A stretch of 60,235 nucleotides of DNA. Origin: a virus. The notes below the pieces were generated by a model. It was not told the DNA's origin. It did no database searches and saw only the letters and a list, made by a program, of their open reading frames with translations. The DNA lies in the IMG/VR virus record IMGVR_UViG_3300045007_000064, positions 1-60,235 of that record; one strand, given 5' to 3'. The position numbers were made by a program, and so were the translations under genes. Of this stretch, positions 1 through 60,235 are shown piece after piece. Every line of letters starts with the position of its first letter. Position 1 is the stretch's first letter.

Positions 1-2
1 GG

Positions 3-350
3 GTGAGAACGATGCCGACTGACATTCCAGGAACAACGATGAGCTTCATCGCGGTCCTCATCTACGAGACCACTCAGGGGCTTCCTTGGGACGAGGCCGA
101 CGAGATGGTGAAGCAGCAGTACCTGAAGACGGCGATCCACATCATCAATGCCGCCGAGCCTGTCTGGCGCTCTCGTACCTCGGGCGACCGAGACGCGACC
201 GTGGGGACACTTCAATCCCTCGCTCGCATGGCGACCGTCCGCGGCATCCCGATGCTGAAGGAGGCGGAGTCTGAGATGGACCGTGAGCTGGTCGTGCGGA
301 ACTGGATCAATGAGTGCACGGAGCGTTACTCGAAGCTGGGGCGTGTGTGA
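3..350 (+). CDS. Hypothetical protein, first gene of rightward run
   Basis: I do not recognise this 115-residue protein. The frame opens with GTG at 3 and has an in-frame ATG at 12 (MPTDIPGTT), so the true start could be either, or the gene may begin outside the window. It is acidic and mostly helical with no membrane segment. The stop shares its A with the ATG of the next gene (TGATG), which implies translational coupling within a rightward operon. Confidence 0.7.
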   Translation: MRTMPTDIPGTTMSFIAVLIYETTQGLPWDEADEMVKQQYLKTAIHIINAAEPVWRSRTSGDRDATVGTLQSLARMATVRGIPMLKEAESEMDRELVVRNWINECTERYSKLGRV

Positions 351-592
351 TGATTCTGACGGACGAAATGCGTGCGGCTCTGGAGGCGATGATCCGCTCT
401 GAGCAGGCTCGCGGCGTGGAGCTGAACCAGGATGACCCGGTTGCGCTGGAGGGCATCGAGGAGATTACTCAGATGCTCCTGAAGTGGGAGTTCCAGCAGT
501 TCGAGGCGGGGCGATACAATCGTCTGCTCGCCGTAGTCTGGGACGAGGCCGTTCTCGCAGGGCCGTTGGCGGTGAATCCCTATGACTCCTGA
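350..592 (+). CDS. Hypothetical small acidic protein
   Basis: 80 residues, starting at the ATG that overlaps the upstream stop (MILTDEMRAALEAM). No motif recognised; predicted all-helical and soluble. A longer frame opening at 314 would overlap the previous gene by 37 bases, so the coupled ATG is preferred. The end overlaps the next gene by 11 bases. Confidence 0.7.
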   Translation: MILTDEMRAALEAMIRSEQARGVELNQDDPVALEGIEEITQMLLKWEFQQFEAGRYNRLLAVVWDEAVLAGPLAVNPYDS

Positions 593-1010
593 CGAGTTCA
601 AGGACAAGCTGGCGGAGGTCATTGGGTTCTCCCGTAAGGTGTCTCGCCGGATGTCAGACGGGTTCATCTCGGTCATGGAGGCAGATGACTCCGAAATCGC
701 GGACGCCGTTATCAAGGCGATCCGCGGGTATCTGACGATCCCGCACAACCATCCGACCCGGGAAATCCGTGACCCGGGGATGTGCCCGGGCTGTGACTCG
801 TACTGGTACTCGCAGAACCACCCGCAGGAGTGGGAGTACATGTACTGCGCCCCGGACGAGTCTCGATGCCCCGAGAGGGAGGGCGGTGGGTACCAGTGCA
901 TCTTCTGGAAAGATCACGAGGGTAATCACACAGTAAGCAGCCCCACCCCGGTCTCCCGCCGACTGAAGGCGGGGCCGTGGGAGAAGAATTTGGAGTCAGA
1001 CAATGGATGA
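582..1010 (+). CDS. Hypothetical protein with Cys pairs
   Basis: 142 residues (MTPDEFKDKL). The N-terminal 60 residues look helical; the second half carries CPGCD around residue 68 and further Cys at about 89, 96 and 106, which could bind zinc. Function unknown. Starts inside the end of the previous gene and overlaps the next by 8 bases, so it is part of one operon. Confidence 0.7.
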   Translation: MTPDEFKDKLAEVIGFSRKVSRRMSDGFISVMEADDSEIADAVIKAIRGYLTIPHNHPTREIRDPGMCPGCDSYWYSQNHPQEWEYMYCAPDESRCPEREGGGYQCIFWKDHEGNHTVSSPTPVSRRLKAGPWEKNLESDNG

Positions 1011-1329
1011 AATCAAGTGGAGCGATCCGTACCAGATGTTGATGGTGACGGAGGAGATTGAGGGCGCACACCCCAAGCTCGCGAACTATCCGCTGTTGCC
1101 GGAAGACCTGGTAAGCCTGTACGATGACGGTACCTGGGCGAAGGTCGGTCCGGGGATGATGGTCACCGGGTTTGTACTGAGTCCGGAGCAGGTACAAAAG
1201 CTGAAGCCGGTGTGGCTCCAGAGCATGCACCTGAACTACCATCTGATCGGAGACGTGGACCCCGATGAGGTCGAGGCTGACCTGTACGGCGTACCGAAGG
1301 AGGAAGACAATGGCGGATACACCCTCTAG
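1003..1329 (+). CDS. Hypothetical protein
   Basis: 108 residues (MDEIKWSDPYQML), acidic, no recognised domain. Overlaps both neighbours by several bases. The stop lies 20 bases inside the next gene. Confidence 0.7.
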   Translation: MDEIKWSDPYQMLMVTEEIEGAHPKLANYPLLPEDLVSLYDDGTWAKVGPGMMVTGFVLSPEQVQKLKPVWLQSMHLNYHLIGDVDPDEVEADLYGVPKEEDNGGYTL

Positions 1330-1756
1330 CACGACCGCACTGACGGTCATCCTGGGCGAATGGCTCTGGCGGAACGAGTCTGTCAACCAGTACGTCCCCT
1401 TCGACTCCCCGTTCCACTGGGACAACCTCGCGGACTCCGCACGCATGCCGTGGTTCTCGCACGCAACTCAGTTGCTGCACGAGACCGGCATCCGCAAGAG
1501 TCAGCGCCAAGCCGAAGAGGAAATCAAGTACTGGCGCTCGAAGTTCGAAGAGGCTCTGTCGGAGCTTCGGACTACCCATGTGAACGTCTACCGCTACACG
1601 GTGGGCCGTGAACCCAGCCCGTACGAGCGTGACCACGTTCGAGAGCTGGTCGCAGGCCCGGACGCGCAGGGGCGCTACCGCTGGGCAGGCGGGCACGCGC
1701 CTACGCAGGCGGAGTTGGACGCCATCGAGGAGAGAAGGAAGGCCAGTCGTGGTTGA
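1310..1756 (+). CDS. Hypothetical protein
   Basis: 148 residues from the ATG at 1310 (MADTPSSTTALTV), chosen over an earlier in-frame start at 1265 because AAGGAGGAAG sits just upstream as a good Shine-Dalgarno. The C-terminal region (about 105-140) is charged and may be helical. I do not recognise it. Confidence 0.7.
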   Translation: MADTPSSTTALTVILGEWLWRNESVNQYVPFDSPFHWDNLADSARMPWFSHATQLLHETGIRKSQRQAEEEIKYWRSKFEEALSELRTTHVNVYRYTVGREPSPYERDHVRELVAGPDAQGRYRWAGGHAPTQAELDAIEERRKASRG

Positions 1757-1946
1757 CTCGAATTCCGATGTGCTTCTTTTCCTGTTGCGCCGGGTGGAGG
1801 CTATCGAGGCGCGTCAGCGCGATCACGGCTGGCATGACCCCGACTGTCCGGTGCGGCAGACGCAGCTCGCTCAGAAGCGGGTGGACTCGTACCTGTACTC
1901 GCCGCCATGCGACTGCTGGTTGAAGGAGGACCCTGATGGGGACTGA
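1749..1946 (+). CDS. Hypothetical small protein with CxC near C-terminus
   Basis: 65 residues from GTG at 1749, which overlaps the upstream stop and follows AGAGAAGGAAGG. Sequence begins MVDSNSDVLLFLLRRVEAIEARQ, a short amphipathic helix, and ends with PPCDCW; a HxxDCP motif lies mid-protein, so a small metal site is possible. Function unknown. Confidence 0.6.
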   Translation: MVDSNSDVLLFLLRRVEAIEARQRDHGWHDPDCPVRQTQLAQKRVDSYLYSPPCDCWLKEDPDGD

Positions 1947-2307
1947 TGAGGAGTGGGTCCCGACGACCCAGAATGTGCATGACGGATTCGCCCTGTCCTA
2001 CGCGAAAGACTACGAGCCATTCAGCGATGACTGGCTCAAGTCCTCGCGCTTCGGACATGAGGCCTTCCATCGGTGGCTGGAGAGGTTTACCGCACGGATT
2101 CGCCATGACGCCTGGCATGAGGGCTACGCCGCGCACATCGACGGCCTGAGCGCATCGGAAGGTCCGGAGGACCCTGATGCGGTACGTCGTCGGAACCGAG
2201 ACGAAGAGCTGGTCGAGAAGATCATGGCTGCTGACCACGCAGGAGAGCATGACAAGGCGGAAGGCTTGGAGGCGCTTCTCTGGTTGAGACGAAACGAGGA
2301 ATCCTAG
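1936..2307 (+). CDS. Hypothetical protein
   Basis: 123 residues (MGTDEEWVPTTQNV), rich in Trp, His and acidic residues, helical C-terminus (ELVEKIMAADHAGEHDKAEG). Overlaps the previous gene by 11 bases. No family recognised. Confidence 0.7.
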   Translation: MGTDEEWVPTTQNVHDGFALSYAKDYEPFSDDWLKSSRFGHEAFHRWLERFTARIRHDAWHEGYAAHIDGLSASEGPEDPDAVRRRNRDEELVEKIMAADHAGEHDKAEGLEALLWLRRNEES

Positions 2308-2570
2308 TGATCAATTGCCTGTACTGCGGGGAATCTCGGAGTGCAATCCGGGCATCCCAGAAGACGCACCAGCCGATATACTGCGGGGCGGTGGACTACT
2401 TCGGGGAGGTCGAGTGGGAGCGGGATCGACACCGATTCCGCTCGTGGACCGATAATGAGCTGTGGAATATGGGGATTGACCCTCAGTACTACGAGCTGTA
2501 TCGTAGACTCGTGAGTCAGTGGGAGATTGACCCGGCTCATAGCAGATTTCAAGGAGCAAGCAATGAGTGA
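2307..2570 (+). CDS. Hypothetical protein with zinc-ribbon-like N-terminus
   Basis: 87 residues with a GTG start sharing a base with the upstream TAG (TAGTG). Starts MINCLYCGESRSAIRAS, so Cys4-x2-Cys7, with another Cys near residue 26 (YCGA), consistent with half of a zinc site. Remainder is acidic and Trp/Tyr rich. Unknown function. Confidence 0.65.
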   Translation: MINCLYCGESRSAIRASQKTHQPIYCGAVDYFGEVEWERDRHRFRSWTDNELWNMGIDPQYYELYRRLVSQWEIDPAHSRFQGASNE

Positions 2571-2916
2571 CACGCAATGGGAGTACGCCTCCTTCTACTT
2601 CGGCAATGCCGTCTACCCGTCTGACGCAATCTGGCGGACGAATACGGAGACGGGCGAGCGCCAGGTGATGGTGTACGCCACGGTCGGTCGGGAGTCGGTG
2701 GACGAGCTGCGCGAGTGGTGGGAAGAGCACAGGACCGAGCGCACCATCGACCCGCACTACTCGTCCTGGAAGAGCGAAGACAAGGAGTACCACGCCCTGC
2801 GGTACTGGCTGACGTTCCCCGACGACATCGCGGCTCAGGGGGAGTGGGATCGGGACGCCAAGGGCGGCGGTCCCGCCTCGAAGACGGAGTACTCCGAGGG
2901 TACTGCACTGTACTAA
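2563..2916 (+). CDS. Hypothetical protein
   Basis: 117 residues from ATG 2563 (MSDTQWEYASFYFGNAV), preceded by AAGGAGCAAGCA; the frame is open further upstream to 2527 but without a site as good. Two beta-rich segments then Trp-rich helix (ELREWWEEHR). Not recognised. Confidence 0.7.
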   Translation: MSDTQWEYASFYFGNAVYPSDAIWRTNTETGERQVMVYATVGRESVDELREWWEEHRTERTIDPHYSSWKSEDKEYHALRYWLTFPDDIAAQGEWDRDAKGGGPASKTEYSEGTALY

Positions 2917-2932
2917 AGGAAGAGTAGGAACC

Positions 2933-3190
2933 GTGTCCCTAAATTTGCTGGAGCCGTTTCTGGAGGAATTTCAGATCGAAGAGGCTCAGGATGACGATGT
3001 GGTACACACTTACTGCCGTACCTGTTATCCGCGCGATGGGGTGATCCAGATTGCCCACTGCGGCAAGGACATCTCAAACGAGCGACCGGTTCGTGGGTGG
3101 GACCCTTCGGAGGAGTGCGCCATGTGTGTCCTGACGAAGGAGCTTCAGGGGAATCTCTGCAAGAGGGGGCATGTACTGTACGGGAAGTAG
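2933..3190 (+). CDS. Hypothetical Cys-rich protein, last gene of rightward run
   Basis: 85 residues, GTG start at 2933 after GGAAGAG. Three Cys pairs or clusters (YCRTC near 30, IAHCGK near 43, ECAMC near 61, LCKRG near 73) look like a small zinc-binding fold. It ends the rightward operon; beyond it lies non-coding DNA and then leftward genes. Confidence 0.65.
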   Translation: MSLNLLEPFLEEFQIEEAQDDDVVHTYCRTCYPRDGVIQIAHCGKDISNERPVRGWDPSEECAMCVLTKELQGNLCKRGHVLYGK

Positions 3191-3506
3191 GTACAATAAG
3201 GTCATTTTACCTTTTGGCCACTGAGAAGTAAATCCTTATTTTGGGTCGCCAAATTGGATTGTTTCGGTCTGAAAAAGATGCGGACGGGCCTTCCGACCCG
3301 CCCCGCACCCTCTCCCCTCTCTGCTCGGTACTGCCTTCCCGCAGCCACCGGTTTCTGTCTCCGGTGCCCAACTGCGGCTGGGTGGAGGGTCCGTTCCCCT
3401 CCCGATACCTACAGTCTACATCATTCCAGTCCAAAGATGCAAGCCTCATCACACAATCAATCGATGTTTGTTTGCCTGCCCAACTCTTGCGCCCTGGCCA
3501 GGGAGG

Positions 3507-3616
3507 CTAGGCCTACTCATCATCACTCATGTCTATGAACTATCTATGTGTTACTTATATGACACATGAGTTGATGTGTGTTCTATCAAACATCTGAGTG
3601 ATATGACTAGGCCTAG
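3507..3616. repeat. Imperfect 25-bp inverted repeat with AT-rich centre
   Basis: Left arm 3507-3531 and right arm 3591-3616 match as reverse complements over about 22 of 25 positions (shared blocks GAGTGAT, ATGA and TAGGCCTAG). The 59-bp centre is AT-rich and contains its own partial dyad (ATGTGT with ACACAT). It could extrude as a cruciform. Function unknown. Confidence 0.6.
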
Positions 3617-3812
3617 GCTTACACACCTACACACGAGGGCTGGGCGAGGCAGGGGAGGGCTGATCCTAGGCCCTGACAGGCCCTCCTGAGGCCCCTCTAG
3701 ACCCCCCCTCTATAGGCCCCTCAGAGACCCCCCCCTCTACGCCCCCCCCCCCCTCGATTTGCCTCTATACACGAGTCTGTGCTATGTGCTACACTAGTGA
3801 CAACAAAAGGAA

Positions 3813-3846
3813 GGCCCCGGGAGTCAACACTTCTCCCGGGGCTTTC
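3813..3846 (-). terminator. Hairpin terminator of the HTH gene
   Basis: GC-rich stem GCCCCGGGAG pairing with CTCCCGGGGC around a short loop, just downstream of the HTH gene's stop; T-containing on both sides, so it may also stop rightward transcripts. A weak rightward extended -10 (TGTGCTACACT) lies at about 3784-3794. Confidence 0.7.
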
Positions 3847-3853
3847 GCCAGTC

Positions 3854-4429
3854 CTAGTGGCTGGGCTTTACTCGATTGTTCGGATCGATGCGCGTATACA
3901 CCTTGCTCACGCCAGATTCCGGCAGCTTGTACCCATATCGCGCGAGACGGAAGCGCAGCGCGCCATGCGTCACACCTAGCCGCTTAGCAAGCCGGTACAG
4001 GGTGACACCATCCGTATCGTGTACCTCCCAGAGCAGCGCCGTATAGTCCTCCGCAGCCTGCCGGTTCTCAGTCGAGTTGTGACGGTTCTGCTGGGCGAGC
4101 GGCTGTAGCTCCAGCAAGCGCTGTAGCTTAGCCGGGTCAGGCTCCGCATATACCTTGCGCTCCCGCACGGGCTTAGCCGGGGGATTAGGTACTGGGAAGG
4201 CGGACGGCAGGGGTGGCAGCACCTCATCGAAGGAATCCGCGATCTGCCGCACACGTTCGCGCGTGATCCCGGTCGCCTTACTGATACTGGCCAACGTCCA
4301 GCCTGCACGACGAAGATGCGCCGCATACAGGTTGCGAGTCTCCAGGTCGTCCGCTAGGGTAGAAAACGCGTCCAACACGCCCATAGGCAGGGTTAGTTGC
4401 GTCTTCTTGTATTCAATTTCATCTGTCAT
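3854..4429 (-). CDS. Two-helix-turn-helix DNA-binding regulator
   Basis: 191 residues from the ATG at 4429 (MTDEIEYKKTQLTL); a longer frame would run through the promoter. Residues about 32-64 (LYAAHLRRAGWTLASISKAT then GITRERVRQI) match the helix-turn-helix of sigma-70 region 4/sigma-like regulators, and residues about 143-170 (GVTLYRLAKRLGVTHGALR) form a second helix-turn-helix. The middle is proline-rich and basic. It is probably a transcription regulator. It has its own promoter with a long leader carrying a 14-bp perfect palindrome (about 4452-4465), a possible autoregulatory operator, and its own terminator. It lies at the end of the leftward gene block, a usual place for a master regulator. 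Whether it binds the 24-bp elements of this region is untested. Confidence 0.8.
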   Translation of the reverse strand: MTDEIEYKKTQLTLPMGVLDAFSTLADDLETRNLYAAHLRRAGWTLASISKATGITRERVRQIADSFDEVLPPLPSAFPVPNPPAKPVRERKVYAEPDPAKLQRLLELQPLAQQNRHNSTENRQAAEDYTALLWEVHDTDGVTLYRLAKRLGVTHGALRFRLARYGYKLPESGVSKVYTRIDPNNRVKPSH

Positions 4430-4450
4430 TGCTGGTAGTTCCTTGTACGA

Positions 4451-4466
4451 CTCCCCTAGGGGAGCT
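4451..4466. promoter_or_regulatory. 14-bp perfect palindrome in leader of HTH gene
   Basis: CTCCCCTAGGGGAG lies in the 5' leader between the -10 box and the ATG. A perfect palindrome here could be an operator or an RNA hairpin. Confidence 0.5.
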
Positions 4467-4481
4467 GTCCCGCACAGGTCT

Positions 4482-4510
4482 AGCTTAGCACGGTAACGCG
4501 GCGAGCGCAA
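4482..4510 (-). promoter_or_regulatory. SigmaA-type promoter of HTH gene
   Basis: TTGCGC, 17 bp, TAAGCT on the minus strand, followed by a leader of about 45 bases with AAGGAAC ahead of the ATG. Confidence 0.7.
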
Positions 4511-4526
4511 GTCTTCAACTTACCCG

Positions 4527-4550
4527 CACGCAAGAGGAACAGGGGTAAAC
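4527..4550 (+). repeat. 24-bp element, copy 1
   Basis: CACGCAAG, 8 bp, then GGGTAAAC: the most diverged copy of the family (consensus CACGYAAG, N8, CACTAAAC). It lies 16 bp upstream of the -35 box of the HTH gene promoter. Confidence 0.6.
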
Positions 4551-4554
4551 GAAA

Positions 4555-4580
4555 AAGAGACCCGGGTTCCCCGGGCCTCC
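4555..4580 (-). terminator. Intrinsic terminator after the 49-residue gene
   Basis: On the minus strand GGCCCGGGG, AA, CCCGGGTC followed by TCTTTTTCG, immediately after the stop at 4583. Confidence 0.7.
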
Positions 4581-4582
4581 TT

Positions 4583-4732
4583 TCAGCGGTGGCGCACGTC
4601 GTGAATGCCCTCGTGGTTGACGTCCAGCTTGCACTTTCCGTCCTGCCCGGGCGAAGCCATGGCGAAGTCGAAGTCCGTCTTCAAGACCTGGACGCCGCAG
4701 CGCTCCGGCTCGGTGGGGTTCTGGCTGTTCAT
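4583..4732 (-). CDS. Hypothetical 49-residue protein with two Cys
   Basis: Starts at ATG 4732 (MNSQNPTEPERCGVQVLK) after the leader AAGGGAGAGGAACCC shared by several genes here. Cys12 and Cys34 with a HxxxHxxxH-like tail (NHEGIHDVRHR) suggest metal binding. Monocistronic with own promoter and terminator. Unknown function. Confidence 0.7.
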   Translation of the reverse strand: MNSQNPTEPERCGVQVLKTDFDFAMASPGQDGKCKLDVNHEGIHDVRHR

Positions 4733-4761
4733 CAGGGTTCCTCTCCCTTGTTGGTAGTTCC

Positions 4762-4789
4762 AGTATACCCTAATTGACCAGGAATGCAA
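4762..4789 (-). promoter_or_regulatory. Promoter
   Basis: TTGCAT, 16 bp, TATACT on the minus strand, directly behind the terminator T-run of the upstream gene. Confidence 0.7.
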
Positions 4790-4791
4790 AG

Positions 4792-4815
4792 AAAAAGCCC
4801 CGTTTCCGGGGCGAT
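4792..4815 (-). terminator. Intrinsic terminator
   Basis: GCCCCGGAAACGGGGC followed by TTTTTC on the minus strand, just after the stop at 4819. Confidence 0.75.
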
Positions 4816-4818
4816 TTC

Positions 4819-5025
4819 TTAGGCGACTGTCCAGGTGCCTCGGTCGGAGGACCAGACGACGACGTGATCCGGGTTGAGGCCCATGTCCTCAAGTTCCGTT
4901 TCCAATTCGAAGATTCGGGCGGATGCACGCTCTTCCGTCTCGACGGTCGCGTCCTCGTCCTGAAGGATGTTCTTCCAGCCCGCGAGGTTGTCCGCGATTT
5001 CGCGCTGCTCTTCGGTAAGTTCCAT
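4819..5025 (-). CDS. Hypothetical acidic helical protein
   Basis: 68 residues (MELTEEQREIADNLAGWK), ATG after AAAGGGAGAGGAACCC. Residues 1-50 look like two amphipathic helices or a short coiled coil; C-terminus is Trp-rich. Monocistronic. Not recognised. Confidence 0.75.
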   Translation of the reverse strand: MELTEEQREIADNLAGWKNILQDEDATVETEERASARIFELETELEDMGLNPDHVVVWSSDRGTWTVA

Positions 5026-5057
5026 GATCCGGGTTCCTCTCCCTTTGTGATGTCTCT

Positions 5058-5086
5058 AGTTTACCCAAAGACAATCGAAAGCGCAA
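5058..5086 (-). promoter_or_regulatory. Promoter
   Basis: TTGCGC, 17 bp, TAAACT; the -35 box begins inside the leader-to-stop zone of the 28-residue upstream ORF. Confidence 0.7.
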
Positions 5087-5089
5087 GCC

Positions 5090-5176
5090 TCAAACGAAAA
5101 AGACGCTGAGGCCGATCAGGGTTCCCAGGAACCATCCGATAGCGCTGGTCAGGAACCGATACAGATTGTCCGACAT
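5090..5176 (-). CDS. 28-residue single-span membrane peptide
   Basis: ATG at 5176, sequence MSDNLYRFLTSAIGWFLGTL then IGLSVFFV. Residues 7-28 form one hydrophobic span. Preceded by ACTGGGAG and lying 2 bases after the stop of the upstream gene, so likely coupled to it. Too short for standard gene finders; function unknown. Confidence 0.55.
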   Translation of the reverse strand: MSDNLYRFLTSAIGWFLGTLIGLSVFFV

Positions 5177-5178
5177 GA

Positions 5179-5355
5179 TTACTCCCAGTCTCCGAAGTCC
5201 AGCGCGGCCTGCTCGACCGGCTTGCGATTGGCGGCACGCTTAGCGCGCTCATTGGCGGCGATCATGTCCTCACTCTCCCACACCTTAGCGATAGCCTGCT
5301 CAGCCATCCCAAAGCGCCGGAGCGATTCGGTCATTTCCTCGCGGTTGTTTGCCAT
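5179..5355 (-). CDS. Hypothetical 58-residue helical protein
   Basis: ATG at 5355, MANNREEMTESLRRFGMAEQ onward, ending FGDWE. Very close to its -10 box, with GGAGG directly before the ATG. Strongly helical and charged; no family recognised. First gene of a two-gene unit with the membrane peptide. Confidence 0.7.
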   Translation of the reverse strand: MANNREEMTESLRRFGMAEQAIAKVWESEDMIAANERAKRAANRKPVEQAALDFGDWE

Positions 5356-5361
5356 ACCTCC

Positions 5362-5390
5362 ATCATACGGGTAATCCGGGATTCAGTCAA
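5362..5390 (-). promoter_or_regulatory. Promoter
   Basis: TTGACT, 17 bp, TATGAT on the minus strand; the 24-bp element copy 2 abuts the -35 box on its upstream side. Confidence 0.75.
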
Positions 5391-5395
5391 GAAAA

Positions 5396-5419
5396 GTTTA
5401 GTGGTCCGACTCTTGCGCG
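5396..5419 (-). repeat. 24-bp element, copy 2
   Basis: Reads CGCGCAAG, N8, CACTAAAC on the minus strand, ending 5 bp before the -35 box of the 58-residue gene. Confidence 0.75.
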
Positions 5420-5431
5420 CCGCCAGGGCCG

Positions 5432-5459
5432 AGAAAAGCCCCGGGCGAGCCGGGGCGAT
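5432..5459 (-). terminator. Intrinsic terminator
   Basis: GCCCCGGC, loop, GCCCGGGGC then TTTTC on the minus strand after the stop at 5462. Confidence 0.75.
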
Positions 5460-5461
5460 TC

Positions 5462-5674
5462 TCAGATGATGACCTCTTCCATCGTCTTTGTGATGTGTCG
5501 GGTGATGCTCCGACCATTGACGAAGTAGATTTCGCCGGGGAGCCACAGAATAGCCTCACCGTCGTTGGTGCGGGAGACCGTGGCCTCGCTCAGATCGTCC
5601 TGAATCCAGTCCTGGCTCAGCAGACGATCCAGCGTCAGCTCAGTCTGCTCGACCTGCTCATGCGTGTTGGCCAT
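5462..5674 (-). CDS. Hypothetical protein
   Basis: 70 residues (MANTHEQVEQTELTLDRLL), ATG after GGGAGAGGAACCC. N-terminal helix then a beta-rich half (ILWLPGEIYFVNG). Monocistronic with promoter TTGACG-17-TAAGCT. Not recognised. Confidence 0.75.
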   Translation of the reverse strand: MANTHEQVEQTELTLDRLLSQDWIQDDLSEATVSRTNDGEAILWLPGEIYFVNGRSITRHITKTMEEVII

Positions 5675-5704
5675 TTCGGGTTCCTCTCCCTTGGTGATAC
5701 CTAC

Positions 5705-5733
5705 AGCTTACACCGCCAGGGGCTTCGCGTCAA
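5705..5733 (-). promoter_or_regulatory. Promoter
   Basis: TTGACG, 17 bp, TAAGCT; its -35 box lies within the last codons of the next gene to the right. Confidence 0.75.
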
Positions 5734-6109
5734 ACCCGATCCGGAAATCCACGGGGACAACCGGGGCCGTGCGGCAGAAGCGCACGCGAACGGTCGCTTC
5801 CTTCATCAACTCGCTCAGCAGGCGTACCACGTCCGGGATCGTGTTGTCGTGGTCCTGGATCACGGCGGAACCGAACTCCCGGGAGGGCTTGATAGGAACG
5901 TCCACCGCGACCGGCTCGAAGTGCGGGAACGTCGGCACCTGAATGTGCGCGATCCCGGGCTGACCGTCCTGCGTCACGTAGACGAATCCGGCCTTGCGAT
6001 TCCCGTGGAGGCGCGTGGGGACGTGAACGGTCATCCCAGCCTTGACAGCGGCGACAGCGTAGTCACGGATGAACTCGCTTACAGCGTCAGCGGTGACAGT
6101 CTCAGACAT
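5708..6109 (-). CDS. Hypothetical protein
   Basis: 133 residues (MSETVTADAVSEFIRDYAVA). Alternating beta strands and two helices; soluble. Same AAGGGAGAGGAACCC leader class as its neighbours. I see no diagnostic motif. Confidence 0.75.
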   Translation of the reverse strand: MSETVTADAVSEFIRDYAVAAVKAGMTVHVPTRLHGNRKAGFVYVTQDGQPGIAHIQVPTFPHFEPVAVDVPIKPSREFGSAVIQDHDNTIPDVVRLLSELMKEATVRVRFCRTAPVVPVDFRIGFDAKPLAV

Positions 6110-6137
6110 TTCGGGTTCCTCTCCCTTTGTTGTCTCT

Positions 6138-6166
6138 AGTTTAGCCTATGTAGGCTCAGGATGCAA
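6138..6166 (-). promoter_or_regulatory. Promoter
   Basis: TTGCAT, 17 bp, TAAACT, reading into the gene that starts at 6109; overlaps the end of the 30-residue membrane ORF. Confidence 0.7.
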
Positions 6167-6248
6167 GGTATGCGATGTACTGTGCGCCCAGGAACCAGAA
6201 AGCCCCGATGGTGACGACAGTCCAGAAAGCGCGGCGGAAGTTCTTCAT
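6156..6248 (-). CDS. 30-residue membrane peptide
   Basis: ATG at 6248, MKNFRRAFWTVVTIGAFWFL then GAQYIAYLAS. Positive N-terminus then one hydrophobic span (8-28). Promoter TTGACA-17-TAAACT ends 6 bases before the ATG, so the mRNA is leaderless. Function unknown. Confidence 0.6.
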   Translation of the reverse strand: MKNFRRAFWTVVTIGAFWFLGAQYIAYLAS

Positions 6249-6254
6249 GATTAC

Positions 6255-6283
6255 AGTTTACGGGTGTCCCTGTTCCCTGTCAA
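6255..6283 (-). promoter_or_regulatory. Leaderless-type promoter
   Basis: TTGACA, 17 bp, TAAACT, then 6 bases to the ATG at 6248; lies inside the end of the next gene. Confidence 0.75.
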
Positions 6284-6428
6284 GTGCGGCCTTCTCCTCG
6301 ACCGCCCGCAGCACGTTCATCACGTACGCGCGTTGTTCGTTCTGCTCAACGAAAGTGTTGAGCCGCTTCAGCCCCACGAAAACGAGGGCGATGAATGCCA
6401 GTACCGCGAGACCGATGACGATTTCCAT
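6258..6428 (-). CDS. 56-residue single-span membrane protein
   Basis: ATG at 6428, MEIVIGLAVLAFIALVFVGL as the membrane span, then a charged helical tail (KRLNTFVEQNEQRAYVMNVL). Leaderless start. Type I topology with a cytoplasmic or external helix; unknown role. Confidence 0.65.
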   Translation of the reverse strand: MEIVIGLAVLAFIALVFVGLKRLNTFVEQNEQRAYVMNVLRAVEEKAALDREQGHP

Positions 6429-6434
6429 GTCATC

Positions 6435-6464
6435 ATTCTACAATAGAAAAAACCCCGGTGTCAA
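6435..6464 (-). promoter_or_regulatory. Promoter nested in terminator
   Basis: TTGACA, 18 bp, TAGAAT, 6 bases before ATG 6428. The -35 hexamer lies within the 3' arm of the long hairpin at 6451-6494, and the T-run lies between -35 and -10. Confidence 0.7.
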
Positions 6465-6494
6465 CCAGAAGAGGATTTAGGTTGACACCGGGGG
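6451..6494 (-). terminator. Long hairpin terminator
   Basis: ACCCCGGTGTCAACC (6452-6466 area) pairs with GGTTGACACCGGGGG across a 13-base loop; minus-strand T-run TTTTTT follows. It would stop the candidate short transcript started at the promoter at 6559-6588. Confidence 0.75.
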
Positions 6495-6556
6495 TACTGC
6501 ACTTCCGTTTAGTTTCACCTTGAGGGGCGTTCACAGGCGTTTCCCTGGGTGTAGCT
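6490..6556 (-). ncRNA. Candidate short RNA or small ORF between promoter and terminator
   Basis: A promoter at 6559-6588 is followed within about 100 bases by the strong terminator at 6451-6494. The interval has at best a 34-codon GTG-started frame (AGGGAAACGCCTGTG) that would run through the terminator, so an untranslated RNA is as likely. Low confidence either way. Confidence 0.35.
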
Positions 6557-6640
6557 CTATCTTAGCACACGGCTCGGGGAGAACGCAAGCGTGAATGCGG
6601 CGAGCGCGAGCAGCGCAAGAGTCAGGACACTAAACCGCAT
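6557..6640 (-). CDS. 27-residue hydrophobic peptide
   Basis: ATG at 6640 after GAGGATC, sequence MRFSVLTLALLALAAFTLAF then SPSRVLR. It resembles a signal peptide or single membrane span. Its first nine codons coincide with a copy of the 24-bp element, which may mean the frame is fortuitous. Overlaps the end of the peptidoglycan-binding gene. Confidence 0.4.
   Translation of the reverse strand: MRFSVLTLALLALAAFTLAFSPSRVLR
6559..6588 (-). promoter_or_regulatory. Candidate promoter
   Basis: TTGCGT, 18 bp, TAAGAT on the minus strand, inside the 27-residue ORF. Confidence 0.5.
6612..6635 (+). repeat. 24-bp element, copy 3
   Basis: AGCGCAAG, N8, CACTAAAC; overlaps the end of the peptidoglycan-binding gene and the start of the 27-residue ORF. 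Confidence 0.7.
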
Positions 6641-7082
6641 GATCCTCGTGCCAGTCCTGCACGACTGTCACGTTAGGATCACCCTCGAACAGCTCCGCGA
6701 ACTGGCCGCGGGTGAGGACGCCGGTAGGCTCATATCCTCGGCTCTCCTGGTACTGGGCAACAGCACGCTCAGTCAGCACCTCGTAAGCTCCGCCAGGCGC
6801 GCTCGCGGCCTCAGCGAAACCCTCAGCCATGAGGCGACGCTGAATGTGGAGGACGGTCAGAGACTTGCGATTCTCATTGCGTCCAGGCTTGCGAGCCTTG
6901 GAGTAGTGAACGGGGTCCGTCTCGCCTGCGCCAACCACGGAATCACGCGCGATCTTAGCCGGGGCAGGTTTGGCTCCCGCAGACTTCGCGCTTGTCTGCT
7001 TCGGCTCCTTCGGCGCAGGGGAGACAGGTTCGGTGTCGGAGGCCTTGGCGTCCGAAAGCTTGGGGGTCTTGTCATCACTCAT
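6630..7082 (-). CDS. Peptidoglycan-binding domain protein
   Basis: 150 residues (MSDDKTPKLSDAKASDTEPV). Residues 1-65 are a Pro/Ala/Lys-rich disordered tail. Residues about 73-138 fit the PG_binding_1 fold (IQRRLMAEGF, then TERAVAQYQE, then PTGVLTRGQFAELF), which binds cell-wall peptide. There is no catalytic domain, so it is likely an accessory or structural protein rather than a lysin. Expressed from a leaderless start (TAGAAT six bases before the ATG). Confidence 0.8.
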   Translation of the reverse strand: MSDDKTPKLSDAKASDTEPVSPAPKEPKQTSAKSAGAKPAPAKIARDSVVGAGETDPVHYSKARKPGRNENRKSLTVLHIQRRLMAEGFAEAASAPGGAYEVLTERAVAQYQESRGYEPTGVLTRGQFAELFEGDPNVTVVQDWHEDHAV

Positions 7083-7099
7083 GACACCATTCTACAACA

Positions 7100-7130
7100 G
7101 AAAAGCCCCGGCGACTTTGCCGGGGTCTTT
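7100..7130 (-). terminator. Intrinsic terminator
   Basis: ACCCCGGC, loop, GCCGGGGC then TTTTC on the minus strand; the -10 box of the peptidoglycan-binding gene follows directly. Confidence 0.75.
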
Positions 7131-7131
7131 C

Positions 7132-7419
7132 TCAGTGAACGGCGATGAACCCGAACTCTCCCAGGTCGTGCGGCTCGTAATGATCGCCGCAGCGCTCGGA
7201 CGGGTTACCAGTCCAGCCGGTCCCATCGCAGCAGTCGAGACGACCGCACGTGTGCCGCGCGTTGGCGTTGTCCTCACAGCCCGCGCACTCATCGCGCGAG
7301 ACGGAGATAACGCCTTCGCCCTTGCACGTGTCACAGGTGCGCGTGGAGAGGTAACCGGCGTCGGTCGTGTAGGTGACGCGGCCCATGCGTCCGCAGGTGG
7401 GGCAGGAGATGATGTCCAT
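7132..7419 (-). CDS. DnaJ-type zinc-finger-like protein
   Basis: 95 residues (MDIISCPTCGRMGRV). Contains CPTCGRMG, CDTCKGEG, CAGCED and CDGTG motifs, that is CxxCxGxG-like repeats typical of the DnaJ cysteine-rich domain and of small phage zinc proteins. Likely binds two zinc ions; role unknown, possibly a chaperone-like or scaffold protein. Leaderless start. Confidence 0.7.
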   Translation of the reverse strand: MDIISCPTCGRMGRVTYTTDAGYLSTRTCDTCKGEGVISVSRDECAGCEDNANARHTCGRLDCCDGTGWTGNPSERCGDHYEPHDLGEFGFIAVH

Positions 7420-7425
7420 GACTTC

Positions 7426-7454
7426 AGTCTACGCTAGCCGGTCGATAGTGTCAA
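7426..7454 (-). promoter_or_regulatory. Leaderless-type promoter
   Basis: TTGACA, 17 bp, TAGACT, then 6 bases to ATG 7419. Confidence 0.8.
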
Positions 7455-7639
7455 GTTCTATGACTGAACACAGCCGACACAATGGCAGTCTGAGTGAGGA
7501 TGATGGCGAGGACCCACAGCAGCGGCTCGATCACACTCAGGGCGATGAGCACGGCGAGCACGAGAGCAGCGACCAGCAGCACGATAGCGATGACCGCGTA
7601 CCACTCAATCTCTCGGATCACCTTCCAAAAGCGTTCCAT
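7451..7639 (-). CDS. Two-span membrane protein
   Basis: 62 residues (MERFWKVIREIEWYAVIAIV). Hydrophobic spans at about 13-35 and 39-58. Translation start is preceded by GGAGGAGGACTAAAC, a strong ribosome site that is itself part of a copy of the 24-bp element. Forms a unit with the following upstream membrane gene. Function unknown; small phage two-span proteins are often holin-like, but nothing here proves that. Confidence 0.7.
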   Translation of the reverse strand: MERFWKVIREIEWYAVIAIVLLVAALVLAVLIALSVIEPLLWVLAIILTQTAIVSAVFSHRT

Positions 7640-7663
7640 GTTTAGTCCTCCTCCTCTTGCGTG
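7640..7663 (-). repeat. 24-bp element, copy 4, containing a ribosome site
   Basis: CACGCAAG, GAGGAGGA, CTAAAC-type end on the minus strand. Here the variable centre provides GGAGGAGG for the gene starting at 7639, and the TAA is the stop of the gene ending at 7642. Confidence 0.65.
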
Positions 7664-7824
7664 GGTGGGCTTTGCACGACAACTGAGGCCGTGTTAGCCT
7701 TCACGATGATTTCCTGAGTCACAATGTCCTCAGCCTCGTCCCTGCGGCTGGACGCCCAAAGTAGGGCGAACATGACCCCAAGGATGATGAACGCCCCAAT
7801 TCCCACGATGAGGGCTAGTTCCAT
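7642..7824 (-). CDS. Single-span membrane protein
   Basis: 60 residues (MELALIVGIGAFIILGVMFA) with one N-terminal span (3-24), then a basic patch (SSRRDE) and an acidic tail ending QEEED. Leaderless start from TTGTCA-18-TAGACT. Unknown function. Confidence 0.7.
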   Translation of the reverse strand: MELALIVGIGAFIILGVMFALLWASSRRDEAEDIVTQEIIVKANTASVVVQSPPTQEEED

Positions 7825-7830
7825 GACTCT

Positions 7831-7860
7831 AGTCTAGCACAGAAAGGGCCGCGCTGACAA
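7831..7860 (-). promoter_or_regulatory. Promoter overlapping hairpin arm
   Basis: TTGTCA, 18 bp, TAGACT, then 6 bases to ATG 7824. The -35 and spacer lie in the 3' arm of the hairpin at 7846-7891. Confidence 0.65.
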
Positions 7861-7928
7861 ACAGAGAGAGGGAAGGGAGCCAGCGCGGCCCGACGCGGGG
7901 TGGCGGGCCAGATAGGCACCTCCCGCGT
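7846..7928 (-). ncRNA. Candidate small RNA with anti-Shine-Dalgarno loop
   Basis: A promoter (7935-7963) starts an untranslated transcript of about 80 bases that ends in an 11-bp perfect stem (7846-7856 with 7881-7891). The 24-base loop reads, in RNA sense, CUCCCUUCCCUCUCUCUG, complementary to the CAGAGAGAAAGGGAAG leaders of the two next genes to the right and to GGGAAGGGAG-type ribosome sites. It may pair with phage leaders. Inference only; a leader for the 7642-7824 gene is the alternative. Confidence 0.45.
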
Positions 7929-7934
7929 ACTTAC

Positions 7935-7963
7935 AGCTTACACGACGAAGGCCCCGGGCGCAA
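7935..7963 (-). promoter_or_regulatory. Promoter of candidate small RNA
   Basis: TTGCGC, 17 bp, TAAGCT on the minus strand. The -35 sits in the loop of the terminator at 7946-7975. Confidence 0.65.
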
Positions 7964-7975
7964 ACCCGGGGCCTC
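7946..7975 (-). terminator. Intrinsic terminator
   Basis: GGCCCCGGG, TTTGCG, CCCGGGGCC then TTC on the minus strand, 10 bases after the stop at 7985. Confidence 0.7.
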
Positions 7976-7984
7976 GCGTGCCTG

Positions 7985-8386
7985 CTACCAGGCCGTGATC
8001 GTGACGACGGGGGTGACCGCCTGCCGGGGCGACTGGAACTTGTCGTACAGCTCGGCGTGCGCCAGGCGGACGCCCACCGCCAAGTCGCGCAGCGTGTCGG
8101 CGTTGGCCTCCGACAGCCCTGCCGTCTCGCCGTCCTCGTCCACGTTGCCGGTGAAGATGACGGGGCCGTACACCTTCGCGCCCATGAGCGCCACGACGAG
8201 GTTGACGGAATCGAACTCCTCGCCCTCGGCGTAGAGGAACTCTTCGTTGTGGTAGGACGCGAGGTCCTCCGACCAGTAGATCGGCTCGATCATGCCGCCG
8301 ACCGCGTGGCGGAGGACGGGGTACGACTCGCCCTCGACCGTCAACTCTTCGATGGTGCCGTTCGGGTTGACCTTGATGAAAAGCAT
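7985..8386 (-). CDS. DUF3846-family protein
   Basis: 133 residues (MLFIKVNPNGTIEELTVEGE). Residues 1-75 match the DUF3846 pattern: short N-terminal strand, then LRHAVGGMIEPIYW, a YxNEE-type turn, a VNLVVALM helix and VYGPVIFTG. This family is common in phages and plasmids and has no known activity. Leader AGAGAGAAAGGGAAGC. Monocistronic, with TATACT -10 but no clear -35. Confidence 0.75.
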   Translation of the reverse strand: MLFIKVNPNGTIEELTVEGESYPVLRHAVGGMIEPIYWSEDLASYHNEEFLYAEGEEFDSVNLVVALMGAKVYGPVIFTGNVDEDGETAGLSEANADTLRDLAVGVRLAHAELYDKFQSPRQAVTPVVTITAW

Positions 8387-8437
8387 GTGCTTCCCTTTCT
8401 CTCTGTTGATACCAGTATAGACTATTCCGGGTAAAAA

Positions 8438-8466
8438 GAAAAGCCCCGATTTCTCGGGGCGATTCT
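8438..8466 (-). terminator. Intrinsic terminator
   Basis: GCCCCGAGAAATCGGGGC then TTTTC on the minus strand after the stop at 8469. Confidence 0.75.
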
Positions 8467-8468
8467 TA

Positions 8469-8657
8469 TCAGACCGTCTCGTCTGCGAACTCGGAGGGGT
8501 CCCAGTCCTCGTCCTCCCAGAGTTCCTCCTGATCCTCGTCTGTCCAGGGTCGAACCTCTTCGGCCTCGTACCCGTCGTATAGCTGAGCCACTATCGCACG
8601 AGCGTGCGCCTCGTCCCGCGCCGTGATGAAATGTCCGTCAACCCAGAAGTCTCGCAT
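8469..8657 (-). CDS. Hypothetical acidic protein
   Basis: 62 residues from ATG 8657 (MRDFWVDGHFITARDEAHAR), chosen because AGAGAGAAAGGGAAG lies just upstream and the promoter beyond it. Looks like a small alpha/beta domain with an acidic C-terminal tail (DEDQEELWEDEDWDPSEF). Unknown function. Confidence 0.75.
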   Translation of the reverse strand: MRDFWVDGHFITARDEAHARAIVAQLYDGYEAEEVRPWTDEDQEELWEDEDWDPSEFADETV

Positions 8658-8684
8658 GAGCTTCCCTTTCTCTCTGTTAGCACC

Positions 8685-8713
8685 AGCATACACCTATCAG
8701 GTATGCGATGCAA
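8685..8713 (-). promoter_or_regulatory. Promoter, divergent from 8725
   Basis: TTGCAT, 17 bp, TATGCT on the minus strand. Confidence 0.75.
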
Positions 8714-8721
8714 GCTTTCTG

Positions 8722-8730
8722 TGCTACACT
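8722..8730 (+). promoter_or_regulatory. Rightward extended -10 promoter
   Basis: TGCTACACT on the plus strand, six bases before ATG 8737, back to back with the leftward promoter. The same TGTGCTACACT string occurs at about 3784. Confidence 0.5.
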
Positions 8731-8736
8731 GGACGC

Positions 8737-8925
8737 ATGAGCAAAAAGCATGAGCCGGATGCCGGATTCCGCATCCGCCAGGAACTCCGCAAGGGGAGCC
8801 GTACCAGCCCCCACGACACCAGGCCCAACCGCCAGCGTTCCCGCCAGGATGCAAAGCGAGCCGCGATCCGTGATTCGGATCGCGGTTTTTCTTTGCCCGG
8901 ATGCACGCAAGAGTACGCCCACTAA
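8737..8925 (+). CDS. Possible leaderless rightward ORF or small RNA
   Basis: The only rightward candidate gene in the leftward block: ATG six bases after a -10 box, 62 codons (MSKKHEPDAGFRIRQELRKG), very basic, Arg/Ser rich. But a perfect terminator (8861-8892) interrupts the frame, and its end runs into a 24-bp element. It is more likely a roughly 150-base RNA that may carry a truncated basic peptide. No family recognised. Confidence 0.4.
   Translation: MSKKHEPDAGFRIRQELRKGSRTSPHDTRPNRQRSRQDAKRAAIRDSDRGFSLPGCTQEYAH
8861..8892 (+). terminator. Rightward intrinsic terminator
   Basis: CCGCGATCC, loop, GGATCGCGG followed by TTTTTCTTT on the plus strand: a canonical rho-independent terminator. 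Confidence 0.75.
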
Positions 8926-8927
8926 AG
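8904..8927 (+). repeat. 24-bp element, copy 5
   Basis: CACGCAAG, N8, CACTAAAG on the plus strand. Confidence 0.7.
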
Positions 8928-8940
8928 CCCGAAGGCCTTA
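8921..8940 (-). terminator. UUCG-tetraloop hairpin at stop codon
   Basis: On the minus strand CTAAGGCC, TTCG, GGCTTTAG: an 8-bp stem (one G-T pair) with a TTCG loop, beginning at the stop codon of the gene ending at 8938. Confidence 0.55.
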
Positions 8941-9147
8941 GTGCCCCTCGGGGTGGTATGCACTGTCGCAGTAGCACGGGGTCTTCCTGACCGGAGCCGA
9001 AGCCGGAGCGGGGTTGAGGTACGCGCTCGACACGTACGTGATATCAGCGAGCGAGTCCACAACGTGCGCGAGCGCGTCCGCCGCGTCGGCCTCACTCATG
9101 GGAGCGTCGGACGTGTCGATCTGGATGGTGATGGTTGCAGTACGCAT
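8938..9147 (-). CDS. Hypothetical protein with Cys pair
   Basis: 69 residues (MRTATITIQIDTSDAPMSEA). N-terminal strand and helix, C-terminal CYCDSAYHPEGH that could bind metal. ATG after GGGAGAGGAACCC; promoter is a near-consensus TTGACA-17-TAGACT. Confidence 0.75.
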   Translation of the reverse strand: MRTATITIQIDTSDAPMSEADAADALAHVVDSLADITYVSSAYLNPAPASAPVRKTPCYCDSAYHPEGH

Positions 9148-9176
9148 TTCGGGTTCCTCTCCCTTGTGTTGATATC

Positions 9177-9205
9177 AGTCTACCCTATGCGGGCGATTGT
9201 GTCAA
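9177..9205 (-). promoter_or_regulatory. Near-consensus promoter
   Basis: TTGACA, 17 bp, TAGACT on the minus strand. Confidence 0.8.
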
Positions 9206-9550
9206 CTAGTACCCCAGCCACGCGTACAGCATGGCGGCGTCCAGGTACTCCGGGAGCGTGTCCCCATCGATGATCTTGTCCCCCAGGCCGTCGATCAGCT
9301 CGGAGACAGTGAACCCGTGGGCGTCGAGAATCTTCTCCACCCGCCACGTCGGGAGCATCCGGCCCACGCGCGTGACCAGGTTGGTGTACTCCGGCGAGCG
9401 CCCCCAGTACATCTCATCGTACCCGTCCGCCTGAGCCTGAGCCGCATCGCTGAGCCTGCCCACCCGCACCTCTTCGCGGGCACCGCTCTGGTGATACGCG
9501 GTGGCGGCGAGGGCAAGCGCCCGACTGGTGGCCTCTTGGTTGCTGTTCAT
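9206..9550 (-). CDS. Hypothetical helical protein
   Basis: 114 residues (MNSNQEATSRALALAATAYH), mostly helical, no motif recognised. Leaderless start six bases after TAGGAT. The stop overlaps the next promoter's -35. Confidence 0.75.
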   Translation of the reverse strand: MNSNQEATSRALALAATAYHQSGAREEVRVGRLSDAAQAQADGYDEMYWGRSPEYTNLVTRVGRMLPTWRVEKILDAHGFTVSELIDGLGDKIIDGDTLPEYLDAAMLYAWLGY

Positions 9551-9556
9551 ATCTAT

Positions 9557-9586
9557 ATCCTACAACAGAAAAGCCCCGACTGTCAA
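9557..9586 (-). promoter_or_regulatory. Promoter nested in terminator
   Basis: TTGACA, 18 bp, TAGGAT; -35 lies in the loop side of the hairpin at 9566-9603. Confidence 0.75.
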
Positions 9587-9603
9587 GTGACAATCGGGGC
9601 GAT
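9566..9603 (-). terminator. Intrinsic terminator
   Basis: GCCCCGATTGTCA pairing with TGACAGTCGGGGC then TTTTC on the minus strand. Confidence 0.75.
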
Positions 9604-9613
9604 TCCGGCGAGG

Positions 9614-9970
9614 TCAGGCGTCGATCAGCTCGGCGGCCTCCGACTTCTCGGCGTTGCTCTTCCGCGTCTCCGCGGCGGCCTTCGCGCGGCGGCGGCGGGC
9701 GAGGTAGTGCCCGTACTCGTCCAGGAGCGCCTGCGAGTAGCGACCGCGGGAGCCGACCGTGATCCCCTTCGCGGCGAGCTTGTCGGCGTTGGCACGCGCC
9801 CACGCGCGGATGTCGGACTCCTGCTGCTCCGCGACCTGGACGCGGACGTTGCCGATGGTCAGGTCCGCACCGGGGGTGATCGCGTCGGCGTCGAGCTTGG
9901 CGGCGAGCGAGCGCAGGTGCTTGGCGAGGTCGGCGTTGGACGTGTGCTTGATGTTGACGGTGGTACGCAT
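9614..9970 (-). CDS. Lsr2-like nucleoid-associated protein
   Basis: 118 residues from ATG 9970 (MRTTVNIKHTSNADLAKHLR). Residues about 52-90 match the DNA-binding half of Lsr2: IRAWARANAD, then a SRGRYSQ segment carrying the RGR loop that inserts in the AT-rich minor groove, then LLDEYGHY. There is a short insertion relative to Lsr2, and the N-terminal half does not resemble the Lsr2 dimerisation domain. The tail is basic (LARRRRAKAAAETRK). Phage Lsr2-like proteins can compete with or mimic the host silencer. Own promoter with an 18-bp spacer. Confidence 0.65.
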   Translation of the reverse strand: MRTTVNIKHTSNADLAKHLRSLAAKLDADAITPGADLTIGNVRVQVAEQQESDIRAWARANADKLAAKGITVGSRGRYSQALLDEYGHYLARRRRAKAAAETRKSNAEKSEAAELIDA

Positions 9971-10017
9971 TGGTTTCCTTTGTTCGAAGTGATGGACTCT
10001 CTGTCCCTGTAGTAAAT

Positions 10018-10047
10018 ACATTACCCCATTCCGAAGGATTGTGTCAA
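10018..10047 (-). promoter_or_regulatory. Promoter of Lsr2-like gene
   Basis: TTGACA, 18 bp, TAATGT on the minus strand. Confidence 0.75.
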
Positions 10048-10098
10048 GTCGATCTAAGAAAATCTTTCTTGATTCCGGAAGGCCCGAACCGCTCACGT

Positions 10099-10122
10099 CA
10101 CGCAAGAGTCCGCCCACTAAAC
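10099..10122 (+). repeat. 24-bp element, copy 6
   Basis: CACGCAAG, N8, CACTAAAC on the plus strand, about 50 bp upstream of the Lsr2-like gene's promoter and next to a terminator. Confidence 0.8.
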
Positions 10123-10151
10123 GGAAAAGCCGGGATTTCTCCCGGCTTCCC
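10122..10151 (-). terminator. Intrinsic terminator
   Basis: AGCCGGGAGAAATCCCGGCT then TTTCC on the minus strand after the stop at 10154. Confidence 0.75.
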
Positions 10152-10153
10152 GC

Positions 10154-10369
10154 TCAGACCAGCGCGCGACCCTCGCGGCTCATGTCCCACCACGAGAACA
10201 ACCCACCGCGGCTGTTCCGCTTGACTGCCGCCGTGATCGCGGCGTGGTCGTCCCCGTAGCGATCCGTCAACATGTCATGGTCGGAGGGCGAGACGTTGTA
10301 CTTCCGGTACGCCGCACGCTGCGCGTAGGTCAGTTCCCCGTAGGACTCGTCGTAAACCATCTTAGGCAT
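10154..10369 (-). CDS. Hypothetical protein
   Basis: 71 residues (MPKMVYDESYGELTYAQRAA). Tyr-rich, helical, ends GGLFSWWDMSREGRALV. ATG after AAAGGGAAAGGGAGGC. Unknown function. Confidence 0.75.
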   Translation of the reverse strand: MPKMVYDESYGELTYAQRAAYRKYNVSPSDHDMLTDRYGDDHAAITAAVKRNSRGGLFSWWDMSREGRALV

Positions 10370-10398
10370 TGGTGCCTCCCTTTCCCTTTGTTACTTAC

Positions 10399-10427
10399 AG
10401 TATACGGCAAAAACGCCCTAGACGCAA
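10399..10427 (-). promoter_or_regulatory. Promoter nested in terminator
   Basis: TTGCGT, 17 bp, TATACT; the -35 begins in the terminator loop and runs into its 3' arm. Confidence 0.8.
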
Positions 10428-10441
10428 TGTCTAGGGCGCTT
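10406..10441 (-). terminator. Perfect-stem terminator
   Basis: CGCCCTAGAC, ATTGC, GTCTAGGGCG then TTTTTG on the minus strand. Confidence 0.8.
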
Positions 10442-10451
10442 TTGGTTTCGG

Positions 10452-10658
10452 CTAGGGGAGAATCTCCCAGTCCCACTCGTCGTAATCGACGGCCACGGAC
10501 GTGAGCGTGTTGTCGAGGTCGAGGGCCACATAGGACTCATCCCCGATGAACGTCTCATCCCGGACGATCCCGACCAGAACGGACGGCGGCACGCCCTCGG
10601 CGCGCTTGCCGTAGTTGTCCTTGGCGGTGGCCTTGACGTGCTTTCCGATGTTGCTCAT
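10452..10658 (-). CDS. Hypothetical protein
   Basis: 68 residues (MSNIGKHVKATAKDNYGKRA). Beta-rich middle (SVLVGIVRDETFIGD, SYVALDLDN) and acidic Trp-containing tail; could be a small barrel such as an SH3-like fold. ATG after GGGAAAGGGAG. Confidence 0.75.
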   Translation of the reverse strand: MSNIGKHVKATAKDNYGKRAEGVPPSVLVGIVRDETFIGDESYVALDLDNTLTSVAVDYDEWDWEILP

Positions 10659-10690
10659 GGTTTCTCCCTTTCCCTGGAGTTATTACTATG

Positions 10691-10719
10691 AGCATACAAC
10701 AAAAACGCCCCGGATACAA
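10691..10719 (-). promoter_or_regulatory. Promoter whose -35 is the terminator loop
   Basis: TTGTAT, 17 bp, TATGCT. The six-base loop of the preceding terminator is exactly TTGTAT. Confidence 0.8.
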
Positions 10720-10727
10720 CCGGGGCG
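10700..10727 (-). terminator. Intrinsic terminator
   Basis: CGCCCCGG, TTGTAT, CCGGGGCG then TTTTTG on the minus strand. Confidence 0.8.
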
Positions 10728-10733
10728 AGTTTG

Positions 10734-10826
10734 TTAGAGCATCGGCTCGCGGTGGGGGTTGTCCCTCCCCATCTGCGAGAGCATGAGCGCGAGGGTGATA
10801 ACCCCGGCGATGAGTGCGGCGATCAC
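10734..10826 (-). CDS. 30-residue single-span membrane peptide
   Basis: GTG at 10826 overlaps the upstream TGA (GTGA), so it is translationally coupled. Sequence MIAALIAGVITLALMLSQMG then RDNPHREPML, with the span at 1-18. Function unknown. Confidence 0.55.
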   Translation of the reverse strand: MIAALIAGVITLALMLSQMGRDNPHREPML

Positions 10827-11200
10827 AGCGCCGCCACAATCGCCTGGATCGTGGCATCGCTCGGAATCTGCACGAACTTGTACGGCACCTTCGCGACGCA
10901 CTTCTCGTACGCCTCCGGGAAGGCCGACTTCATGAGGTCGTAGTCCGGCTTGGTCGCGTGCCGGAGGGAGGACAGCGAGGCGATGACCTGACCGCGCACG
11001 ACGATCTGTTCCTCGTCTCCCATCTCGGCGCGCAGCTCGGCTTCCAGCACCTTGCGCGTGCGCTCGGCGGCAGCGCCCGCGCGCTCGATGGTCTTGAGTT
11101 CTCCGATGCGCTTGACCTTCGCGAGCAGGTCGGCATCGTTGGTGACGTTGAGTCCGGGCTTGGTGTTCTTGTTCCGGCGCTGGGCGGTGGTGGTGGCCAT
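10823..11200 (-). CDS. Possible recombination-nuclease accessory protein
   Basis: 125 residues from ATG 11200 (MATTTAQRRNKNTKPGLNVT), preceded by GAGGATTC; an ATG four codons earlier is possible. The core (about 45-115: RTRKVLEAELRAEMGDEEQI, then PDYDLMKSAFPEAYEKCVAK, then YKFVQIP) resembles the C-terminal module of YqaJ-type phage exonucleases and their stand-alone partners. The N-terminal 15 residues are basic. The match is by pattern only, so treat the function as tentative. Confidence 0.6.
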   Translation of the reverse strand: MATTTAQRRNKNTKPGLNVTNDADLLAKVKRIGELKTIERAGAAAERTRKVLEAELRAEMGDEEQIVVRGQVIASLSSLRHATKPDYDLMKSAFPEAYEKCVAKVPYKFVQIPSDATIQAIVAAL

Positions 11201-11253
11201 GAGAATCCTCATTCTCTAGTGGGAGTCCCCTTGTGGTGTGTCCCTGTACCTAT

Positions 11254-11282
11254 AGCTTAGGGCATGTTCCCGCTAGTGTCAA
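11254..11282 (-). promoter_or_regulatory. Near-consensus promoter
   Basis: TTGACA, 17 bp, TAAGCT on the minus strand. Confidence 0.8.
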
Positions 11283-11302
11283 GTCCCCCGCTCCCGGAGT
11301 CG

Positions 11303-11326
11303 AACGTAAGCATAATGGCACTAAAC
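11303..11326 (+). repeat. 24-bp element, copy 7
   Basis: AACGTAAG, N8, CACTAAAC on the plus strand; belongs to a sub-group with GTAAGCATA in the left part. Confidence 0.75.
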
Positions 11327-11330
11327 GGGC

Positions 11331-11366
11331 AGAGAAAAGCCCCCGCTGACCAGACGGGGGCGAATC
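11331..11366 (-). terminator. Intrinsic terminator
   Basis: GCCCCCGTCTGGTCAGCGGGGGC then TTTTC on the minus strand at the stop of the next gene. Confidence 0.75.
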
Positions 11367-11678
11367 TCAAAACGCCTCGTGAACCTCCGCGTCCAGCAGT
11401 CCAGCCGAGCGGGCGTAGACGCCGCGCTCCTTGGCCCAGGCGACCAGCTCCTTGTTCCGCGTGTTGCGGAAGGCCCCGAGGCCCTCAGGGGCGTCCTTGA
11501 CGCCGACGAGGGTTCCATCCGGCAGGGTGGCCTGCATGTAGCTGAGGTTCATGCCCGGGCGGACCCGGCGAGCGTTGGTGTCGTAGACGAGACCGGTGAG
11601 CCAGCGAACCTTGGTGACCTTGCCACCAGCGGCGATGAGTGCTGCGAGGGTCATGTAAACGGCGGGTGCAACGAACAT
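11367..11678 (-). CDS. Hypothetical protein
   Basis: 103 residues (MFVAPAVYMTLAALIAAGGK). Hydrophobic N-terminus then a beta-rich basic domain and a helical tail. The first 18 residues are mildly hydrophobic but are followed by Lys, so a signal sequence is not excluded. Leader GAGAAATGAGAACATC. Confidence 0.7.
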   Translation of the reverse strand: MFVAPAVYMTLAALIAAGGKVTKVRWLTGLVYDTNARRVRPGMNLSYMQATLPDGTLVGVKDAPEGLGAFRNTRNKELVAWAKERGVYARSAGLLDAEVHEAF

Positions 11679-11731
11679 GATGTTCTCATTTCTCTTTTGA
11701 GTTACCAGGGCCGGTGTTTCCGACTAAGAAC

Positions 11732-11761
11732 AATATACCAGGGTTCCAGGCATTGTGTCAA
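11732..11761 (-). promoter_or_regulatory. Promoter
   Basis: TTGACA, 18 bp, TATATT on the minus strand. Confidence 0.75.
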
Positions 11762-11777
11762 CTTAAATACGAGAAAG

Positions 11778-11801
11778 ATTTAGTGCCTATATGCTTACGT
11801 G
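11778..11801 (-). repeat. 24-bp element, copy 8
   Basis: CACGTAAG, N8, CACTAAAT on the minus strand (sub-group with CATA centre). Confidence 0.75.
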
Positions 11802-11815
11802 TCCCCCGGAGGGGG

Positions 11816-12037
11816 TCACTCGAAAATGACCTTGCCCTTGGCCACCGCTTGCCTCCACTCGGCAGTGCCAGGGTCTAGTACCTCGCCCGTACGCGTGTTG
11901 ATTAGGGCTTCCGGCGCGTGTCCCGCGTCCGCTTGCGCGATGAGCGCGGCGCGATTGACCTTATTCAGGCGCATGCCACGGCCTATCAGTACGCCGACCA
12001 CGACGCACACGATGCCGAAAGCGATGAGCACAACCAT
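11816..12037 (-). CDS. Single-span membrane protein
   Basis: 73 residues (MVVLIAFGIVCVVVGVLIGR), N-terminal span 1-19, then a basic segment and a soluble tail with a TGEVLDPGTAEW loop. Leaderless start. A GC hairpin (CCCCCTCCGGGGG) follows the stop. Confidence 0.7.
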   Translation of the reverse strand: MVVLIAFGIVCVVVGVLIGRGMRLNKVNRAALIAQADAGHAPEALINTRTGEVLDPGTAEWRQAVAKGKVIFE

Positions 12038-12043
12038 ATGTCT

Positions 12044-12072
12044 AGCTTACCAGACTTAGGCGAGGTCGGCAA
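12044..12072 (-). promoter_or_regulatory. Leaderless-type promoter
   Basis: TTGCCG, 17 bp, TAAGCT, then 6 bases to ATG 12037; overlaps the end of the next gene. Confidence 0.7.
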
Positions 12073-12670
12073 CGTTGTACGAGTCGAACGCGCCCGCTCC
12101 CCAGTAGCGCCGCCGCCACACGACCCACGTCACGGCCTGCACGACCGCGGGGGACAGCGGCATGCCGTACTCACGCGAGAGGATGACGGACGCGCGGCGA
12201 TACTTGTCCGCGATTTCGTCATAGCGCTTGCGCGACAGCTTAGGCACATCGTTGGTCACCGAACGATCGTTGTGTGCCAGGCAGTACGCGTGCCTGTCAA
12301 TCGTCACGCCCTCCGCGCCGCCCGTAATGATGCTCAGGTAGAAGTTGTTGACCTTGAGACCGCCGAGCGCGTCGATAGTGCCCTCCGCAATGATCCGGCG
12401 AGCTTTCGCGAGGTTCGCACTGAGGTAGCCGGAGTCGAGGGTCCCACCGGACGCGAACATGCGCGCCGCGAGGTTGACGTTGTTCCCCCAGGAGTTGAGG
12501 GGAGACAGCGCGGCGAGCACACCGGCAGTCACGTGCACCGGGAGCGAGTGCTTAGCGGCGAACGCCTCAGCGATGAGACGAGCGTCCGCGTACCACGCGA
12601 TACCCTCAGCGATGAGGTCGGCGTCCGCAGAGCGGAAGACTGCCGTGATGTTGCGAGTGTGAAGAGCCAT
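12056..12670 (-). CDS. Phage protein, possible HhH-GPD-like fold
   Basis: 204 residues (MALHTRNITAVFRSADADLI). All-helical, with VTAGVLAALSPLNSWGNNVN at about 47-66, LGGLKVNNFYLSI near 102-114 and VTIDRHAYCLAH near 121-132. These resemble the helix-hairpin-helix plus catalytic-Asp region of DNA glycosylases (TIDRHA in place of the usual V-D-x-H-V), and related proteins occur in other actinophages. Activity is not established. Own promoter and GGGAAAGGGAAT leader. Confidence 0.6.
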   Translation of the reverse strand: MALHTRNITAVFRSADADLIAEGIAWYADARLIAEAFAAKHSLPVHVTAGVLAALSPLNSWGNNVNLAARMFASGGTLDSGYLSANLAKARRIIAEGTIDALGGLKVNNFYLSIITGGAEGVTIDRHAYCLAHNDRSVTNDVPKLSRKRYDEIADKYRRASVILSREYGMPLSPAVVQAVTWVVWRRRYWGAGAFDSYNVADLA

Positions 12671-12705
12671 TGTGGATTCCCTTTCCCTTGGTGGCTGATA
12701 TCTAC

Positions 12706-12734
12706 AGCTTACACCATGACGGGGGAGGATGCAA
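12706..12734 (-). promoter_or_regulatory. Promoter
   Basis: TTGCAT, 17 bp, TAAGCT on the minus strand. Confidence 0.75.
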
Positions 12735-12780
12735 ACCCTAATCCGAAACTAGTTCAAACCCGTATCCGCAATGCTCGTAC

Positions 12781-12804
12781 GTTTAGTGGCTAGACTCTTA
12801 CGTG
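12781..12804 (-). repeat. 24-bp element, copy 9
   Basis: CACGTAAG, N8, CACTAAAC on the minus strand. Confidence 0.75.
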
Positions 12805-12820
12805 CTCCGGGCAGCAGAAA

Positions 12821-12848
12821 AGGCGACCCGCGTAGGGCCGCCCTTTCT
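12821..12848 (-). terminator. Intrinsic terminator
   Basis: GGGCGGCCC, TACGC, GGGTCGCC then TTTTC on the minus strand after the stop at 12850. Confidence 0.7.
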
Positions 12849-12849
12849 G

Positions 12850-13182
12850 TCACGCGAACGGGTTGTAGATTGCTCCGGGATTTCCGCTGATCCGGCGAAG
12901 TTCCGCTTCGCGCTCGCGTGCGACCCGCGCGAAGTTCTCCCCGTACAGCTCTCGCTCCGGCTCTCCCGCGGCGATGTTGCGCTGAAGCTCCCGACGTGCG
13001 TTGTAGAGTGCTCCACTCATGACCCCGCCGATCACGTTGACCAGCGTGTGAGCCTCAGCGACCACGCGCCGCCTGTACTCGAACGGAACCTGAATAAGTT
13101 CCTTCGCCTGCGCGGGATGAATCCCGACACCGTATCCGCCCGCGTCGATGCTGGCCTGAAGTTCTGCGTCCGTATATTCCAT
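12850..13182 (-). CDS. Hypothetical helical protein
   Basis: 110 residues from ATG 13182 (MEYTDAELQASIDAGGYGVG), preceded by CCGGGAAAGGGAGCATC. Long helical C-terminal half rich in Arg and Glu (NARRELQRNI, VAREREAELRR). Not recognised. Confidence 0.75.
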   Translation of the reverse strand: MEYTDAELQASIDAGGYGVGIHPAQAKELIQVPFEYRRRVVAEAHTLVNVIGGVMSGALYNARRELQRNIAAGEPERELYGENFARVAREREAELRRISGNPGAIYNPFA

Positions 13183-13230
13183 GATGCTCCCTTTCCCGGA
13201 GGTTGTATGTCCAGCATACACCATAGACAC

Positions 13231-13263
13231 AGAAAAAGCGACCCGCATTACGCGGGCCGCTCA
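13231..13263 (-). terminator. Intrinsic terminator
   Basis: GCGGCCCGC, GTAAT, GCGGGTCGC then TTTTTC on the minus strand after the stop at 13269. Confidence 0.75.
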
Positions 13264-13268
13264 TTCTG

Positions 13269-13676
13269 TCAGTCGTCCAGCCCCGTGAGGGTCGTCTCCC
13301 GACCGAAGGTCTCGAAGTACAGCTCCCGGGCGCGAACCCACTCGTCGGGGTCGTCCCACTCGCCATCGGACTCGATGCGGAAGTCCGGGGACTCCTCCCG
13401 GATGCGCAGGAGCGCGGCGCACACCACCACGTCATACGGCTCCCGGCCCGTCTTGCAGAAGTCCGAACCGCCCGACGCCGAGACCGAGAACGTCTCGTAG
13501 TCCTCGCCGTCCGCAGCCCAGCCGTTGAAACGGACCTCATCCGGCGTGAGGATCGGCTTGCCCTCACCGAGTCCATCCCCGATCTTGACGGCGGACCCCT
13601 CGATGATCTTGGCGATGTCCTCGATGACTTCGTTGCTCAGGATGGGCGTGCCCTCCCAATAGTGCGAGTATCCCAC
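13269..13676 (-). CDS. MGYSHYW-family phage protein
   Basis: 135 residues (MGYSHYWEGTPILSNEVIED). Belongs to a widespread phage/bacterial family that starts MGYxHYW and carries FNG, an ETF segment, FCKTGREPYD, a helix with LLR and ESDGEWDD; function unknown. Cys at about 74 and 85. Own near-consensus promoter TTGACA-17-TAAGCT. Confidence 0.8.
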   Translation of the reverse strand: MGYSHYWEGTPILSNEVIEDIAKIIEGSAVKIGDGLGEGKPILTPDEVRFNGWAADGEDYETFSVSASGGSDFCKTGREPYDVVVCAALLRIREESPDFRIESDGEWDDPDEWVRARELYFETFGRETTLTGLDD

Positions 13677-13712
13677 GATGTTCTCCCTTTCCGGAGGTTG
13701 TTTGTTGATTAC

Positions 13713-13741
13713 AGCTTACAGGAATGACAGCGAAGTGTCAA
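13713..13741 (-). promoter_or_regulatory. Near-consensus promoter
   Basis: TTGACA, 17 bp, TAAGCT; -35 overlaps the last codon of the next gene. Confidence 0.8.
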
Positions 13742-14112
13742 GCCTGCCGCTCGACGGCGAGAACTTCCACGGCCTCGAACCGGGCCTCCGAATCGGCATC
13801 CGTGGACGGGACGAACCAGCCCGCGCGGGTGCCGCGTGACTTGACGACACCGCTGCGCCCATCCACGAGGGTGATCTTGTCCCCCGCAGCGATGGTCAGG
13901 TGCCGCGCCATGATCCGCGCGTGCTCCCGGTGCAGCTCGGCGGTGTCGTAGTCCAGCCGATCCTGCGCGTTGTTGCGCTCGGTGCGGAGGTCCAGGTACT
14001 CATTCCCGGAAGCGGCACCACCGCTCTCCAGGTACTCCGTCATGGCCGACAGGGCGTCACTCACGCGCGCCTCCGACTCAGCGACCCTGATCCGCAGTTC
14101 TGCGTAGCTCAT
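13738..14112 (-). CDS. Coiled-coil protein with small beta domain
   Basis: 124 residues (MSYAELRIRVAESEARVSDA). Residues 1-72 look like two long helices; residues 75-124 form a KOW/SH3-like strand-rich tail (GDKITLVDGRSGVVKSRGTR). Function unknown. -10 TAAGCT present, -35 poor. Confidence 0.75.
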   Translation of the reverse strand: MSYAELRIRVAESEARVSDALSAMTEYLESGGAASGNEYLDLRTERNNAQDRLDYDTAELHREHARIMARHLTIAAGDKITLVDGRSGVVKSRGTRAGWFVPSTDADSEARFEAVEVLAVERQA

Positions 14113-14188
14113 GTCTTCCCTTTCCGTGTGGCTGATATGGCCAGCTTACCACACATCGGAGCTAATGGGAAGTACCCTGCGCATCGGA

Positions 14189-14212
14189 GTTTAGTGCCAG
14201 TATGCTTACGTG
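14189..14212 (-). repeat. 24-bp element, copy 10
   Basis: CACGTAAG, N8, CACTAAAC on the minus strand, beyond the 3' end of the candidate structured RNA. Confidence 0.75.
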
Positions 14213-14224
14213 ATCGGCACAGCC

Positions 14225-14414
14225 AAGTGCCCCGGGCGTCCGTGTCAGAGACTTCCCGGGGCTGAATGGGACACCCACGCGCTCCGGCGTGGCATTCCTT
14301 GGTGACGTTTTTGCTACTCGCATGTGCACTGCGTTTTCGGGGCCGTCTCCCCCACACCCCAGTCCGAAGACTGGACGCACTAGGCCTAAGTGGTTTATCC
14401 TCCCCTAGTGGAGT
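14225..14414 (-). ncRNA. Candidate structured RNA, about 190 nt
   Basis: The 320-bp gap between genes has a good promoter (14421-14449) but no convincing gene. The transcript would contain a CACTAGG/CCTAGTG pairing, a CCAGTC-TTCG-GACTGG tetraloop hairpin at 14362-14377, a CCACGC/GCGTGG hairpin near 14275-14292, and a final GCCCCGGG/CCCGGGGC stem at 14229-14264 that may terminate it. A short basic frame (ATG 14323) is possible but has no ribosome site. Confidence 0.45.
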
Positions 14415-14420
14415 ACTTAC

Positions 14421-14449
14421 AGCTTACCGCACTTAGGCCGAAACCGCAA
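14421..14449 (-). promoter_or_regulatory. Promoter of candidate structured RNA
   Basis: TTGCGG, 17 bp, TAAGCT on the minus strand. Confidence 0.65.
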
Positions 14450-14831
14450 GGGCGAAATCGAGGGCGTCCGAAGCGAACGCCTCCCGGGCGGCAGCATCCC
14501 CGAGGACGTAATCGTCCTCAAATCGGGAGGGGAACTCATCCGCGAAGTCGGAGAGTGCCACGGCAGGATCGAGGTCGTCCAGGCGACCGTGAACGGCGGC
14601 GAAGATGAGCCGGTACGCGCGGGGCTTGATGACCTCGAACAGTCCTTCGGACTCGTCGGGGCGGATCAGCCGCACCGCGTTGCAGATCAACTCGCACATG
14701 CCACGCATGTACTCGTCGTAATCCGGCTCCGGGAGGTCGGTCTCACCCGCCCAACCCTCGGCGGCGGCTTGGATGATGAGCTTGCCGCACGGGTCGAATG
14801 CGTGGACAAACTTGACCTTGGTAACGCTCAT
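14433..14831 (-). CDS. Hypothetical protein
   Basis: 132 residues (MSVTKVKFVHAFDPCGKLII). Starts with a strand and two Cys-containing helices, then an acidic helical half. ATG after GGGAAAGGGAG. No family recognised. Confidence 0.75.
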   Translation of the reverse strand: MSVTKVKFVHAFDPCGKLIIQAAAEGWAGETDLPEPDYDEYMRGMCELICNAVRLIRPDESEGLFEVIKPRAYRLIFAAVHGRLDDLDPAVALSDFADEFPSRFEDDYVLGDAAAREAFASDALDFALAVSA

Positions 14832-14866
14832 GATGCTCCCTTTCCCAAAGCTCTGTTGTTACCTAC

Positions 14867-14895
14867 AGCTTACAGCACCCGAACCGCATTGTCAA
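14867..14895 (-). promoter_or_regulatory. Near-consensus promoter
   Basis: TTGACA, 17 bp, TAAGCT on the minus strand. Confidence 0.8.
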
Positions 14896-15197
14896 TGCAA
14901 GTCCTCGTACAGCCCGGCCACCTTCCGCAGCGCGAGCTTGGCATCCTCCACACGCTGATACTGCGAGGCGTACGGGTAGGCCTCCGTCCGGAGGTCGGTG
15001 TACGCCGCGTCGAGTTCCGCCATAGCGGCATCGAACTTGGCGGCATCGACCTTCGGGCCGACCGGCACGCCGTGGTCGCTCGCGTACTCCAGGATCGCGT
15101 ACTCATCGAAGTCGTCGTAGTCCTCGAACTCCACGATGACCGAATTGGTCAGGTCGGTGATCGAACCATCACCCGTGTTGACAACGTAAGTGCTCAT
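14892..15197 (-). CDS. Hypothetical acidic protein
   Basis: 101 residues (MSTYVVNTGDGSITDLTNSV). N-terminal beta segment then a long helical hairpin (about 50-100). Leader GAGAAAGGGAAAT. Not recognised. Confidence 0.75.
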   Translation of the reverse strand: MSTYVVNTGDGSITDLTNSVIVEFEDYDDFDEYAILEYASDHGVPVGPKVDAAKFDAAMAELDAAYTDLRTEAYPYASQYQRVEDAKLALRKVAGLYEDLH

Positions 15198-15223
15198 GAG
15201 ATTTCCCTTTCTCGAATACCTAC

Positions 15224-15252
15224 AGCTTACCGCACGTCGGCAGGCTTGTCAA
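15224..15252 (-). promoter_or_regulatory. Near-consensus promoter
   Basis: TTGACA, 17 bp, TAAGCT; overlaps the end of the next gene. Confidence 0.8.
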
Positions 15253-15418
15253 CTGGCCACATGAACTCGTGCGCGTTGTCCGGGGTGATGCCGAACAGGT
15301 TGAGCATGTCAGCGGTGTTGTCCTCGGCGGGGCGCTCCGAAGCGACCGCACCCGCCATGACGGCGCAGAAAGCCGCACCGACCGCACAGGCGATGATCCC
15401 CAGGGTGATGATGTCCAT
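15227..15418 (-). CDS. Single-span membrane protein
   Basis: 63 residues from ATG 15418 (MDIITLGIIACAVGAAFCAV). One span (1-26), then an acidic tail ending MWPVDKPADVR. Starts two bases after the upstream stop, so the two genes form one transcript. Confidence 0.7.
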   Translation of the reverse strand: MDIITLGIIACAVGAAFCAVMAGAVASERPAEDNTADMLNLFGITPDNAHEFMWPVDKPADVR

Positions 15419-15420
15419 GC

Positions 15421-15837
15421 TCAGGCCCCGTAGTCGAGACGGATGCCGCCGCCCAGGATGCCGACCGCACGCCCGAACTCTGGGAGGGCCGCCGCGGCCT
15501 CCCCGGCGAAGCACACGGCATCGAACTCCTCGAACGGCGAGTCACCCCAGCTCATGCCGCCGAAGGTCAGGAAGTACAGGGCATCGTTGCCGGGAATCTC
15601 CCACGACGCGACATACGGGTCTCCGAGGCGGGAGTCGTCGATGAACTTGACGCCCTCCACGATGGAAGCGATGAGGTCGTCCACGGCGGTCTCTTCGTCC
15701 TCGAAGAATCCTGCCGCGTCGATGTCATCGAGCTTCGCGGCGATCTGGTCACGGAAAGACTCCACAACCGCGCGAACGTCCTCGATGCTCTTGCTCTTCT
15801 CGGCAGTCAGTCCGCCGCCGATGTATGATGCGCCCAT
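15421..15837 (-). CDS. Hypothetical protein
   Basis: 138 residues from ATG 15837 (MGASYIGGGLTAEKSKSIED). Helical N-terminal half, then a Trp/Phe-rich beta half (YFLTFGGMSWGDSP). Not recognised. Leader GAGAAAGGGAGGCCCC. Confidence 0.75.
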   Translation of the reverse strand: MGASYIGGGLTAEKSKSIEDVRAVVESFRDQIAAKLDDIDAAGFFEDEETAVDDLIASIVEGVKFIDDSRLGDPYVASWEIPGNDALYFLTFGGMSWGDSPFEEFDAVCFAGEAAAALPEFGRAVGILGGGIRLDYGA

Positions 15838-15865
15838 TTGGGGCCTCCCTTTCTCTCTTACGCCT

Positions 15866-15894
15866 AGCTTACACCGCATCCGCATCAGAGTCAA
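15866..15894 (-). promoter_or_regulatory. Promoter
   Basis: TTGACT, 17 bp, TAAGCT on the minus strand. Confidence 0.75.
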
Positions 15895-15946
15895 ATGCAC
15901 CTTACCGGCATATCCTCCGAACATGCGCGTATCGGGCATACGGCAT

Positions 15947-15970
15947 CACGCAAGAGGACTGGCACTAAAC
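15947..15970 (+). repeat. 24-bp element, copy 11
   Basis: CACGCAAG, N8, CACTAAAC on the plus strand. Confidence 0.8.
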
Positions 15971-15999
15971 AAAGAGGGGCCGGATTTCTCCGACCCCTC
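15970..15999 (-). terminator. Intrinsic terminator with GAAA loop
   Basis: GAGGGGTCGGA, GAAA, TCCGGCCCCTC then TTTG on the minus strand. Beyond it, to 16081, lies an AT-rich stretch and a GTGGGTACCCAC palindrome (about 16035-16046) with no gene. Confidence 0.7.
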
Positions 16000-16081
16000 A
16001 CTAGGATTATTTTTCAACTAAATTTAGGTAAGATGGGTGGGTACCCACTAGGGCGGCGCGCGTGTCATGTCCGCATCCTGC

Positions 16082-16336
16082 CTAGTCGATGAACCGCTCG
16101 CGAACGCGCTGCGGCCCGTACTCGATCCACCAGGCCAGCGTGTGCGACTCGCCGGGGACCGCTTCGTGGTCCTCCCACGCCTCATCGGCATCGTCACCGC
16201 GCGACAGGTGCCACCACGGCGCGATGTTGTCGGGGTCGTCCTCGTACGAGGAATTGACCTCCACGAAAAGCGGGCACGGCTCCCCGTCTTCGTTGTGACC
16301 GGCGCAGAGGATGTAATCCGGCTCTTTGAGTGACAT
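16082..16336 (-). CDS. Hypothetical acidic protein with Cys pair
   Basis: 84 residues (MSLKEPDYILCAGHNEDGEP). CAGHNEDGEPC near the start may be a metal knuckle; the rest is acidic and Trp-rich. Own promoter; leader CAGGGAAAGGGAATCAC. Confidence 0.75.
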   Translation of the reverse strand: MSLKEPDYILCAGHNEDGEPCPLFVEVNSSYEDDPDNIAPWWHLSRGDDADEAWEDHEAVPGESHTLAWWIEYGPQRVRERFID

Positions 16337-16365
16337 GTGATTCCCTTTCCCTGGAATGTACTACC

Positions 16366-16394
16366 ACCTTACCGCACGTTGGCCAGCGTGTCAA
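16366..16394 (-). promoter_or_regulatory. Near-consensus promoter
   Basis: TTGACA, 17 bp, TAAGGT on the minus strand. Confidence 0.75.
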
Positions 16395-16848
16395 CCTTGC
16401 GGTACGTGATGACGTGCGCGGGGTTGTACTTGGTCGGGTCGCACTTGTAGCAGGACCGATTGTTGCGCGGCTTGCGCCAGAATCGGTAGGTGGACACGTG
16501 ACCCGCGGGGCACGTTCCGACCCACGGCGCGGCTTCCGCTCGCAGGTTCGGCGCGTCGGTGGTGGCGGCGGTGGGGTTGGCTCCCAGCCGCAGGGCGATG
16601 ATCTTCCACGCGCGTCCGTGTCCCGCGGTGGGACCGGCAAGTGCGTGTGCAACCTCGTGACGAATGGTGTCCATCACCTGTTCGGCGGTACTCGCCTTGG
16701 TCATCGGACGCGAGAGCGTGATCGTCTTGTCCCGGTAGTTGCACGATCCCAGACGCTGAACGGCATTGTCCCAGCGGAACTTCCACTCCAGCGGCAGGTT
16801 TGCGGCCATGACTCCCAGCGCCATGACGCGGGCCTCTTCAAGATTCAT
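16369..16848 (-). CDS. SprT-like zinc metalloprotease
   Basis: 159 residues from ATG 16848 (MNLEEARVMALGVMAANLPL); longer frames to the right run through a promoter and terminator. It has the SprT/Spartan layout: N-terminal helices with a WKFRWDNAVQRLG strand, HEVAH at 64-68 with Glu65 as catalytic base and the third zinc His at 77 (GHGRAW), then a zinc ribbon with Cys113, His117, Cys133 and Cys136. Family members cleave DNA-protein crosslinks or other DNA-bound proteins; many phages carry one. Own promoter TTGCAG-17-TATGCT and leader GAGGGAAGGGAACCCG. Confidence 0.85.
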   Translation of the reverse strand: MNLEEARVMALGVMAANLPLEWKFRWDNAVQRLGSCNYRDKTITLSRPMTKASTAEQVMDTIRHEVAHALAGPTAGHGRAWKIIALRLGANPTAATTDAPNLRAEAAPWVGTCPAGHVSTYRFWRKPRNNRSCYKCDPTKYNPAHVITYRKVDTLANVR

Positions 16849-16874
16849 CGGGTTCCCTTCCCTCGTGTGATACC

Positions 16875-16903
16875 AGCATACCCTATCCGCACCGCATCTG
16901 CAA
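16875..16903 (-). promoter_or_regulatory. Promoter of SprT-like gene
   Basis: TTGCAG, 17 bp, TATGCT; a 24-bp element ends 9 bp upstream of the -35 box. Confidence 0.75.
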
Positions 16904-16912
16904 GCTGGAATC

Positions 16913-16936
16913 CGCGCAAGAGTCCTGCCACTAAAC
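16913..16936 (+). repeat. 24-bp element, copy 12
   Basis: CGCGCAAG, N8, CACTAAAC on the plus strand. Same 9-bp distance to the next -35 box as copy 13. Confidence 0.8.
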
Positions 16937-16942
16937 GGAGAA

Positions 16943-16992
16943 ACCCCCGGAGCGCGCGGGGGAAAGGGGAAAGGGAGGCGCGCCCCGGGGGT
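16943..16992 (-). terminator. Large hairpin with anti-Shine-Dalgarno loop
   Basis: Outer stem ACCCCCGG/CCGGGGGT (16943-16950 with 16985-16992), inner stem GCGCGC/GCGCGC, and a 20-base all-pyrimidine loop reading CUCCCUUUCCCCUUUCCCCC in RNA sense, followed by TTTC. It lies just after the stop at 17006. The loop is perfectly complementary to GGGAAAGGGAG, the ribosome site used by many genes in this region. Confidence 0.65.
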
Positions 16993-17005
16993 GGTTTGTG
17001 TGCGC

Positions 17006-17353
17006 TTAGCGCTGGAAGTCGAGGTCGTAGATTTCGACCTCGCGGGCGTTCTCGACCAGGCGCAGGATCGCGGCCCAGTTGGTCTTGCCCTTCTGACCGG
17101 TGACGTACCAGTTCTCGCCTGTCTCGCGCGGGTTCTCGGTCCGCATCGCGAGGTACTGATACGTGGTCCGCCCGCTGCCGGGGAACTTGGCCTCGATGAG
17201 GACCTTACTGCCGGGTTCCGGCTCATCGTACTTCGATGCTGAAGCCTCGGCCTCAGCGATCCGGGCGAGGACCAGCTCACGCTCGGCGGCGAGACGGTCG
17301 GCTTCAGCGCGCAGCTCAGCCGCGCGGCTCTTGGTGGATCGGATGCTTGCCAT
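17006..17353 (-). CDS. Coiled-coil plus beta-domain protein
   Basis: 115 residues (MASIRSTKSRAAELRAEADR). Helix 5-42 is a coiled coil; residues 48-115 form a strand-rich domain (SKVLIEAKFPGSGRTTYQYL). Leaderless start from TTGACA-18-TAGGAT. Not recognised. Confidence 0.75.
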   Translation of the reverse strand: MASIRSTKSRAAELRAEADRLAAERELVLARIAEAEASASKYDEPEPGSKVLIEAKFPGSGRTTYQYLAMRTENPRETGENWYVTGQKGKTNWAAILRLVENAREVEIYDLDFQR

Positions 17354-17359
17354 GATGTA

Positions 17360-17389
17360 ATCCTACTCTCTCGGCGGGCTGGTTGTCAA
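17360..17389 (-). promoter_or_regulatory. Leaderless-type promoter
   Basis: TTGACA, 18 bp, TAGGAT, then 6 bases to ATG 17353; overlaps the end of the next gene. Confidence 0.75.
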
Positions 17390-17590
17390 GCCCGCTCGCC
17401 ACGATTTCCGGTAGAAATCGCGCGGTTCGTTGTGGTTCGGGTAATCCTCGCTCGCGAGCAGAGAATCCAGGTAGTAGATACCGGCATCGGTAAGCCACTC
17501 CCCATCGATGAGCGGTACGTCCTCTTCGGCATGCCGGATGTCCCCGATCACGCCCGCTTTGAGCGCGACCAGGGGCACCTCATCCGGCAT
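17363..17590 (-). CDS. Hypothetical protein
   Basis: 75 residues (MPDEVPLVALKAGVIGDIRH) starting inside the upstream TGATG. Contains WLTDAGIYYLDSLL, resembling a small winged-helix or YopX-like segment, but too short to assign. Second gene of a two-gene unit. Confidence 0.7.
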   Translation of the reverse strand: MPDEVPLVALKAGVIGDIRHAEEDVPLIDGEWLTDAGIYYLDSLLASEDYPNHNEPRDFYRKSWRAGLTTSPPRE

Positions 17591-17916
17591 CACTGGCTCA
17601 GGTCCGTCCAGTCGCGGCGGTAGCCGATCCGGAACCGACTCTGCCAGCGCTCCATCGGCTCGCCCTTGACGATGTAGGTGCCGTCCTTGCGGAGCGTGAT
17701 CGTCTTGATGGGACCGTCCGGGTCCGGCTCGTACGTCTTCTCGCCGTCGTCACCCCAGGCGTGCCCCGGCGTGACCACGGTCACCTTGTCGGCCTGCACG
17801 TCCAGCTCGCGCCCGTTGCGGCGCACGGCGATGACCGTGTACGCGCGGTGCAGTCCACCGAGCGCGGTGGAGTAGGTGGCACCCGTGCCGACCTCGATCT
17901 GAGTTTCAGTGTCCAT
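17590..17916 (-). CDS. Hypothetical beta-rich protein
   Basis: 108 residues (MDTETQIEVGTGATYSTALG). Mostly strands, basic C-terminus (RWQSRFRIGYRRDW). Leader CCAGGGAAAGGGAGACAG. First gene of the unit; no family recognised. Confidence 0.75.
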   Translation of the reverse strand: MDTETQIEVGTGATYSTALGGLHRAYTVIAVRRNGRELDVQADKVTVVTPGHAWGDDGEKTYEPDPDGPIKTITLRKDGTYIVKGEPMERWQSRFRIGYRRDWTDLSQ

Positions 17917-17946
17917 CTGTCTCCCTTTCCCTGGAGTGTTGACTAC

Positions 17947-17975
17947 AGCTTACCGCATTGCCTCGCGATTTGCAA
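17947..17975 (-). promoter_or_regulatory. Promoter
   Basis: TTGCAA, 17 bp, TAAGCT on the minus strand. Confidence 0.75.
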
Positions 17976-18111
17976 GCATGCGTTGCTTGACCTGCGCGTC
18001 AGTCGGCGCAGTCCATCCATGGAACCCCACCGCACGATGCCACAGGATCGAGTGCTCGTGCTTGCCCGCGCCGCACCAGGTGCAGCCATACGGGTTGAGG
18101 TAGACGTTCAT
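17950..18111 (-). CDS. Hypothetical small zinc-knuckle-like protein
   Basis: 53 residues from ATG 18111 (MNVYLNPYGCTWCGAGKHEH). CTWCGAGKHEHS with a nearby His could form a zinc site; the rest is helical. Leaderless start six bases after TACACT, which fixes this ATG rather than earlier in-frame starts. Confidence 0.7.
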   Translation of the reverse strand: MNVYLNPYGCTWCGAGKHEHSILWHRAVGFHGWTAPTDAQVKQRMLANREAMR

Positions 18112-18117
18112 GACTCC

Positions 18118-18146
18118 AGTGTACGGCATCCGCATCCGCATGTCAA
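18118..18146 (-). promoter_or_regulatory. Leaderless-type promoter
   Basis: TTGACA, 17 bp, TACACT, then 6 bases to ATG 18111; a 24-bp element ends 9 bp upstream. Confidence 0.8.
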
Positions 18147-18155
18147 ATCGGACCG

Positions 18156-18179
18156 CACGCAAGAGTCCGGGCACTAAAC
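18156..18179 (+). repeat. 24-bp element, copy 13
   Basis: CACGCAAG, N8, CACTAAAC on the plus strand: the rightmost copy found. Confidence 0.8.
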
Positions 18180-18180
18180 C

Positions 18181-18218
18181 CAAATGCCCCGCATCCGCAG
18201 ATACGAGGCATTTAGGTG
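18181..18218. terminator. Hairpin between blocks
   Basis: AAATGCC at about 18182 pairs with GGCATTT at about 18207, forming a stem around a 17-base centre with an inner dyad. It could stop leftward transcripts of the block to the right. Confidence 0.45.
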
Positions 18219-18247
18219 TTGACTTTTGGATTTCGTTGCCCTATACT
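18219..18247 (+). promoter_or_regulatory. Strong rightward promoter, antisense to the block at right
   Basis: TTGACT, 17 bp, TATACT on the plus strand, one of the best matches in the window. Downstream is CAGGGAAAGCGGG but no rightward gene; it points against the leftward genes from 18287 on. Confidence 0.6.
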
Positions 18248-18286
18248 AGAGATATCAGCAAGAACAACTACACAGGGAAAGCGGGA

Positions 18287-18505
18287 TCAGGTCCGAACGG
18301 CGGCGGCGGTGATCCCCTGGAAGCGGAAGTTCCGGACCGCGGCGAACGCATCGGCGGCGTTCAAACCGGTGAGGTCCTTGTCCTTCTTCTCCTTCCGGTC
18401 ATAGACCGTGAGGACGGTTCCATCCGGGGCCTTGACGCTCCAGGAGGTCGAGTCGGACAGGGGCTTGCTGGTTCGGCGGTCCTTACCGCTTCCGTTCACT
18501 GACAT
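18287..18505 (-). CDS. Hypothetical basic protein
   Basis: 72 residues (MSVNGSGKDRRTSKPLSDST), basic, strand-rich; leaderless from TTGACA-17-TACGGT. Last gene of the leftward run that begins near 21 kb. Unknown function. Confidence 0.7.
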   Translation of the reverse strand: MSVNGSGKDRRTSKPLSDSTSWSVKAPDGTVLTVYDRKEKKDKDLTGLNAADAFAAVRNFRFQGITAAAVRT

Positions 18506-18511
18506 GGCTCT

Positions 18512-18540
18512 ACCGTATCAGGCTTGCGGTTCGGTGTCAA
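18512..18540 (-). promoter_or_regulatory. Leaderless-type promoter
   Basis: TTGACA, 17 bp, TACGGT, then 6 bases to ATG 18505. Confidence 0.7.
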
Positions 18541-18712
18541 GCGAGTGGGTGAACTTCTCGTCATCGTACTCGACGTACTGCTCACCGTACTCATTCTTGA
18601 CGGTCACACGGATAACGTCTCCGGTGTCGTCCACGCCGACCAGCTCGCCGGTCAGGCTGATAGCCTTCTCGCCGTTGTCTCGGCGGGTCACGGTTACCTT
18701 AGTCTGAGTCAT
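18518..18712 (-). CDS. Hypothetical small beta protein
   Basis: 64 residues (MTQTKVTVTRRDNGEKAISL). Predicted all-beta with GELVGVDDTGDVIRV, like a small OB or SH3 barrel. Leaderless: TAGGAT six bases before the ATG. Confidence 0.7.
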   Translation of the reverse strand: MTQTKVTVTRRDNGEKAISLTGELVGVDDTGDVIRVTVKNEYGEQYVEYDDEKFTHSLDTEPQA

Positions 18713-18724
18713 CCCGGTATCCTA

Positions 18725-18973
18725 TCAGGCCTTGAGTGCTTTGTCTACCGCGGTTAGACACTTGCGGCACACAACGGTTACGGTCTCGCCGTCTAGCACT
18801 ACACCGAACGGTCGCCAACTCACCGTGCCGTCTCCCCCTTGAACTTCACCCGCGGTTGCCTTACAGGCCCCGCATCGTGCCGTCTCATTCAGGCCGTATA
18901 CCGGCAGGCCTGCGGTTTCCAGTAGTCGTACATCTCGTGCCGTTTCGAGATAGTGTACCTCAATATGTCTCAT
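18725..18973 (-). CDS. Zinc-ribbon-like protein
   Basis: 82 residues (MRHIEVHYLETARDVRLLET). CGACK near 34 and CRKCL near 69 form two Cys pairs of a probable zinc ribbon. Leaderless (TAGGGT six bases before the ATG). Unknown function. Confidence 0.7.
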   Translation of the reverse strand: MRHIEVHYLETARDVRLLETAGLPVYGLNETARCGACKATAGEVQGGDGTVSWRPFGVVLDGETVTVVCRKCLTAVDKALKA

Positions 18974-19006
18974 ACGGTTACCCTATCAGACATTTCGCTG
19001 CGTGAT

Positions 19007-19780
19007 TTACGGTTCTACGCGCAGGCCGGTTTCTTCGAGGTTCTGGAGTGCCGGGTAGGTAATCTCGCCACGGTTGCGAACCTCGCCGGTTTCCCGTGCG
19101 AACGCGCCGAACGCGCTCTTGAACACGCCGTCCCGCTTGCCACGGTTGAACAGGCCGTCCTTGCCTCGACCGGTTGGCATCCACTCGGGCCGCACGGTTC
19201 CCAGTGCCGTCTGTACGGTTTCGACCGCACGCGCTACGGTCTTGCCGTTCGAGTCGAAGTAGCTCATCCGCACGGTTACGGTTTCACCCGCGGTTACCTT
19301 CCGGGCCGGTCGCGGTCGCACGAATCCGAGTACGTCCGTGCCGTACCGCACCCGTTCGTGTACGCCGTCTGCGAGCTGGATGCCCTGAGGCTTGCCACTG
19401 AAGGTCTGACCCTCCACGGTTCGGAAGCTTCCGTCCGCACGGAGTTCGGTTACCACGCCGACATGCGGTTGACGGTCCCACTCGCCGGGGTCCGCGCTGA
19501 AGTTGAAGAACACGATATCGCCTACCCGCGGCTTACGGTACAGACGGTTCCGGGTTGTGTAGTAGGCCAGGGCCGCAACGGTTGACTGGAATGAGACTTC
19601 CGGCGCGGTTCCGAACGCATCGGTGAGGATACGGTTGACGAACGAGCCGTTCCATTCCGTGCCCTCGTATGTCCGCGGGCTGAATGCGCTCCGCTTCTCG
19701 GGCTGTGCGTGGTAGCCAACCTGCCGTTGTGCGGCCTCGACAATCTTCGCCGGTAGCGCTCGCCGCATCCTACGGTTCAT
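19007..19780 (-). CDS. CHAP-fold protein lacking the catalytic Cys
   Basis: 257 residues (MNRRMRRALPAKIVEAAQRQ). Residues about 10-135 follow the CHAP/NlpC-P60 order: N-terminal helix VEAAQRQVGY, a WNGSFVNRIL helix where the Cys would be, RVGDIVFFNF strand, His106 in QPHVGVVTE, then GSFRTVEGQT. The nucleophile position has Asn44/Gly45/Ser46 instead of Cys, so it may be inactive or use another residue. C-terminal part (150-257) is strand-rich with RGKDGLFNRGKRDGVFK. Possibly a cell-wall-binding or tail-associated protein. Codons are crowded with AACCG. Start ATG 19780 overlaps the upstream stop; ATG 19768 is an alternative. Confidence 0.65.
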   Translation of the reverse strand: MNRRMRRALPAKIVEAAQRQVGYHAQPEKRSAFSPRTYEGTEWNGSFVNRILTDAFGTAPEVSFQSTVAALAYYTTRNRLYRKPRVGDIVFFNFSADPGEWDRQPHVGVVTELRADGSFRTVEGQTFSGKPQGIQLADGVHERVRYGTDVLGFVRPRPARKVTAGETVTVRMSYFDSNGKTVARAVETVQTALGTVRPEWMPTGRGKDGLFNRGKRDGVFKSAFGAFARETGEVRNRGEITYPALQNLEETGLRVEP

Positions 19781-19952
19781 TGAAGCTGTCCTTCCACATC
19801 TTGGTCAGCACGGTTACAGCCGCGTCATCCTGAGTCTCACCCTGGATGGCGAGAATGGTCTCGCTGAAGTCTAGCAGGGATTTAACCTCCGTGCTGTTGA
19901 ACCTCTCACGGTTCGCTTGCCGGATCAGGGCGCGGGCGAACTCAGGCTTCAT
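19770..19952 (-). CDS. Hypothetical small helical protein
   Basis: 60 residues (MKPEFARALIRQANRERFNS), helical, overlaps both neighbours, so coupled. Function unknown. Confidence 0.65.
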   Translation of the reverse strand: MKPEFARALIRQANRERFNSTEVKSLLDFSETILAIQGETQDDAAVTVLTKMWKDSFNEP

Positions 19953-20115
19953 CCGTGGATTCTACCGTACGAGCGGTTTCGCTGTCAAGGACTCGCTGGA
20001 GGTCACCCCAGAGTGCTCGGAGGTTGACCAGCTCGGCGCGGGTAGACGCGGTTGCCGCGGCGCGCTCAATGCTGTGCTGCATTTCGCGCAGACGGTTCAG
20101 GTTCTCACTGCTCAT
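19942..20115 (-). CDS. Hypothetical 57-residue helical protein
   Basis: ATG at 20115 (MSSENLNRLREMQHSIERAA), predicted long helix or coiled coil, ends TVESTDEA. Overlaps the stop of the large gene to the right by 11 bases and the start of the next by 11. Short enough to be missed by gene finders, but the overlaps on both sides support it. Confidence 0.65.
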   Translation of the reverse strand: MSSENLNRLREMQHSIERAAATASTRAELVNLRALWGDLQRVLDSETARTVESTDEA

Positions 20116-21010
20116 CCTCGATCACCTCCGCCTCAACGGTTTCGGCCTCGCCCGCCTCAACGTCCGCAACGTGCTGGAGAATCTTGGCCCGTTCCATCTG
20201 GCCCTTGCGTAGCTTCTCCAGACGCTTACGGATTTCCTCGGCGTTTTCGTTGACGGTTACCTCAACCTTAGTCTCAACCTCAATGGCTCCGCGGTTGCCG
20301 GTACGGTCCAGCAGCGAGTTGGCTGCACCGAGTCGGACGGATTCACTCTCCGCGGTTGCCGCTAGCTCTTCGAGAATGGCGGCGGCTGCGGGAGCGGCAG
20401 ACTGTAGACGGTTGCGAGTTAGCTGGGCCGCGCTGATCTGGATCGCCGGGGATCGACCCGCGCGCCGTGCGTGGAGTCGGCACATGCCCGCGGTATCGGT
20501 TGAGCCGTCCGACCACTGCCAGCATCGGGTACCGTCAGCCTTGACGGTTGAGCATCGGGTCGGTACATTTACCAGACGGGTTTGGTACAGATCGGCGTCC
20601 GGTCCGAGTGCGCGCATCTCGTCCTGCTGGCGCATGTAGGTGCGCGTGACCTTGAGAACCCACGTCGGTGCGAGGGAGGTGGAGTCCTCCGCGAGCAGGA
20701 GGCGAAGGCCGGAGAGATAGTCGGAGTTGTAATCTTCCGGGTCTTCGAGTAGCTTGGTCTTGGAGAGTGCCTGAGCGGCAGCTAGCATTTCCGCACTCAC
20801 TACCTGAATGTAGCCGGTCGGCATTCCATCGGTATCAAAGACTACGTTCCACTGAGCCTTATTCTGCTTGATGACTCGGCGGTTCTCGTAGGTGTCCTCT
20901 ACCACACCTCGTTCGATTTCTTCGAGGCCCCATTCAGACAGGTTCGGCAGTAGGCCCGGGGGAGCTTCGATCTGTAGCTCGGCGGGTTCGCCTGACTCGA
21001 TTTCCTTCAT
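20105..21010 (-). CDS. Possible terminase small subunit
   Basis: 301 residues (MKEIESGEPAELQIEAPPGL). A CSTVKADGTRCWQW...MCRLHARR zinc-knuckle near 150-180, then AAILEELAATAESESVRLGA followed by ANSLLDRTG, a repeat-type helix pair seen in many actinophage TerS proteins, and a Glu/Val-rich tail (VEVTVNENAEEIRKRLEKLR). No large subunit follows in the window, so the assignment is tentative. It lies next to an AT-rich non-coding stretch (21011-21146). Confidence 0.5.
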   Translation of the reverse strand: MKEIESGEPAELQIEAPPGLLPNLSEWGLEEIERGVVEDTYENRRVIKQNKAQWNVVFDTDGMPTGYIQVVSAEMLAAAQALSKTKLLEDPEDYNSDYLSGLRLLLAEDSTSLAPTWVLKVTRTYMRQQDEMRALGPDADLYQTRLVNVPTRCSTVKADGTRCWQWSDGSTDTAGMCRLHARRAGRSPAIQISAAQLTRNRLQSAAPAAAAILEELAATAESESVRLGAANSLLDRTGNRGAIEVETKVEVTVNENAEEIRKRLEKLRKGQMERAKILQHVADVEAGEAETVEAEVIEDEQ

Positions 21011-21146
21011 TGTACAATTCCTAAGAAGTATGAACGTAGTTGCTCAGCAAACCATTTACTGAGGCAGAAACCACTACAATTCCCGGTTTAGGGAGCTTTG
21101 CAGCATCTCATTCTACGCTCTATTATACATCTCTTAGGATTGGTGA
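21011..21146 (-). promoter_or_regulatory. AT-rich intergenic stretch upstream of possible TerS
   Basis: 136 bp with a minus-strand TATAAT (21122-21127), repeated CTTAGGA-like strings near both ends and a CTTAGGAATTGTACA ribosome site before ATG 21010. No clear -35. It probably holds the promoter of the leftward run; a packaging site is possible if the TerS call is right. Confidence 0.45.
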
Positions 21147-21251
21147 TCAGACGGTCCCGTAACGCTCCATAATCACCTTGGCCCACTCCACGAGGTCTTC
21201 CGGTCGCTGACCTGACGGTTGCGTGGTATTTGACGGCTGCGTTATCGCCAG
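21147..21251 (-). CDS. Possible 34-residue ORF with CTG start
   Basis: An open frame ending EDLVEWAKVIMERYGTV lies between 21147 and the upstream gene but has no ATG/GTG/TTG in a useful place; a CTG at 21251 follows GAGGTGAG. Weakly supported. Confidence 0.3.
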   Translation of the reverse strand: MAITQPSNTTQPSGQRPEDLVEWAKVIMERYGTV

Positions 21252-21445
21252 AGGTCGTACTCACCTCGGCGGATGCGCCGCTGAATCTCTCGCTCGATCA
21301 GTCTGCCGAGCAACCGCGTCCGAGAGTCCTTACGCCGGAGCCGTGCCACGCCCACACCGTAGTCCGATAGGGACTTGTCGGTCAGCTTTCGCAGGACCGG
21401 CACGGTTGACCGGACGACCACGGCGGTTGTCCTACGGATTCTCAT
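21242..21445 (-). CDS. Hypothetical very basic protein
   Basis: 67 residues (MRIRRTTAVVVRSTVPVLRK), about one quarter Arg; ends RRIRRGEYDLWR. Could bind nucleic acid. Overlaps the upstream gene by 14 bases. Confidence 0.65.
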   Translation of the reverse strand: MRIRRTTAVVVRSTVPVLRKLTDKSLSDYGVGVARLRRKDSRTRLLGRLIEREIQRRIRRGEYDLWR

Positions 21446-21629
21446 TGAACTCCTCGAAATCCGGCTGGTGATTCTGGTCGCGGTCGGTGTCGTGGGTCAC
21501 GCGCTTGGTGCCCTGCACGGCGGTCGGCGGGATGATCCGCTGTCCTCCCGGAGCGTTCTTCGGAATGTTCAGCCCCAGCGACTCCCAGAGGGTCATCCCC
21601 GGCTTCTTGTACGGATGCGGATCAGCCAC
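21432..21629 (-). CDS. Hypothetical protein
   Basis: 65 residues from GTG 21629 (MADPHPYKKPGMTLWESLGL), overlapping the upstream stop by 8 bases. Low-complexity, polar, Pro-rich. Unknown. Confidence 0.6.
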   Translation of the reverse strand: MADPHPYKKPGMTLWESLGLNIPKNAPGGQRIIPPTAVQGTKRVTHDTDRDQNHQPDFEEFNENP

Positions 21630-22089
21630 GGTTGAACTCCAACTTCTCCACCGAGTAGTACTCGTCACGGACGGTTGCCGATTTCCACTCCTCGAATTCC
21701 AGAGGGGTCTTCAGGGAGAGGGTCGGCTTGCCCATGTAGTCCGAAGGCTCCAGACCCTTCTCAGCCAGAGCACTCCACGCGAGGAGTCGCTGAGCGTGTG
21801 CCTCCTGCTTGACCTGGTTCTCGCGGTCGGTCTTCAGCATGTACTCGACGTACTTGCCGGGGTAGTCGTTGAGGCGGTCCGCTTCGGCCTGAGCCTCCTC
21901 CTCGGAGCGGAAGAACCCCTTATTGGTCTCCACCTTCTCGTCCCAATCGGGACGGTAGTGCCCCGAGTCATACGACCAGTTGTAGACCAGCACCCAGATC
22001 GGAGCCTCGACCAGCTCGCGAATCTTCTCCAGGGTCATCTTTCCCGGGACGGTGGGCCAGTCCTTGTGACCGAACTCGTTGTCACTCAT
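21622..22089 (-). CDS. Hypothetical protein
   Basis: 155 residues from ATG 22089 (MSDNEFGHKDWPTVPGKMTL). Trp/Tyr-rich beta segment (APIWVLVYNWSYDSGH) followed by SEEEAQAEADRLND helix: resembles small phage proteins of unknown role. Overlaps the upstream small gene by 8 bases. Confidence 0.7.
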   Translation of the reverse strand: MSDNEFGHKDWPTVPGKMTLEKIRELVEAPIWVLVYNWSYDSGHYRPDWDEKVETNKGFFRSEEEAQAEADRLNDYPGKYVEYMLKTDRENQVKQEAHAQRLLAWSALAEKGLEPSDYMGKPTLSLKTPLEFEEWKSATVRDEYYSVEKLEFNRG

Positions 22090-22207
22090 CGCGACCCGCC
22101 GTAATGAGCGTGTCGGTTCCGAGGAACACACCCTCCTCGTACCGGAAGATCAGGATGGTGACCGCACCCGAGGGTGTCGGGGTGGTGGTCTTCACTCGTC
22201 TGTTCAT
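22082..22207 (-). CDS. 41-residue beta protein
   Basis: ATG 22207 (MNRRVKTTTPTPSGAVTILI), six bases after TAGGCT of a TTGCAA-17-TAGGCT promoter, so a leaderless first gene of the operon running left. Predicted beta hairpin. Unknown. Confidence 0.6.
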   Translation of the reverse strand: MNRRVKTTTPTPSGAVTILIFRYEEGVFLGTDTLITAGRDE

Positions 22208-22213
22208 GTCTCT

Positions 22214-22242
22214 AGCCTACCCCATCCGCTCCAGATTTGCAA
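22214..22242 (-). promoter_or_regulatory. Leaderless-type promoter
   Basis: TTGCAA, 17 bp, TAGGCT, then 6 bases to ATG 22207. Confidence 0.7.
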
Positions 22243-22459
22243 GCCGTTCGAGGACCTTCTGTGCGGAATCCAGAGTGTCGGTGTCCGTAACGTACACCCA
22301 GTCCAGTGACACATAGCCACCGTCATACGCACGCTTGTCGAGGACACGGGATACCGCTTGCTGGTACAGGTCCGGGGCGTCGGTCGTATCCCACGCACGA
22401 GCGGCTGCCACCGCTGTACGAAGATCGACCAAGACGACGTTCTCTCGTGACCGGATCAT
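22217..22459 (-). CDS. Hypothetical protein
   Basis: 80 residues from ATG 22459 (MIRSRENVVLVDLRTAVAAA). Alpha/beta, soluble. Starts 25 bases after the upstream stop. Not recognised. Confidence 0.65.
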   Translation of the reverse strand: MIRSRENVVLVDLRTAVAAARAWDTTDAPDLYQQAVSRVLDKRAYDGGYVSLDWVYVTDTDTLDSAQKVLERLANLERMG

Positions 22460-22484
22460 CAGTCGATCAACTCCAGCGAGGGGG

Positions 22485-22859
22485 TCACGATGCGCTCTCC
22501 CAGGGGACGAACTCGTGGACGAGCGTACCTGCGTGCCTGTTGAACATGTACTCGACCTGGGGAGCATCAACCTGCTCTGCGAGCGCGGACGGGCTGGTGA
22601 AGTCCACCTGGTACCAGCACCCTCTGTTGTTTAGGGCAAGGTAGATCAACCCCCGAGCGAAGAAGTACAGCCCCGGGGTGGTAGGGATCGGTCGATCCAA
22701 GACCTCGAACTCCCAGTCCTCGTCACGGAAGAACCCGAACTTGCTCTCCAGCGCTCCGGAGTCGTAGGCGTGCGTCACCGTGAACTCCGCGGTGTCCTGG
22801 TTCTTCCGGCACGTCGCACGAACGCGGTCGCCGGTCCTGATCTTCGTCTGATCCGTCAT
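22485..22859 (-). CDS. Hypothetical protein
   Basis: 124 residues (MTDQTKIRTGDRVRATCRKN). First 55 residues look like a small barrel (GDRVRATCRK, EFTVTHAY, FGFFRDEDWEFEVLD), followed by a Trp/Tyr-rich half. Leaderless start. Unknown function. Confidence 0.7.
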   Translation of the reverse strand: MTDQTKIRTGDRVRATCRKNQDTAEFTVTHAYDSGALESKFGFFRDEDWEFEVLDRPIPTTPGLYFFARGLIYLALNNRGCWYQVDFTSPSALAEQVDAPQVEYMFNRHAGTLVHEFVPWESAS

Positions 22860-22865
22860 AGCTCC

Positions 22866-22894
22866 AGCTTACCCTTCTGACGGATAGAAGTCAA
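22866..22894 (-). promoter_or_regulatory. Leaderless-type promoter
   Basis: TTGACT, 17 bp, TAAGCT, then 6 bases to ATG 22859; lies in the end of the next gene. Confidence 0.75.
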
Positions 22895-23060
22895 TCCCCT
22901 CTTCGTAGAACTCAGCCGTCAGCCCGTCACAGGTGAACAGCTTGATCGACACCGGTCCGAAGGTCTCGAAGAACTCGTCCGGAGCCTCCTTGCAGACCTT
23001 CTCGTATGCGTCATTCAGCTCGGCGGCAAATCGCGCGAGCATCGGATTGACGGTTGCCAT
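22869..23060 (-). CDS. Hypothetical protein
   Basis: 63 residues (MATVNPMLARFAAELNDAYE), ATG after AGGAGAAGATA. Helical N-terminus, strand-rich C-terminus. Not recognised. Confidence 0.7.
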   Translation of the reverse strand: MATVNPMLARFAAELNDAYEKVCKEAPDEFFETFGPVSIKLFTCDGLTAEFYEEGIDFYPSEG

Positions 23061-23069
23061 TATCTTCTC

Positions 23070-23174
23070 CTACTTCTCGGGTGGACGCGCTGGACACCAG
23101 CTCTTATGCTCTTGAGCGGCGTACGGTCCGAGTCGAGGCAGTCCTAGTGGGCCGCATCGGCAATTGGATGCCAT
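23070..23174 (-). CDS. 34-residue Cys-containing protein
   Basis: ATG 23174 after AAGGAGAAGAAC, a strong ribosome site. MASNCRCGPLGLPRLGPYAA then QEHKSWCPARPPEK: CRC near the start and a second Cys with HK-W suggest a zinc knuckle. Ten bases upstream of the next ATG. Confidence 0.6.
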   Translation of the reverse strand: MASNCRCGPLGLPRLGPYAAQEHKSWCPARPPEK

Positions 23175-23243
23175 GTTCTTCTCCTTGTTTGGTCGTCCCG
23201 GGGGCTAGGCGGTGCGGGACAGATGCGTGCCAGCCCCCGGATT

Positions 23244-24989
23244 CTAGAGGCCTGACGCAGACGCCAATGTCCGCACGCAGGCTTGGCCAATGATCCGAGA
23301 GGCGGACGAGATGTCATCGGGATCAACGTCTACGACCTCCATTCCTCGGATGATACTCGTGTTCTGTCCACGAAGCTGCAACCAGACTACTGCAACCCCG
23401 GCCTTTTCACAAGCCTGAATCCAGCGAGCGGTTGCCTTCACCTGGTCGATTCCCGGTCCGGTTTTGAATTCACCATCGGAAATCACGAACAGCAGACGCG
23501 CGCCCTCACCTTGCAGTAGGTTCAACTCCCCGTCCAGCGCCCGGAAGCCGCCGTCGAAGTCTTCGTAGGCACCCATACCGTCCCATACGCGAACTTCACT
23601 CAGTCGCTCCCCAGACCGGAGGCCCGGGACGACATTCTTGCCGAAGTACACCTGAGCGGCGGTTGCCTCCGCTACTCGATACACCGCATCCGAGATGATC
23701 CACACCGCCGAGCCGATCCCCGGCTGTACACGCTTCATCGACCCGGAGGTGTCCGTCATGATGCCCACGGTCAGCGTCGGCTCCTCGGTTTCCAACCAGC
23801 GCCGTCTCTTGAACGGTCGGAATGGTGTCGGGGATGCACCCGCCCAGATTGCCGCGTCCCGGCGCATCGCCTCGCCACCGTGCAGGCGTCCAGGCGGAAT
23901 GTCGGACAGGTACTCGTCAAGCTCCCGGTCCCGGTAGCGCGCCTGATCCAACTCGCGCGCCAACAGCACCGCCGCGTGACGCTCACTCGCAGTGGGCGCA
24001 CGGGACTTCTGTAGCTCGGCGGGTCGGCCTAGACGAGAGCCGAAAACCTGCTCGGCTTTCTTCTCGTTCTGCTCTTTCGTCTCCCGCTCTTCGCGTTGGG
24101 TCTGCGCGTCCAGCTCTTCCTTGATTTCCTGAGCCACCTCGAACACCTCGCTCAGTCCACCCCGTTCGGACCTCTCCAGCGCATCCAAGATAGCCGACAG
24201 CAAATCACCTAGCGAGCCGGGGGACTCCTGGCCTGGCTCACCGCCCAACCCCAAAGCACCAGGCGGGTCCGCGGGCATGAGGTTGTGAAGCTCCCACGCC
24301 AAAGCCACCTGACGGTCCAGGTCCGCGCCGGTATCCGACAGCTTCGCAAACTCCAGGATGATTTCTCGGGCGCGGTCCAGTACAGACGGACTCCACCCGT
24401 TCGCAATCAGCCAGTCCTGGACGCGCACAACGTCCTTCTCCTCGAACACACCGACCCACCAGCGACCCAGGATAAGCTGGCACGCAAAGCGGGGCGATCC
24501 GGTGTATTCATCTGAGCCGTTCATGATGATCGCCCGGGCAGACGTGCGTAGGTATCCACGGTCTCGGGGATTCAGTGCATGCCCCCAGAACTCCACGCGG
24601 GTTTCTTCCAGCATCTCGAACGTATCCCACGCCGGTCCTAGACGTGACACGAACTCCGCCGTCCAGTGCGCGGTCGAGAACCGAGCGTGCATAGCCTCGT
24701 GCATCACCACGCCACCGGCAACCGGATACTTGCTCAACTCCATCCGGTCCGTAAGGTCACCGATCTTTGCCGGTTCCCCTTCCGGGAACACGACCGAGGC
24801 GTTGACGTAGATACGACCCTCGCGAATCGAATACCACGCCACGCCTTCGCCCGTTTCTCCCGGGAACACGTTAGCGTTCAGGGACGCTACACCCGACCAC
24901 TCACGCGCCAAGTCCCGCACACCCAGGGACGTCAACGTCCACTCAACAGGTGTGACGGTACTCGACGCGTTTGCTGGAGCGTGGGCCAC
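23244..24989 (-). CDS. VWA-domain protein with N-terminal HExxH motif
   Basis: 581 residues from GTG 24989, which overlaps the upstream TAG (TAGTG). An N-terminal domain carries VVMHEAMHARF (HEAMH near 97-101), like a zinc metallopeptidase or the inactive form seen in MoxR/CobT-linked proteins. A charged Glu/Lys linker lies near 285-320. The C-terminal VWA domain (about 415-580) has the MIDAS motif DTSGSM, a later ATAAQVYF strand and VISDGEF. Related VWA proteins pair with MoxR-type AAA+ ATPases to insert metals or remodel complexes; no such ATPase is visible here. Role in the phage unknown. Confidence 0.75.
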   Translation of the reverse strand: MAHAPANASSTVTPVEWTLTSLGVRDLAREWSGVASLNANVFPGETGEGVAWYSIREGRIYVNASVVFPEGEPAKIGDLTDRMELSKYPVAGGVVMHEAMHARFSTAHWTAEFVSRLGPAWDTFEMLEETRVEFWGHALNPRDRGYLRTSARAIIMNGSDEYTGSPRFACQLILGRWWVGVFEEKDVVRVQDWLIANGWSPSVLDRAREIILEFAKLSDTGADLDRQVALAWELHNLMPADPPGALGLGGEPGQESPGSLGDLLSAILDALERSERGGLSEVFEVAQEIKEELDAQTQREERETKEQNEKKAEQVFGSRLGRPAELQKSRAPTASERHAAVLLARELDQARYRDRELDEYLSDIPPGRLHGGEAMRRDAAIWAGASPTPFRPFKRRRWLETEEPTLTVGIMTDTSGSMKRVQPGIGSAVWIISDAVYRVAEATAAQVYFGKNVVPGLRSGERLSEVRVWDGMGAYEDFDGGFRALDGELNLLQGEGARLLFVISDGEFKTGPGIDQVKATARWIQACEKAGVAVVWLQLRGQNTSIIRGMEVVDVDPDDISSASRIIGQACVRTLASASGL

Positions 24990-25300
24990 TAACGGTGCCA
25001 CCCATCTGCGATGAGCTGCTGCGCCCACTCCTCCGCGACCTTCGTCCGCAGCGGCTCGTGGATCAGAGGAACCGTCCGGCGCAGGAACTCCGTTGCCGCC
25101 GCGAGGTCCGAGTCGGACGCCTCTTCCGGCTTCACCGAGTCACCCGGGGCTTCCGTGTAGACGATGGGGTGCACATCCGTTGTCCACTCGTCATGAGACG
25201 CGGGGCACGTCATGATCCGAACCGTCTTGTTCGGGGCAGGACAGCGGCACTGCCCCATCATCACGCCGTGCTTGCAACGCAGAACGAAATGTTCAGCCAT
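24989..25300 (-). CDS. Hypothetical zinc-knuckle protein
   Basis: 103 residues from ATG 25300 (MAEHFVLRCKHGVMMGQCRC), overlapping the upstream stop. Cys9, Cys18, Cys20 and a later CPASHDEW give a CxHxnCxC pattern likely to bind zinc; the C-terminal half is helical. Precedes and is coupled to the VWA gene. Confidence 0.7.
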   Translation of the reverse strand: MAEHFVLRCKHGVMMGQCRCPAPNKTVRIMTCPASHDEWTTDVHPIVYTEAPGDSVKPEEASDSDLAAATEFLRRTVPLIHEPLRTKVAEEWAQQLIADGWHR

Positions 25301-25520
25301 GAGTCTTCTCCACTCCGAACGGGTTGGTGTATGCCTTGAACGCCGCCTTGTACGCAAGCTCCGCGTTCTCCAGGACATCCGACGCGCGCTGGTATTCCAG
25401 CACGGTGTCCTCTCCGCCCACCTCGTGCGCGGCAACGTCGTAACGCTTACGCGCCGCGGAGAGCTTCTGCGCGGCGCGCGTCAGAGCCTGCGACTGGTCG
25501 AGTCCTGGTGTCTTTGTCAT
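25293..25520 (-). CDS. Hypothetical helical protein
   Basis: 75 residues (MTKTPGLDQSQALTRAAQKL), Ala-rich helices, possibly a coiled coil. Leaderless first gene of the VWA operon. Confidence 0.7.
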   Translation of the reverse strand: MTKTPGLDQSQALTRAAQKLSAARKRYDVAAHEVGGEDTVLEYQRASDVLENAELAYKAAFKAYTNPFGVEKTHG

Positions 25521-25526
25521 GTCTCC

Positions 25527-25555
25527 AGCTTACAGGGAGTCTCGTACCTTGTCAA
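25527..25555 (-). promoter_or_regulatory. Leaderless-type promoter
   Basis: TTGACA, 17 bp, TAAGCT, then 6 bases to ATG 25520; lies in the end of the 44-residue gene. Confidence 0.8.
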
Positions 25556-25664
25556 GCGCCTCGTTCCAGGAGGTCGCCGTCTTCCGGTCCCGCTTGGTCT
25601 CGATCACCCACGACACGCCCGCGATAACAGCCAGGCCCACCGCGAAGAACACCCCCGCGATCAC
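25530..25664 (-). CDS. 44-residue single-span membrane protein
   Basis: GTG 25664 shares bases with the upstream TGA. MIAGVFFAVGLAVIAGVSWV is the span, followed by a basic-then-acidic tail (IETKRDRKTATSWNEALDKV). Unknown role. Confidence 0.65.
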   Translation of the reverse strand: MIAGVFFAVGLAVIAGVSWVIETKRDRKTATSWNEALDKVRDSL

Positions 25665-25933
25665 GCGAACGGCTCCATCGACGCGAGCAGCCGATTCAGC
25701 AGCTCATCGTCGGCGCGCTCCTCGTTCGAGTTCTCTGCACCCGACTGCGAGTACCAGCGGCGAAGGCGTGCGATGTCCGCGGAACTCAGCGGGACATCCA
25801 CCGTCCGAGGAGGTTGAGCAGCCCTTAGCTTGTCAACCAAAGCACCCTCGGTGTCGGACGGCGACTGAGGGAACTCCTCGTACCAGCGAAGCACCCACGA
25901 GATTTCTTCAGGAGTCAGGTCCATGTTTACCAT
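25661..25933 (-). CDS. Hypothetical protein with repeated RWY motif
   Basis: 90 residues (MVNMDLTPEEISWVLRWYEE). Two similar halves: EEISWVLRWYEEFPQS at 9-24 and ADIARLRRWYSQSGAE at 52-67, an internal duplication. Helical. Leaderless start at ATG 25933. Confidence 0.7.
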   Translation of the reverse strand: MVNMDLTPEEISWVLRWYEEFPQSPSDTEGALVDKLRAAQPPRTVDVPLSSADIARLRRWYSQSGAENSNEERADDELLNRLLASMEPFA

Positions 25934-25939
25934 GTAACC

Positions 25940-25968
25940 AGCCTACACCGAAGACGAGTCCCAGTCAA
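25940..25968 (-). promoter_or_regulatory. Leaderless-type promoter
   Basis: TTGACT, 17 bp, TAGGCT, then 6 bases to ATG 25933. Confidence 0.75.
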
Positions 25969-26242
25969 GTCCTGATCCCCTACCGTCCTCATCGACTTCC
26001 GAGCTTTTCACGCTGACGAGCATCCACTCGTTGATCGTGTGCTCCAGCTCCGCGAAGGTCATCCCGCGGATCGCGTTCTCGCCTGCCTCCCCGGCTGCCA
26101 GGGTGAACAGGCGCTTGGCCATGAGTTCCTTGTACCCCGGCTCCATGCCCATGAAGGCGATCACATGCTCAGCAGGCAGGTCTTGGAAGCGCAGAGCCTC
26201 TAGCTCTCCGCCTCCCGGGATGGTGACTCTGACGAGTTCCAT
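25943..26242 (-). CDS. Hypothetical protein
   Basis: 99 residues from ATG 26242 (MELVRVTIPGGGELEALRFQ). Beta hairpin then helices. Starts 43 bases inside the previous gene, in another frame. No family recognised. Confidence 0.6.
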   Translation of the reverse strand: MELVRVTIPGGGELEALRFQDLPAEHVIAFMGMEPGYKELMAKRLFTLAAGEAGENAIRGMTFAELEHTINEWMLVSVKSSEVDEDGRGSGLDWDSSSV

Positions 26243-26514
26243 GGGTCCCACCGCACCGTTCCGATGTGGAAGCCGCCCGCACCGCGCGGGCACTTGTAAA
26301 TCTGCCACATCTTTCCTTCACGACCCATTCTACCACCAGCAATGCGAGTGGCCTCTTCCCGCTCCGGGAACAGCGTCTTCGGCTCCCCATCCCGCGAGGT
26401 GCATCCGCACACCGCCCGCACCGGATGCCGCTTGCGCGCCTTCTTCGGCACCTTCTTCGACTCCGGCACCGGCCCGCGCTTACGCCGCTTGCTCTCCCGC
26501 GACTTACGATTCAC
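26200..26514 (-). CDS. Basic protein with single CxC
   Basis: 104 residues from GTG 26514 (MNRKSRESKRRKRGPVPESK), coupled to the upstream stop. The first 40 residues are highly basic and probably bind nucleic acid; then VCGCTSRDG and a Trp-rich C-terminal domain (MWQIYKCPRGAGGFHIGTVR). Unknown function. Confidence 0.65.
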   Translation of the reverse strand: MNRKSRESKRRKRGPVPESKKVPKKARKRHPVRAVCGCTSRDGEPKTLFPEREEATRIAGGRMGREGKMWQIYKCPRGAGGFHIGTVRWDPWNSSESPSREAES

Positions 26515-26747
26515 AGCCACTCGTACCACTTCCCCTCATGCTCTAGCCGTTCGATACCTGCAAGAAGGCTACCCGCGTCTTTCACGATCCGGTAGTTCCT
26601 CACACGCGCCGCCCTCTGATACCTCATGCAGTCACAGTTTTTGCCGTAGCAGACCTTCTGCCCTCGGACCGGCACGAAGTCCGATCTTAGTGACTGATGG
26701 TCGTCATCACTGTGTCCGCACAAGCATAGGGTATACACCCGAGGCAT
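26511..26747 (-). CDS. Zinc-knuckle protein (CxCGH type)
   Basis: 78 residues from ATG 26747 (MPRVYTLCLCGHSDDDHQSL). CLCGHSDDDH with a later CYGKNCDC resembles a small phage family also seen in the next gene. Basic C-terminus. Role unknown. Confidence 0.65.
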   Translation of the reverse strand: MPRVYTLCLCGHSDDDHQSLRSDFVPVRGQKVCYGKNCDCMRYQRAARVRNYRIVKDAGSLLAGIERLEHEGKWYEWL

Positions 26748-26748
26748 G

Positions 26749-27267
26749 TCAACCGCCTGCCACCATCTGACGGATAGCCTCGCGGCACTCCGCGCAGTGC
26801 AGACGGTTGTCCGGCGTAGAGCGGAACGCCTCGCCACCGCGCTCATTGTACGCGATAGGAATCAGGCGACCGGCTTCCTCCGGAGGACGCTTGCAGTAGA
26901 AGCACCGGATGCCCTCACGCCACTCAGGCTTCAGCCCGCGCGCCATGGAAGACGCGAGACCCTTGGCGAGTGCGTGATCGTGGTCCGGTCCCGTCGTCTT
27001 CTGGATGAACGAGCGGATGTTCGGCATGGTCAGCACCCACTTGAACTCTCCGCACGAGCACGGTACCTTTCCGCTCTGACAGCCAACCTCTCCGATTCCG
27101 AGCGTGTCCACCGGGCGCTCCTCGCCCGACAGATCGAAGTGCGACCCTGCCGAGTGACCACACACGCACACCCGCTGATCCCGGCGAGTCCCCGCCTTCT
27201 TCTTCGTCACATAACGGTCCACGTCGGCCTGCGTGATACCCAGGATCGGATCGATGATTTCAGACAC
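26749..27267 (-). CDS. Zinc-knuckle protein (CVCGH type) with HNH-like tail
   Basis: 172 residues, GTG start after AAGGAGACCAAAA. N-terminal CVCGHSAGSHF (about 34-44) and CQSGKVPCSCGEF (about 63-75) match a common actinophage family, shared with the gene just downstream. C-terminal part has CFYCKRP near 122 and NRLHCAECREA near 154, a zinc frame like that of HNH endonucleases, but without the clear catalytic HH. First gene after the AT-rich region. Confidence 0.65.
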   Translation of the reverse strand: MSEIIDPILGITQADVDRYVTKKKAGTRRDQRVCVCGHSAGSHFDLSGEERPVDTLGIGEVGCQSGKVPCSCGEFKWVLTMPNIRSFIQKTTGPDHDHALAKGLASSMARGLKPEWREGIRCFYCKRPPEEAGRLIPIAYNERGGEAFRSTPDNRLHCAECREAIRQMVAGG

Positions 27268-27599
27268 TTTTGGTCTCCTTGTAGTGTATATTGGCTTCCA
27301 CTAATCGACTATGCCTACTGAACTTTCCTAGAGCAGCCCCAGAAAGTACTTGGCATATACCTATTTATAGGGTAAGAAGAAAAAATATGCGTTCTACCAA
27401 ACCCCTGTGAGCATAGTGTATTAGTGTATAGTTAATAGTTATATTAGTAAGTCTTACACCAGTTTTCCTCAAAAAGTCAACTGACTATTCCTCACTATGC
27501 GTCCACTGTACCACCACTGTCTGACTATTTCCTGATAGTTATAGTCATAGTCATAGTCGATAGAGAAATTAGTTATAGTCGTACATAGACAATAGTCTC
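27268..27599. other. AT-rich, repeat-bearing intergenic region
   Basis: 332 bp, far richer in A+T than the rest. It contains repeated ATAGTC/GACTAT units (a cluster of four ATAGTC between about 27540 and 27596 plus GACTAT near 27484 and 27522), many short TATA and TAAT strings and several possible -10 boxes, e.g. TTGACT-18-TAAGAC near 27455-27484 on the minus strand. No gene seen. It could be an origin, a regulatory hub, or a binding region for the Lsr2-like protein. Confidence 0.6.
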
Positions 27600-27944
27600 T
27601 CAGCCCTCAGATTCAGACCGTTTGTCAAGTCCCAGAGCACCCTCGAAGACCCGCCCCACGAGCGTTTGCCATAGCGCATACAGGGCCGCAAAACCCGCCA
27701 GGAACCAGTTATACATCGCCAGGTTCAGCAGCACTGACAGGTACGCCACGAGCGCATCCGACGCCGACGACCCGCTCGGCTCCAGTATCAGCCACACCAG
27801 CCCGTACAGCACGGCAAAGCCCACACCAGAAACGAAGGTCACGACCATTGCCCCGACCACCAGACGCTCCGCAAAACGAGCTTTTCGGCCCGCCGCCTCC
27901 GCCCCTGCACGGAAGGTACGCCTGTCCTGGTCACTCAGTGGCAT
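27600..27944 (-). CDS. Membrane protein
   Basis: 114 residues from ATG 27944 (MPLSDQDRRTFRAGAEAAGR). Spans at about 28-52, 60-80 and possibly 80-98, then a cytoplasmic acidic tail ending KRSESEG. Last gene before the AT-rich region. Confidence 0.7.
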   Translation of the reverse strand: MPLSDQDRRTFRAGAEAAGRKARFAERLVVGAMVVTFVSGVGFAVLYGLVWLILEPSGSSASDALVAYLSVLLNLAMYNWFLAGFAALYALWQTLVGRVFEGALGLDKRSESEG

Positions 27945-28239
27945 AGAAGCCGCCCTCCAGCGTCCAGGTGCCCAGCCAGTCCATGTCTGGCCAGCCGGAA
28001 GGAAGCTCACCGTTGTAGCGGGAGAAGCGCATGCAGTTCGCATCCACGACCTCCCGCAGGGCGGCGGCTACGGCCTCGAAGTCCTCCGAGTACGGCTCGC
28101 ACTTCACGAGAGAGTAGGAGAAGCGCACCGGACTCGCCCACGCCTCCACGACCAGCGTTCCCGGCTTCTCCCCCGCAGACCGGTCAAAATCCGAGAAGGT
28201 AAAGGGGGTCTCAGCGTTAGCCGAAGGCATGGAACTCAC
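27931..28239 (-). CDS. Hypothetical protein, paralogue of next gene
   Basis: 102 residues from GTG 28239 (MSSMPSANAETPFTFSDFDR), preceded by GGGAGAAGAAC. Ends with DWLGTWTLEGGFYATE. The body (LVVEAWASPVRFSYSLVKCE, helix, NCMRFSRYNGELP, then GTWT-GG-Y) matches the 28269-28544 gene in order and spacing, so the two are tandem paralogues. Confidence 0.7.
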   Translation of the reverse strand: MSSMPSANAETPFTFSDFDRSAGEKPGTLVVEAWASPVRFSYSLVKCEPYSEDFEAVAAALREVVDANCMRFSRYNGELPSGWPDMDWLGTWTLEGGFYATE

Positions 28240-28268
28240 CGTTCTTCTCCCAGGTCCCCTCCGGGGGG

Positions 28269-28544
28269 CTAAACTGCTGGAACATACCCACCTCCACGGG
28301 TCCAGGTGCCGATGACGGTTCGATCCGTCTCGTCCACCCCTTGCAGATTGAATCTCATAGCGGAAACCACCTCCTGCTCCTGACCGGAGATGTAGTTGGC
28401 GATAGCCTCCTCCACACCCCGGAACTCGAAGTGGAACTCGTAATCCTCCAGGGCTACCCACGCCCCGTTGTTGTCAGCGAACCACGGCTCCACGACCACA
28501 CGGGTTTTCCCCGCCACCACGGCCCCCACGGACATGTACTTCAC
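28269..28544 (-). CDS. Hypothetical protein, paralogue
   Basis: 91 residues (MKYMSVGAVVAGKTRVVVEP), GTG start overlapping the upstream TGA. Strand pair, helix VEEAIANYISGQEQEVVSAM, RFNLQG and GTWTRGGGYVPAV. Tandem paralogue of the gene at 27931. Function unknown. Confidence 0.7.
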   Translation of the reverse strand: MKYMSVGAVVAGKTRVVVEPWFADNNGAWVALEDYEFHFEFRGVEEAIANYISGQEQEVVSAMRFNLQGVDETDRTVIGTWTRGGGYVPAV

Positions 28545-28963
28545 GCCAACAACCCCTCATCCATCAGGCGGAGCTGCCGCTTGAACTCCCACAGAGCTTC
28601 CTTCCACGGGCGACCGCCATCCTGCGCACCCTGGAGCACACTGAGTGCCCAGACGAGGTTACGGTCCTGATCGAACGAGAGGCGGACGCCATACTCGTGA
28701 AGCTTTTCCACGAGGATGCTGCCGATACTCGGCTCCTCCCCCGTCAGCTCCCTCTCCACCATCGTCTCAAACGTCTCCGGCTCCAGGCGCTTGATGAGGT
28801 GTCCGACGATGCACACCGGCACAACCGGGGCGGGAGCGTTCGGCTCATCGGGAGAGTCCCCGTAGTCGAAGTAGACGCAATCCGCCACGGTGTCAGGCGC
28901 AGCCTCCACGATTTCTTCCAGCGCCGAGAGAACCGCAGCGCGGACTTCAGATGTCGAATCCAT
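28541..28963 (-). CDS. Hypothetical acidic helical protein
   Basis: 140 residues (MDSTSEVRAAVLSALEEIVE). All-helical, acidic, with a hydrophobic VVPVCIVGHLIKRL segment. Overlaps both neighbours. Not recognised. Confidence 0.7.
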   Translation of the reverse strand: MDSTSEVRAAVLSALEEIVEAAPDTVADCVYFDYGDSPDEPNAPAPVVPVCIVGHLIKRLEPETFETMVERELTGEEPSIGSILVEKLHEYGVRLSFDQDRNLVWALSVLQGAQDGGRPWKEALWEFKRQLRLMDEGLLA

Positions 28964-29291
28964 GAGGAAGTTCCTTTCCGATGATCTGGTGGACCGAGAA
29001 ATCCTTACGGCGAATCACTCGGAGATTGCTGGCCTCACGGGTCAGCCGAAGATCGCCCTCTCGACGCGCCTGCGCAAGAAGCTGGCTGTCTCGGGCGGTG
29101 GTCTGGAAGATGACCTTGACGGCCTCTTCATCCTCCGTTGCCGGGAAGTACGCCTCCGCCACGTAGGGCTGGTAGGTGTACAGGACGGTCCGGGTGCGGC
29201 CCATGTACCGCTGGTTCCGGATGATCGACCAGATAGCCGACACCTTCTCCCGGAACGACAAAGGCTCCGGAACCGTGTTGATCGTTGTCAT
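28947..29291 (-). CDS. Hypothetical protein
   Basis: 114 residues (MTTINTVPEPLSFREKVSAI). Tyr/Arg-rich; AIWSIIRNQRYMGRTRTVLY suggests DNA or membrane-surface binding. Leaderless first gene of the operon. Unknown. Confidence 0.7.
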   Translation of the reverse strand: MTTINTVPEPLSFREKVSAIWSIIRNQRYMGRTRTVLYTYQPYVAEAYFPATEDEEAVKVIFQTTARDSQLLAQARREGDLRLTREASNLRVIRRKDFSVHQIIGKELPHGFDI

Positions 29292-29297
29292 ACGACC

Positions 29298-29326
29298 AGC
29301 TTACAGGTTCCGGAGCCTCATGTCAA
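29298..29326 (-). promoter_or_regulatory. Leaderless-type promoter
   Basis: TTGACA, 17 bp, TAAGCT, then 6 bases to ATG 29291. Confidence 0.8.
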
Positions 29327-29329
29327 GCC

Positions 29330-29617
29330 TCAGATGTCTTCCCAGCGAGACCCGACCGGCTTCCGCTGGAGCTTATCACCTGGCTCGTCCAGCATCATCT
29401 CCGCTTCCGCCAGGGTGTCCACAGAGAAGGTCTTGTACTTCTGCCGCTTGTTCACCACGCGGTACTTGTACTCGACGGGATTGTCGTTGAGGATATCCTC
29501 AATGGCCCCGAGGGTCATCGCCGGATCGTCGTAGTAGCTTCCGCGATGATCTACACCCGTTCCGTCTTCGATTGCCAGACGGATAGCGGCGATTACTTCA
29601 CTCGGATTCTTCGACAC
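29330..29617 (-). CDS. Hypothetical protein
   Basis: 95 residues from GTG 29617 (MSKNPSEVIAAIRLAIEDGT), overlapping the upstream gene by 20 bases and preceded by GGAGAGAGTGG. Alpha/beta with AEAEMMLDEPGDKL. Unknown. Confidence 0.65.
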   Translation of the reverse strand: MSKNPSEVIAAIRLAIEDGTGVDHRGSYYDDPAMTLGAIEDILNDNPVEYKYRVVNKRQKYKTFSVDTLAEAEMMLDEPGDKLQRKPVGSRWEDI

Positions 29618-29846
29618 GATTCCACTCTCTCCATCGTCCGACGAGGGTAGACACCCCCATGGCTCCCCGCTTGTACACGACAACGGCGCGAGCCTGCGGG
29701 ATTTCCGCACGCACCTGATCTACGGTCTCCAGCCCGTCATCGAGGGGGAAGATCGCGTAGTGCTGGAAGTTGTCTCCCGCCCACACCTGGGCGTAGTACC
29801 CGACGTGATCCTCGGGCGACCACAGCTTCTCTTCATGTGCACTCAT
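29598..29846 (-). CDS. Hypothetical protein
   Basis: 82 residues from ATG 29846 (MSAHEEKLWSPEDHVGYYAQ), fixed by TAGGGT six bases upstream. Alpha/beta. Not recognised. Confidence 0.65.
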   Translation of the reverse strand: MSAHEEKLWSPEDHVGYYAQVWAGDNFQHYAIFPLDDGLETVDQVRAEIPQARAVVVYKRGAMGVSTLVGRWREWNRVEESE

Positions 29847-29852
29847 AGCCAC

Positions 29853-29881
29853 ACCCTATCACACCTCGGCGTCCGAAGCAA
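29853..29881 (-). promoter_or_regulatory. Leaderless-type promoter
   Basis: TTGCTT, 17 bp, TAGGGT, then 6 bases to ATG 29846; in the end of the next gene. Confidence 0.6.
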
Positions 29882-30527
29882 CCGACCGGCGCGCATTCGC
29901 AGCAGCACGCAGAGCGGCGCGCATCGCGTTCACCTTGTAGGGCGACCAGTCCCGGAGCACTGCTTCCTGGTCATCGTGGTAAGTGTTCATCGCGGCGAGC
30001 ACCTCCGCGTCGGACGGTTCGCCCTGCTCGCGGTCGCTCTCAGCCGAACCCCGAGGGGATGAAACCCCGTGATGGAACCCCTCCGCGTATCCGGCTTCGT
30101 AGTCGTCGGACGGTTCGCCCTGCGGCTCGGGTCCGAGAGGACGAGAAGTGGCCACGTTGAAGTCGGATGATGATCGCTCGGACGCACCGATCCGCTTCGC
30201 AATGTCCATGAGCGGTTCGCCCTGCGGCTCCGATGCCTCGGAACGACGGAGAGCCGCGGCGAGGCGCATCACCATCCCGACAGGCGAGTCAGCCGACCAC
30301 GACCCCTTCTGATCCCAGGAATCGATCAGCGCGTCGGCTTCTTCGAGCAGTTCCTGCGCGTCGGACGGTTCGAACTCAGCCCCCTCAAGCTGCTCAGCGC
30401 GCTCGCTAAGCCACGAGACCGGAATCGCGCTCGCTACATGCCCGTAGTTGTCTAGCGGGTAGTAGACCTTCGGCCCCTCGATCACCGCCTCACGCAATGC
30501 ATCGGCCAAAGTCTTGTCACTCATCAT
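29859..30527 (-). CDS. Repeat-containing hypothetical protein
   Basis: 222 residues (MMSDKTLADALREAVIEGPK). A helical N-terminal domain, then four spaced copies of a PxGEPSD-type string (FEPSDAQE, PQGEPLMD, PQGEPSDD, EQGEPSDAE) that mark linker repeats, then a helical C-terminus. The repeats are also visible as near-identical DNA. Function unknown. Confidence 0.7.
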   Translation of the reverse strand: MMSDKTLADALREAVIEGPKVYYPLDNYGHVASAIPVSWLSERAEQLEGAEFEPSDAQELLEEADALIDSWDQKGSWSADSPVGMVMRLAAALRRSEASEPQGEPLMDIAKRIGASERSSSDFNVATSRPLGPEPQGEPSDDYEAGYAEGFHHGVSSPRGSAESDREQGEPSDAEVLAAMNTYHDDQEAVLRDWSPYKVNAMRAALRAAANARRSVASDAEV

Positions 30528-30738
30528 CGTCTCTTAGGTCCTTGCCACGGGCCTCAGCCTCCCGCTCACGTCGCCGCCGCAGGAGCACTAGCACGCCCTG
30601 CTCTGCCATCGGCATACCGGAGAAGTTCTCGATACCAATCAGGGTACCCGCCAGCATGTCCAGAAGCTCGCTCCGGGTCGGGTCGAGGTCCGCATACATC
30701 CTACGGATTTCTGCCTGACGCGCGGTCAACTTAGTCAC
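30517..30738 (-). CDS. Hypothetical helical protein
   Basis: 73 residues from GTG 30738 (MTKLTARQAEIRRMYADLDP), overlapping the upstream stop. Ends in a basic/acidic helix (LLRRRREREAEARGKDLRDD). Not recognised. Confidence 0.65.
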   Translation of the reverse strand: MTKLTARQAEIRRMYADLDPTRSELLDMLAGTLIGIENFSGMPMAEQGVLVLLRRRREREAEARGKDLRDDDE

Positions 30739-31072
30739 GAGACTTCTCCTCTTCTGCCAGTTTCCGGATGATCGGAATGGCCTTCTTGACTTGCTTCTTG
30801 GTCCAACCGTGACGTTTACGGTTCTCCTCGTTCCCCCGTTCAAGCTGTTCGAGGAAGTCGGCGTAGTCGCCGCGGACGTGTGCCTCCTGGAGGACGGGAT
30901 TGAACGGATGGGATTGGAGATAGCTCGCGTATGAATACAGCGCCCCTCGCGCAGCCTCCCACTTCTTCCACGCCTCGTCGTCCGATCCCGCTGGCATGGC
31001 GCGATCCATGAGAGAGGCCGCAGCGTAGACGATTCCCGCGGCCTGACGGTACTCACTCTTGTAGTTCGTCAC
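30731..31072 (-). CDS. Hypothetical protein
   Basis: 113 residues from GTG 31072 (MTNYKSEYRQAAGIVYAAAS), coupled to the upstream TGA. Helical bundle; Lys-rich C-terminus (KKQVKKAIPIIRKLAEEEKS). Not recognised. Confidence 0.65.
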   Translation of the reverse strand: MTNYKSEYRQAAGIVYAAASLMDRAMPAGSDDEAWKKWEAARGALYSYASYLQSHPFNPVLQEAHVRGDYADFLEQLERGNEENRKRHGWTKKQVKKAIPIIRKLAEEEKSRD

Positions 31073-31260
31073 TCTTCCCACTCTCCTGTCTCGGGGTTAC
31101 GGAAGTAGACGACGGCATCTCGTCCGTTCTCCACCTCGCGCACGAAATAGTCCAGAGCCGCCTCCGCATCCGCGAAGGTCTGTCGGACCGGAGCGGTCTG
31201 GCCTATCGGACTGTAGAAAGGCATGGTGCTCTCCACCATGAACGGTCGCCGGAAGCTCAC
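31069..31260 (-). CDS. Hypothetical small protein
   Basis: 63 residues (MSFRRPFMVESTMPFYSPIG), GTG start coupled to the upstream TGA. Short alpha/beta with ADAEAALDYFVREVENGR. Unknown. Confidence 0.6.
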   Translation of the reverse strand: MSFRRPFMVESTMPFYSPIGQTAPVRQTFADAEAALDYFVREVENGRDAVVYFRNPETGEWEE

Positions 31261-31436
31261 TCGTACGCCCCCAAGTCCTGGATGAAGCCGGGACGGGGGT
31301 CAAGCTCCGTACCCGGTCTGCGAGTCGCTGACCGTACAGGAATGCTCCCAGCGGGAGCGTCTGCGTACCCGACGTACGGAAGCGGATCGAGCTTCAGCGT
31401 GCGGACACTCTTCGGTCGTCCATCGTTACGAGACAT
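31257..31436 (-). CDS. Hypothetical basic protein
   Basis: 59 residues from ATG 31436 (MSRNDGRPKSVRTLKLDPLP), overlapping the upstream gene by 11 bases. Pro/Arg-rich, probably unstructured. Confidence 0.6.
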   Translation of the reverse strand: MSRNDGRPKSVRTLKLDPLPYVGYADAPAGSIPVRSATRRPGTELDPRPGFIQDLGAYE

Positions 31437-31623
31437 TGAACATCTCCCGCAGCTTGGCGTCCTGAAGCTCGTCACGGGCGGTCTGCAAGAGACCTTCGAT
31501 CACGACCATGCGGAGGATGCTACTCTCTCCCGCGGTATTCCGAGCGGCCAGCGCCTGTCTCTCCAGGAACTCGACAGCCCCTTTCGAGGCGAGGATGGCC
31601 TTCTGGCCTGTCGTCACATGCAT
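31426..31623 (-). CDS. Hypothetical helical protein
   Basis: 65 residues (MHVTTGQKAILASKGAVEFL), helical throughout. Lies 9 bases after the upstream stop. Unknown. Confidence 0.65.
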   Translation of the reverse strand: MHVTTGQKAILASKGAVEFLERQALAARNTAGESSILRMVVIEGLLQTARDELQDAKLREMFNVS

Positions 31624-31631
31624 GACGCCTC

Positions 31632-31862
31632 CTATTCCGCGTACTCGATGGTCAGCCCCTGAGTCGCGTCATCGATCACGTAGACCTGAGGGCGACTCTT
31701 GACCTGAAGGGCCACCGCAACCCCCTCCACGAGGATGTACTCCAGGGTCCCGGCGAGCGTCACCTTCGACTTGTAGTTGGTCTCAGCCATCGTGACGACG
31801 ACAGGCTTCCCCACGAGGGAGAGCAGGACATCGGAGGTCAGGTCCAGTACGTTTTTCTTCAT
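31632..31862 (-). CDS. Sm-like or small barrel protein
   Basis: 76 residues (MKKNVLDLTSDVLLSLVGKP). Pattern LVGKPVVVTM, then KSKVTLAGTLEYILVEG and VYVIDDAT resembles the Sm/LSm-type or SH3-like barrel (strand-turn order with a G at the bend). Fold-level guess only. Leaderless first gene of the small-gene operon. Confidence 0.55.
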   Translation of the reverse strand: MKKNVLDLTSDVLLSLVGKPVVVTMAETNYKSKVTLAGTLEYILVEGVAVALQVKSRPQVYVIDDATQGLTIEYAE

Positions 31863-31868
31863 GATCCC

Positions 31869-31897
31869 AGCCTACCCTATCGCCGCGCTGAGCGCAA
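31869..31897 (-). promoter_or_regulatory. Leaderless-type promoter
   Basis: TTGCGC, 17 bp, TAGGCT, then 6 bases to ATG 31862. Confidence 0.75.
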
Positions 31898-31955
31898 GTA
31901 GCGCTCGGTGCTCTGTTCGTATCCCATGCGAGGACGCCACAGCGCTCTTAGCCAC
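31872..31955 (-). CDS. Possible 27-residue ORF
   Basis: GTG 31955 overlaps the upstream stop; MAKSAVASSHGIRTEHRALL then ALSAAIG. Overlaps a promoter. Weak support. Confidence 0.3.
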   Translation of the reverse strand: MAKSAVASSHGIRTEHRALLALSAAIG

Positions 31956-32262
31956 GGGGGTCCTCTTTCTCGCGAGCTTCCTGGTACTTCACGTGCATGT
32001 CACCTCGTACCCCATTCAGGTCGAGGATTTGGTCGTAGATGTTGTCGGCGCGATTCACCATACCCAGCCGAAGCGAGGCATCTCGCTCATCCATGAGCTT
32101 GCCGATCTGCTTGTCCAGCTCCTTCACGACGAAGGCGTACTTCTCGGACTTCGGCGTCTTGGTGACCTTCTTCAGCTCAGGCCACATCTGAAGGAACGTG
32201 TACTGATCCAGGTCCAGCCACTCGTTGAGGACGTTGAAGACCGCTTCCTGTCGCTTGTTCAT
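31948..32262 (-). CDS. Hypothetical helical protein
   Basis: 104 residues (MNKRQEAVFNVLNEWLDLDQ), long charged helices (KKVTKTPKSEKYAFVVKELD). Leaderless. Not recognised. Confidence 0.7.
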   Translation of the reverse strand: MNKRQEAVFNVLNEWLDLDQYTFLQMWPELKKVTKTPKSEKYAFVVKELDKQIGKLMDERDASLRLGMVNRADNIYDQILDLNGVRGDMHVKYQEAREKEDPRG

Positions 32263-32268
32263 ATCCTC

Positions 32269-32297
32269 AGCTTACCGTATTCAGAACGGAAGCGCAA
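32269..32297 (-). promoter_or_regulatory. Leaderless-type promoter
   Basis: TTGCGC, 17 bp, TAAGCT, then 6 bases to ATG 32262. Confidence 0.75.
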
Positions 32298-32421
32298 GCA
32301 GCAGGGAGGTGATAGCTCCCAGGAAGCCACCGGCCCCGCCCGCCACGAGCGCGGGGCGCTGGCGGCGGTCGATGAGGTAGGTGACCCCGTAGGCCAGGAG
32401 GGCGAGGGGGATGGCGATCAT
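32281..32421 (-). CDS. 46-residue two-span membrane protein
   Basis: ATG 32421 overlaps the upstream TGA. Spans 2-17 and 27-45 around a DRRQRP turn (MIAIPLALLAYGVTYLIDRR). Ends the operon of the six-member membrane family. Confidence 0.65.
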   Translation of the reverse strand: MIAIPLALLAYGVTYLIDRRQRPALVAGGAGGFLGAITSLLLALPF

Positions 32422-32729
32422 CTGTTGCTCCAGTCGTTCTCTTCGCGGATGAGTCTCCACACAGCGCGGAGTCCGACGACGGCTCCCACTATACCCCATC
32501 CGACACCAACAATCAAGAAGTTGGTGACCATGAAGGTGAAGCCCTCCGCCGCCTTCCCGTCTGCCGTCACAAGATCGAAGACATATCCCGACACCGCAGC
32601 GATGATGAACCACGCGAACGAAGCCACGGCAGGAATGATCATCGGCAACGCGAACTTACCGATGACCAGATTCCCGAACAGGTGGCTGCTGGATTCGTGA
32701 TGGATGAATCCCCGAGGCTTAATATCCAT
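32418..32729 (-). CDS. Membrane protein, MEKPxxFIH family, member 1
   Basis: 103 residues (MDIKPRGFIHHESSSHLFGN). Starts with the family signature M-D/E-x-K-P-R-x-F-I-H, then LVIGKFALPM, then two spans (about 31-52 and 66-88) and a short charged C-terminus. One of six tandem paralogues (32418-34332). Coupled to the next gene upstream. Unknown function. Confidence 0.7.
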   Translation of the reverse strand: MDIKPRGFIHHESSSHLFGNLVIGKFALPMIIPAVASFAWFIIAAVSGYVFDLVTADGKAAEGFTFMVTNFLIVGVGWGIVGAVVGLRAVWRLIREENDWSNR

Positions 32730-33033
32730 CGTAGTTATTCTCTTCGTTCGCGTTCTTGATGTCATCGATCATCCAGGACACGAGGGCGATCAGACCGGCG
32801 AGTGCAGAGACACCCACGAGGCCCAGAAAAGGCCACCCGACCAGTCCCCACCAGTTCGAGTCACCCGTCACGGCGTACATGGCCCCGGAGGCGATGATGA
32901 GCAGCAGGAAGATGAGGCCCACGAGGGCGATGAGCACGCGCGTCGGCATGACGAACTTGCCGATGGCGAACACCCCGGCTTCGTCATACTCTCTGGTCTG
33001 ACGGAAGTGGATGTAGGGGTAGGGCTTGTCCAC
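32719..33033 (-). CDS. Membrane protein, MEKPxxFIH family, member 2
   Basis: 104 residues, GTG start sharing a base with the upstream TAG (MDKPYPYIHFRQTREYDEAG). Signature is altered to KPYPYIH but keeps VFAIGKFVMP before two spans (about 32-55 and 66-89). Tandem paralogue. Confidence 0.7.
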   Translation of the reverse strand: MDKPYPYIHFRQTREYDEAGVFAIGKFVMPTRVLIALVGLIFLLLIIASGAMYAVTGDSNWWGLVGWPFLGLVGVSALAGLIALVSWMIDDIKNANEENNYDGY

Positions 33034-33374
33034 TAGCGAACCTCCGGTCCGTTGATCTTGATTTCTCCGGCGATGTATGAGAAGAACCACACCACGAACC
33101 GGAGAATGAGGATGGTGAAGTAGAAGGCGAGAAGGCCCAGCAACGACCAGGCGGGCCACCACACAGTGCCGCCCGAGAAGAGAGCCAGGAGGACCTGGAG
33201 AATGGCCATGATCCCGACGTAGACAAAAACCAGAACCGCCACCGCCTCAGCACTGATCTGGAACCGACCCATGTGGTAGTACGTCTTGTAGATTTCATGG
33301 CGCTGGTAGGGGTAGTCATGCATCCGACCGGTACCTACACGACTCTTGTGGAAGAATCCCTTGGGCTTTTCCAT
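33033..33374 (-). CDS. Membrane protein, MEKPxxFIH family, member 3
   Basis: 113 residues (MEKPKGFFHKSRVGTGRMHD). Signature KPKGFFH, a longer loop with MGRFQISAEA, then two spans (about 44-66 and 74-98). Tandem paralogue. Confidence 0.7.
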   Translation of the reverse strand: MEKPKGFFHKSRVGTGRMHDYPYQRHEIYKTYYHMGRFQISAEAVAVLVFVYVGIMAILQVLLALFSGGTVWWPAWSLLGLLAFYFTILILRFVVWFFSYIAGEIKINGPEVR

Positions 33375-33676
33375 CAGTAGTTGCCTCCTTCGATCTGACG
33401 CTTCGCCTTCAGGATGTCATCCCTGAACTTGATCGCGATAGCCGCGAACAGCCAGAAGACGAAGAACAGACCGATCAACCCGAGGGGCACACCCGCCGCA
33501 AACAGGAAGGCGACGTTCTGCGTGGCGAATGCTGTGATGACCAGCAGGGCCGTCACGATGAGGAACGTGTTGATGATGATGTAGACGGGGATGACCGCCC
33601 GACCGACCATCAGCACCCCGAAGGCGCTGAAGGTTCGGGTCTTGGTGACCTCGATGAACTTGCGTGGCTTTTCCAT
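33374..33676 (-). CDS. Membrane protein, MEKPxxFIH family, member 4
   Basis: 100 residues (MEKPRKFIEVTKTRTFSAFG). Signature KPRKFIE, LMVGRAVIP, two spans (about 28-50 and 58-82) and a basic tail. Leaderless promoter of its own, so members 1-4 can be transcribed separately from 5 and 6. Confidence 0.7.
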   Translation of the reverse strand: MEKPRKFIEVTKTRTFSAFGVLMVGRAVIPVYIIINTFLIVTALLVITAFATQNVAFLFAAGVPLGLIGLFFVFWLFAAIAIKFRDDILKAKRQIEGGNY

Positions 33677-33682
33677 GGTCTC

Positions 33683-33711
33683 AGCCTATCAGTATCCGTC
33701 TCGGATGTCAA
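33683..33711 (-). promoter_or_regulatory. Leaderless-type promoter within the array
   Basis: TTGACA, 17 bp, TAGGCT, then 6 bases to ATG 33676. Confidence 0.8.
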
Positions 33712-34042
33712 GGTCTCGCTGGGCGTTCTTGAAGTACGCCGCGATCCACCGAAAGAACTTCCCGGCCTGCGTGACCAGAACCACGACCCCGACCAGCACA
33801 AACGAAATACCGAGGAAGAACCACATCGGCATGAAGTCCCAGCCGTATGCCGCGCCGTCCGGATTGATGGGGTGTGTGAACGACCCGACCACCCCGTACC
33901 CAACGAAGCAGGCCAGGGCAATCAGCCAGGTCACGATGAAAACCGCGACAGGAATCTTCACTCGCCCGATGACGAGCAGTCCCGCCTCCCGGTGGTCCGG
34001 ATGGTTATTGGTCCAGTGAATGAACCCGCGAGGCTTCTCCAT
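33689..34042 (-). CDS. Membrane protein, MEKPxxFIH family, member 5
   Basis: 117 residues from ATG 34042 (MEKPRGFIHWTNNHPDHREA). Clearest signature, then LLVIGRVKIP and two spans (about 31-53 and 72-95). Coupled to member 6 through TGATG. Confidence 0.7.
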   Translation of the reverse strand: MEKPRGFIHWTNNHPDHREAGLLVIGRVKIPVAVFIVTWLIALACFVGYGVVGSFTHPINPDGAAYGWDFMPMWFFLGISFVLVGVVVLVTQAGKFFRWIAAYFKNAQRDLDIRDGY

Positions 34043-34332
34043 CACAGGTCCTTTCTGTTGACATCCTTGTAGATGTCCGTGAGCACGAAGATTCCGAACG
34101 CCAACGCCACACTGGCGAGAGCCGCCAGGTACAGACCGAAGAACCAGCCGGGGTAGACCAAGAAGGAAGGGTCCTGCGTGTTGATAGCCGCAATGAGAAG
34201 GCCTACGGAGACAACACCACCGATGACCCACGCGATGCCGAAGAACAGCACCGGGATAGCCACACGGCCCACAACCAGAACGTCTCGTCCGGCCCGATGG
34301 TCACCGTGGATGAAAGGCTTGGGCTTTTCCAT
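34042..34332 (-). CDS. Membrane protein, MEKPxxFIH family, member 6
   Basis: 96 residues from ATG 34332 (MEKPKPFIHGDHRAGRDVLV). VLVVGRVAIP then two spans (about 27-49 and 61-86). First of the array in transcription order, coupled to the upstream gene's stop (TGATG). Confidence 0.7.
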   Translation of the reverse strand: MEKPKPFIHGDHRAGRDVLVVGRVAIPVLFFGIAWVIGGVVSVGLLIAAINTQDPSFLVYPGWFFGLYLAALASVALAFGIFVLTDIYKDVNRKDL

Positions 34333-34952
34333 CACGCCTCCGTTTCCAGAAGGATCGTGCTCGCGAGGCTCTTGGCGACATTCGCGGCGAGGTCTGCGTG
34401 CTTCTGCCAATACTCCTCGTTGTCGTATCCGTCCGCAAGCTCCTGCTCATGCCGCGCGTTGTCCTTGGCCCTATCGAGGGCGGCGAACTTCTCCTCCACC
34501 GTCATCTTCTCCCAGTAGTCCGGGAGCGGAAGGACGACCTCACCGGCCTGCCCCTCGTCGGAGTACCGCATGAAGCCGATAACCGCCCACGAGAGGTCCA
34601 CGATGCCGAACTGCGCCCAGCGGTCGTAGAACGCCGCCTTGTAGCCGACCTGGACGCGAGGAATCCCGCGCTCGTCCACGATGTTCGTGTACATGTCGTG
34701 GTCGGTCAGCTTCCGCGACCAGCCTTCGGGGAGGGTCACGGTGACGAACAGGTCATCACCCGGGACCGGCTCACCCTTGATGATACCCAGCGCCTCAGCC
34801 GCCTCCCAGTCTCCCTTAGCCGGGAGCTTGTCGGAGTTGGCGACCTGTCGCGCCCCCGCAGCCTCCATCTCGGTGATGTAGGTCTCGGAGCCGCCCATCA
34901 GACCGATCAGGTTCAGGAGGGGGTCGCGGTTGGAAGTGTTCTCGATTGCCAT
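34332..34952 (-). CDS. Hypothetical soluble protein
   Basis: 206 residues (MAIENTSNRDPLLNLIGLMG). Helical N-terminus, beta core (LFVTVTLPEGWSRKLTDHDM, VQVGYKAAFYDRW) and an acidic helical C-terminus. Leaderless first gene of the transcript that leads into the membrane array. Not recognised. Confidence 0.7.
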   Translation of the reverse strand: MAIENTSNRDPLLNLIGLMGGSETYITEMEAAGARQVANSDKLPAKGDWEAAEALGIIKGEPVPGDDLFVTVTLPEGWSRKLTDHDMYTNIVDERGIPRVQVGYKAAFYDRWAQFGIVDLSWAVIGFMRYSDEGQAGEVVLPLPDYWEKMTVEEKFAALDRAKDNARHEQELADGYDNEEYWQKHADLAANVAKSLASTILLETEA

Positions 34953-34958
34953 GTTCTC

Positions 34959-34987
34959 AGCTTATCCGTTCTGTCTCTGCGTGTCAA
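34959..34987 (-). promoter_or_regulatory. Leaderless-type promoter
   Basis: TTGACA, 17 bp, TAAGCT, then 6 bases to ATG 34952. Confidence 0.8.
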
Positions 34988-35264
34988 GGGGTGGGAGAGG
35001 AGTAATCTCCCAGTCGTCCGCGAGGTGCCAGTCGTTGTCGAAGTTCCAGTCCGGGTCCTCGAAGTCCTCGCCGTTTGGAATCTTCTCCACGGAAAAGATA
35101 CGAGGTCCGTGCATGGAATCGAGGAAGACATAGGACACGGTGATATCGAAGTCCCGAGGTCCCAGCCAATCCGACCGGAAGTCCTCCGGCGCGTGCAGAT
35201 GCACCCGGTCTCCTGGTTTCAGGTTCTCGATGAAGCCCAGATTCTCGAAGCCGTAGGCTCTCAT
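34962..35264 (-). CDS. Hypothetical protein
   Basis: 100 residues (MRAYGFENLGFIENLKPGDR). Starts with a small barrel-like segment (LKPGDRVHLHAP, FDITVSYVFLD) and ends acidic and Trp-rich; similar in design to the 40362 gene (LQPGDLVRL near its start). Coupled by TAATGA to the upstream gene. Confidence 0.7.
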   Translation of the reverse strand: MRAYGFENLGFIENLKPGDRVHLHAPEDFRSDWLGPRDFDITVSYVFLDSMHGPRIFSVEKIPNGEDFEDPDWNFDNDWHLADDWEITPLPPLDTQRQNG

Positions 35265-35713
35265 TACAGCTCAATCGCTCCGGAGGCGGTGTTCCGACCG
35301 TCCGTGATCGCAAGCTGCGACCGACGCCAGACGCGCTCCACGGCCTCGGTCTCTCGACGCTGCTCGCGCTCCGCCTTGGCGCGCTTCTCGATGGCAACCC
35401 GGATGTTGCGCCGGTTCCAGTAGCCGCCCTCCTGACGGTAGCCGAGGTAGACCTCGATGTACTGGTCATCGAAGTGATGACCATCCACCTCGGGGCGGTA
35501 GATGAGGGTGAGCTGGTACCAGGACTGGTCGTTGTGCCGACCGCCACGCATCGGACCCTTGATTCGGTCGAGCTTGCCCATGCCGTACAGGTCCAGGTGG
35601 AACTGGATGTACTCGCGCATGTCGAGCTGTTCGGCCTGCTTCTTGGCGATGCGCTCGGCACGCTTCTCGCGACGCTTCTTCCGCTTGTCGATGCTCTTGG
35701 TGTTCATAGCCAT
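35264..35713 (-). CDS. Hypothetical basic protein
   Basis: 149 residues (MAMNTKSIDKRKKRREKRAE). Highly basic N-terminal helix (to about 30), then an alpha/beta domain and a second basic helix (EKRAKAEREQRRETEAVERV). May bind nucleic acid. Leaderless. Confidence 0.7.
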   Translation of the reverse strand: MAMNTKSIDKRKKRREKRAERIAKKQAEQLDMREYIQFHLDLYGMGKLDRIKGPMRGGRHNDQSWYQLTLIYRPEVDGHHFDDQYIEVYLGYRQEGGYWNRRNIRVAIEKRAKAEREQRRETEAVERVWRRSQLAITDGRNTASGAIEL

Positions 35714-35719
35714 GTCTAC

Positions 35720-35748
35720 AACTTACCCTTTCGTCTGGTAGATGTCAA
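35720..35748 (-). promoter_or_regulatory. Leaderless-type promoter
   Basis: TTGACA, 17 bp, TAAGTT, then 6 bases to ATG 35713. Confidence 0.75.
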
Positions 35749-36125
35749 GCTTCGGTGCAGTCTTTGCACGTGCAGTCTTCGAGGGCGGTGTGCTCGCTCG
35801 GCTCACCACCCCCGTACGGGTAGTGAGACAGGACAGCCTTCACCTCCCGCGAAGGCGAGGAGTCCAGCAGGAGGTGGAACTGCTCGTTCCACGCCTCCTC
35901 CGGAGTCTTATCCAGCTCACGGCGAATGTCCTCAGGGATTTCCGCACGCGCAGCCTCGATCATGAGCTGCTGAGGCGGACCCAGCACCATCCTCCGAGGC
36001 TCGGGGGCTTCGAGGTTGGGGTCCACATGGAACCGCCGACTGGTGATGCCGTTCCGGATCGCGAAGCCTACGCCGCCCAGAGTGGCGAAGCCGAAGCCTA
36101 CGATGAGGATGAGTTCGATGATCAT
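35745..36125 (-). CDS. Membrane protein with C-terminal Cys cluster, paralogue A
   Basis: 126 residues (MIIELILIVGFGFATLGGVG). N-terminal span 1-22, then a soluble part with EEAWNEQFHLLLDSSPSREV and a C-terminal ALEDCTCKDCTEA cluster. Shares this layout with the gene at 36156. Leaderless. Confidence 0.7.
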   Translation of the reverse strand: MIIELILIVGFGFATLGGVGFAIRNGITSRRFHVDPNLEAPEPRRMVLGPPQQLMIEAARAEIPEDIRRELDKTPEEAWNEQFHLLLDSSPSREVKAVLSHYPYGGGEPSEHTALEDCTCKDCTEA

Positions 36126-36131
36126 AAGACT

Positions 36132-36159
36132 AGCCTACACCTTTCTGGCGGCTTGTCAA
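36132..36159 (-). promoter_or_regulatory. Leaderless-type promoter
   Basis: TTGACA, 16 bp, TAGGCT, then 6 bases to ATG 36125. Confidence 0.7.
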
Positions 36160-36830
36160 GCCCACTTCTTGTGGCGGCGGTCGAGTTCCATCCAGTAGCG
36201 GACCTCGGCATCCCAGTCTACGCGCTCTTGCTTGCTAGAGAGGATCGGTCGGCGCGCCTGCTCCGCTACGAATTCCAGGTACGCATCAATGAGAGACCAC
36301 GCCTCAATGGACATGGGTCGGCTAGGCCGACGAGTCTCGATTGCGCGGATCGTCTTTACGCCTACGACACCATCCGCTACCAAGCCATAGGCGCGCTGGA
36401 TTTCCGCCACGAGAGCGGGATTGTCGAAGGAGATTTCCGAGGTGTCTGGGATGCGCTCGGCTTCCTTGACAACCTTCGCGCATTCCGGGCAGATGCACCC
36501 CTCCAGAGCCACACGATCTGGGGACTTCATCGAGATAAACTCGCCCCTCCAGGTCTCCACCTGATCGTACTCGCGGCCTGGGATTCGAGCGAGAACGGGG
36601 GTCTGCACTTCCAGAAGCAGAGCGTGGAAAGACCGCAGCCACCACGCCTCGTTCTGCTCAATCTCATCCCGCATTGCCTGGGAGAGAGTGGCTACAGCCT
36701 TGACAGGCTCCGGAGCGCTGCTGATCTTGCGCCGGTAGTTCGACCGGGTGATGAAGACGTGGACGATGCCGGTTATCGTGGCGGCGATGGCCCCAGAACC
36801 GAGAACGCCCGTGAGCAGAGCTTCGATCAC
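36156..36830 (-). CDS. Membrane protein with Cys cluster, paralogue B
   Basis: 224 residues (MIEALLTGVLGSGAIAATIT). Span 5-27, then NEAWWLRSFHALLLEVQTPV and ALEGCICPECAKVV as in paralogue A, followed by an extra domain with NPALVAEIQRAYGLVADGVV then GVKTIRAIETRR, which looks like a peptidoglycan-binding-type repeat (GxxGxxTxxAI). Function unknown. Confidence 0.7.
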   Translation of the reverse strand: MIEALLTGVLGSGAIAATITGIVHVFITRSNYRRKISSAPEPVKAVATLSQAMRDEIEQNEAWWLRSFHALLLEVQTPVLARIPGREYDQVETWRGEFISMKSPDRVALEGCICPECAKVVKEAERIPDTSEISFDNPALVAEIQRAYGLVADGVVGVKTIRAIETRRPSRPMSIEAWSLIDAYLEFVAEQARRPILSSKQERVDWDAEVRYWMELDRRHKKWA

Positions 36831-37030
36831 TTCTGCACCGGCCTCATCTGCCAGAGGTCTGCCGGAAGCTTACTTTCCGGTACGAGGGACCCGTTCGCAT
36901 ACCACTGGCCGATATGCGTACGGATATAGACGACAACGCTCTCAGTGGAGCGGTACGCGTTCTCCTGGTAGTCCGCCATAGAGATGTAGAAGCCGACGTT
37001 CTGAGGCGCGGTGACCTTCTTACGAGGCAT
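36827..37030 (-). CDS. Hypothetical small protein
   Basis: 67 residues (MPRKKVTAPQNVGFYISMAD). Basic N-terminus, beta-rich rest. Coupled to the next gene. Unknown. Confidence 0.65.
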   Translation of the reverse strand: MPRKKVTAPQNVGFYISMADYQENAYRSTESVVVYIRTHIGQWYANGSLVPESKLPADLWQMRPVQK

Positions 37031-37172
37031 CGTCTCGCAGCCCCTTCAGAGCGGCCTTGGCGATAGCCTCAGACAGTCCCGACTCCATCACGAACCACTC
37101 ATCGTACTCATACTCGCCCATCGCGATGACGGAGTAGTTGCCATTGCTCTCTCGGAGGATTGCGTACTTCAT
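37020..37172 (-). CDS. 50-residue hypothetical protein
   Basis: ATG 37172 (MKYAILRESNGNYSVIAMGE). Short beta-alpha fold. Overlaps both neighbours, which supports it despite its size. Confidence 0.65.
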   Translation of the reverse strand: MKYAILRESNGNYSVIAMGEYEYDEWFVMESGLSEAIAKAALKGLRDDAS

Positions 37173-37336
37173 CGGCCCTGCTCCGTATCGTAGAGTCGAG
37201 CGAAGACCATCGCAGCTTCGAGCTTCACACGGGAGATACCCTCGTTGCTCAGGTAGATTTCTGCGTCCTTGACGGCCTCATCGGCAAGCTCGGTGGCCCG
37301 CTTCTTCAGCGCCGGGGTGAGGTAGGTCGTTGTCAT
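37169..37336 (-). CDS. 55-residue hypothetical helical protein
   Basis: ATG 37336 (MTTTYLTPALKKRATELADE), all helical. Leaderless first gene of a four-gene operon. Unknown. Confidence 0.65.
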   Translation of the reverse strand: MTTTYLTPALKKRATELADEAVKDAEIYLSNEGISRVKLEAAMVFARLYDTEQGR

Positions 37337-37342
37337 GAGACC

Positions 37343-37371
37343 AGCCTAGCTCATTCAGATACGAGTGTCAA
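37343..37371 (-). promoter_or_regulatory. Leaderless-type promoter
   Basis: TTGACA, 17 bp, TAGGCT, then 6 bases to ATG 37336. Confidence 0.8.
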
Positions 37372-37982
37372 GCCCTGGCTGACTCGGCGGGGACCACGGA
37401 GCGAGCCATGGCCTGGAGGGTACGCATCGAGTGGATCACGTCATCCAGAGCGCGGTGCGCATTCTCGTTCTCGATATAGGGAACCGGGATGTTCACGCCG
37501 TTGAAGAACTGGATGACGGACGAGATATCCATGATCCGGTGATGCATCTGGAATCCGTACACGTCGGACTCGATCAGGTCGCGCCAGCCGTTGAACCGCA
37601 GGAACTCACGGTCGAAGCTAACGGAGTATCCGGCGAACTTGAACGGGATGAGGCCCGCGCCGTACATCTTGGCATCCGCAACGAAGGCCTCCACGATTTC
37701 GCTCATCGGCGTGGTCTCGACATCGGGTGCCAGAAGGTCCTGGAGGAGACGACTCGTGGAGTGCATATCCGTGAGGAATTCCGACTCCTCGATCTGCTGG
37801 ATCGCTTCCTGATAATCGTCGTCGCTCAGGCTAACAATGAAGCTCAGCGGATCAGAAATCTGCTGGAAGTATGCGTCCACGAACAGCCACGCAACTTCGA
37901 TGACATGGTTACCCTCCGGGTCGAGTCCGGTGGTTTCACAGTCGATGATTGCGTACCGGCAGTCGTCTCGGTGGCTTACCAT
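37368..37982 (-). CDS. DnaQ-fold 3'-5' exonuclease, oligoribonuclease-like
   Basis: 204 residues from ATG 37982 (MVSHRDDCRYAIIDCETTGL). Has all DEDD elements: Asp14 and Glu16 in IIDCETTGLD, an SFDREFLRFNGW Exo II region near 114, and HRALDD near 180 (Exo III with His), so DEDDh type. Length and RIMDISSVIQFFN resemble oligoribonuclease, which degrades 2-5 nt RNAs, more than Pol III epsilon. Coupled to the upstream gene by TAATG. Confidence 0.8.
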   Translation of the reverse strand: MVSHRDDCRYAIIDCETTGLDPEGNHVIEVAWLFVDAYFQQISDPLSFIVSLSDDDYQEAIQQIEESEFLTDMHSTSRLLQDLLAPDVETTPMSEIVEAFVADAKMYGAGLIPFKFAGYSVSFDREFLRFNGWRDLIESDVYGFQMHHRIMDISSVIQFFNGVNIPVPYIENENAHRALDDVIHSMRTLQAMARSVVPAESARA

Positions 37983-38233
37983 TATTCGATTCCTATCACT
38001 ACGGAGGTGTGCTTCACAGCCAAGCCTCCGTCTTCCGGCACCATCAGAAACATCTGACTGCCGACCTTCGGTTCGTTCATTGCTTCGACGGGAATCCACA
38101 TCCCGTCATCGTCTAGCTTTACTCTCTCTACTTCAGAGTGGGGGTCGATATCGTGCCGTTTGCGAAGGCGTCGGAACTTGCCACCATCCTTGGTGAACTC
38201 GTACACGGCTCCGCTTTCAGTCGTAACTCGCAT
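37982..38233 (-). CDS. Hypothetical beta protein
   Basis: 83 residues (MRVTTESGAVYEFTKDGGKF). Strand-rich with basic turn KFRRLRKRHDI. Promoter TTGCAC-17-TAGACT with GGAGG just before the ATG. First gene ahead of the exonuclease. Confidence 0.7.
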   Translation of the reverse strand: MRVTTESGAVYEFTKDGGKFRRLRKRHDIDPHSEVERVKLDDDGMWIPVEAMNEPKVGSQMFLMVPEDGGLAVKHTSVVIGIE

Positions 38234-38239
38234 CCTCCG

Positions 38240-38268
38240 AGTCTAGCCCACCAGCACCCCGGGTGCAA
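38240..38268 (-). promoter_or_regulatory. Leaderless-type promoter
   Basis: TTGCAC, 17 bp, TAGACT, then CGGAGG and ATG 38233. Confidence 0.75.
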
Positions 38269-38440
38269 GTCCGAGGTAGGTGTTGACCGTGAACCAGACC
38301 GCCACGGCCAAGCACCCGAGGCAGAAGACGAAGCCTACCCAGTGACCGAACGTCTTCTCCTCGATGGCCCGAAGCAGGGACATGAATGCCGTGAAAGCGA
38401 TGACGAGGGTGAGAGCACCCATGAGGATTGCTACGGACAT
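38243..38440 (-). CDS. Two-span membrane protein
   Basis: 65 residues (MSVAILMGALTLVIAFTAFM), spans about 3-25 and 34-58. Coupled by TAATG. Unknown function. Confidence 0.7.
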   Translation of the reverse strand: MSVAILMGALTLVIAFTAFMSLLRAIEEKTFGHWVGFVFCLGCLAVAVWFTVNTYLGLAPGVLVG

Positions 38441-38700
38441 TATCGAGACTCCCTAATGGCGTCGTACCGACGACCGAGCTTGAACAGGTGATAGACGAAC
38501 GGGCTGCTGATCGCGATCAGGAGCAGCAGGAGGGCGGGCTGACTGAAGAACAGCAGCGCAGCCAAGTACCCCAGAAGGTAGAAGAACAGACCTCGGATCA
38601 CATACAAGATAACACCCGCCTCGGCGGCGCGATTGGCGAAGGGATACCAGGCAGCCTCGGAGAAGTCCTCCGAGTACCGGAAAAGACGCAGCGGCTCCAT
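38440..38700 (-). CDS. Membrane protein
   Basis: 86 residues from ATG 38700 (MEPLRLFRYSEDFSEAAWYP). Soluble start, then spans about 29-49 and 52-72, basic C-terminus. Opening ME-P and an F-R/H motif recall the six-member array but similarity is marginal. Confidence 0.65.
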   Translation of the reverse strand: MEPLRLFRYSEDFSEAAWYPFANRAAEAGVILYVIRGLFFYLLGYLAALLFFSQPALLLLLIAISSPFVYHLFKLGRRYDAIRESR

Positions 38701-38948
38701 CACAGCTCCTGCTTTGCGATGTACCGCTCACGCAGCTTGATCGCGTCTTGATCCGCCAGGTGCGCCTCGAAGTCATCTCGGGCGTTGATCGCCTTCGCCT
38801 TCCGGTTCTCCAGCTCGCGCATCTTCACCTTGTAGGTGCGCTCGTAGTTGGCTTCCTTGGTACGGGTGTTGGTGTAGTGGACGAGGACGCCCGCCGCGAT
38901 CAGAACAACGACGGCGGTAAGTCCCACGACAAACCATAGAGGTGCCAT
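38700..38948 (-). CDS. Single-span membrane protein with helical tail
   Basis: 82 residues (MAPLWFVVGLTAVVVLIAAG). Span 3-25, then a charged coiled-coil-like tail (RTYKVKMRELENRKAKAINA). Coupled to neighbours on both sides. Confidence 0.7.
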   Translation of the reverse strand: MAPLWFVVGLTAVVVLIAAGVLVHYTNTRTKEANYERTYKVKMRELENRKAKAINARDDFEAHLADQDAIKLRERYIAKQEL

Positions 38949-38949
38949 G

Positions 38950-39183
38950 TTACAGCCCCAATCTGTGCTTCAGTGCTTGGCCACGCTTCATGAGCGTGGT
39001 GAGATGGTGGTGCATCTCGTGGTCAGTGTAATCCGATTGCAGCTTACGTGCAACCTGTAGCTCGACATCGAAGTTCAGGAGGGAATCGATGTCAGGAACG
39101 CGGATGGCCTCCCATACGACATCGCACCCGGGGCAGTCCCCCGGGTACGACGCGCGAACAGCCGTGTGGTTGTGCGTGCTCAC
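38950..39183 (-). CDS. Hypothetical protein with CPGC motif
   Basis: 77 residues from GTG 39183 (MSTHNHTAVRASYPGDCPGC). CPGC near 17-20 and a later HEMHHH segment may bind metal. Helical C-terminus. Coupled to the upstream gene. Confidence 0.65.
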   Translation of the reverse strand: MSTHNHTAVRASYPGDCPGCDVVWEAIRVPDIDSLLNFDVELQVARKLQSDYTDHEMHHHLTTLMKRGQALKHRLGL

Positions 39184-39410
39184 GTGACCATCGCTCCTTG
39201 AGCGTAGCCCATCCAGATCGCCACGATCCAGCCGATTACGGCACCGATCACGAGAATCGTTGACGTATAGAGGAGGCGGCGGAAGACGATTCGCTCGTGA
39301 GTATCGAACGGATCGTTTACATCCCAGTAAACGGCGGTCACGATGGAGAACCCGATCCCGATCAGGAACGGGAAGATCATCGTCCACCCGAGTGCGCCTG
39401 CCACGTCCAT
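39180..39410 (-). CDS. Two-span membrane protein
   Basis: 76 residues from ATG 39410 (MDVAGALGWTMIFPFLIGIG). Spans about 8-28 and 49-70 with a charged middle (DPFDTHERIVFRR). Coupled by TAATG to the upstream gene. Confidence 0.7.
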   Translation of the reverse strand: MDVAGALGWTMIFPFLIGIGFSIVTAVYWDVNDPFDTHERIVFRRLLYTSTILVIGAVIGWIVAIWMGYAQGAMVT

Positions 39411-39811
39411 TACGCCACGGCCTTTCCGGTGCCTGCCCAGAGGATGAGGTTCTGATCCGCGCGCAGCCACGAGTTGCGGTGTCGCGTCTCGAAGGCGAAC
39501 TCCTTCTCCTCCACGAGAATGTCCAGGCTGTCCAGCGCCTCGTCGGCAGCCGCCTCGATCTTGCCGAGGACGTAGTTCTCGATGTCGGTGCCGGAGTAGC
39601 GCATGCCGTAGTAGCCCCGGGCGCGAGCACCCGCGGGCGTGCTGGCGCGGTGCTGGGTCCCGCGGTCGATGATGGTCGCGGGACGACCCTCCGCGGCGAT
39701 GATCGCGGCCAGGCCCTCCGCGACCCGAGAGTCGTCGGCCTGCGCGTCGATGACCCGCTCCGGAGAGTCGGCATCCGTGGTCTCGATGAGGTATCGCATC
39801 TTGTAGTTCAT
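39410..39811 (-). CDS. Hypothetical protein
   Basis: 133 residues (MNYKMRYLIETTDADSPERV). Alpha/beta N-terminal half; middle AGARARGYYGMRYSGTDIEN; helical end. Leaderless first gene of a membrane-protein operon. Not recognised. Confidence 0.7.
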   Translation of the reverse strand: MNYKMRYLIETTDADSPERVIDAQADDSRVAEGLAAIIAAEGRPATIIDRGTQHRASTPAGARARGYYGMRYSGTDIENYVLGKIEAAADEALDSLDILVEEKEFAFETRHRNSWLRADQNLILWAGTGKAVA

Positions 39812-39815
39812 GGTG

Positions 39816-40343
39816 TCAGCCTACCATAGACACGGGCTTGCCGTCAAGCATCGGCTTGAAGTCTCCCCAGTCGTATCGGCGGGCAATCTCCAGCGCCACC
39901 ATGGCGTCCTCACCGGCCTTGTGCGGGGTCACCGTCAGCCCCATGCGCTCTGCCATGGCGGCGATGCCGAGCTTGCCCTGCTTGCCGAACTCCCGGCGCG
40001 CGATCCGCAGCGTGTCGAACCAGGGGAAGTGGATTGGCTCCAGGTTCCACATCTCGAACCAGGCATAGAGCTGCTTCTGGTCGATCTTCGCGTCATGCGC
40101 CACGAGCACGGTGTCCGAGGGCAGGGCGAGAAGCCGCGAGTAGAGAGCATCCGGGTTCAGACCCAGGAGGGTCTTGGCGGGGGAGATGTGGTGCCAGCGC
40201 CCGCGCTCCTGCTCACCGCCCTTCTCGGGGTGCAGGCGCAGAACAGCCTGCTCCCAGGTCCCATCCTCGTAGGCGAAGCCGTACGCACAGAGGGAGCCGG
40301 GGATCGCGTTTGCCATCTCGAAGTCGATACCAACCAGGTTCAT
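39816..40343 (-). CDS. DnaQ-fold exonuclease
   Basis: 175 residues (MNLVGIDFEMANAIPGSLCA). Asp7 and Glu9 of Exo I in GIDFEMA, an AHDAKIDQKQLYAW Exo II segment near 83, WFDTLRIAR, and HKAGEDAMVALEIA as Exo III with His: DEDDh superfamily, like the stand-alone DnaQ proteins annotated as DNA polymerase III epsilon-like in bacteria. Two such nucleases lie within 2.5 kb. Leaderless start. Confidence 0.8.
   Translation of the reverse strand: MNLVGIDFEMANAIPGSLCAYGFAYEDGTWEQAVLRLHPEKGGEQERGRWHHISPAKTLLGLNPDALYSRLLALPSDTVLVAHDAKIDQKQLYAWFEMWNLEPIHFPWFDTLRIARREFGKQGKLGIAAMAERMGLTVTPHKAGEDAMVALEIARRYDWGDFKPMLDGKPVSMVG
39818..39847 (-). promoter_or_regulatory. Leaderless-type promoter
   Basis: TTGACG, 18 bp, TAGGCT, then 6 bases to ATG 39811; inside the end of the exonuclease gene. 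Confidence 0.75.
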
Positions 40344-40349
40344 ACCCCC

Positions 40350-40378
40350 AGCCTACACTACTTACTCCGAAGGCGCAA
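40350..40378 (-). promoter_or_regulatory. Leaderless-type promoter
   Basis: TTGCGC, 17 bp, TAGGCT, then 6 bases to ATG 40343. Confidence 0.75.
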
Positions 40379-40763
40379 GCTCCACGAGGCGAAGGGGCAG
40401 GAAGTCGTAGGGGAGGTCCTTATACCGGTACGAGCGACCCCCAGTGACGAGCCAGATGGCATCCTCAATACTGGAATCATCGTCCGAGACGTAAAGCTGA
40501 ACGTACATGTCACCGCTCTTGGTGGCATAGATGCCAGCCTGATCCGGGAGCTTCAGCTCTGCTCGTTCGGCAATTTCGATGTCGTACCCTCTCTGAATGA
40601 GACGAGACAGGGAGACCTCACCGGACCCCAGAATATCACTAAGCGCAGGTGTATTAGAGATGAACTTCACTCGGTCAATCAGCACCGTGTCGTTCAGGGT
40701 AAGCCGTACGAGGTCACCCGGCTGTAGCGAGTCGATGACCTTCTTGATGTTCTCGTATTTCAT
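40362..40763 (-). CDS. Hypothetical protein
   Basis: 133 residues (MKYENIKKVIDSLQPGDLVR), ATG after TTGGAGAAAAC. N-terminal helix then beta-rich (GDLVRLTLNDTVLIDRVKFI). It sits just beyond the terminator of the surface-protein gene. Not recognised. Confidence 0.7.
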   Translation of the reverse strand: MKYENIKKVIDSLQPGDLVRLTLNDTVLIDRVKFISNTPALSDILGSGEVSLSRLIQRGYDIEIAERAELKLPDQAGIYATKSGDMYVQLYVSDDDSSIEDAIWLVTGGRSYRYKDLPYDFLPLRLVELAPSE

Positions 40764-40778
40764 GTTTTCTCCAAGACT

Positions 40779-40815
40779 AAACCCCCGACCATTTAGGCCG
40801 GGGGCTTAGTTTAGC
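40779..40815 (-). terminator. Terminator of the surface-protein gene
   Basis: ACTAAGCCCCCGGCC, TAAAT, GGTCGGGGGTTTAGT on the minus strand: a 15-bp stem with G-T pairs, T-rich 3' side. Confidence 0.75.
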
Positions 40816-40823
40816 AGACGCTA

Positions 40824-43220
40824 TTACTCGGCGTCAACCTTACGGCGGCGGGTAGCCAGGTAGATGCCTGCACCAGCCAGGAGGATAGCGATACCGCCGA
40901 TCCAGAGCGGGGTTGCGTCCCCACCCGTCGTGGCGAGGAAGCCCTCACCCTCAGCGATTTCCACCGGAGGCTTAGCAGCCTTCACCGGAGTCTTCGGCTC
41001 GTCCACCGGAGGCGTCACCACAGGCGGCTCCTCGGTCTCGCACTCCAGGGCCGCGATGTCCTCGGCGGTCACCGTGTAGGTGCCCTCCTCGGTTACGGTC
41101 TTGGCGTTCTCGGTGTCCAGGACCCACTCAGCTCCCACGCGGATGTACGGGGTCGTGGTGACCTCGCGGGTGATGTCCAGGACATCCCCCTCCTCGTTGT
41201 CGCAGGTGATGACCGGCTTGGACCACTCACCAGGAACGACCTTCGCGGGAGGCTGTTCGCCTGCACACTCGATGTTCTTGGCCTCGATTTCCTCGGCGGT
41301 CAGGGCACGGGTCTCAGTCTGAGTGGTCGTAACCGACTCACCCTCAACCCACTTGGAACCCTCGCGGACGTACTCGGTGGAGGTTACCTGGCGCGTGATC
41401 TGCACGGTGGAGTCACCGCACTGGTACTCGCTGTCAACCCACGGGGTCTCGGTGATCTTGTTCTCCGGCTGAGGACCGGCGCACTCGATGTCAGCGGCTT
41501 CCTGCTCCGCCTCGGTCAGCGGGCGGGTCTGGTTCTCGGTCGTGGTGACCGTCTCTCCAGCAACCCACTTGCCGTCAACCAGGACGTACGGGGTCACGCT
41601 CTTGGTCCGCGTCTGCGGAACCTCGGTAGCGGTGCACTCGTACTCGCCGTCAACCCACTCGGAGAAGACGATCTTGTCCTCGGGCTGCGGCGGGATGCAG
41701 TCGCTCTCAACCGTAGCCTTGGCGATGCGCTTCCACTCAGACGTTCCCGACTGGAAGACCTCGACCTTGTGGTCACCGGAGTCCTCGGGGAAGGTCAGCT
41801 TGACCGTCTCCGACTTGTTCGGCTCCACAGCGTACGCGCCGTAGAACGTACCGTCCACGTTGACCACGAAGCTCGCGGTTTTGTTGGCCTCGCCGTCCTT
41901 CTGCGGGTTGGTGAGAGTGATGTCAGCCGCACCGCAGACCTTGGTGATGTCCGCCTTGGGGTTCGCAGGAACCTCGACCGGAGGGCAGACCGTAGCGGTG
42001 TCCTCGTGCACGAACGGTGCCGTGCCCGGGTACATCTGCCAGCGGGTGAAGTCCGAAGGCTTGGTGCCAGCGGTGCCAGCCCAGATGTGCGTCTTGCGGA
42101 ACTCCGGCTTGATCTGCGCCGATCCGTCTACGACACGCTTGCCGTCGATGGTCTTGTACTTGGTGTCGATCCAGGGTCCGTTCACGAACTTGCCATACGT
42201 GGCAACCCACTCGGGATCGACGTACACGGTGTCATTGTCGGCACCGCAAACCTCGTTGGCGAGGAGCTTCGGGTACGGAATCTCGGTCAGCGGCGGGGTG
42301 CAGTCCTTGGCCTTGACCACATACAGCTTGTAGTCATGCGGCTCCAGACGGGCATCATCAGCGGGGCTGTTGAGCTTGGTCAGGGAGTCGAAGTAGGCCT
42401 GATCGGCGGCGTCACGAATCCAGTACTTGTCGAACTGGACCTTGTACGGATCACAGCGCTGCTCGGGGACGTAGTTGCAGTCCTTAGAGAGAATCGTCTG
42501 CGGCCAGTCGGCGTTCACGCTCTTGGTCTCCCAGGTCGCGCAGACCTCCTTGACCTCGAACGGCGGGGTCGGAGGAGTCACGGAGCCGGTGTTACAGAAC
42601 TCCCAGCCTCGTTCGTCCACGCCACCCTGGCGGTTGACGTTGTTCTCACCGAAGTGGTAGTTGAACCCGTTGACCTGGACCCACGTCACGCACTGACCGG
42701 GCTGGTAGCCGAGAGCGCTCCACGGGATCGTGGTAGCACCGATGTACGGCTTGCCGGGGTGTCCGTTGTTGCCGTCGATGTGAAGGCTTCCACCTGGACG
42801 GGTGTTGACGTGACCGCCGACCTGGAACGTACCGGAGGTCAGCTTGACACCCTCCGAAGTCAGGATGAACGGTCGATTGGCGTCGTTCGGGTAGTTGCTG
42901 GCGATGCCAGTCTGCACGGTACGAGCCTGAACGGGCGGAGCCTGAGCCTGGGCGTCGGTCGTCTGGACCTCAGCCCGCGGCTCGGCAGGAGCGGGCGTGA
43001 CCTCGGGGGTCTCGACCACTTCAGCGGGGGCGGGAGCGGCGACCTCTTCGGGCACCACAGCTTCCTCCACTGCGGGGGCTTCGGTCGGAGTGACCTCAGC
43101 CTCGGCGGAAACCTCCGGGGCCGGGGTAGCCTCGTCGGTTGCGTACGCCGCACCCGCGCCACCGAAGGCGAGGATCGCGGCGAGCGCGAAGGCAGCGGGT
43201 GCCTTCAGGAATCGCTTCAT
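40824..43220 (-). CDS. Sortase-anchored surface protein
   Basis: 798 residues (MKRFLKAPAAFALAAILAFG). Signal peptide 1-27 ending AYA, a Pro/Glu/Val/Ala-rich stalk (about 28-100), a large extracellular body, at least three repeats of about 65 residues near 510-700 (P-E-x-K-I, W-V-D-x-E-Y-x-C, then Y-V...G-K-W-V-x-G-E, TRxLTxEE and IECAG), a Pro-rich stretch, then LATTGGD at 762-768, a hydrophobic span and an RRRK tail: the layout of LPxTG-type sortase substrates. It would be exported and linked to the host wall. Cys pairs in each repeat may form disulphides. Function in infection is unknown; exclusion of other phages or host surface change is plausible. Own promoter and terminator. Confidence 0.85.
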   Translation of the reverse strand: MKRFLKAPAAFALAAILAFGGAGAAYATDEATPAPEVSAEAEVTPTEAPAVEEAVVPEEVAAPAPAEVVETPEVTPAPAEPRAEVQTTDAQAQAPPVQARTVQTGIASNYPNDANRPFILTSEGVKLTSGTFQVGGHVNTRPGGSLHIDGNNGHPGKPYIGATTIPWSALGYQPGQCVTWVQVNGFNYHFGENNVNRQGGVDERGWEFCNTGSVTPPTPPFEVKEVCATWETKSVNADWPQTILSKDCNYVPEQRCDPYKVQFDKYWIRDAADQAYFDSLTKLNSPADDARLEPHDYKLYVVKAKDCTPPLTEIPYPKLLANEVCGADNDTVYVDPEWVATYGKFVNGPWIDTKYKTIDGKRVVDGSAQIKPEFRKTHIWAGTAGTKPSDFTRWQMYPGTAPFVHEDTATVCPPVEVPANPKADITKVCGAADITLTNPQKDGEANKTASFVVNVDGTFYGAYAVEPNKSETVKLTFPEDSGDHKVEVFQSGTSEWKRIAKATVESDCIPPQPEDKIVFSEWVDGEYECTATEVPQTRTKSVTPYVLVDGKWVAGETVTTTENQTRPLTEAEQEAADIECAGPQPENKITETPWVDSEYQCGDSTVQITRQVTSTEYVREGSKWVEGESVTTTQTETRALTAEEIEAKNIECAGEQPPAKVVPGEWSKPVITCDNEEGDVLDITREVTTTPYIRVGAEWVLDTENAKTVTEEGTYTVTAEDIAALECETEEPPVVTPPVDEPKTPVKAAKPPVEIAEGEGFLATTGGDATPLWIGGIAILLAGAGIYLATRRRKVDAE

Positions 43221-43269
43221 TGTGTCTCTTTCTGTTGGTTCCGGAACCCCCTCGGCACCGGATACGTCT

Positions 43270-43299
43270 AACCTAGCGCACTCCGCGCTCGGATGTCAA
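43270..43299 (-). promoter_or_regulatory. Promoter of surface-protein gene
   Basis: TTGACA, 18 bp, TAGGTT, with a leader of about 45 bases holding a GGTTCCGGAACC palindrome and AGAAAGAG before the ATG. Confidence 0.7.
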
Positions 43300-43826
43300 C
43301 CCTTGGAGGGAAACTTTTCGATGAAGGCCTCGTTGCCGAGGTTGCTCAGCTCGGTCTCGCAGGTCTGACGACCGAAGTCAGACACATCCAGCGGGTTGCC
43401 GAGCGTGTCCACGGTGGTGTCCGCCATGGAAGCCTTGACCTGCTCGACACAGGCCTCGAAGGCACGGTCCCGGTCCAGAAGCTCCTGATGCGTCTGCTCG
43501 GTCAGCAGGGATTCCAGGTGGTCGTTGGTGTCCCGCAGCTCCCGGTTCTCACGCAGGAGGTCGTTGTATCGCTCCTGGACCGCCGAGTTCCACTGCTCAT
43601 CGTTGCTCGGAAGCGGCGGGTAGAGAGCGTTGTGGAGCGCGTTTACGCCGAAGAACGCGCCGACGAGGACGACAGCACCGATGAGGACGGACCAGGCGAG
43701 GAATCGCGAGCTTCGAAGACGCTCGTTCTCGTCCATCGCGGCTTCGTACTCCTCGCGATAGCTCTTGCCGAGAGGCGTGTCGGGGGCCGGATTGACGCGG
43801 CGGCTGCGGCGGTTTCCTGTGTTCAT
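43296..43826 (-). CDS. Membrane-anchored coiled-coil protein
   Basis: 176 residues (MNTGNRRSRRVNPAPDTPLG). Basic N-terminus, one span about 43-64 (FLAWSVLIGAVVLVGAFFGV), then a coiled coil (about 80-115) and two Cys in the C-terminal part. Type II topology would put the coil outside. Its resemblance to Rz-like spanins is only general. Leaderless. Confidence 0.7.
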   Translation of the reverse strand: MNTGNRRSRRVNPAPDTPLGKSYREEYEAAMDENERLRSSRFLAWSVLIGAVVLVGAFFGVNALHNALYPPLPSNDEQWNSAVQERYNDLLRENRELRDTNDHLESLLTEQTHQELLDRDRAFEACVEQVKASMADTTVDTLGNPLDVSDFGRQTCETELSNLGNEAFIEKFPSKG

Positions 43827-43833
43827 GTCTACG

Positions 43834-43862
43834 ACACTACAGCACTATTAGAGAAGAGTCAA
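43834..43862 (-). promoter_or_regulatory. Leaderless-type promoter
   Basis: TTGACT, 17 bp, TAGTGT, then 7 bases to ATG 43826. Confidence 0.7.
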
Positions 43863-43865
43863 GCC

Positions 43866-44081
43866 CTAGTCTGTATGAATCTCGAACCAGTCGAACCGGA
43901 AGACCCAGCCTCCATCGGTGAGGGACTGTCTCGGCTTGACCCGGGCGGGAATCCCTCGCGACCTGCGCATGTGGTTGATGAGCTTCCGCTTACCGATGGA
44001 GTCGATCAGGTTGGCAGCCACCACCTCCTGATACGCTCTTTTCACCACCCGTGGCTCGGTCTTGGACTGGTATACAGCCAT
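43866..44081 (-). CDS. Hypothetical basic protein
   Basis: 71 residues (MAVYQSKTEPRVVKRAYQEV), basic with KRKLINHMRRSRGI; ATG after ACAGGAGAAACC. Downstream of a dyad-bearing promoter. Could bind DNA; no named family. Confidence 0.7.
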   Translation of the reverse strand: MAVYQSKTEPRVVKRAYQEVVAANLIDSIGKRKLINHMRRSRGIPARVKPRQSLTDGGWVFRFDWFEIHTD

Positions 44082-44101
44082 TGGTTTCTCCTGTCAAATT
44101 T

Positions 44102-44144
44102 TGCCCCATACTGGCCCCCAATTATAGGAGACCAGTATAGGGCA
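44102..44144. promoter_or_regulatory. 15-bp inverted repeat over a -10 box (candidate operator)
   Basis: TGCCCCATACTGGCC (44102-44116) and GACCAGTATAGGGCA (44130-44144) are inverted copies at 13 of 15 positions. The right arm covers the TATACT of the promoter at 44134-44163, so a bound repressor would block it. It could instead form an RNA hairpin. Confidence 0.6.
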
Positions 44145-44163
44145 TAATTTAGAGGACTTTCAA
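44134..44163 (-). promoter_or_regulatory. Promoter overlapped by operator-like dyad
   Basis: TTGAAA, 18 bp, TATACT, reading into the gene that starts at 44081; its -35 overlaps the stop of the next gene. Confidence 0.65.
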
Positions 44164-44630
44164 TCCTCTTCGGCGGTCAGAAGGTTCTTCGGCGGGTACT
44201 CACCGTAGTACTTGGTGTAATCCACCGGATTTATCTTATCCCACATGCGGCCTGGGAGGGCACGCAGGACCCACGTCGCTGCATCAGTGATCGCCACAAC
44301 CGGGTCGGAGATGGTCTTGTCGATCATATGGTCATCGATCTTGCGGACGATGGTCTTCCTCTTGACCGACATCTTCTTGGTCGCGAAGTAAAACATCCCC
44401 TTGAACTCGGTGACCGTCTCCTCTCGGTAGTACAGGCCGACCTTGGGGTAGCTGAGGTCCTTGAACACCCTCCAGTAGTAGCCCTCCGGAAGCGAAGGCA
44501 TACCGGTCTGAGAATCGACCGGGTACAACGAGTGGATGTATCGAAGGTCCGTGTACCCGCTGGATGACGAGTAGTTGACCAGCTCTTCAAAAGCCCTCAG
44601 ATCGTCATGGGTGACTTTGTATTCAGACAT
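44160..44630 (-). CDS. Hypothetical protein
   Basis: 156 residues from ATG 44630 (MSEYKVTHDDLRAFEELVNY), after CTGGAGAAGGTA. Tyr-rich alpha/beta; a KRKTIVRKIDDHMIDKT segment. Not recognised. End of the transcript that carries the CCA-type gene. Confidence 0.7.
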   Translation of the reverse strand: MSEYKVTHDDLRAFEELVNYSSSSGYTDLRYIHSLYPVDSQTGMPSLPEGYYWRVFKDLSYPKVGLYYREETVTEFKGMFYFATKKMSVKRKTIVRKIDDHMIDKTISDPVVAITDAATWVLRALPGRMWDKINPVDYTKYYGEYPPKNLLTAEED

Positions 44631-44649
44631 TACCTTCTCCAGGTGTTTA

Positions 44650-45063
44650 TCACTTTTCGTTTTCTTCGACAGGAACCGGAGGCAGAACCTCCGCCACCTC
44701 CCAGGTGTCAGGCTCCTCGCCCTCCAGCAGGACGCCGGAGAAGTAGGCACCGTCTCGGGACGCGGTGAAGTAGTCCCCCGACAGGGACACTTGATCGAAG
44801 CCCAGCTCTTCCAGACCGGAGACCTTGGTTTCCACGACCCGGGAGGAGTAGACAGAGCTACCCGCCGCCACACCGCCCAGGCCGAAGATAATCAAGCAGA
44901 CAAGAGTGATGGCTGTCCACATGGTGAACATCTCACTCTCCGTCTCGATGTCCCGGAACCTGAAGTGCAACACGAGGCCAACCGCGAGGACGCCAAGAAC
45001 AACTCCGCCCGCCACGTAGAAGCTGGTGTAGTCCCAGCCTGGGTCTTGAATCTCCAGGATCAT
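44650..45063 (-). CDS. DPGW-family membrane protein 1
   Basis: 137 residues (MILEIQDPGWDYTSFYVAGG). Opens with I-x-DPGWD, then spans about 17-38 and 53-80, then a soluble C-terminal domain with LGFDQVSLSGDYFTA and a GVLLEGEEPDTWEV ending. Two paralogues lie at 46577 and 47000. Coupled by TAATGA to the CCA-type gene. Confidence 0.7.
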   Translation of the reverse strand: MILEIQDPGWDYTSFYVAGGVVLGVLAVGLVLHFRFRDIETESEMFTMWTAITLVCLIIFGLGGVAAGSSVYSSRVVETKVSGLEELGFDQVSLSGDYFTASRDGAYFSGVLLEGEEPDTWEVAEVLPPVPVEENEK

Positions 45064-45800
45064 TACATCTTCTCCTTCAGAGTCGGCATCAGGCGGATGC
45101 CCTTACGGTCCATCACGCCCAGCAGCCCAGGGAACTCGTGCGCCAGGACGGACACAGTGCGAACCGTGTCATGCGCGAAGCACCGCTGCAACTCCTCACG
45201 GATGCGCTCGACAGAAACCTCTTCGACCTTATCCATAACGCTCAGGTTATAGATGGCGGTTCGAAGGTCGGCAGACAGCTTGAAGTCCTTGGTGATCATG
45301 AACCGCAGCGCTCGGAAGACACGCAGGGCGTCCTCCAGAAAGCGGTCACGCGGCTCACCGACAGCTACCAGCAGGCGCTTGCTCAGGTGGAACTGACCGT
45401 CGAACAGGTCGATGATGTTACCGTCCTCGTCCTCCGCCATCGCGTTCACACTGAAGTCGCGGCGGCTCAGGTCATCCTCCAGGGTGCCAGGAACAACCCA
45501 GTCAGGGCGGCGACCGTCCGAGTACGGACCCTCACGCCGAGCCAGCACGAAGTCCGCCGTGATCTTCTCGTTGGGGTGGTCCTTCGGGAACTTGGCCCGG
45601 ATGGTCAGGTACTCCGGGGTTTCCAGGAAGATCGTGAACCCCAGGTCACGCAGATGATCCGCCATGAACGTGTAGGCCTCCTCGATGGAGTTGACGACCT
45701 CAGGATTCACGACCACCGTGTAGTCAAAGTCCTTGACGGGCAGACCCAGCAGGCGGTCGCGCACTGCGCCGCCCACCAGGTACATCTTGATGTCTGTCAT
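45063..45800 (-). CDS. CCA-adding/poly(A) polymerase-type nucleotidyltransferase
   Basis: 245 residues (MTDIKMYLVGGAVRDRLLGL). LVGGAVRD at 8-15, catalytic DxD at 24-26 (KDFDYT), a third acidic strand near ADF 82-84, RRDFSVNAMA at 113-122, and RDRFLEDALRVFRALRF at 151-167: class II tRNA nucleotidyltransferase head and neck. At 245 residues it lacks much of the usual body/tail of about 400-residue enzymes. Role may be repair of tRNA 3' ends during infection; no tRNA gene is seen in the window. Leaderless first gene. Confidence 0.8.
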   Translation of the reverse strand: MTDIKMYLVGGAVRDRLLGLPVKDFDYTVVVNPEVVNSIEEAYTFMADHLRDLGFTIFLETPEYLTIRAKFPKDHPNEKITADFVLARREGPYSDGRRPDWVVPGTLEDDLSRRDFSVNAMAEDEDGNIIDLFDGQFHLSKRLLVAVGEPRDRFLEDALRVFRALRFMITKDFKLSADLRTAIYNLSVMDKVEEVSVERIREELQRCFAHDTVRTVSVLAHEFPGLLGVMDRKGIRLMPTLKEKM

Positions 45801-45806
45801 GCTTCC

Positions 45807-45835
45807 AGCTTACGAGGTGGTGAGAGGAATGTCAA
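45807..45835 (-). promoter_or_regulatory. Leaderless-type promoter
   Basis: TTGACA, 17 bp, TAAGCT, then 6 bases to ATG 45800. Confidence 0.8.
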
Positions 45836-46580
45836 GCCCAGCCTGGAACTTGGCGAACTGCGCCTCCACGTCCCGCAGACGGTTGCGAGCGTAGGAGGGG
45901 TTGTAGAACACGGCGTCCTTGTCGAACACCTCCCGGTAGAGCGGGATCAGCGGCATATACCGGTCGATGAAGTACTTGGCCTTCGGGTCGTCGTACTCGT
46001 AGTGGTGGTGCAGGGACCCCGCGTTGTCCACGAAATCGCTGAACTTCACAATGCGGCTCGACTCGGACCGCAGGGCGATCTTCTCCACATGCTCCTGATA
46101 CTGCTTGACCTTATCTGCCTTGCTGATACCCTCGGGGAGAATGGGGTTCGAGACGGCATCCACGATAGCCGCCGTGGTGTACCCGAACTTGCTCCCGATG
46201 AAGTTGAACGCTGCGGTCCGAGCCTCCTGCTCGGTCGCACTCCGCGGCACGCCGTCGAAGTCCGCGAACTCGAAGGCGTGATCCTCCACCGTGTCATGGA
46301 GCACAGCCGCGAGATAGGTGTCCACGTCCTTCACGCCGAGGGCGGTCAGACGCAGAGCCACCCGAAGCGGATGCTCGATGTACGGCGGGTTCGGCATCCC
46401 ACCGCGACCACCACGACGAACGTCGGTGCGGTGCAGGTAGCTCGCCACCTGGATCGCATCGTTCAGTCGCTCGGTGTATCGCACCGGGAACCGAAGCTCG
46501 AAGTACGCACGCAGCTTGGCCGCGAGGCTGACGGAATCCAGGTCCTTCAGCGGCTGGTGCTCATTCCGGAAGGTAATCAC
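45810..46580 (-). CDS. SpoT/MESH1-like HD hydrolase (small alarmone hydrolase)
   Basis: 256 residues from GTG 46580, coupled to the upstream TGA (MITFRNEHQPLKDLDSVSLA). The metal-binding order fits the RelA/SpoT hydrolase domain: His70 in YIEHPLRVAL, His95-Asp96 in AAVLHDTVED with Glu99/Asp100, and Asp182 in IVKFSDFVDNAGSL. There is no synthetase domain, so it should only hydrolyse, perhaps (p)ppGpp or (p)ppApp. Phage-encoded small alarmone hydrolases are known to neutralise toxSAS toxins. Substrate here is not shown. Confidence 0.75.
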   Translation of the reverse strand: MITFRNEHQPLKDLDSVSLAAKLRAYFELRFPVRYTERLNDAIQVASYLHRTDVRRGGRGGMPNPPYIEHPLRVALRLTALGVKDVDTYLAAVLHDTVEDHAFEFADFDGVPRSATEQEARTAAFNFIGSKFGYTTAAIVDAVSNPILPEGISKADKVKQYQEHVEKIALRSESSRIVKFSDFVDNAGSLHHHYEYDDPKAKYFIDRYMPLIPLYREVFDKDAVFYNPSYARNRLRDVEAQFAKFQAGLDIPLTTS

Positions 46581-46990
46581 TTGACCGGCTCCGTGATGCG
46601 CCAGCGGTCGCCGTCCGCGTGGACGATGGACCCCATAGACCCGTCCTCGGTGATGTAGAAGTCGATCTGACCGTCCGCATCCACCAGAGATACCGCCTTC
46701 TGGCCGTTCTCGTTCAGAGCCTCCAGAATTCGGTCGTCCTGGTGACCGCTGTACGTGACCGATCCGGTGATGCCCGCCGCCGCGGCGGCAACGAGCAGGA
46801 CGACCAGCGTAGCCGCACCCGTACCACCGGCCCAGGTGACCAGGGTCTCCGCCGTATCCCGGCTCGACTGGAACCGGGAGAGCACGGCGAACAGGATCGC
46901 GAGGACGAGAAGCACCGCAGGGGCGATCATGAACATCGAGAACTGGAACCAGTCCCAACCCGGGTCTACAATAGTGATGATTTCTGACAT
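46577..46990 (-). CDS. DPGW-family membrane protein 2
   Basis: 137 residues (MSEIITIVDPGWDWFQFSMF). I-V-DPGWDW at 7-14, spans about 16-40 and 50-77, then a soluble domain (LEALNENGQKAVSLVDADGQ) ending DRWRITEPVK. Coupled to the HD hydrolase gene. Leaderless. Confidence 0.7.
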   Translation of the reverse strand: MSEIITIVDPGWDWFQFSMFMIAPAVLLVLAILFAVLSRFQSSRDTAETLVTWAGGTGAATLVVLLVAAAAAGITGSVTYSGHQDDRILEALNENGQKAVSLVDADGQIDFYITEDGSMGSIVHADGDRWRITEPVK

Positions 46991-46996
46991 AGCCTC

Positions 46997-47025
46997 AGCC
47001 TACTCCTTCTCCACGTTCATGTCAA
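46997..47025 (-). promoter_or_regulatory. Leaderless-type promoter
   Basis: TTGACA, 17 bp, TAGGCT, then 6 bases to ATG 46990. Confidence 0.8.
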
Positions 47026-47428
47026 GCAACATGATCTGCCATGTCATCTCGGGGTACTCGATGATGACCCCGCGGACATACTGGTTATCCTTGACGGCGG
47101 TGAACTGGTACCTCTCGGACTCGTCCTCGTAGTTGAGGTAGCCCAGCTTCTCAAGCTGGTGCTGTTTCTCGGCCTCGATAGCGGTGGATCGCATGGTTGA
47201 ACTTACGATAGCATTCACCCCCGCCCCCGCGGGGACCGCGCAAGCCGCAATGATAAGCCCGATGAAGGCAGCGTGGCGAAGGCCCCCTGCCACACGACGG
47301 GTGGAGGCCGTGAAGGACAGGAGCCAGACGAGGCCGACCACGACAAAGAGAATCGCCACACCTACCGCGGTCCACTGCCAGCCGATCCAGGACCAGCCCG
47401 GGTCTTCAACAATGATCTTGTCGATCAT
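47000..47428 (-). CDS. DPGW-family membrane protein 3
   Basis: 142 residues (MIDKIIVEDPGWSWIGWQWT). DPGWSW at 9-14, spans about 18-40 and 50-75, then a soluble domain (LEKLGYLNYEDESERYQFTA, EMTWQIMLLD). Overlaps the NadR start in ATGA. All three DPGW genes adjoin nucleotide-metabolism genes. Confidence 0.7.
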   Translation of the reverse strand: MIDKIIVEDPGWSWIGWQWTAVGVAILFVVVGLVWLLSFTASTRRVAGGLRHAAFIGLIIAACAVPAGAGVNAIVSSTMRSTAIEAEKQHQLEKLGYLNYEDESERYQFTAVKDNQYVRGVIIEYPEMTWQIMLLDMNVEKE

Positions 47429-48501
47429 GATTCCTCGTTCTCATATTCTGCGCCGATGCGCTTGTACTTGATGGGGTTGGCGAGTAGCGGCTCAATCGCA
47501 CCCAACGCTGCACCCATTCTGCCGAGGAGAGTGCTCTCCTCCAGGATGACGTACGGAAGCTCATACTTCTCGCAGAAATCGATCCAGTACTGGTCGCTGG
47601 TTTCCCGCTTATCCCCGCCGTAACGGAGCGGGTCAGCCTCGAACGGGATGTTGGAGCGCAGGATGATGTAGAGGTCACTCTTGGTCAGCTTGGCAGCCTC
47701 CAGAAGGGCCTCCGGCACGGTCTCCGGCTCCCAGTTCTCCCAGAACCCGAGGGTCGTAAAGAGGTCGGTGTCCTGGAGCACGAGAGGCGCGAGGACATTC
47801 TCGTACGCGGTTTCCTGGAGGGCCTGTTGACCCTCCCAGATGCTCAGCATCTTCTCGTAGGTGACCTCAGCGCCGACCATCTCCAGGTAGGGGCGTGCCC
47901 ATTCGAAGAGCTTGGTCGTCGGGATGCCGATATCCCAGTAGGCGTCGGAGAGAGCGCGCGTCAAGGTTGTCTTGCCGACGCTTTCCGCTCCGAACATTGT
48001 CACCTTCTTCTGAAGGTAATGACGGAACTCGGGAAGAATCTGATCCCAGCCGCCCTTGGTGAACGGTGCGTTGCGTGCGCTCGTCCCCTTGGTGTAGCGC
48101 GACCAGCGGTCGGGGTCGAAGGGCATGAAGACACCGTTGGCGCGCTTCGCCAGCTCGACACCGTACTGCTCAGATGCCACGATGTAGTCGCCGTCTCGGA
48201 AGCCGTAGCGGTGAAGGTTACCGACCCAGTTGGCCCAGAAGGCATCAGGGGTGTCGCCTGGCTCCTGAGGGGTGTCCTCGTTCTGCCACTCCAGGTGGAA
48301 CCGAGGAGCGCCTTCCAGGAGGTTGAGGTTCAACAGCGCCGCCTCCAGCGCCTTCGCGCGCTCCGTAACCATCGGCTCGCTGGGCTGGGTGTTGAGGAAG
48401 AGGACGACCTCGTTCACGTCCAGGTGCCCCGCGAACTTCACCAGGTCCAGATGGCCGAACGTCGGCGGCAGGGCCGTCATCAGAACATATGCCTGAGTCA
48501 T
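47425..48501 (-). CDS. nadR: NadR-type NMN adenylyltransferase/ribosylnicotinamide kinase
   Basis: 358 residues from ATG 48501 (MTQAYVLMTALPPTFGHLDL). N-terminal nucleotidyltransferase: T14-x-G16-H17 of the (H/T)xGH motif and KGTSAR near 138-143 as the second motif. C-terminal kinase: P-loop GAESVGKTT at 171-179. This is the NadR order without the HTH domain. It would phosphorylate nicotinamide riboside to NMN and adenylylate NMN to NAD+. Coupled to both neighbours by ATGA overlaps. Confidence 0.85.
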   Translation of the reverse strand: MTQAYVLMTALPPTFGHLDLVKFAGHLDVNEVVLFLNTQPSEPMVTERAKALEAALLNLNLLEGAPRFHLEWQNEDTPQEPGDTPDAFWANWVGNLHRYGFRDGDYIVASEQYGVELAKRANGVFMPFDPDRWSRYTKGTSARNAPFTKGGWDQILPEFRHYLQKKVTMFGAESVGKTTLTRALSDAYWDIGIPTTKLFEWARPYLEMVGAEVTYEKMLSIWEGQQALQETAYENVLAPLVLQDTDLFTTLGFWENWEPETVPEALLEAAKLTKSDLYIILRSNIPFEADPLRYGGDKRETSDQYWIDFCEKYELPYVILEESTLLGRMGAALGAIEPLLANPIKYKRIGAEYENEES

Positions 48502-49238
48502 TCCCAATCCTTCCCCTGGAATCCAGCCTGGATCGCAGAGCGGGCAGGCTCGGAGAACTCTGCCACGCGCTTGCGGATGGTCGCCTTGATCTGAGCGTGC
48601 TGCTCGGGCCACTTCTTGGTGGTCGGAGGATCGTGCAACTCGTCACCGATACGCACGCCGAGGAGGTCGTCGGTGATGTACCACTCGGTGAGGATTTCAC
48701 CGGAAGCACGCAGCTTCTCGACGTAGTGCTTGAATCCCTCCACGACATGGATGTTGCCGACGAAAACCCACGGGTCACCCTCGATGTCATCGAAGCCCTC
48801 GCCCTTGTGCTCCATGCCTCCCGAGATGGGGAACTGGAAGATCGGCGCGAACTCGTTCGACTTGCCGCTGAACGGACGCCAGTTGAAGAAGATGTACGCC
48901 TCGTTCAGGTTACCCCGGTAGTCGTTGATCTTCAGCAGGATGCCGTCAGACCAGAGCATGATCGTGTGCTGGGGATCGCCGTAATTGCTGGGACCGTGGT
49001 GGACCCAGACGGGGGTGAACCCGGCATCACGGGCGATATCTACCGCCTCCGTGAACGGGATGTTACGGTAGAAGTCACCCCGCAGCATCAGCTCGTCCTT
49101 CTTGCGCTGTGCGCTCTCCTGGAGGAGTAGGAAGCCGAGACCCTGGGTGCCGGGGTCTTCCTTGTAGCTCTTGCCGGTGACCTTCTCCGCCTCCAGAAGG
49201 GGGTCGAAGTGGAGGATGCTGTCGAAGTCTTCGCTCAT
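48498..49238 (-). CDS. Hypothetical protein
   Basis: 246 residues (MSEDFDSILHFDPLLEAEKV). Alpha/beta with WVHHGPSNYGDPQHTIMLWS and a Trp-rich core; no family recognised. Leaderless first gene of the NadR transcript, so perhaps linked to it. Confidence 0.7.
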   Translation of the reverse strand: MSEDFDSILHFDPLLEAEKVTGKSYKEDPGTQGLGFLLLQESAQRKKDELMLRGDFYRNIPFTEAVDIARDAGFTPVWVHHGPSNYGDPQHTIMLWSDGILLKINDYRGNLNEAYIFFNWRPFSGKSNEFAPIFQFPISGGMEHKGEGFDDIEGDPWVFVGNIHVVEGFKHYVEKLRASGEILTEWYITDDLLGVRIGDELHDPPTTKKWPEQHAQIKATIRKRVAEFSEPARSAIQAGFQGKDWE

Positions 49239-49244
49239 GGTTAC

Positions 49245-49273
49245 AGCTTACTGTACTTTCTCGGATACGTCAA
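49245..49273 (-). promoter_or_regulatory. Leaderless-type promoter
   Basis: TTGACG, 17 bp, TAAGCT, then 6 bases to ATG 49238. Confidence 0.75.
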
Positions 49274-49442
49274 GTCTCCGCCAGTTGTCCAGCGGCTCTG
49301 CATCGGTGATGAACGGCTTCTCGCAGGAGTGCATCACGAGACGCGCATCCGGGGAGAAGTCGAACTGGACACTCCCAGCGGGAGCCTCGTCTACAACTGC
49401 GAGACGAGCGCTCCCGGTGAGAGTCTTAGGTCCGTCAGACAC
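49248..49442 (-). CDS. Hypothetical beta protein
   Basis: 64 residues from GTG 49442, overlapping the PnuC stop (MSDGPKTLTGSARLAVVDEA). Beta-rich, one Cys. Unknown. Confidence 0.6.
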   Translation of the reverse strand: MSDGPKTLTGSARLAVVDEAPAGSVQFDFSPDARLVMHSCEKPFITDAEPLDNWRRLDVSEKVQ

Positions 49443-50280
49443 CCTTGACCACACGGCCTTCAGAGGGCGGGAGGGTGTCGTAGAGAGCCTTGGTGGCCTC
49501 CACGTCAGCCTCAGCGTAGGCGACCAGCTTGGGATCGAACTGCACGTTGTTGACGGCGACCACCGGGGATTCATCCAGGATGTCCGTACCGGCTTCCTTC
49601 ATCGACTGACGCCACAGGATGTAGCCCGGGATGTTGGCGAAGAAGAAAATGAGCTGCTGGACGGCGGCGAAGGGGGCACCAGCGGTGAAGTAGAGCGTCA
49701 CGCCGACGATGTTGACCGCACCCCAGACGAACCAGGCGAAGAGCACCTTGTTGTCGAGGAGGAACTGAGCGGCGATTGTCAGGACCAGAATGGCAGCGTC
49801 CCAGAAGGCGAACTGTCCACCGAAAGCGGTCGAGATGAAGTACGCACCCGCGTAGGTAGCGGCGGTCGCGAGGATATAGGCAGGAATCCACTTGGCCTGG
49901 AGCTTGTGAACCGGGCGGCTCTTGGCGTCCGGACCCCAGCGGAAGAAGCCGTAGACGAGCTGACCCACCAGGTACGCCGACAGGATCGCGGAAGCGAGCA
50001 GTCCGTACTGGAAGTACGCGATGGCGAACGCGGCGGATGCGGCGAAGCCGAGGGCGTAGGTGAATCGGCGCTGCTTGATGGACAGATAGGTCGCACCGTA
50101 GTTGATGGTCGCACCCGCGACCTCAAACCAGTTCGGTGCGCCGGTCAGCCAGCCCATGCCGTAGGCGAGGGCGAAGGTCAGACCGGAGAGAACGACTGCG
50201 ATCACCGCAGCGATGAAGAAGTCGTTCTTCAGGAAGCGCACCAGACCTGAGGTCGGTGCGGGGAGATAGGGCGTGCTCAC
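49435..50280 (-). CDS. pnuC: PnuC-type nicotinamide riboside transporter
   Basis: 281 residues (MSTPYLPAPTSGLVRFLKND). About seven membrane spans; WFEVAGATINYGATYLSIKQ and LDNKVLFAWFVWGAVNIVGV fit the conserved PnuC helices with the W-x-x-N-x(2)-Y/W ligand region. A C-terminal tail of about 55 residues (ILDESPVVAVNNVQFDPKLV) is an extension beyond typical PnuC. It would import nicotinamide riboside by facilitated diffusion, trapped by the NadR kinase. GTG start coupled to the small upstream gene. Confidence 0.85.
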   Translation of the reverse strand: MSTPYLPAPTSGLVRFLKNDFFIAAVIAVVLSGLTFALAYGMGWLTGAPNWFEVAGATINYGATYLSIKQRRFTYALGFAASAAFAIAYFQYGLLASAILSAYLVGQLVYGFFRWGPDAKSRPVHKLQAKWIPAYILATAATYAGAYFISTAFGGQFAFWDAAILVLTIAAQFLLDNKVLFAWFVWGAVNIVGVTLYFTAGAPFAAVQQLIFFFANIPGYILWRQSMKEAGTDILDESPVVAVNNVQFDPKLVAYAEADVEATKALYDTLPPSEGRVVKGV

Positions 50281-50429
50281 TGGAAGGTTCCTTTCAGGAC
50301 GGCAGAAAAGTACTCATGAAGAGCCTCGTACTGCGCTTCACCGATGTACAGATTGTCCACGGTGATCGCCAGCGTCCCGGGTGTCTCCCGCACGGCTAGA
50401 CCGTTGGAGGCTACGAATTCTTTGCTCAT
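50277..50429 (-). CDS. 50-residue hypothetical protein
   Basis: ATG 50429 (MSKEFVASNGLAVRETPGTL), first gene of the PnuC transcript; TACGTT then GGAGGC and the ATG. Short alpha/beta. Stop overlaps the PnuC GTG. Confidence 0.65.
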   Translation of the reverse strand: MSKEFVASNGLAVRETPGTLAITVDNLYIGEAQYEALHEYFSAVLKGTFQ

Positions 50430-50435
50430 GCCTCC

Positions 50436-50464
50436 AACGTAGCAGCTATCTTAGCTGCCGTCAA
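50436..50464 (-). promoter_or_regulatory. Promoter of PnuC transcript
   Basis: TTGACG, 17 bp, TACGTT, then GGAGGC and ATG 50429. Confidence 0.7.
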
Positions 50465-50633
50465 GCCTCGGACCCAAGGTTCCACAGAAGACGCAGACGG
50501 CACGATCCGCACCCACCGCCACCTGGAATCGGTGGAGGGAGCGCGGACCGTTCGGTACGCCCTTATCGCACGGAAGCTGAGTAAAGTTGGCGCTGTTACT
50601 CAGATGTGTGTTGACCATACTAACGTCGGACAT
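50451..50633 (-). CDS. Hypothetical zinc-knuckle-like protein
   Basis: 60 residues (MSDVSMVNTHLSNSANFTQL). CDKG near 22 and CVFCGTLG near 47-52 give two Cys pairs or a pair plus single Cys. ATG 50618 is an alternative start. Overlaps its neighbour. Confidence 0.6.
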   Translation of the reverse strand: MSDVSMVNTHLSNSANFTQLPCDKGVPNGPRSLHRFQVAVGADRAVCVFCGTLGPRLDGS

Positions 50634-50808
50634 GCTGCCCCCAGATTTGAAGAGACTTCAGGGTAATGGACTTCTCGGTAGACTCATCGAGGTAATACGG
50701 CCCTGTTCCGTAGAGAACTACCTCAAAGTCGTCGGGAATACCTGATCCCCGAAGGATTCGAGCGGTAAGATGTCCTTCGTCTACCCAGCGCAGGGCGCGG
50801 TCAGTCAT
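50620..50808 (-). CDS. Hypothetical protein
   Basis: 62 residues from ATG 50808 (MTDRALRWVDEGHLTARILR), overlapping the upstream stop. Alpha/beta. Unknown. Confidence 0.65.
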   Translation of the reverse strand: MTDRALRWVDEGHLTARILRGSGIPDDFEVVLYGTGPYYLDESTEKSITLKSLQIWGQHVRR

Positions 50809-50989
50809 CGTCCCGCACCCGTACAACGCCGCCGACGAACCAGTTATCCTGCTCGGCCTCGTAGCCGTGCGGGAGGCTGATCTGTGCCGGGTAGTGGCGG
50901 TCGATGGCCTTCTCCGAGGCCTCGTCCGCGTCGTCTGCCTCTACGAAGACGCTACGGTAAAGCGGGGTCTCGAATACAACTTCAAACAT
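50801..50989 (-). CDS. Hypothetical protein
   Basis: 62 residues from ATG 50989 (MFEVVFETPLYRSVFVEADD). Beta-alpha-beta, like the small phage proteins whose helix reads DADEASEKAIDRHY. Overlaps both neighbours. Confidence 0.65.
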   Translation of the reverse strand: MFEVVFETPLYRSVFVEADDADEASEKAIDRHYPAQISLPHGYEAEQDNWFVGGVVRVRDDD

Positions 50990-51119
50990 TGCCACGGTTC
51001 TTGGCTTCCTCTCGGGCCTTAAGAAGCTTCGCGTCCCAGTACAGCCAGTACGAGGGGACCGTGTACAGCATGAAGAAATCACGCATTCCACGGAAGAAGA
51101 TTCTCTTAATTCGGTTCAT
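50982..51119 (-). CDS. 45-residue basic amphipathic protein
   Basis: ATG 51119 (MNRIKRIFFRGMRDFFMLYT), fixed by TACAGT seven bases upstream although the frame is open further. Aromatic, basic, likely membrane-associated. First gene of a small-gene transcript. Confidence 0.6.
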   Translation of the reverse strand: MNRIKRIFFRGMRDFFMLYTVPSYWLYWDAKLLKAREEAKNRGNV

Positions 51120-51126
51120 AGAAACA

Positions 51127-51155
51127 ACTGTAGCTGATGGATCGGAGCCTGTCAA
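51127..51155 (-). promoter_or_regulatory. Leaderless-type promoter
   Basis: TTGACA, 17 bp, TACAGT, then 7 bases to ATG 51119. Confidence 0.7.
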
Positions 51156-51160
51156 CATAC

Positions 51161-52432
51161 TCACTCCCATCCAGAATCAACGTTCGCCTTAGGCCAGACG
51201 GACCGAATACGGTTCTTCACGGCGTCCGACAGCTCTCGGTCAACAGACGCATTGTGCTTACCGAGAAGCTGACGAACGGACCCATCCGGGGCCAGTTCGA
51301 TATTCGACACCATGTCTTCGCCCTTCATCACGGCAAAGAGAAGAGTCGATCCGTCAGCGGCTTGGTGTCCGTAACCGCTGATGCAGTTATGCATACGATT
51401 ACTCCAGTCGAAAAGCTCCTTCGTGCTCTTCGGGGCGATGATGGAGAACCCGTTATCCTCACCAAGAAACTTCTCAGCCTGCTCCTTGAGCACGATTTCT
51501 CGGTCTGCCGTCTCGATTCTTCTGAAGATACGAGGGGCAACCGTGTCGTGTAGGTCGCGCAGGTCACGGAAACCGACATCTTGCAGCGTTTCCATGTTCC
51601 GGAAACTGTCCCGGAACAACATGGTGAATTCCTCGTCTGGATTTCTGGTTAGTCTCCGGAGCTGAGTCTCGGTGCCTGTACGGAGGAATCTCCGTAGCTC
51701 TCGCAAGCCATCTCTTGTCCTGAAGAGAGAGTCTATGTCTCGTACGGTATCGATCTGAGCCTCAAGAATGCTCACGATCCAGTCCGTAGGAACGATGCCC
51801 TGGAACGTCATGACGATCTGGAGTGCCAACGTCCGCTTCGCGTGAGCACTGCCGTATCGGGAGGGCTGCATACCTGCCAGCGCGCGAGGCACCCCCTTCT
51901 GGAAGTGCTTACCCAAAATCTGCCGAGACAAACCCGTCACCGTCTCGTTTCGGAGAAGGTTAGGGACGCCAGGGGACATCGGGTCGAAGTCGGGAAGTAG
52001 AGGGAACTCCTTCTCGACAAGTGCTTTCATGGACTCGAACCCGAGATGCTTGGCCCCCACGTCCATCAGCTCGACCTCGCGCCGGTAGTACCGAGCGTCG
52101 TCTTGAATCGCGTCGAGGAACAGAGGCAACCTGTTCCGAACTGGCCCCATCTTTGATCTACCAGAACGGCGACCTCTGATGTCCCGAGGCACAATTCGTT
52201 CCTTGGAGTAGACCGCGAGCTTTCCCGTCTTCATCGAGTAAAACTCTACCCTGGTTTCCTGGAATCGGCTCCACGTCTTCCCGTTGTCCTCTCGGACTCC
52301 AGAACTGCGGTCGGAGTGGGCGACCATAAACCCAGAGGGAGTAGTGAAGACAGAACTCCATTTTTCCGGCATATACATCCCTGAGGCGGAAGTGATGCTG
52401 TCAGAGTCCTTCCGGTAGAGCAACATGGTCAT
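51161..52432 (-). CDS. PcfJ-like protein
   Basis: 423 residues (MTMLLYRKDSDSITSASGMY). The C-terminal third has the PcfJ pattern: LFDWSNRMHNCISGYGHQAA (NCISGY as the conserved C-x-x-x-Y), then LLFAVMKGEDMVSNIELAPD and VRQLLGKHNASVD. PcfJ-like proteins are found on conjugative plasmids and phages and their biochemical role is unknown. The N-terminal two thirds are helical and basic. Coupled by ATGA to the upstream gene, in the same transcript as NAMPT. Confidence 0.7.
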   Translation of the reverse strand: MTMLLYRKDSDSITSASGMYMPEKWSSVFTTPSGFMVAHSDRSSGVREDNGKTWSRFQETRVEFYSMKTGKLAVYSKERIVPRDIRGRRSGRSKMGPVRNRLPLFLDAIQDDARYYRREVELMDVGAKHLGFESMKALVEKEFPLLPDFDPMSPGVPNLLRNETVTGLSRQILGKHFQKGVPRALAGMQPSRYGSAHAKRTLALQIVMTFQGIVPTDWIVSILEAQIDTVRDIDSLFRTRDGLRELRRFLRTGTETQLRRLTRNPDEEFTMLFRDSFRNMETLQDVGFRDLRDLHDTVAPRIFRRIETADREIVLKEQAEKFLGEDNGFSIIAPKSTKELFDWSNRMHNCISGYGHQAADGSTLLFAVMKGEDMVSNIELAPDGSVRQLLGKHNASVDRELSDAVKNRIRSVWPKANVDSGWE

Positions 52433-52794
52433 GCGTAGCGCTCGATCCCGTAGTTGGCACCCTTCTTCACGGCAATCCAGGTCGCGGTAACGACACCCTT
52501 GATGAGGTCGCTCTGGCTGATCATCTCCACGAGCGTCTGTCCGAAGAAGGGGTAGTAGGTCCCGGTGTTGACATCCTGGAACCAGAACCGCGCAGCGGAA
52601 CGTCCGCGCTCCAGGGACATGATCTTCAGAGTCGCCTCGAAGGGTTCATTGTCCCGGTAAGTAACGCCAGAGGCGGGGTGCTCCGGTTCTCCGAAGGTGT
52701 ACTCCAGAAGAGCCGGGAACTCTTCGATCTTGTTGCCCACCCACATACGCTTCGTGCCGTAAGGGACTTCCTTGAGGCTATTCTTCTTGGGCAT
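52429..52794 (-). CDS. Hypothetical protein
   Basis: 121 residues (MPKKNSLKEVPYGTKRMWVG). Alpha/beta, basic start. Overlaps both neighbours. Not recognised. Confidence 0.7.
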   Translation of the reverse strand: MPKKNSLKEVPYGTKRMWVGNKIEEFPALLEYTFGEPEHPASGVTYRDNEPFEATLKIMSLERGRSAARFWFQDVNTGTYYPFFGQTLVEMISQSDLIKGVVTATWIAVKKGANYGIERYA

Positions 52795-52969
52795 TTTCTT
52801 CTCCAGGATGTAGGATGGACATATCAGAATGGTCTTGAATCAAGGGCTTCCCGTCCAGTCCAAGGAGCCGGGGACGGGAAGGGGCCTGGGACCCGAAGTG
52901 GAAAATCTCTTTCCCTGGTGTGTAATACACCGCTCCGGACCCCAGGCCACTTCTCGGGTCTCTGGTCAT
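52778..52969 (-). CDS. Hypothetical small protein after NAMPT
   Basis: 63 residues (MTRDPRSGLGSGAVYYTPGK), ATG overlapping the NAMPT stop (TGATG). Gly/Pro-rich, acidic tail. Tightly coupled, so it may be made with NAMPT. Confidence 0.65.
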   Translation of the reverse strand: MTRDPRSGLGSGAVYYTPGKEIFHFGSQAPSRPRLLGLDGKPLIQDHSDMSILHPGEENAQEE

Positions 52970-54519
52970 CAGACGATGTGACCCAGGTTCGCTCGGACCT
53001 CAGCGAAGGTCTGCGTCTTGACGAACTTGCCGTCCTCCCAGACCGTGCGGAGCTGGTCGAACTCGGTGCCCTCGGTCTCGGCTCCGGTGTGCTTCGTCGT
53101 GCTGTCCACGAGGAAGTAGCCGACGCTTCCGTCTTCCTTCTCGTAACCGGCGACCGCAATGCGACCGCGAGCCGACTTCTTGGTACCGTTGTCCGTGGCG
53201 GGGTCCTTGTAGATGTCGATGCCCTTTCCGTTGACCTGAATCCAGGTCGCCTTCATGGCACTCATGAACGTGTCACGGGTCTGGTACTGGTAGGTGAACG
53301 AGCCGACACCGAACACCACGTTGGTGCTGGCGAAGCCCTTGGCCTCCAGACGCTCCATGATCGCCTTGGCGCGGTCGTAGGTGATCGAGTCACCGTAGAT
53401 GACGCCGATGTGCGAGTCCAGAACCTTGTAGCCCTGCTCGGTGACGGTGCCGCCGAAGGTGTCCCACAGCAGCTCCACGACGCCCTTCTTGGAGGCAGAG
53501 CGCCCCGGGGAGGCCATAAGGGACTCTGTGTTGTCACGGTACTGGGAGTGGAATTCCTGGGTCCCCGTCAGGATGTCCACGGGGTCGCCCGAGTCAGGGC
53601 GGATGACGAGCTTGCCGTCACGCGCCATGATCTGATCCTTCAGCTCCGGCAGGACGTTTGTGAGGACGTTCCACAGGTCGTAGCTGTCGGAAACCGCCGA
53701 GAGAATTCCCTTGGGGTTGACGGCGAGCATGCGGCGGAAGTAGCCCAGCTCATCCTCGGGACCGAACGCGGTCGCGACCGAGTGCTCCGTGGCGGGGACC
53801 GATCCGATGACCAGGCCGTCAGCAGGACCGTAGTAGTCCTGCGCGGTCGGGAGAACGTTCAGGTTGTCCGAGCCGGTGAAGCTGAGCGCGTGACCCAGGC
53901 CCGACAGCGCGGCGGCGTGAACGCCAGCCATGCCACGGAAGCTGAAGTCGTGACCCTGCCACTCGACGCCCGCCGTGGAGCCGGTCGTCTTGACCGCGTG
54001 CTCGTCCAGGAGCTTGCGGAAGCGGTCAGCGATGGTGGCGCTCGTTGCGGCCTGCCAGACCTCAGCCGACATCGGGGTCTCGATGTAGTTCGTCAGCCAG
54101 TAGAAGTCCGGGTGGGTGTTCTCGACCGTGAACTTGGGAACACGGAGCGGAACCTTGACGCCCTCGGGGAGCGAGCGGAAGCGGAGCGGCAGGTATCCGA
54201 GACGGTGGAGCGCACGGATGTGCTCGACGCCGACACCCACGGCGATGTCCGGGGTCAGGATGGAGTCGAGGAAGTTCGCGTACTGCTCTGCGACCTCATC
54301 CTCGGTCGCCGCGAAGAACGGCTCCCACTTCTCGGTGATCCACGAGTGGAGGAACGCCTGAAGACCGAAGTGAACGGTCTCCTCCACGCCCTCGATGCGC
54401 GAGCCACGGTCGGTGAAGTTGGAGAGGACGTACTCGGTGCCCTCGGGATACATGTGGATGTGTCCCAGCTTGTAGGCATCGGTCTCGGTGAGAGGACGGA
54501 TTGCGTCGAAGTTGCTCAT
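52969..54519 (-). CDS. nadV: Nicotinamide phosphoribosyltransferase (NAMPT/NadV family)
   Basis: 516 residues (MSNFDAIRPLTETDAYKLGH). Clear NAMPT motifs in order: HDFSFRGM at 190-197, GSDN at 216-219 with Asp218 equivalent to the nicotinamide-selecting Asp, SVPATEHS at 240-247 with catalytic His246, VSDSYD at 276-281, IRPDSGDP at 306-313 with the phosphate-binding Arg307, GDSIT near 376-380, FGVGS near 403-407 and IYKDPATDNGTKKSARGRI at 436-454. It makes NMN from nicotinamide and PRPP; in NARP1 phage systems a relative makes NAD+ from ADP-ribose pyrophosphate. Sequence alone does not say which. Own promoter, AAAGGCTCCC leader. Confidence 0.9.
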   Translation of the reverse strand: MSNFDAIRPLTETDAYKLGHIHMYPEGTEYVLSNFTDRGSRIEGVEETVHFGLQAFLHSWITEKWEPFFAATEDEVAEQYANFLDSILTPDIAVGVGVEHIRALHRLGYLPLRFRSLPEGVKVPLRVPKFTVENTHPDFYWLTNYIETPMSAEVWQAATSATIADRFRKLLDEHAVKTTGSTAGVEWQGHDFSFRGMAGVHAAALSGLGHALSFTGSDNLNVLPTAQDYYGPADGLVIGSVPATEHSVATAFGPEDELGYFRRMLAVNPKGILSAVSDSYDLWNVLTNVLPELKDQIMARDGKLVIRPDSGDPVDILTGTQEFHSQYRDNTESLMASPGRSASKKGVVELLWDTFGGTVTEQGYKVLDSHIGVIYGDSITYDRAKAIMERLEAKGFASTNVVFGVGSFTYQYQTRDTFMSAMKATWIQVNGKGIDIYKDPATDNGTKKSARGRIAVAGYEKEDGSVGYFLVDSTTKHTGAETEGTEFDQLRTVWEDGKFVKTQTFAEVRANLGHIV

Positions 54520-54546
54520 GGGAGCCTTTCTGTCGTTGATAGTTTC

Positions 54547-54576
54547 AGACTACACCCTCGAAGGGAAGCTTGTCAA
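54547..54576 (-). promoter_or_regulatory. Promoter of NAMPT transcript
   Basis: TTGACA, 18 bp, TAGTCT on the minus strand, with a leader of about 25 bases and a Shine-Dalgarno. Confidence 0.75.
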
Positions 54577-54764
54577 GCCCCGGGAAGACCCATTACCTCG
54601 TCAACGTCGATGCACCCGGCATCGATGAGACGTTCCGCCATGACGACATGCTCAGGTTCGACAGGGTGGTGAATACCCTCCCCGTCCCCGATGAGCACCC
54701 GGGCTACCCGGGTCCGTAGTTGGCGGTAGCCGCTCTGAGTCAGTTCAGACGCTTTGGTTCCCAT
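54573..54764 (-). CDS. Hypothetical protein
   Basis: 63 residues (MGTKASELTQSGYRQLRTRV), ATG after AAGGAACAAC. Helical; lies between the Prs-like and NAMPT genes. Unknown. Confidence 0.65.
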   Translation of the reverse strand: MGTKASELTQSGYRQLRTRVARVLIGDGEGIHHPVEPEHVVMAERLIDAGCIDVDEVMGLPGA

Positions 54765-54773
54765 TGTTGTTCC

Positions 54774-54974
54774 TTAATTCCAGATTTCCCACGGCCAGAG
54801 GATTCCGTCCGGGGTCCAACACAGTTCCGACTTACCGCCGAACATGAATCCGCCGCGCTCCGCACACTCATTCAGGTACGGGATGCCCCAGAATACCCAG
54901 ACGAGAACCGCGGTTACGAGGAGAAGTCCCAAGATGACCTTATACCGGTGCTTGCTCCAGAACGAGTCCTTCAT
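54774..54974 (-). CDS. Single-span membrane protein
   Basis: 66 residues (MKDSFWSKHRYKVILGLLLV). Span 12-31, then a likely external tail with two Cys (NECAERGG, SELCWTP). Coupled by ATGA to the Prs-like gene. Confidence 0.7.
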   Translation of the reverse strand: MKDSFWSKHRYKVILGLLLVTAVLVWVFWGIPYLNECAERGGFMFGGKSELCWTPDGILWPWEIWN

Positions 54975-55870
54975 GGCAGGATTTCCTGGTCGAGATACGG
55001 CACGATCTTGTGGACCTTCAGGCGGGTGCCGACAGGCCAGTCAATGCTGGTGCCCTGGACAACCGAATCCTCCATGAAGTACGAGTCGGTCGTGTGGATC
55101 GTACCGAAGTGCTCCAGAAGAGCATCGATACCCTTCGAGAAAATGCCGTGCGTGACCCAGAGGTCCACGCGGTCCTTCGGGAGACCGGTCGCCTCAGCGA
55201 GGCCGATGAACGTACCGCCGCCGTCACAGATGTCATCCACGACCAGCAGCTTGCCCTCGTCGGGAAGCGCATCGACCATGTGGAATCCGGACAGCTTGCC
55301 GGTCTTCTCGTCTCGGGTCTTGCCCGCCTGGTAGACGGGCACCCCCATGAGGCGCGCGGCGCGGTTGGCTCGGTCGTGTGCGCCCTTGTCCGGAGCGATG
55401 ACACCCACGTAGGTGCTCGGGCGGGTGTCGTGGTAGCCGTCCTGAATCTGGCTCTTGATAAGCCGCTCCACCGGGTAGACGGTGAGGTTGCGCAGGGCAT
55501 CCTCGAAGTAGCCGAGAGCCGCCTCGGAGTGCGGATCGAGGGTGATGGTCTGGTCGGGATTGACCAGCTCACCCAGGAACTCGGAGTAGACGCGAGCGCC
55601 GATGACATCGCCTCGGTCCTGGCGAGCACCAGGAAGGTACGGGAGGATCAGCACGGTCTCCTCGCCGCGAGCGGCGCACAGCTCCGCCCACATGGCGAGC
55701 ATGAAGAGCTGATCGTGCGAGTGTCCCTGGACGATGGCGATCTGGTGGGAGAAGATACCACGAGGGGCCTCGGTCTCCTGGATGTGAACGGCCCCGTCCG
55801 GGAACACGATGGGCTTGAACGGTGCATCGACCATGAAGCCGTTGACGGTCTTGGCGCGGAAGGTGATCAC
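54971..55870 (-). CDS. prs: Phosphoribosyl-pyrophosphate synthetase family protein
   Basis: 299 residues (MITFRAKTVNGFMVDAPFKP), GTG start coupled to the upstream gene. Prs features: LPYLPGARQDR at 76-86, a flexible-loop region, PDKGAHDRAN at 160-169 and the PRPP-binding loop VVDDICDGGGTF at 210-221. It should make PRPP from ribose 5-phosphate and ATP, or in the NARP1 type (Adps) ADP-ribose pyrophosphate from ADP-ribose. N-terminus is shorter than in host Prs. Next to NAMPT, supplying its co-substrate. Confidence 0.8.
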   Translation of the reverse strand: MITFRAKTVNGFMVDAPFKPIVFPDGAVHIQETEAPRGIFSHQIAIVQGHSHDQLFMLAMWAELCAARGEETVLILPYLPGARQDRGDVIGARVYSEFLGELVNPDQTITLDPHSEAALGYFEDALRNLTVYPVERLIKSQIQDGYHDTRPSTYVGVIAPDKGAHDRANRAARLMGVPVYQAGKTRDEKTGKLSGFHMVDALPDEGKLLVVDDICDGGGTFIGLAEATGLPKDRVDLWVTHGIFSKGIDALLEHFGTIHTTDSYFMEDSVVQGTSIDWPVGTRLKVHKIVPYLDQEILP

Positions 55871-56124
55871 GGGGTCTCGTCTTCCTTTGTGGTAGGCGTG
55901 ACGCTGACGATGTTGTTGGTGAGGTTCACGATCAGCTCATTGGTCTGACGGGTGGCGAAGAAGATCAGAACGAAGACGTAGAGGAGTCCCGAATACGCGA
56001 GAATGGAACCGATGGACGAGAACAGCGGAATACCAAAGGCCCCGATGATAATCGCGACAATGGCGGCGAGCGCGATACCCAGAAGAATGTACCGGTCGGT
56101 GTTGGTGATTGCTGGCTTGATCAT
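55867..56124 (-). CDS. Two-span membrane protein
   Basis: 85 residues (MIKPAITNTDRYILLGIALA). Spans about 11-32 and 38-60, then a polar tail. Leaderless first gene of the Prs transcript. Unknown role. Confidence 0.7.
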   Translation of the reverse strand: MIKPAITNTDRYILLGIALAAIVAIIIGAFGIPLFSSIGSILAYSGLLYVFVLIFFATRQTNELIVNLTNNIVSVTPTTKEDETP

Positions 56125-56130
56125 GGTTCT

Positions 56131-56159
56131 AGCTTACTCGTCTTCCTCGTCGGTGTCAA
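56131..56159 (-). promoter_or_regulatory. Leaderless-type promoter of Prs transcript
   Basis: TTGACA, 17 bp, TAAGCT, then 6 bases to ATG 56124. Confidence 0.8.
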
Positions 56160-56469
56160 GGCTCTTATGAAGTTCTTCCAGGTCGCGACGGTCGAACTCG
56201 GCATCGAGTCGATCCAGCAGGAGCCGGAGACCGGCAACATCGTCCCGGTCGAAGATGTGGATGCGGTCGAGACCCGCCTTCTCCAGGGTCCAGGCGGTGT
56301 TGATACGCGCCTCGTGACCGATGATCGCCTCCCCGAGGTTGTCTACCTGGGAGAACTGCGGTGCGGTCGGCTTCGTGGCGTACCAGACATCGACAAAGCG
56401 TGGCCGGTTCCCCTCCTCGTCAGGTGTGCCGAAGTACTCGTAGCTCACGTCGATGTAATTGTCTGTCAT
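56134..56469 (-). CDS. Hypothetical acidic protein
   Basis: 111 residues from ATG 56469 (MTDNYIDVSYEYFGTPDEEG), preceded by GAGGGCGAGC. Beta start, helical acidic end. Cotranscribed with the lipoprotein. Confidence 0.7.
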   Translation of the reverse strand: MTDNYIDVSYEYFGTPDEEGNRPRFVDVWYATKPTAPQFSQVDNLGEAIIGHEARINTAWTLEKAGLDRIHIFDRDDVAGLRLLLDRLDAEFDRRDLEELHKSLDTDEEDE

Positions 56470-56485
56470 AGTGCTCGCCCTCGTG

Positions 56486-56794
56486 TCAGCGCTGTTCGTC
56501 ATTGTAGTAGTCTCCGATCTGGTAGGACTCAAACGTGCCGTAGGAGACGTACACGTACCCAGTATCGCCGTCCTGGTCCTTGATGTCAAATCGGTAGTCC
56601 TCGTCGTCCGTGTGGATGATCGGGACCTGGGAGATACACATGCCGTCCTTGTTGTATCCGGCACAGATCATCTGAACCCAGGTGCTCTCCGGTTCGATCA
56701 CCTTGTCCGTGATCGTACCCGCGCTGATGGAGGAGCCGCAGCCCGTAAGAAGTACCGCCAAGGCCACGAAGGCAGGGGCGAAGAGTCGTTTCAT
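56486..56794 (-). CDS. Lipoprotein
   Basis: 102 residues (MKRLFAPAFVALAVLLTGCG). Signal peptide with lipobox LLTGC, Cys19 as the lipidated residue, then a small beta domain with two Cys (MICAGYNKDGMCISQ). Would be anchored outside the host membrane. Prophage and phage lipoproteins often block superinfection; that is inference here. Leaderless promoter. Confidence 0.8.
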   Translation of the reverse strand: MKRLFAPAFVALAVLLTGCGSSISAGTITDKVIEPESTWVQMICAGYNKDGMCISQVPIIHTDDEDYRFDIKDQDGDTGYVYVSYGTFESYQIGDYYNDEQR

Positions 56795-56796
56795 GC

Positions 56797-57195
56797 TTAG
56801 GACTCTACGCTGAGAACCCCGCCGTTGTCAAGATACCGGATCACAGGGATGCCCGCTTTCGTGGCCTGACCTGCGGTATGTGTGGCTCCCTTGGACCCAT
56901 CCTTGATGAACGCGAGGCAGACATCGGCTCCAAGATCGACCATAAGCTGGTTCCGGATGAATCCGGCTGCACGGCCCTCGTTCTCCCAATCAGCCGCATG
57001 AGGCTCCTCCACCGCCCAGGAGACTGATCGTGCGATATCTCGGGCCATGCGGTCGGCTCCTCGGGAGGCATCACCATGGACGATGATAATCTCCTCTTGA
57101 ACAGGGCAATTCTCCTTCACCCAGTTGAAAATAGCCAGGTAGATAGCCTCTTTAGATTCCCAGGTCCGAGACCCAGTGATGAGAATCCGCTTCAC
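56797..57195 (-). CDS. SLOG-fold protein (YpsA/DUF2493-type)
   Basis: 132 residues from GTG 57195 (MKRILITGSRTWESKEAIYL), coupled to the upstream stop. ILITGSRTW (GSRxW), VHGDASRGADRMA and DVCLAFIKDGSKGATHT fit the cpYpsA-related SLOG family, a Rossmann-like fold that binds nucleotides or NAD-derived ligands. Role unknown; location beside the NAD genes is suggestive. Confidence 0.75.
   Translation of the reverse strand: MKRILITGSRTWESKEAIYLAIFNWVKENCPVQEEIIIVHGDASRGADRMARDIARSVSWAVEEPHAADWENEGRAAGFIRNQLMVDLGADVCLAFIKDGSKGATHTAGQATKAGIPVIRYLDNGGVLSVES
56802..56831 (-). promoter_or_regulatory. Leaderless-type promoter
   Basis: TTGACA, 18 bp, TAGAGT, then 7 bases to ATG 56794; inside the end of the SLOG gene. 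Confidence 0.7.
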
Positions 57196-57407
57196 GGGAG
57201 GTCTACTCCCATAACACCGGCAGTCCAGGCACCCTCTAGTTCCTCCATAAACCAATGAGAATTGAAGACCTTGCGGGCCTGTCGTCGGTAGCTCGTCTTG
57301 ACTGGCTCGATGGCCTGCTCCCAGGGAACATCTTCCGCCTGGTGCTCATTCAGGTCAATCTCGTACAGATTACGAGCAAGGGCTTCTTCTCGGATGGAAA
57401 CGTTCAC
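57192..57407 (-). CDS. Hypothetical protein
   Basis: 71 residues (MNVSIREEALARNLYEIDLN), GTG coupled to the upstream TGA. Helical; not recognised. Confidence 0.65.
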   Translation of the reverse strand: MNVSIREEALARNLYEIDLNEHQAEDVPWEQAIEPVKTSYRRQARKVFNSHWFMEELEGAWTAGVMGVDLP

Positions 57408-58111
57408 AACTTCTCCCAGGGTGAGGGGTAGGGGAACTTCGACTCTACCAGACTCCGCGTCTTTTTGAAACTGTTCTCGTCGGTGGAAAGGAAGTCCAGC
57501 GGTCCCTTAATCGTATACTGAGAATGGTGCTTCACATCCTCCCTCTGGAGGTGGGGTCCGGAGGGTAGCCGCGAGAGGTTACCGTAGAGCGTACGCCAGA
57601 TAGGCGGGTGATCGTGGTTCAAAACCTCGGATGCCTCGTCCAGAATCCGTAGCATCTCGGTCCCGTTGATCTTCATCGGGATATGCAGCTCATAGTGCAT
57701 CGGGAACTTGATGCCCTGCATGCGGAGGTAGGTCAGTGTGTCCCGGAAGACTTGCTTGCGTGGCGCAGACCTCGGGTCCCCCATCGATTCCCGGATGTGC
57801 TTCTCCAGAGGCTTCCAGAACCAGACGGGGAAAGGGTCTGGCCAGGTGTCCATAACGAAGAAGTCGTCATTCCACACCCAGAAGTCTCCCGGCTCGTACT
57901 CCGCCGCGGTGCGGATGTTGTGAAGACTATTCTGGAATCGATTCTCGTAGGGGTTACCAGGAAGCAGTCTGACCTTATCCAGGTCCACCCAGTCCGGGGC
58001 ACTGCCGATGATCGTCACATCGCCCGGAGGAGCGTACTCGTGGAGGGACCGTAGGCTGAAGCGAAGCTCCTCCGACTCGCCCTCTTTGACGTAGTAGATG
58101 TGGTGGGTCAT
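57404..58111 (-). CDS. Stealth-type glycosyl/phosphosugar transferase
   Basis: 235 residues (MTHHIYYVKEGESEELRFSL). SLRSLHEYAPPGDVTIIGSA near 19-38, a P-D-W turn, FWVWNDDFFVM near 91-101 (the NDD acidic motif) and HIPMKINGTEM fit the Stealth/GT family found in many actinophages. It may modify host wall sugars or phage proteins. Leaderless promoter just after a terminator. Confidence 0.7.
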   Translation of the reverse strand: MTHHIYYVKEGESEELRFSLRSLHEYAPPGDVTIIGSAPDWVDLDKVRLLPGNPYENRFQNSLHNIRTAAEYEPGDFWVWNDDFFVMDTWPDPFPVWFWKPLEKHIRESMGDPRSAPRKQVFRDTLTYLRMQGIKFPMHYELHIPMKINGTEMLRILDEASEVLNHDHPPIWRTLYGNLSRLPSGPHLQREDVKHHSQYTIKGPLDFLSTDENSFKKTRSLVESKFPYPSPWEKL

Positions 58112-58123
58112 GGATTCACCATA

Positions 58124-58162
58124 CCAGAAAAGCGGCCCCCTCGGAAGGGGACCGCTTCTCAG
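58124..58162 (-). terminator. Terminator of RIIB gene
   Basis: AAGCGGTCCCC, TTCCGA, GGGGGCCGCTT then TTC on the minus strand; TATGGT (-10 of the glycosyltransferase gene) follows at once, six bases before its ATG. Confidence 0.8.
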
Positions 58163-58167
58163 GTTGG

Positions 58168-59253
58168 TCAGAGCTTGTAGCCCAGCTCGTTCGCTGCGGC
58201 CTCGAACTCATCGCGGCGACCTGCCGTGATGCGCTTGTTCTTGTAGCGCTTCAGGTTGGTGGTCGGGTCGGCCTTCATCAGAGCCGTGATGAGGGCCTTG
58301 TACTCGTCCTTACGGGAGCCTCCCGTAGCCGCGGGGGCCGGGGTCTCGATCTTCCGCTTGGTGACGTTGACCTTGATCGTCTGAGGAGTGTCCTCCTCAG
58401 CCTCCTCAGCCTCCTCGACCTCCGGCTCAGGCAGGCCCAGCTCGGAGAACGAGATGACCGTCTTGTCCCACTTCTTCTTGTCGGGGTTTTCGCTGAGGAC
58501 GATGTACCGGCAGACGCGAATCTTCCGGTCGTTTTCGTCCAGCGGAACCGAGACCACATCGCGCGGGTTGACCAGCACGTTCAGCAGACGCGGTGCGTTG
58601 CTGCCGAGGTAGTAGGCGGCGTAGCTGTGGTCTCCGACGTGTAGCCCTGTGCTACAGGCCGTACGGCGCTGCGGGTCCACCTTGGAGCGCGGAATCTCCA
58701 CGACCGCACCGACGTGGTTCGGGAGGTGGTCGTACTCGTACTCCACACCGTCCACGATACCGGGACCGGCATGCATGGAGGTGCCGTCTGCACGAACGGC
58801 CTTGTAGAGGACCGCATCGCCGTCCGGAGTGATCTGGAGTCCGTGCTTCTCCACGAAGATGAAGAACTCGTCCTGGCCCTTGACAGACGGGTTGGTGGCT
58901 GCCTTCTCCCAGAACTTGAGCCACGCGGCCCACTCTTCCTCGGGAGCGCCGCTGTCCATCACCGAAATGATGTGCGTGGCCAGGCGGTGCGCAGCGAGGT
59001 CACCGTCGAAGAACAGCTTGGTACCCTTCCGAGACACACGCTCGGAGAGCTTCGTGAGCTTCTTGTAGACAGCCTCGAACGGCGCGACAAGCTCCAGCAG
59101 CTCGTCGTCGGAGAGAGTCTGCGTCGGGAAGAGACCCGCAACGACCTTCTCGAAGTTGTCATCGTCAGAGCCGATGGTGTGCGTTCCTCCGTCAGGGAAG
59201 ATGACAGTCACACCGCTGAATTCAGCGTCAGACGTGATGGTGTAGTATGCCAC
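58168..59253 (-). CDS. RIIB-like protein
   Basis: 361 residues, GTG start after GACGAAAGGAACTGCCACC. Layout of phage RIIB proteins: VTVIFPDGGTHTI, a helical middle (FEAVYKKLTKLSERVSRKGT), FLKFWEKA-NPSVKGQDEF-type core, ITPDGDAVLYKAVRADGTSM, CSTGLHVGDHSYA and RKIRVCRYIV. T4 rIIB is needed for growth in lambda lysogens. The C-terminal 90 residues (Glu-rich linker then TGGSRKDEYKALITALMKAD) are an extra helical domain. Own promoter TTGACA-17-TACCAT. Confidence 0.85.
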   Translation of the reverse strand: MAYYTITSDAEFSGVTVIFPDGGTHTIGSDDDNFEKVVAGLFPTQTLSDDELLELVAPFEAVYKKLTKLSERVSRKGTKLFFDGDLAAHRLATHIISVMDSGAPEEEWAAWLKFWEKAATNPSVKGQDEFFIFVEKHGLQITPDGDAVLYKAVRADGTSMHAGPGIVDGVEYEYDHLPNHVGAVVEIPRSKVDPQRRTACSTGLHVGDHSYAAYYLGSNAPRLLNVLVNPRDVVSVPLDENDRKIRVCRYIVLSENPDKKKWDKTVISFSELGLPEPEVEEAEEAEEDTPQTIKVNVTKRKIETPAPAATGGSRKDEYKALITALMKADPTTNLKRYKNKRITAGRRDEFEAAANELGYKL

Positions 59254-59281
59254 GGTGGCAGTTCCTTTCGTCGTTAGTTCT

Positions 59282-59310
59282 ATGGTACAGGTTGCCTGTC
59301 AGAATGTCAA
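59282..59310 (-). promoter_or_regulatory. Promoter of RIIB-like gene
   Basis: TTGACA, 17 bp, TACCAT with a leader of about 28 bases; -35 overlaps the stop of the next gene. Confidence 0.75.
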
Positions 59311-60235
59311 CCCTTGAGGGCAGCATTCTTGAGGTTGATGTAGTCCACGATAGCCGCAGGTTCGGCGCGCGAACCATCGATGCCGTTGAGTAGGGGGTAG
59401 CGGGTGAACAGGCTCTCACCGATCTTGTTCTTGTTGGGGTCCTTGATCTTGTCGAACGCCTCCTTGACCTCGGGGAGGTACGGGATCAGCCACTCCAGAC
59501 GGTCACGAGTGCTCTGTCCCGTGTCGCGATAGTCCCGGAGCGCCTTCAGCCACTTCTGGGTCGGCTTGTGCTTGATCTTGCTGATATCCGAGTCCATGAG
59601 GGAACGGATGCCGTACGTGGAGTAGAGATTCCGGTCCCGGAGAGCCATAAGCTCCCACTTCGTCGGCGTCTTGATCGTGTCCAGGACGGCCTTCGCCGCG
59701 ACCTTACCGATGGTGGTCTCGGGCGGGAGCAGAGGAAGAACGTCGGTGAGGTCTGTATTCTTGTTGACAAGAATCAGAGCTGCCTTCGCCTCCGTCGCCA
59801 CAAAGGTACCGATTCCGCTGTACTTCGAGGAGTAGTTCGTCTTCGTCGTCATGGACTCACGAACCCACTGCTCCATGCCCCCGGCCTGGTTGCGGAGAAT
59901 GATCACCGCGTCATACTCCTTCTTGATTTCCTCGGGAGTCATGCGAGAGATATCCGCCACGCCGTGGTACGAACTGCGGATAACCTGGAGACGGGTGTCT
60001 CGGGCCTTGTTCGAGTTCTCCTGAGCAATCCGAGCAGCGCGCTGGACGCTCGCTGCGGCCATGAAATCCTCGGCGCTGATGACCACATCAGCGATGTCAC
60101 GGTAGATGCGGTTCAGCCGGTTCAGCGGCTCATTCGTGATGAAGATTTCGTAGCGGTGCTCGCGGGGGTCCGAGAGGCTGTTCAGCCAGTCCCCGACGTA
60201 GGCGTACTCGCTGTGTGCGATCCTCGACCCCGCTT
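59307..60235 (-). CDS. Partial gene upstream of RIIB
   Basis: 309 codons are visible and the frame is open to the window edge, so the start lies outside. The visible part runs from SRIAHSEYAYVGDWLNSLSD to the stop at 59307 and includes RLNRIYRDIADVVISAEDFM and IILRNQAGGMEQWVRESMTT. Soluble, alpha/beta, basic. Its position just upstream of RIIB is where RIIA sits in many phages, but I see no GHKL ATPase motif in this part and do not assign it. Confidence 0.75.
   Translation of the reverse strand, partial: AGSRIAHSEYAYVGDWLNSLSDPREHRYEIFITNEPLNRLNRIYRDIADVVISAEDFMAAASVQRAARIAQENSNKARDTRLQVIRSSYHGVADISRMTPEEIKKEYDAVIILRNQAGGMEQWVRESMTTKTNYSSKYSGIGTFVATEAKAALILVNKNTDLTDVLPLLPPETTIGKVAAKAVLDTIKTPTKWELMALRDRNLYSTYGIRSLMDSDISKIKHKPTQKWLKALRDYRDTGQSTRDRLEWLIPYLPEVKEAFDKIKDPNKNKIGESLFTRYPLLNGIDGSRAEPAAIVDYINLKNAALKG

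Follow-up and report, generated by a model that had tools for sequence, protein, structure and literature searches.

The 60,235-nucleotide stretch of DNA analysed here (the window) carries a block of genes which, with a probability of about three in four, provides two complete and chemically independent routes to NAD+, NARP1 and a riboside cassette, likely in the service of counter-defence. In the NARP1 route Adps would transfer pyrophosphate from ATP onto ADP-ribose, and Namat would couple the resulting ADPR-PP with nicotinamide directly to NAD+; ADP-ribose and nicotinamide would be the two leftovers of NADase immune effectors. In the other route PnuC would admit nicotinamide riboside, the kinase domain of NadR would trap it as NMN and the adenylyltransferase domain would convert NMN to NAD+, at the overall expense of external riboside and 2 ATP. 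The routes would have no common intermediate except via a side reaction of Namat, which in vitro forms NMN from PRPP (PMC12774641), and together they would sustain NAD+ with or without ADP-ribose, most likely against an NAD+-depleting defence. We infer the enzyme activities in the window phage from its close sequence resemblance to relatives that have been assayed; PnuC presumably transports inward, and the role in counter-defence is suggested by analogy with published NARP1.

The window is contained in a 171-kb IMG/VR virus record (IMGVR_UViG_3300045007_000064). It stems from a large actinobacterial phage related to the Microbacterium phages Big4, Zooman, A3Wally and Cece, and the first three of these show 80-83% DNA identity to the window over part of the region. 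Families were assigned with Pfam, PHROGs and NCBIfam (Table 1). The NadR, PnuC, Namat and Adps reading frames are all on the minus strand, intact and free of frameshifts, and their family matches are unambiguous, which bears out the claim of an earlier note on this DNA that four NAD-salvage families with intact motifs are present. That note had also called the block compact. The gene order is indeed kept in relatives, but about nine further small or unidentified ORFs are interspersed with the four NAD genes across 8.5 kb. Its names NAMPT and Prs were right at the level of the family, but one level too coarse, the enzymes being Namat and Adps by sequence. The Adps and Namat genes are spaced by 451 bp on the same strand, and this pair is separated from the PnuC/NadR pair by 2.7 kb of unrelated small genes.

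Table 1. Predicted NAD+ genes and two neighbouring genes of the window, and the corresponding four genes of a distant phage contig (positions on that contig)
Feature	Position	Strand	Remarks
Adps (ADP-ribose pyrophosphate synthetase; "Prs homologue")	54971..55870	-	299 aa, GTG start; phrog_619
Namat (nicotinamide ADP-ribose transferase; "NAMPT")	52969..54519	-	516 aa; PDB match, clamp, tree
PnuC nicotinamide-riboside importer	49435..50280	-	281 aa; PF04973, TIGR01528
246-aa protein between PnuC and NadR, overlaps NadR start	48498..49238	-	phrog_36907 only; synteny
NadR, NMN adenylyltransferase and ribosylnicotinamide kinase domains	47425..48501	-	358 aa; phrog_3462, AAA_28, PDB 1lw7
RelA/SpoT-type HD hydrolase (HDTVED), possibly linked neighbour	45810..46580	-	weak RelA/SpoT/MESH1 HD match, E 6e-6 to 6e-4
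G011 (locus L108), Adps	6901-7782		8-bp overlap with Namat
G011 (locus L108), Namat	7775-9253		8-bp overlap with Adps
G011 (locus L108), PnuC	9250-9999		ATGA overlap with Namat
G011 (locus L108), NadR	10004-11047		4-bp gap

Namat is defined by an adenine clamp, a helix with the motif GSX-phi-X-phi-X-phi-TRD and aromatics at 3 and 7 (2026 crystal structure, PMC12774641), to which Arg40 in the SCL loop, stacking on the adenine, adds a second element (PMC12774641). The protein of the window matches NAPRTase (E=1.8e-41) and NAMPT_N (E=5.6e-8) in Pfam, and its closest PDB entry is 9w5x/9w5w (E 2e-137), which by agreement of residue numbers fits the SPbetaL1 Namat of PMC12774641. The clamp is complete (GSFTYQYQTRD at 406-416, with loop Arg41 in place of R40 of SPbetaL1). 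The comparison with SPbetaL1 Namat took in 24 positions, the NAD+ contacts plus every position of the clamp helix; 22 are identical, and A362 and N397 of SPbetaL1 are replaced by S378 and Q413. Both the clamp motif and the loop Arg are missing from Xcc Nampt, RB16 NadV and the Ochrobactrum phage NadV. A tree of 50 proteins built with IQ-TREE split a Namat clade (39 rows) from a Nampt clade (11 rows), each supported by 100/100, with the window protein and all its nearest kin inside the former, where a 22-row sub-clade (96/88) unites it with the DyoEdafos Namat. Judged from clamp and tree position, the protein is classed as a Namat, and the window holds no PRPP-type Nampt without a clamp. As it is the single NAMPT-family gene present, the notion that both possible pairs occur together has to be given up.

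The 299-aa protein encoded next to Namat matches phrog_619 (ribose-phosphate pyrophosphokinase) with 3e-62, and all NCBIfam Prs models score far under their cut-off on it. It displays the signature DDICDGGGTF at 212-221 and DPHS at 112-115. The C-D-G of DDICDGG(G/R)TF and the DPHS recur in 23 phage relatives, among them DyoEdafos gp77 and ICP1 NrsA (PMC11559045), whereas cellular Prs have at the same columns D-T-G/C-G-T, with the Thr in the 5'-phosphate loop, and DLHA/EPHK. These columns presumably govern the choice of substrate. Together with gp79 and ATP, DyoEdafos gp77 converts ADP-ribose to NAD+ in vitro (PMC13232231). A true Prs is rejected on the signature columns together with the Prs model scores far below cut-off, and the protein is best classed as an Adps-family enzyme. 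Because of the clamp and clade of Namat and the signature of Adps the pair represents NARP1 and not NARP2.

The riboside importer, likewise recognized in the earlier note, is well supported: PF04973 matches PnuC across the full model (4.7e-30), and TIGR01528 gives 58.8 bits, over the cut-off of 42.45. The motif WxxWxxxN, which we take to be a mark of riboside transport, is present in the window protein, and WxxWxxVN is unchanged among eight phage PnuC. NadR matches phrog_3462 (2.9e-38), the kinase family AAA_28 (2.2e-15) and the H. influenzae NadR (PDB 1lw7, 6.9e-11). The motifs of the adenylyltransferase (TALPPTFGH, KGTSAR) and of the kinase (GAESVGKTT, DTDL, LRYGG) are intact, and TALxPTxGH, KGTxxR, GxESxGKT, DTDL and LRYGG vary little or not at all among eight phage NadR. 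The gene starts with the ATG at 48501, in an ATGA overlap with the stop codon of the preceding gene, and not with the GTG at 48612.

NadR is rare among named phages (40 of 50,697 records). Profile searches of IMG/VR for NadR and PnuC yielded 37 NadR loci, and in all 37 PnuC is found near NadR and on its strand, in most of them as the immediate neighbour. PnuC is a facilitator, and the trapping of riboside depends on a kinase; since PnuC needs this kinase, PnuC and NadR form a natural pair, and in the window they can be read as a riboside import-and-conversion cassette alongside NARP1. All seven loci with a PRPP-type Nampt within 10 kb of NadR also encode a separate NadM, and Nampt thus does not normally pair with NadR. 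These linkages speak against the earlier suggestion that NadR finishes NARP2, and on clamp, tree and linkage together we reject the NARP2 reading. A weak, pattern-based search of bacterial genomes gave no phage-type NadR. In a NadR tree one branch (100/99) parts 10 Namat-linked from 11 Nampt-linked proteins (one of the latter, L096 of phiM19, being labelled from its near-identical relative L128), a division confounded by host lineage, as the Namat-linked set looks actinophage and the Nampt-linked set belongs largely to phages of proteobacteria.

The window shares the presence of both NARP1 and PnuC-NadR with five named records (Big4, A3Wally, Zooman, Cece and another), with contig L004 and with the further contigs G007, G009, G013 and G011/G012. 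Six relatives keep the four-gene combination in synteny, and in the distant contig G011 (locus L108) the order Adps-Namat-PnuC-NadR, with its overlaps and minimal gap (Table 1), forms a strict operon. From this synteny and this operon we conclude that the combination is not due to chance. Since metabolic genes abound in large phages, co-occurrence by itself is a weak argument, and more weight rests on the L108 operon. The union is uncommon, Namat being present in only 6 of the 33 NadR contigs (two of the six are near copies). Whole-record searches found Adps in all five distinct contigs with NadR and Namat and in none of the three tested contigs with NadR and Nampt. In the loci examined, Adps goes with Namat, NadM with Nampt and PnuC with NadR. 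Phage-type NadR was found in none of 49 other Namat contigs, many of them fragments, in a search run without a positive control. On the Namat tree the combination requires at least four changes, and it has therefore been assembled or lost several times.

The NARP1 loci of SPbetaL1, mycobacteriophage DyoEdafos (gp77 Adps, gp79 Namat) and ICP1 (NrsAB) share with the window the Adps and Namat pair, the clamp, the signature and the order Adps then Namat; unlike the window, they are without PnuC-NadR. In DyoEdafos a gene for the glycosidase RyDEP separates Adps from Namat, whereas inspection of the ORFs revealed none between the window pair; a PF02026 (RyDEP) search of the whole record gave no match, and its control also matched nowhere. 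Among large phages, KVP40 has NadV and NatV, and Ochrobactrum phage OC has NatV/NadM, NadV, PnuC and NadR, the latter resembling the window in that PnuC-NadR adjoins a NAMPT-family enzyme. In both, however, NadV is a PRPP-type Nampt without the clamp and is paired with NadM-Nudix, while the window has Namat and Adps and no match to NadM. Big4, A3Wally, Zooman, Cece and one further record have the four genes, their order and their neighbours (HD hydrolase, CCA enzyme) as in the window, with Namat proteins 77-80% identical to that of the window where read. Their GenBank labels are only nicotinate ribosyltransferase, phosphoribosyl transferase, adenylyltransferase and PnuC.

Each part is already known, namely NARP1, phage PnuC-NadR, reported for Atu_ph07 (PMC6102473) and Ochrobactrum phage OC (PMC7139368), and KVP40 salvage by NadV and NatV; in a partial coverage of the literature we found no paper describing NARP1 together with PnuC-NadR. 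The window would be a natural case of a single phage joining two biochemically unrelated NAD+ routes, and with Big4, Zooman, A3Wally and Cece, which grow on laboratory Microbacterium strains, cultured phages are at hand for asking why a single route is insufficient. With the linkage pattern annotators can moreover tell from sequence whether a phage gene called "nicotinate phosphoribosyltransferase" or "ribose-phosphate pyrophosphokinase", labels that are wrong for these Microbacterium phage genes, is of the NARP1 or the Nampt type.

Instead of counter-defence the block might serve ordinary metabolic boosting, supplying NAD+ for the replication of a large genome, with two pairs acquired separately and merely lying in the same early region. 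Such an explanation would fit the 18 of 33 NadR contigs in which PnuC-NadR occurs without a NAMPT-family gene, the jumbo phages with PnuC-NadR beside PRPP-type Nampt and NadM, including Ochrobactrum phage OC, which has been read as NAD+ metabolism (PMC7139368), and the distance of about 30 kb between the two pairs in G007, G009 and G013. We nevertheless hold it to be unlikely: the input of NARP1, ADP-ribose, is abundant mainly following NADase action, published NARP1 counters NADase defences (PMC12774641), ICP1 NrsAB carries a fitness cost when NADase defence is absent (PMC11559045), and the L108 operon suggests that the genes were selected together. Salvage of the NARP2 or KVP40 type, in which Nampt would form NMN from nicotinamide and Prs-supplied PRPP and NadR would finish NAD+, could draw on the intact adenylyltransferase domain of NadR and on SPbetaL1 Namat, which in vitro converts PRPP and nicotinamide to NMN at about half of human Nampt (PMC12774641). 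It is highly improbable given that clamp, signature and tree indicate Namat and Adps, that true Nampt loci have NadM (seven of seven within 10 kb) and lack Adps (none of three tested), and that the window is without NadM and the whole 171-kb record without a NUDIX gene.

The earlier note had envisaged a hybrid system with several substrates. On paper the block takes ADP-ribose plus nicotinamide, and riboside, but NARP2 proper is absent. The same PRPP activity and the intact NadR motifs would nonetheless permit a residual hybrid function: by analogy with SPbetaL1, NMN formed by Namat from PRPP could be adenylated by NadR. A system of three inputs, in which NARP1 would draw on ADP-ribose and PnuC-NadR on riboside while NadR would also rescue this NMN when ADP-ribose is scarce, seems to us rather doubtful, as neither gene arrangement nor sequence features speak for it and Namat phages usually have no NadR. 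Only tentatively do we consider that a dual-input module of NARP1 and riboside, in which NadR also uses Namat-derived NMN, is selected as a unit in actinophages, and that the MESH1/SpoT-like HD hydrolase may add conversion of NADPH to NADH; if so, NAD+ would survive defences that destroy or sequester ADP-ribose. The two independent routes remain our preferred reading.

As to the neighbouring genes, the 246-aa protein is conserved in Big4, A3Wally, Zooman and Cece. It has no PDB relatives, its AlphaFold prediction has a pLDDT of 36.8, and a single-sequence search of IMG/VR with narrow patterns gave no matches. Neither an NAD+-dependent ligase nor a NUDIX gene, each sought as an NAD+ consumer, was found. 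The HD hydrolase is syntenic in all six relatives examined. For a SLOG protein (56797-57255) a role as signal sponge in connection with NARP1 was considered, but dropped because proteins related to it are widespread among actinophages (818 records, mostly mycobacteriophages).

The NAD+ block is adjoined by a gene for a RelA/SpoT-type HD hydrolase (see the table), and this synteny is kept in all six relatives examined. Relatives of MESH1 hydrolyze (p)ppGpp and in animals also convert NADPH to NADH, and because of this activity a connection of the phage enzyme to NAD(P) is possible by analogy. Within the block, conservation of the 246-aa protein is limited to the window's own phage group, and a search for its fold found none. 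The PcfJ-like protein has a counterpart in the Microbacterium phages Big4 and Zooman and no match in A3Wally or Cece.

Genes flanking the block and lying within it, and a macro-domain gene elsewhere in the virus record
Feature	Position	Strand	Remark
RelA/SpoT-type HD hydrolase	window 45810-46580	-	motif HDTVED; adjoins NAD+ block
246-aa protein, function unassigned	window 48498-49238	-	stop codon overlaps NadR start
PcfJ-like protein	window 51161-52432	-	between Namat and PnuC
YspA-type SLOG protein ("DprA-like")	window 56797-57255	-	close to Adps
Macro-domain protein (L097)	98537-98872 of same virus record	-	near RtcB RNA ligase-like ORF

As in the window, a YspA-type SLOG protein is also encoded close to NARP1 in the mycobacteriophage DyoEdafos and others; such proteins are very frequent among actinophages irrespective of NARP1. 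The macro-domain protein could act on ADP-ribose derivatives or on RNA-repair products. The similarity of the neighboring ORF to RtcB was judged by reading the DNA alone.

The adenine-binding clamp of the Namat at locus L144 (contig G007) reads GSYSYQGVTRD, with glycine at the second aromatic position despite an Adps gene about 2 kb away, a substitution which may alter donor choice. The structures PDB 9ke8/9keo, solved as "nicotinamide phosphoribosyltransferase", were placed within the Namat clade although their motif GAQTYQRNTRD has neither clamp aromatic.

In the GenBank entries of Big4, Zooman, A3Wally, and Cece, Namat and Adps are labeled nicotinate ribosyltransferase and phosphoribosyl(pyrophosphate) transferase, and NARP1 is therefore concealed there.
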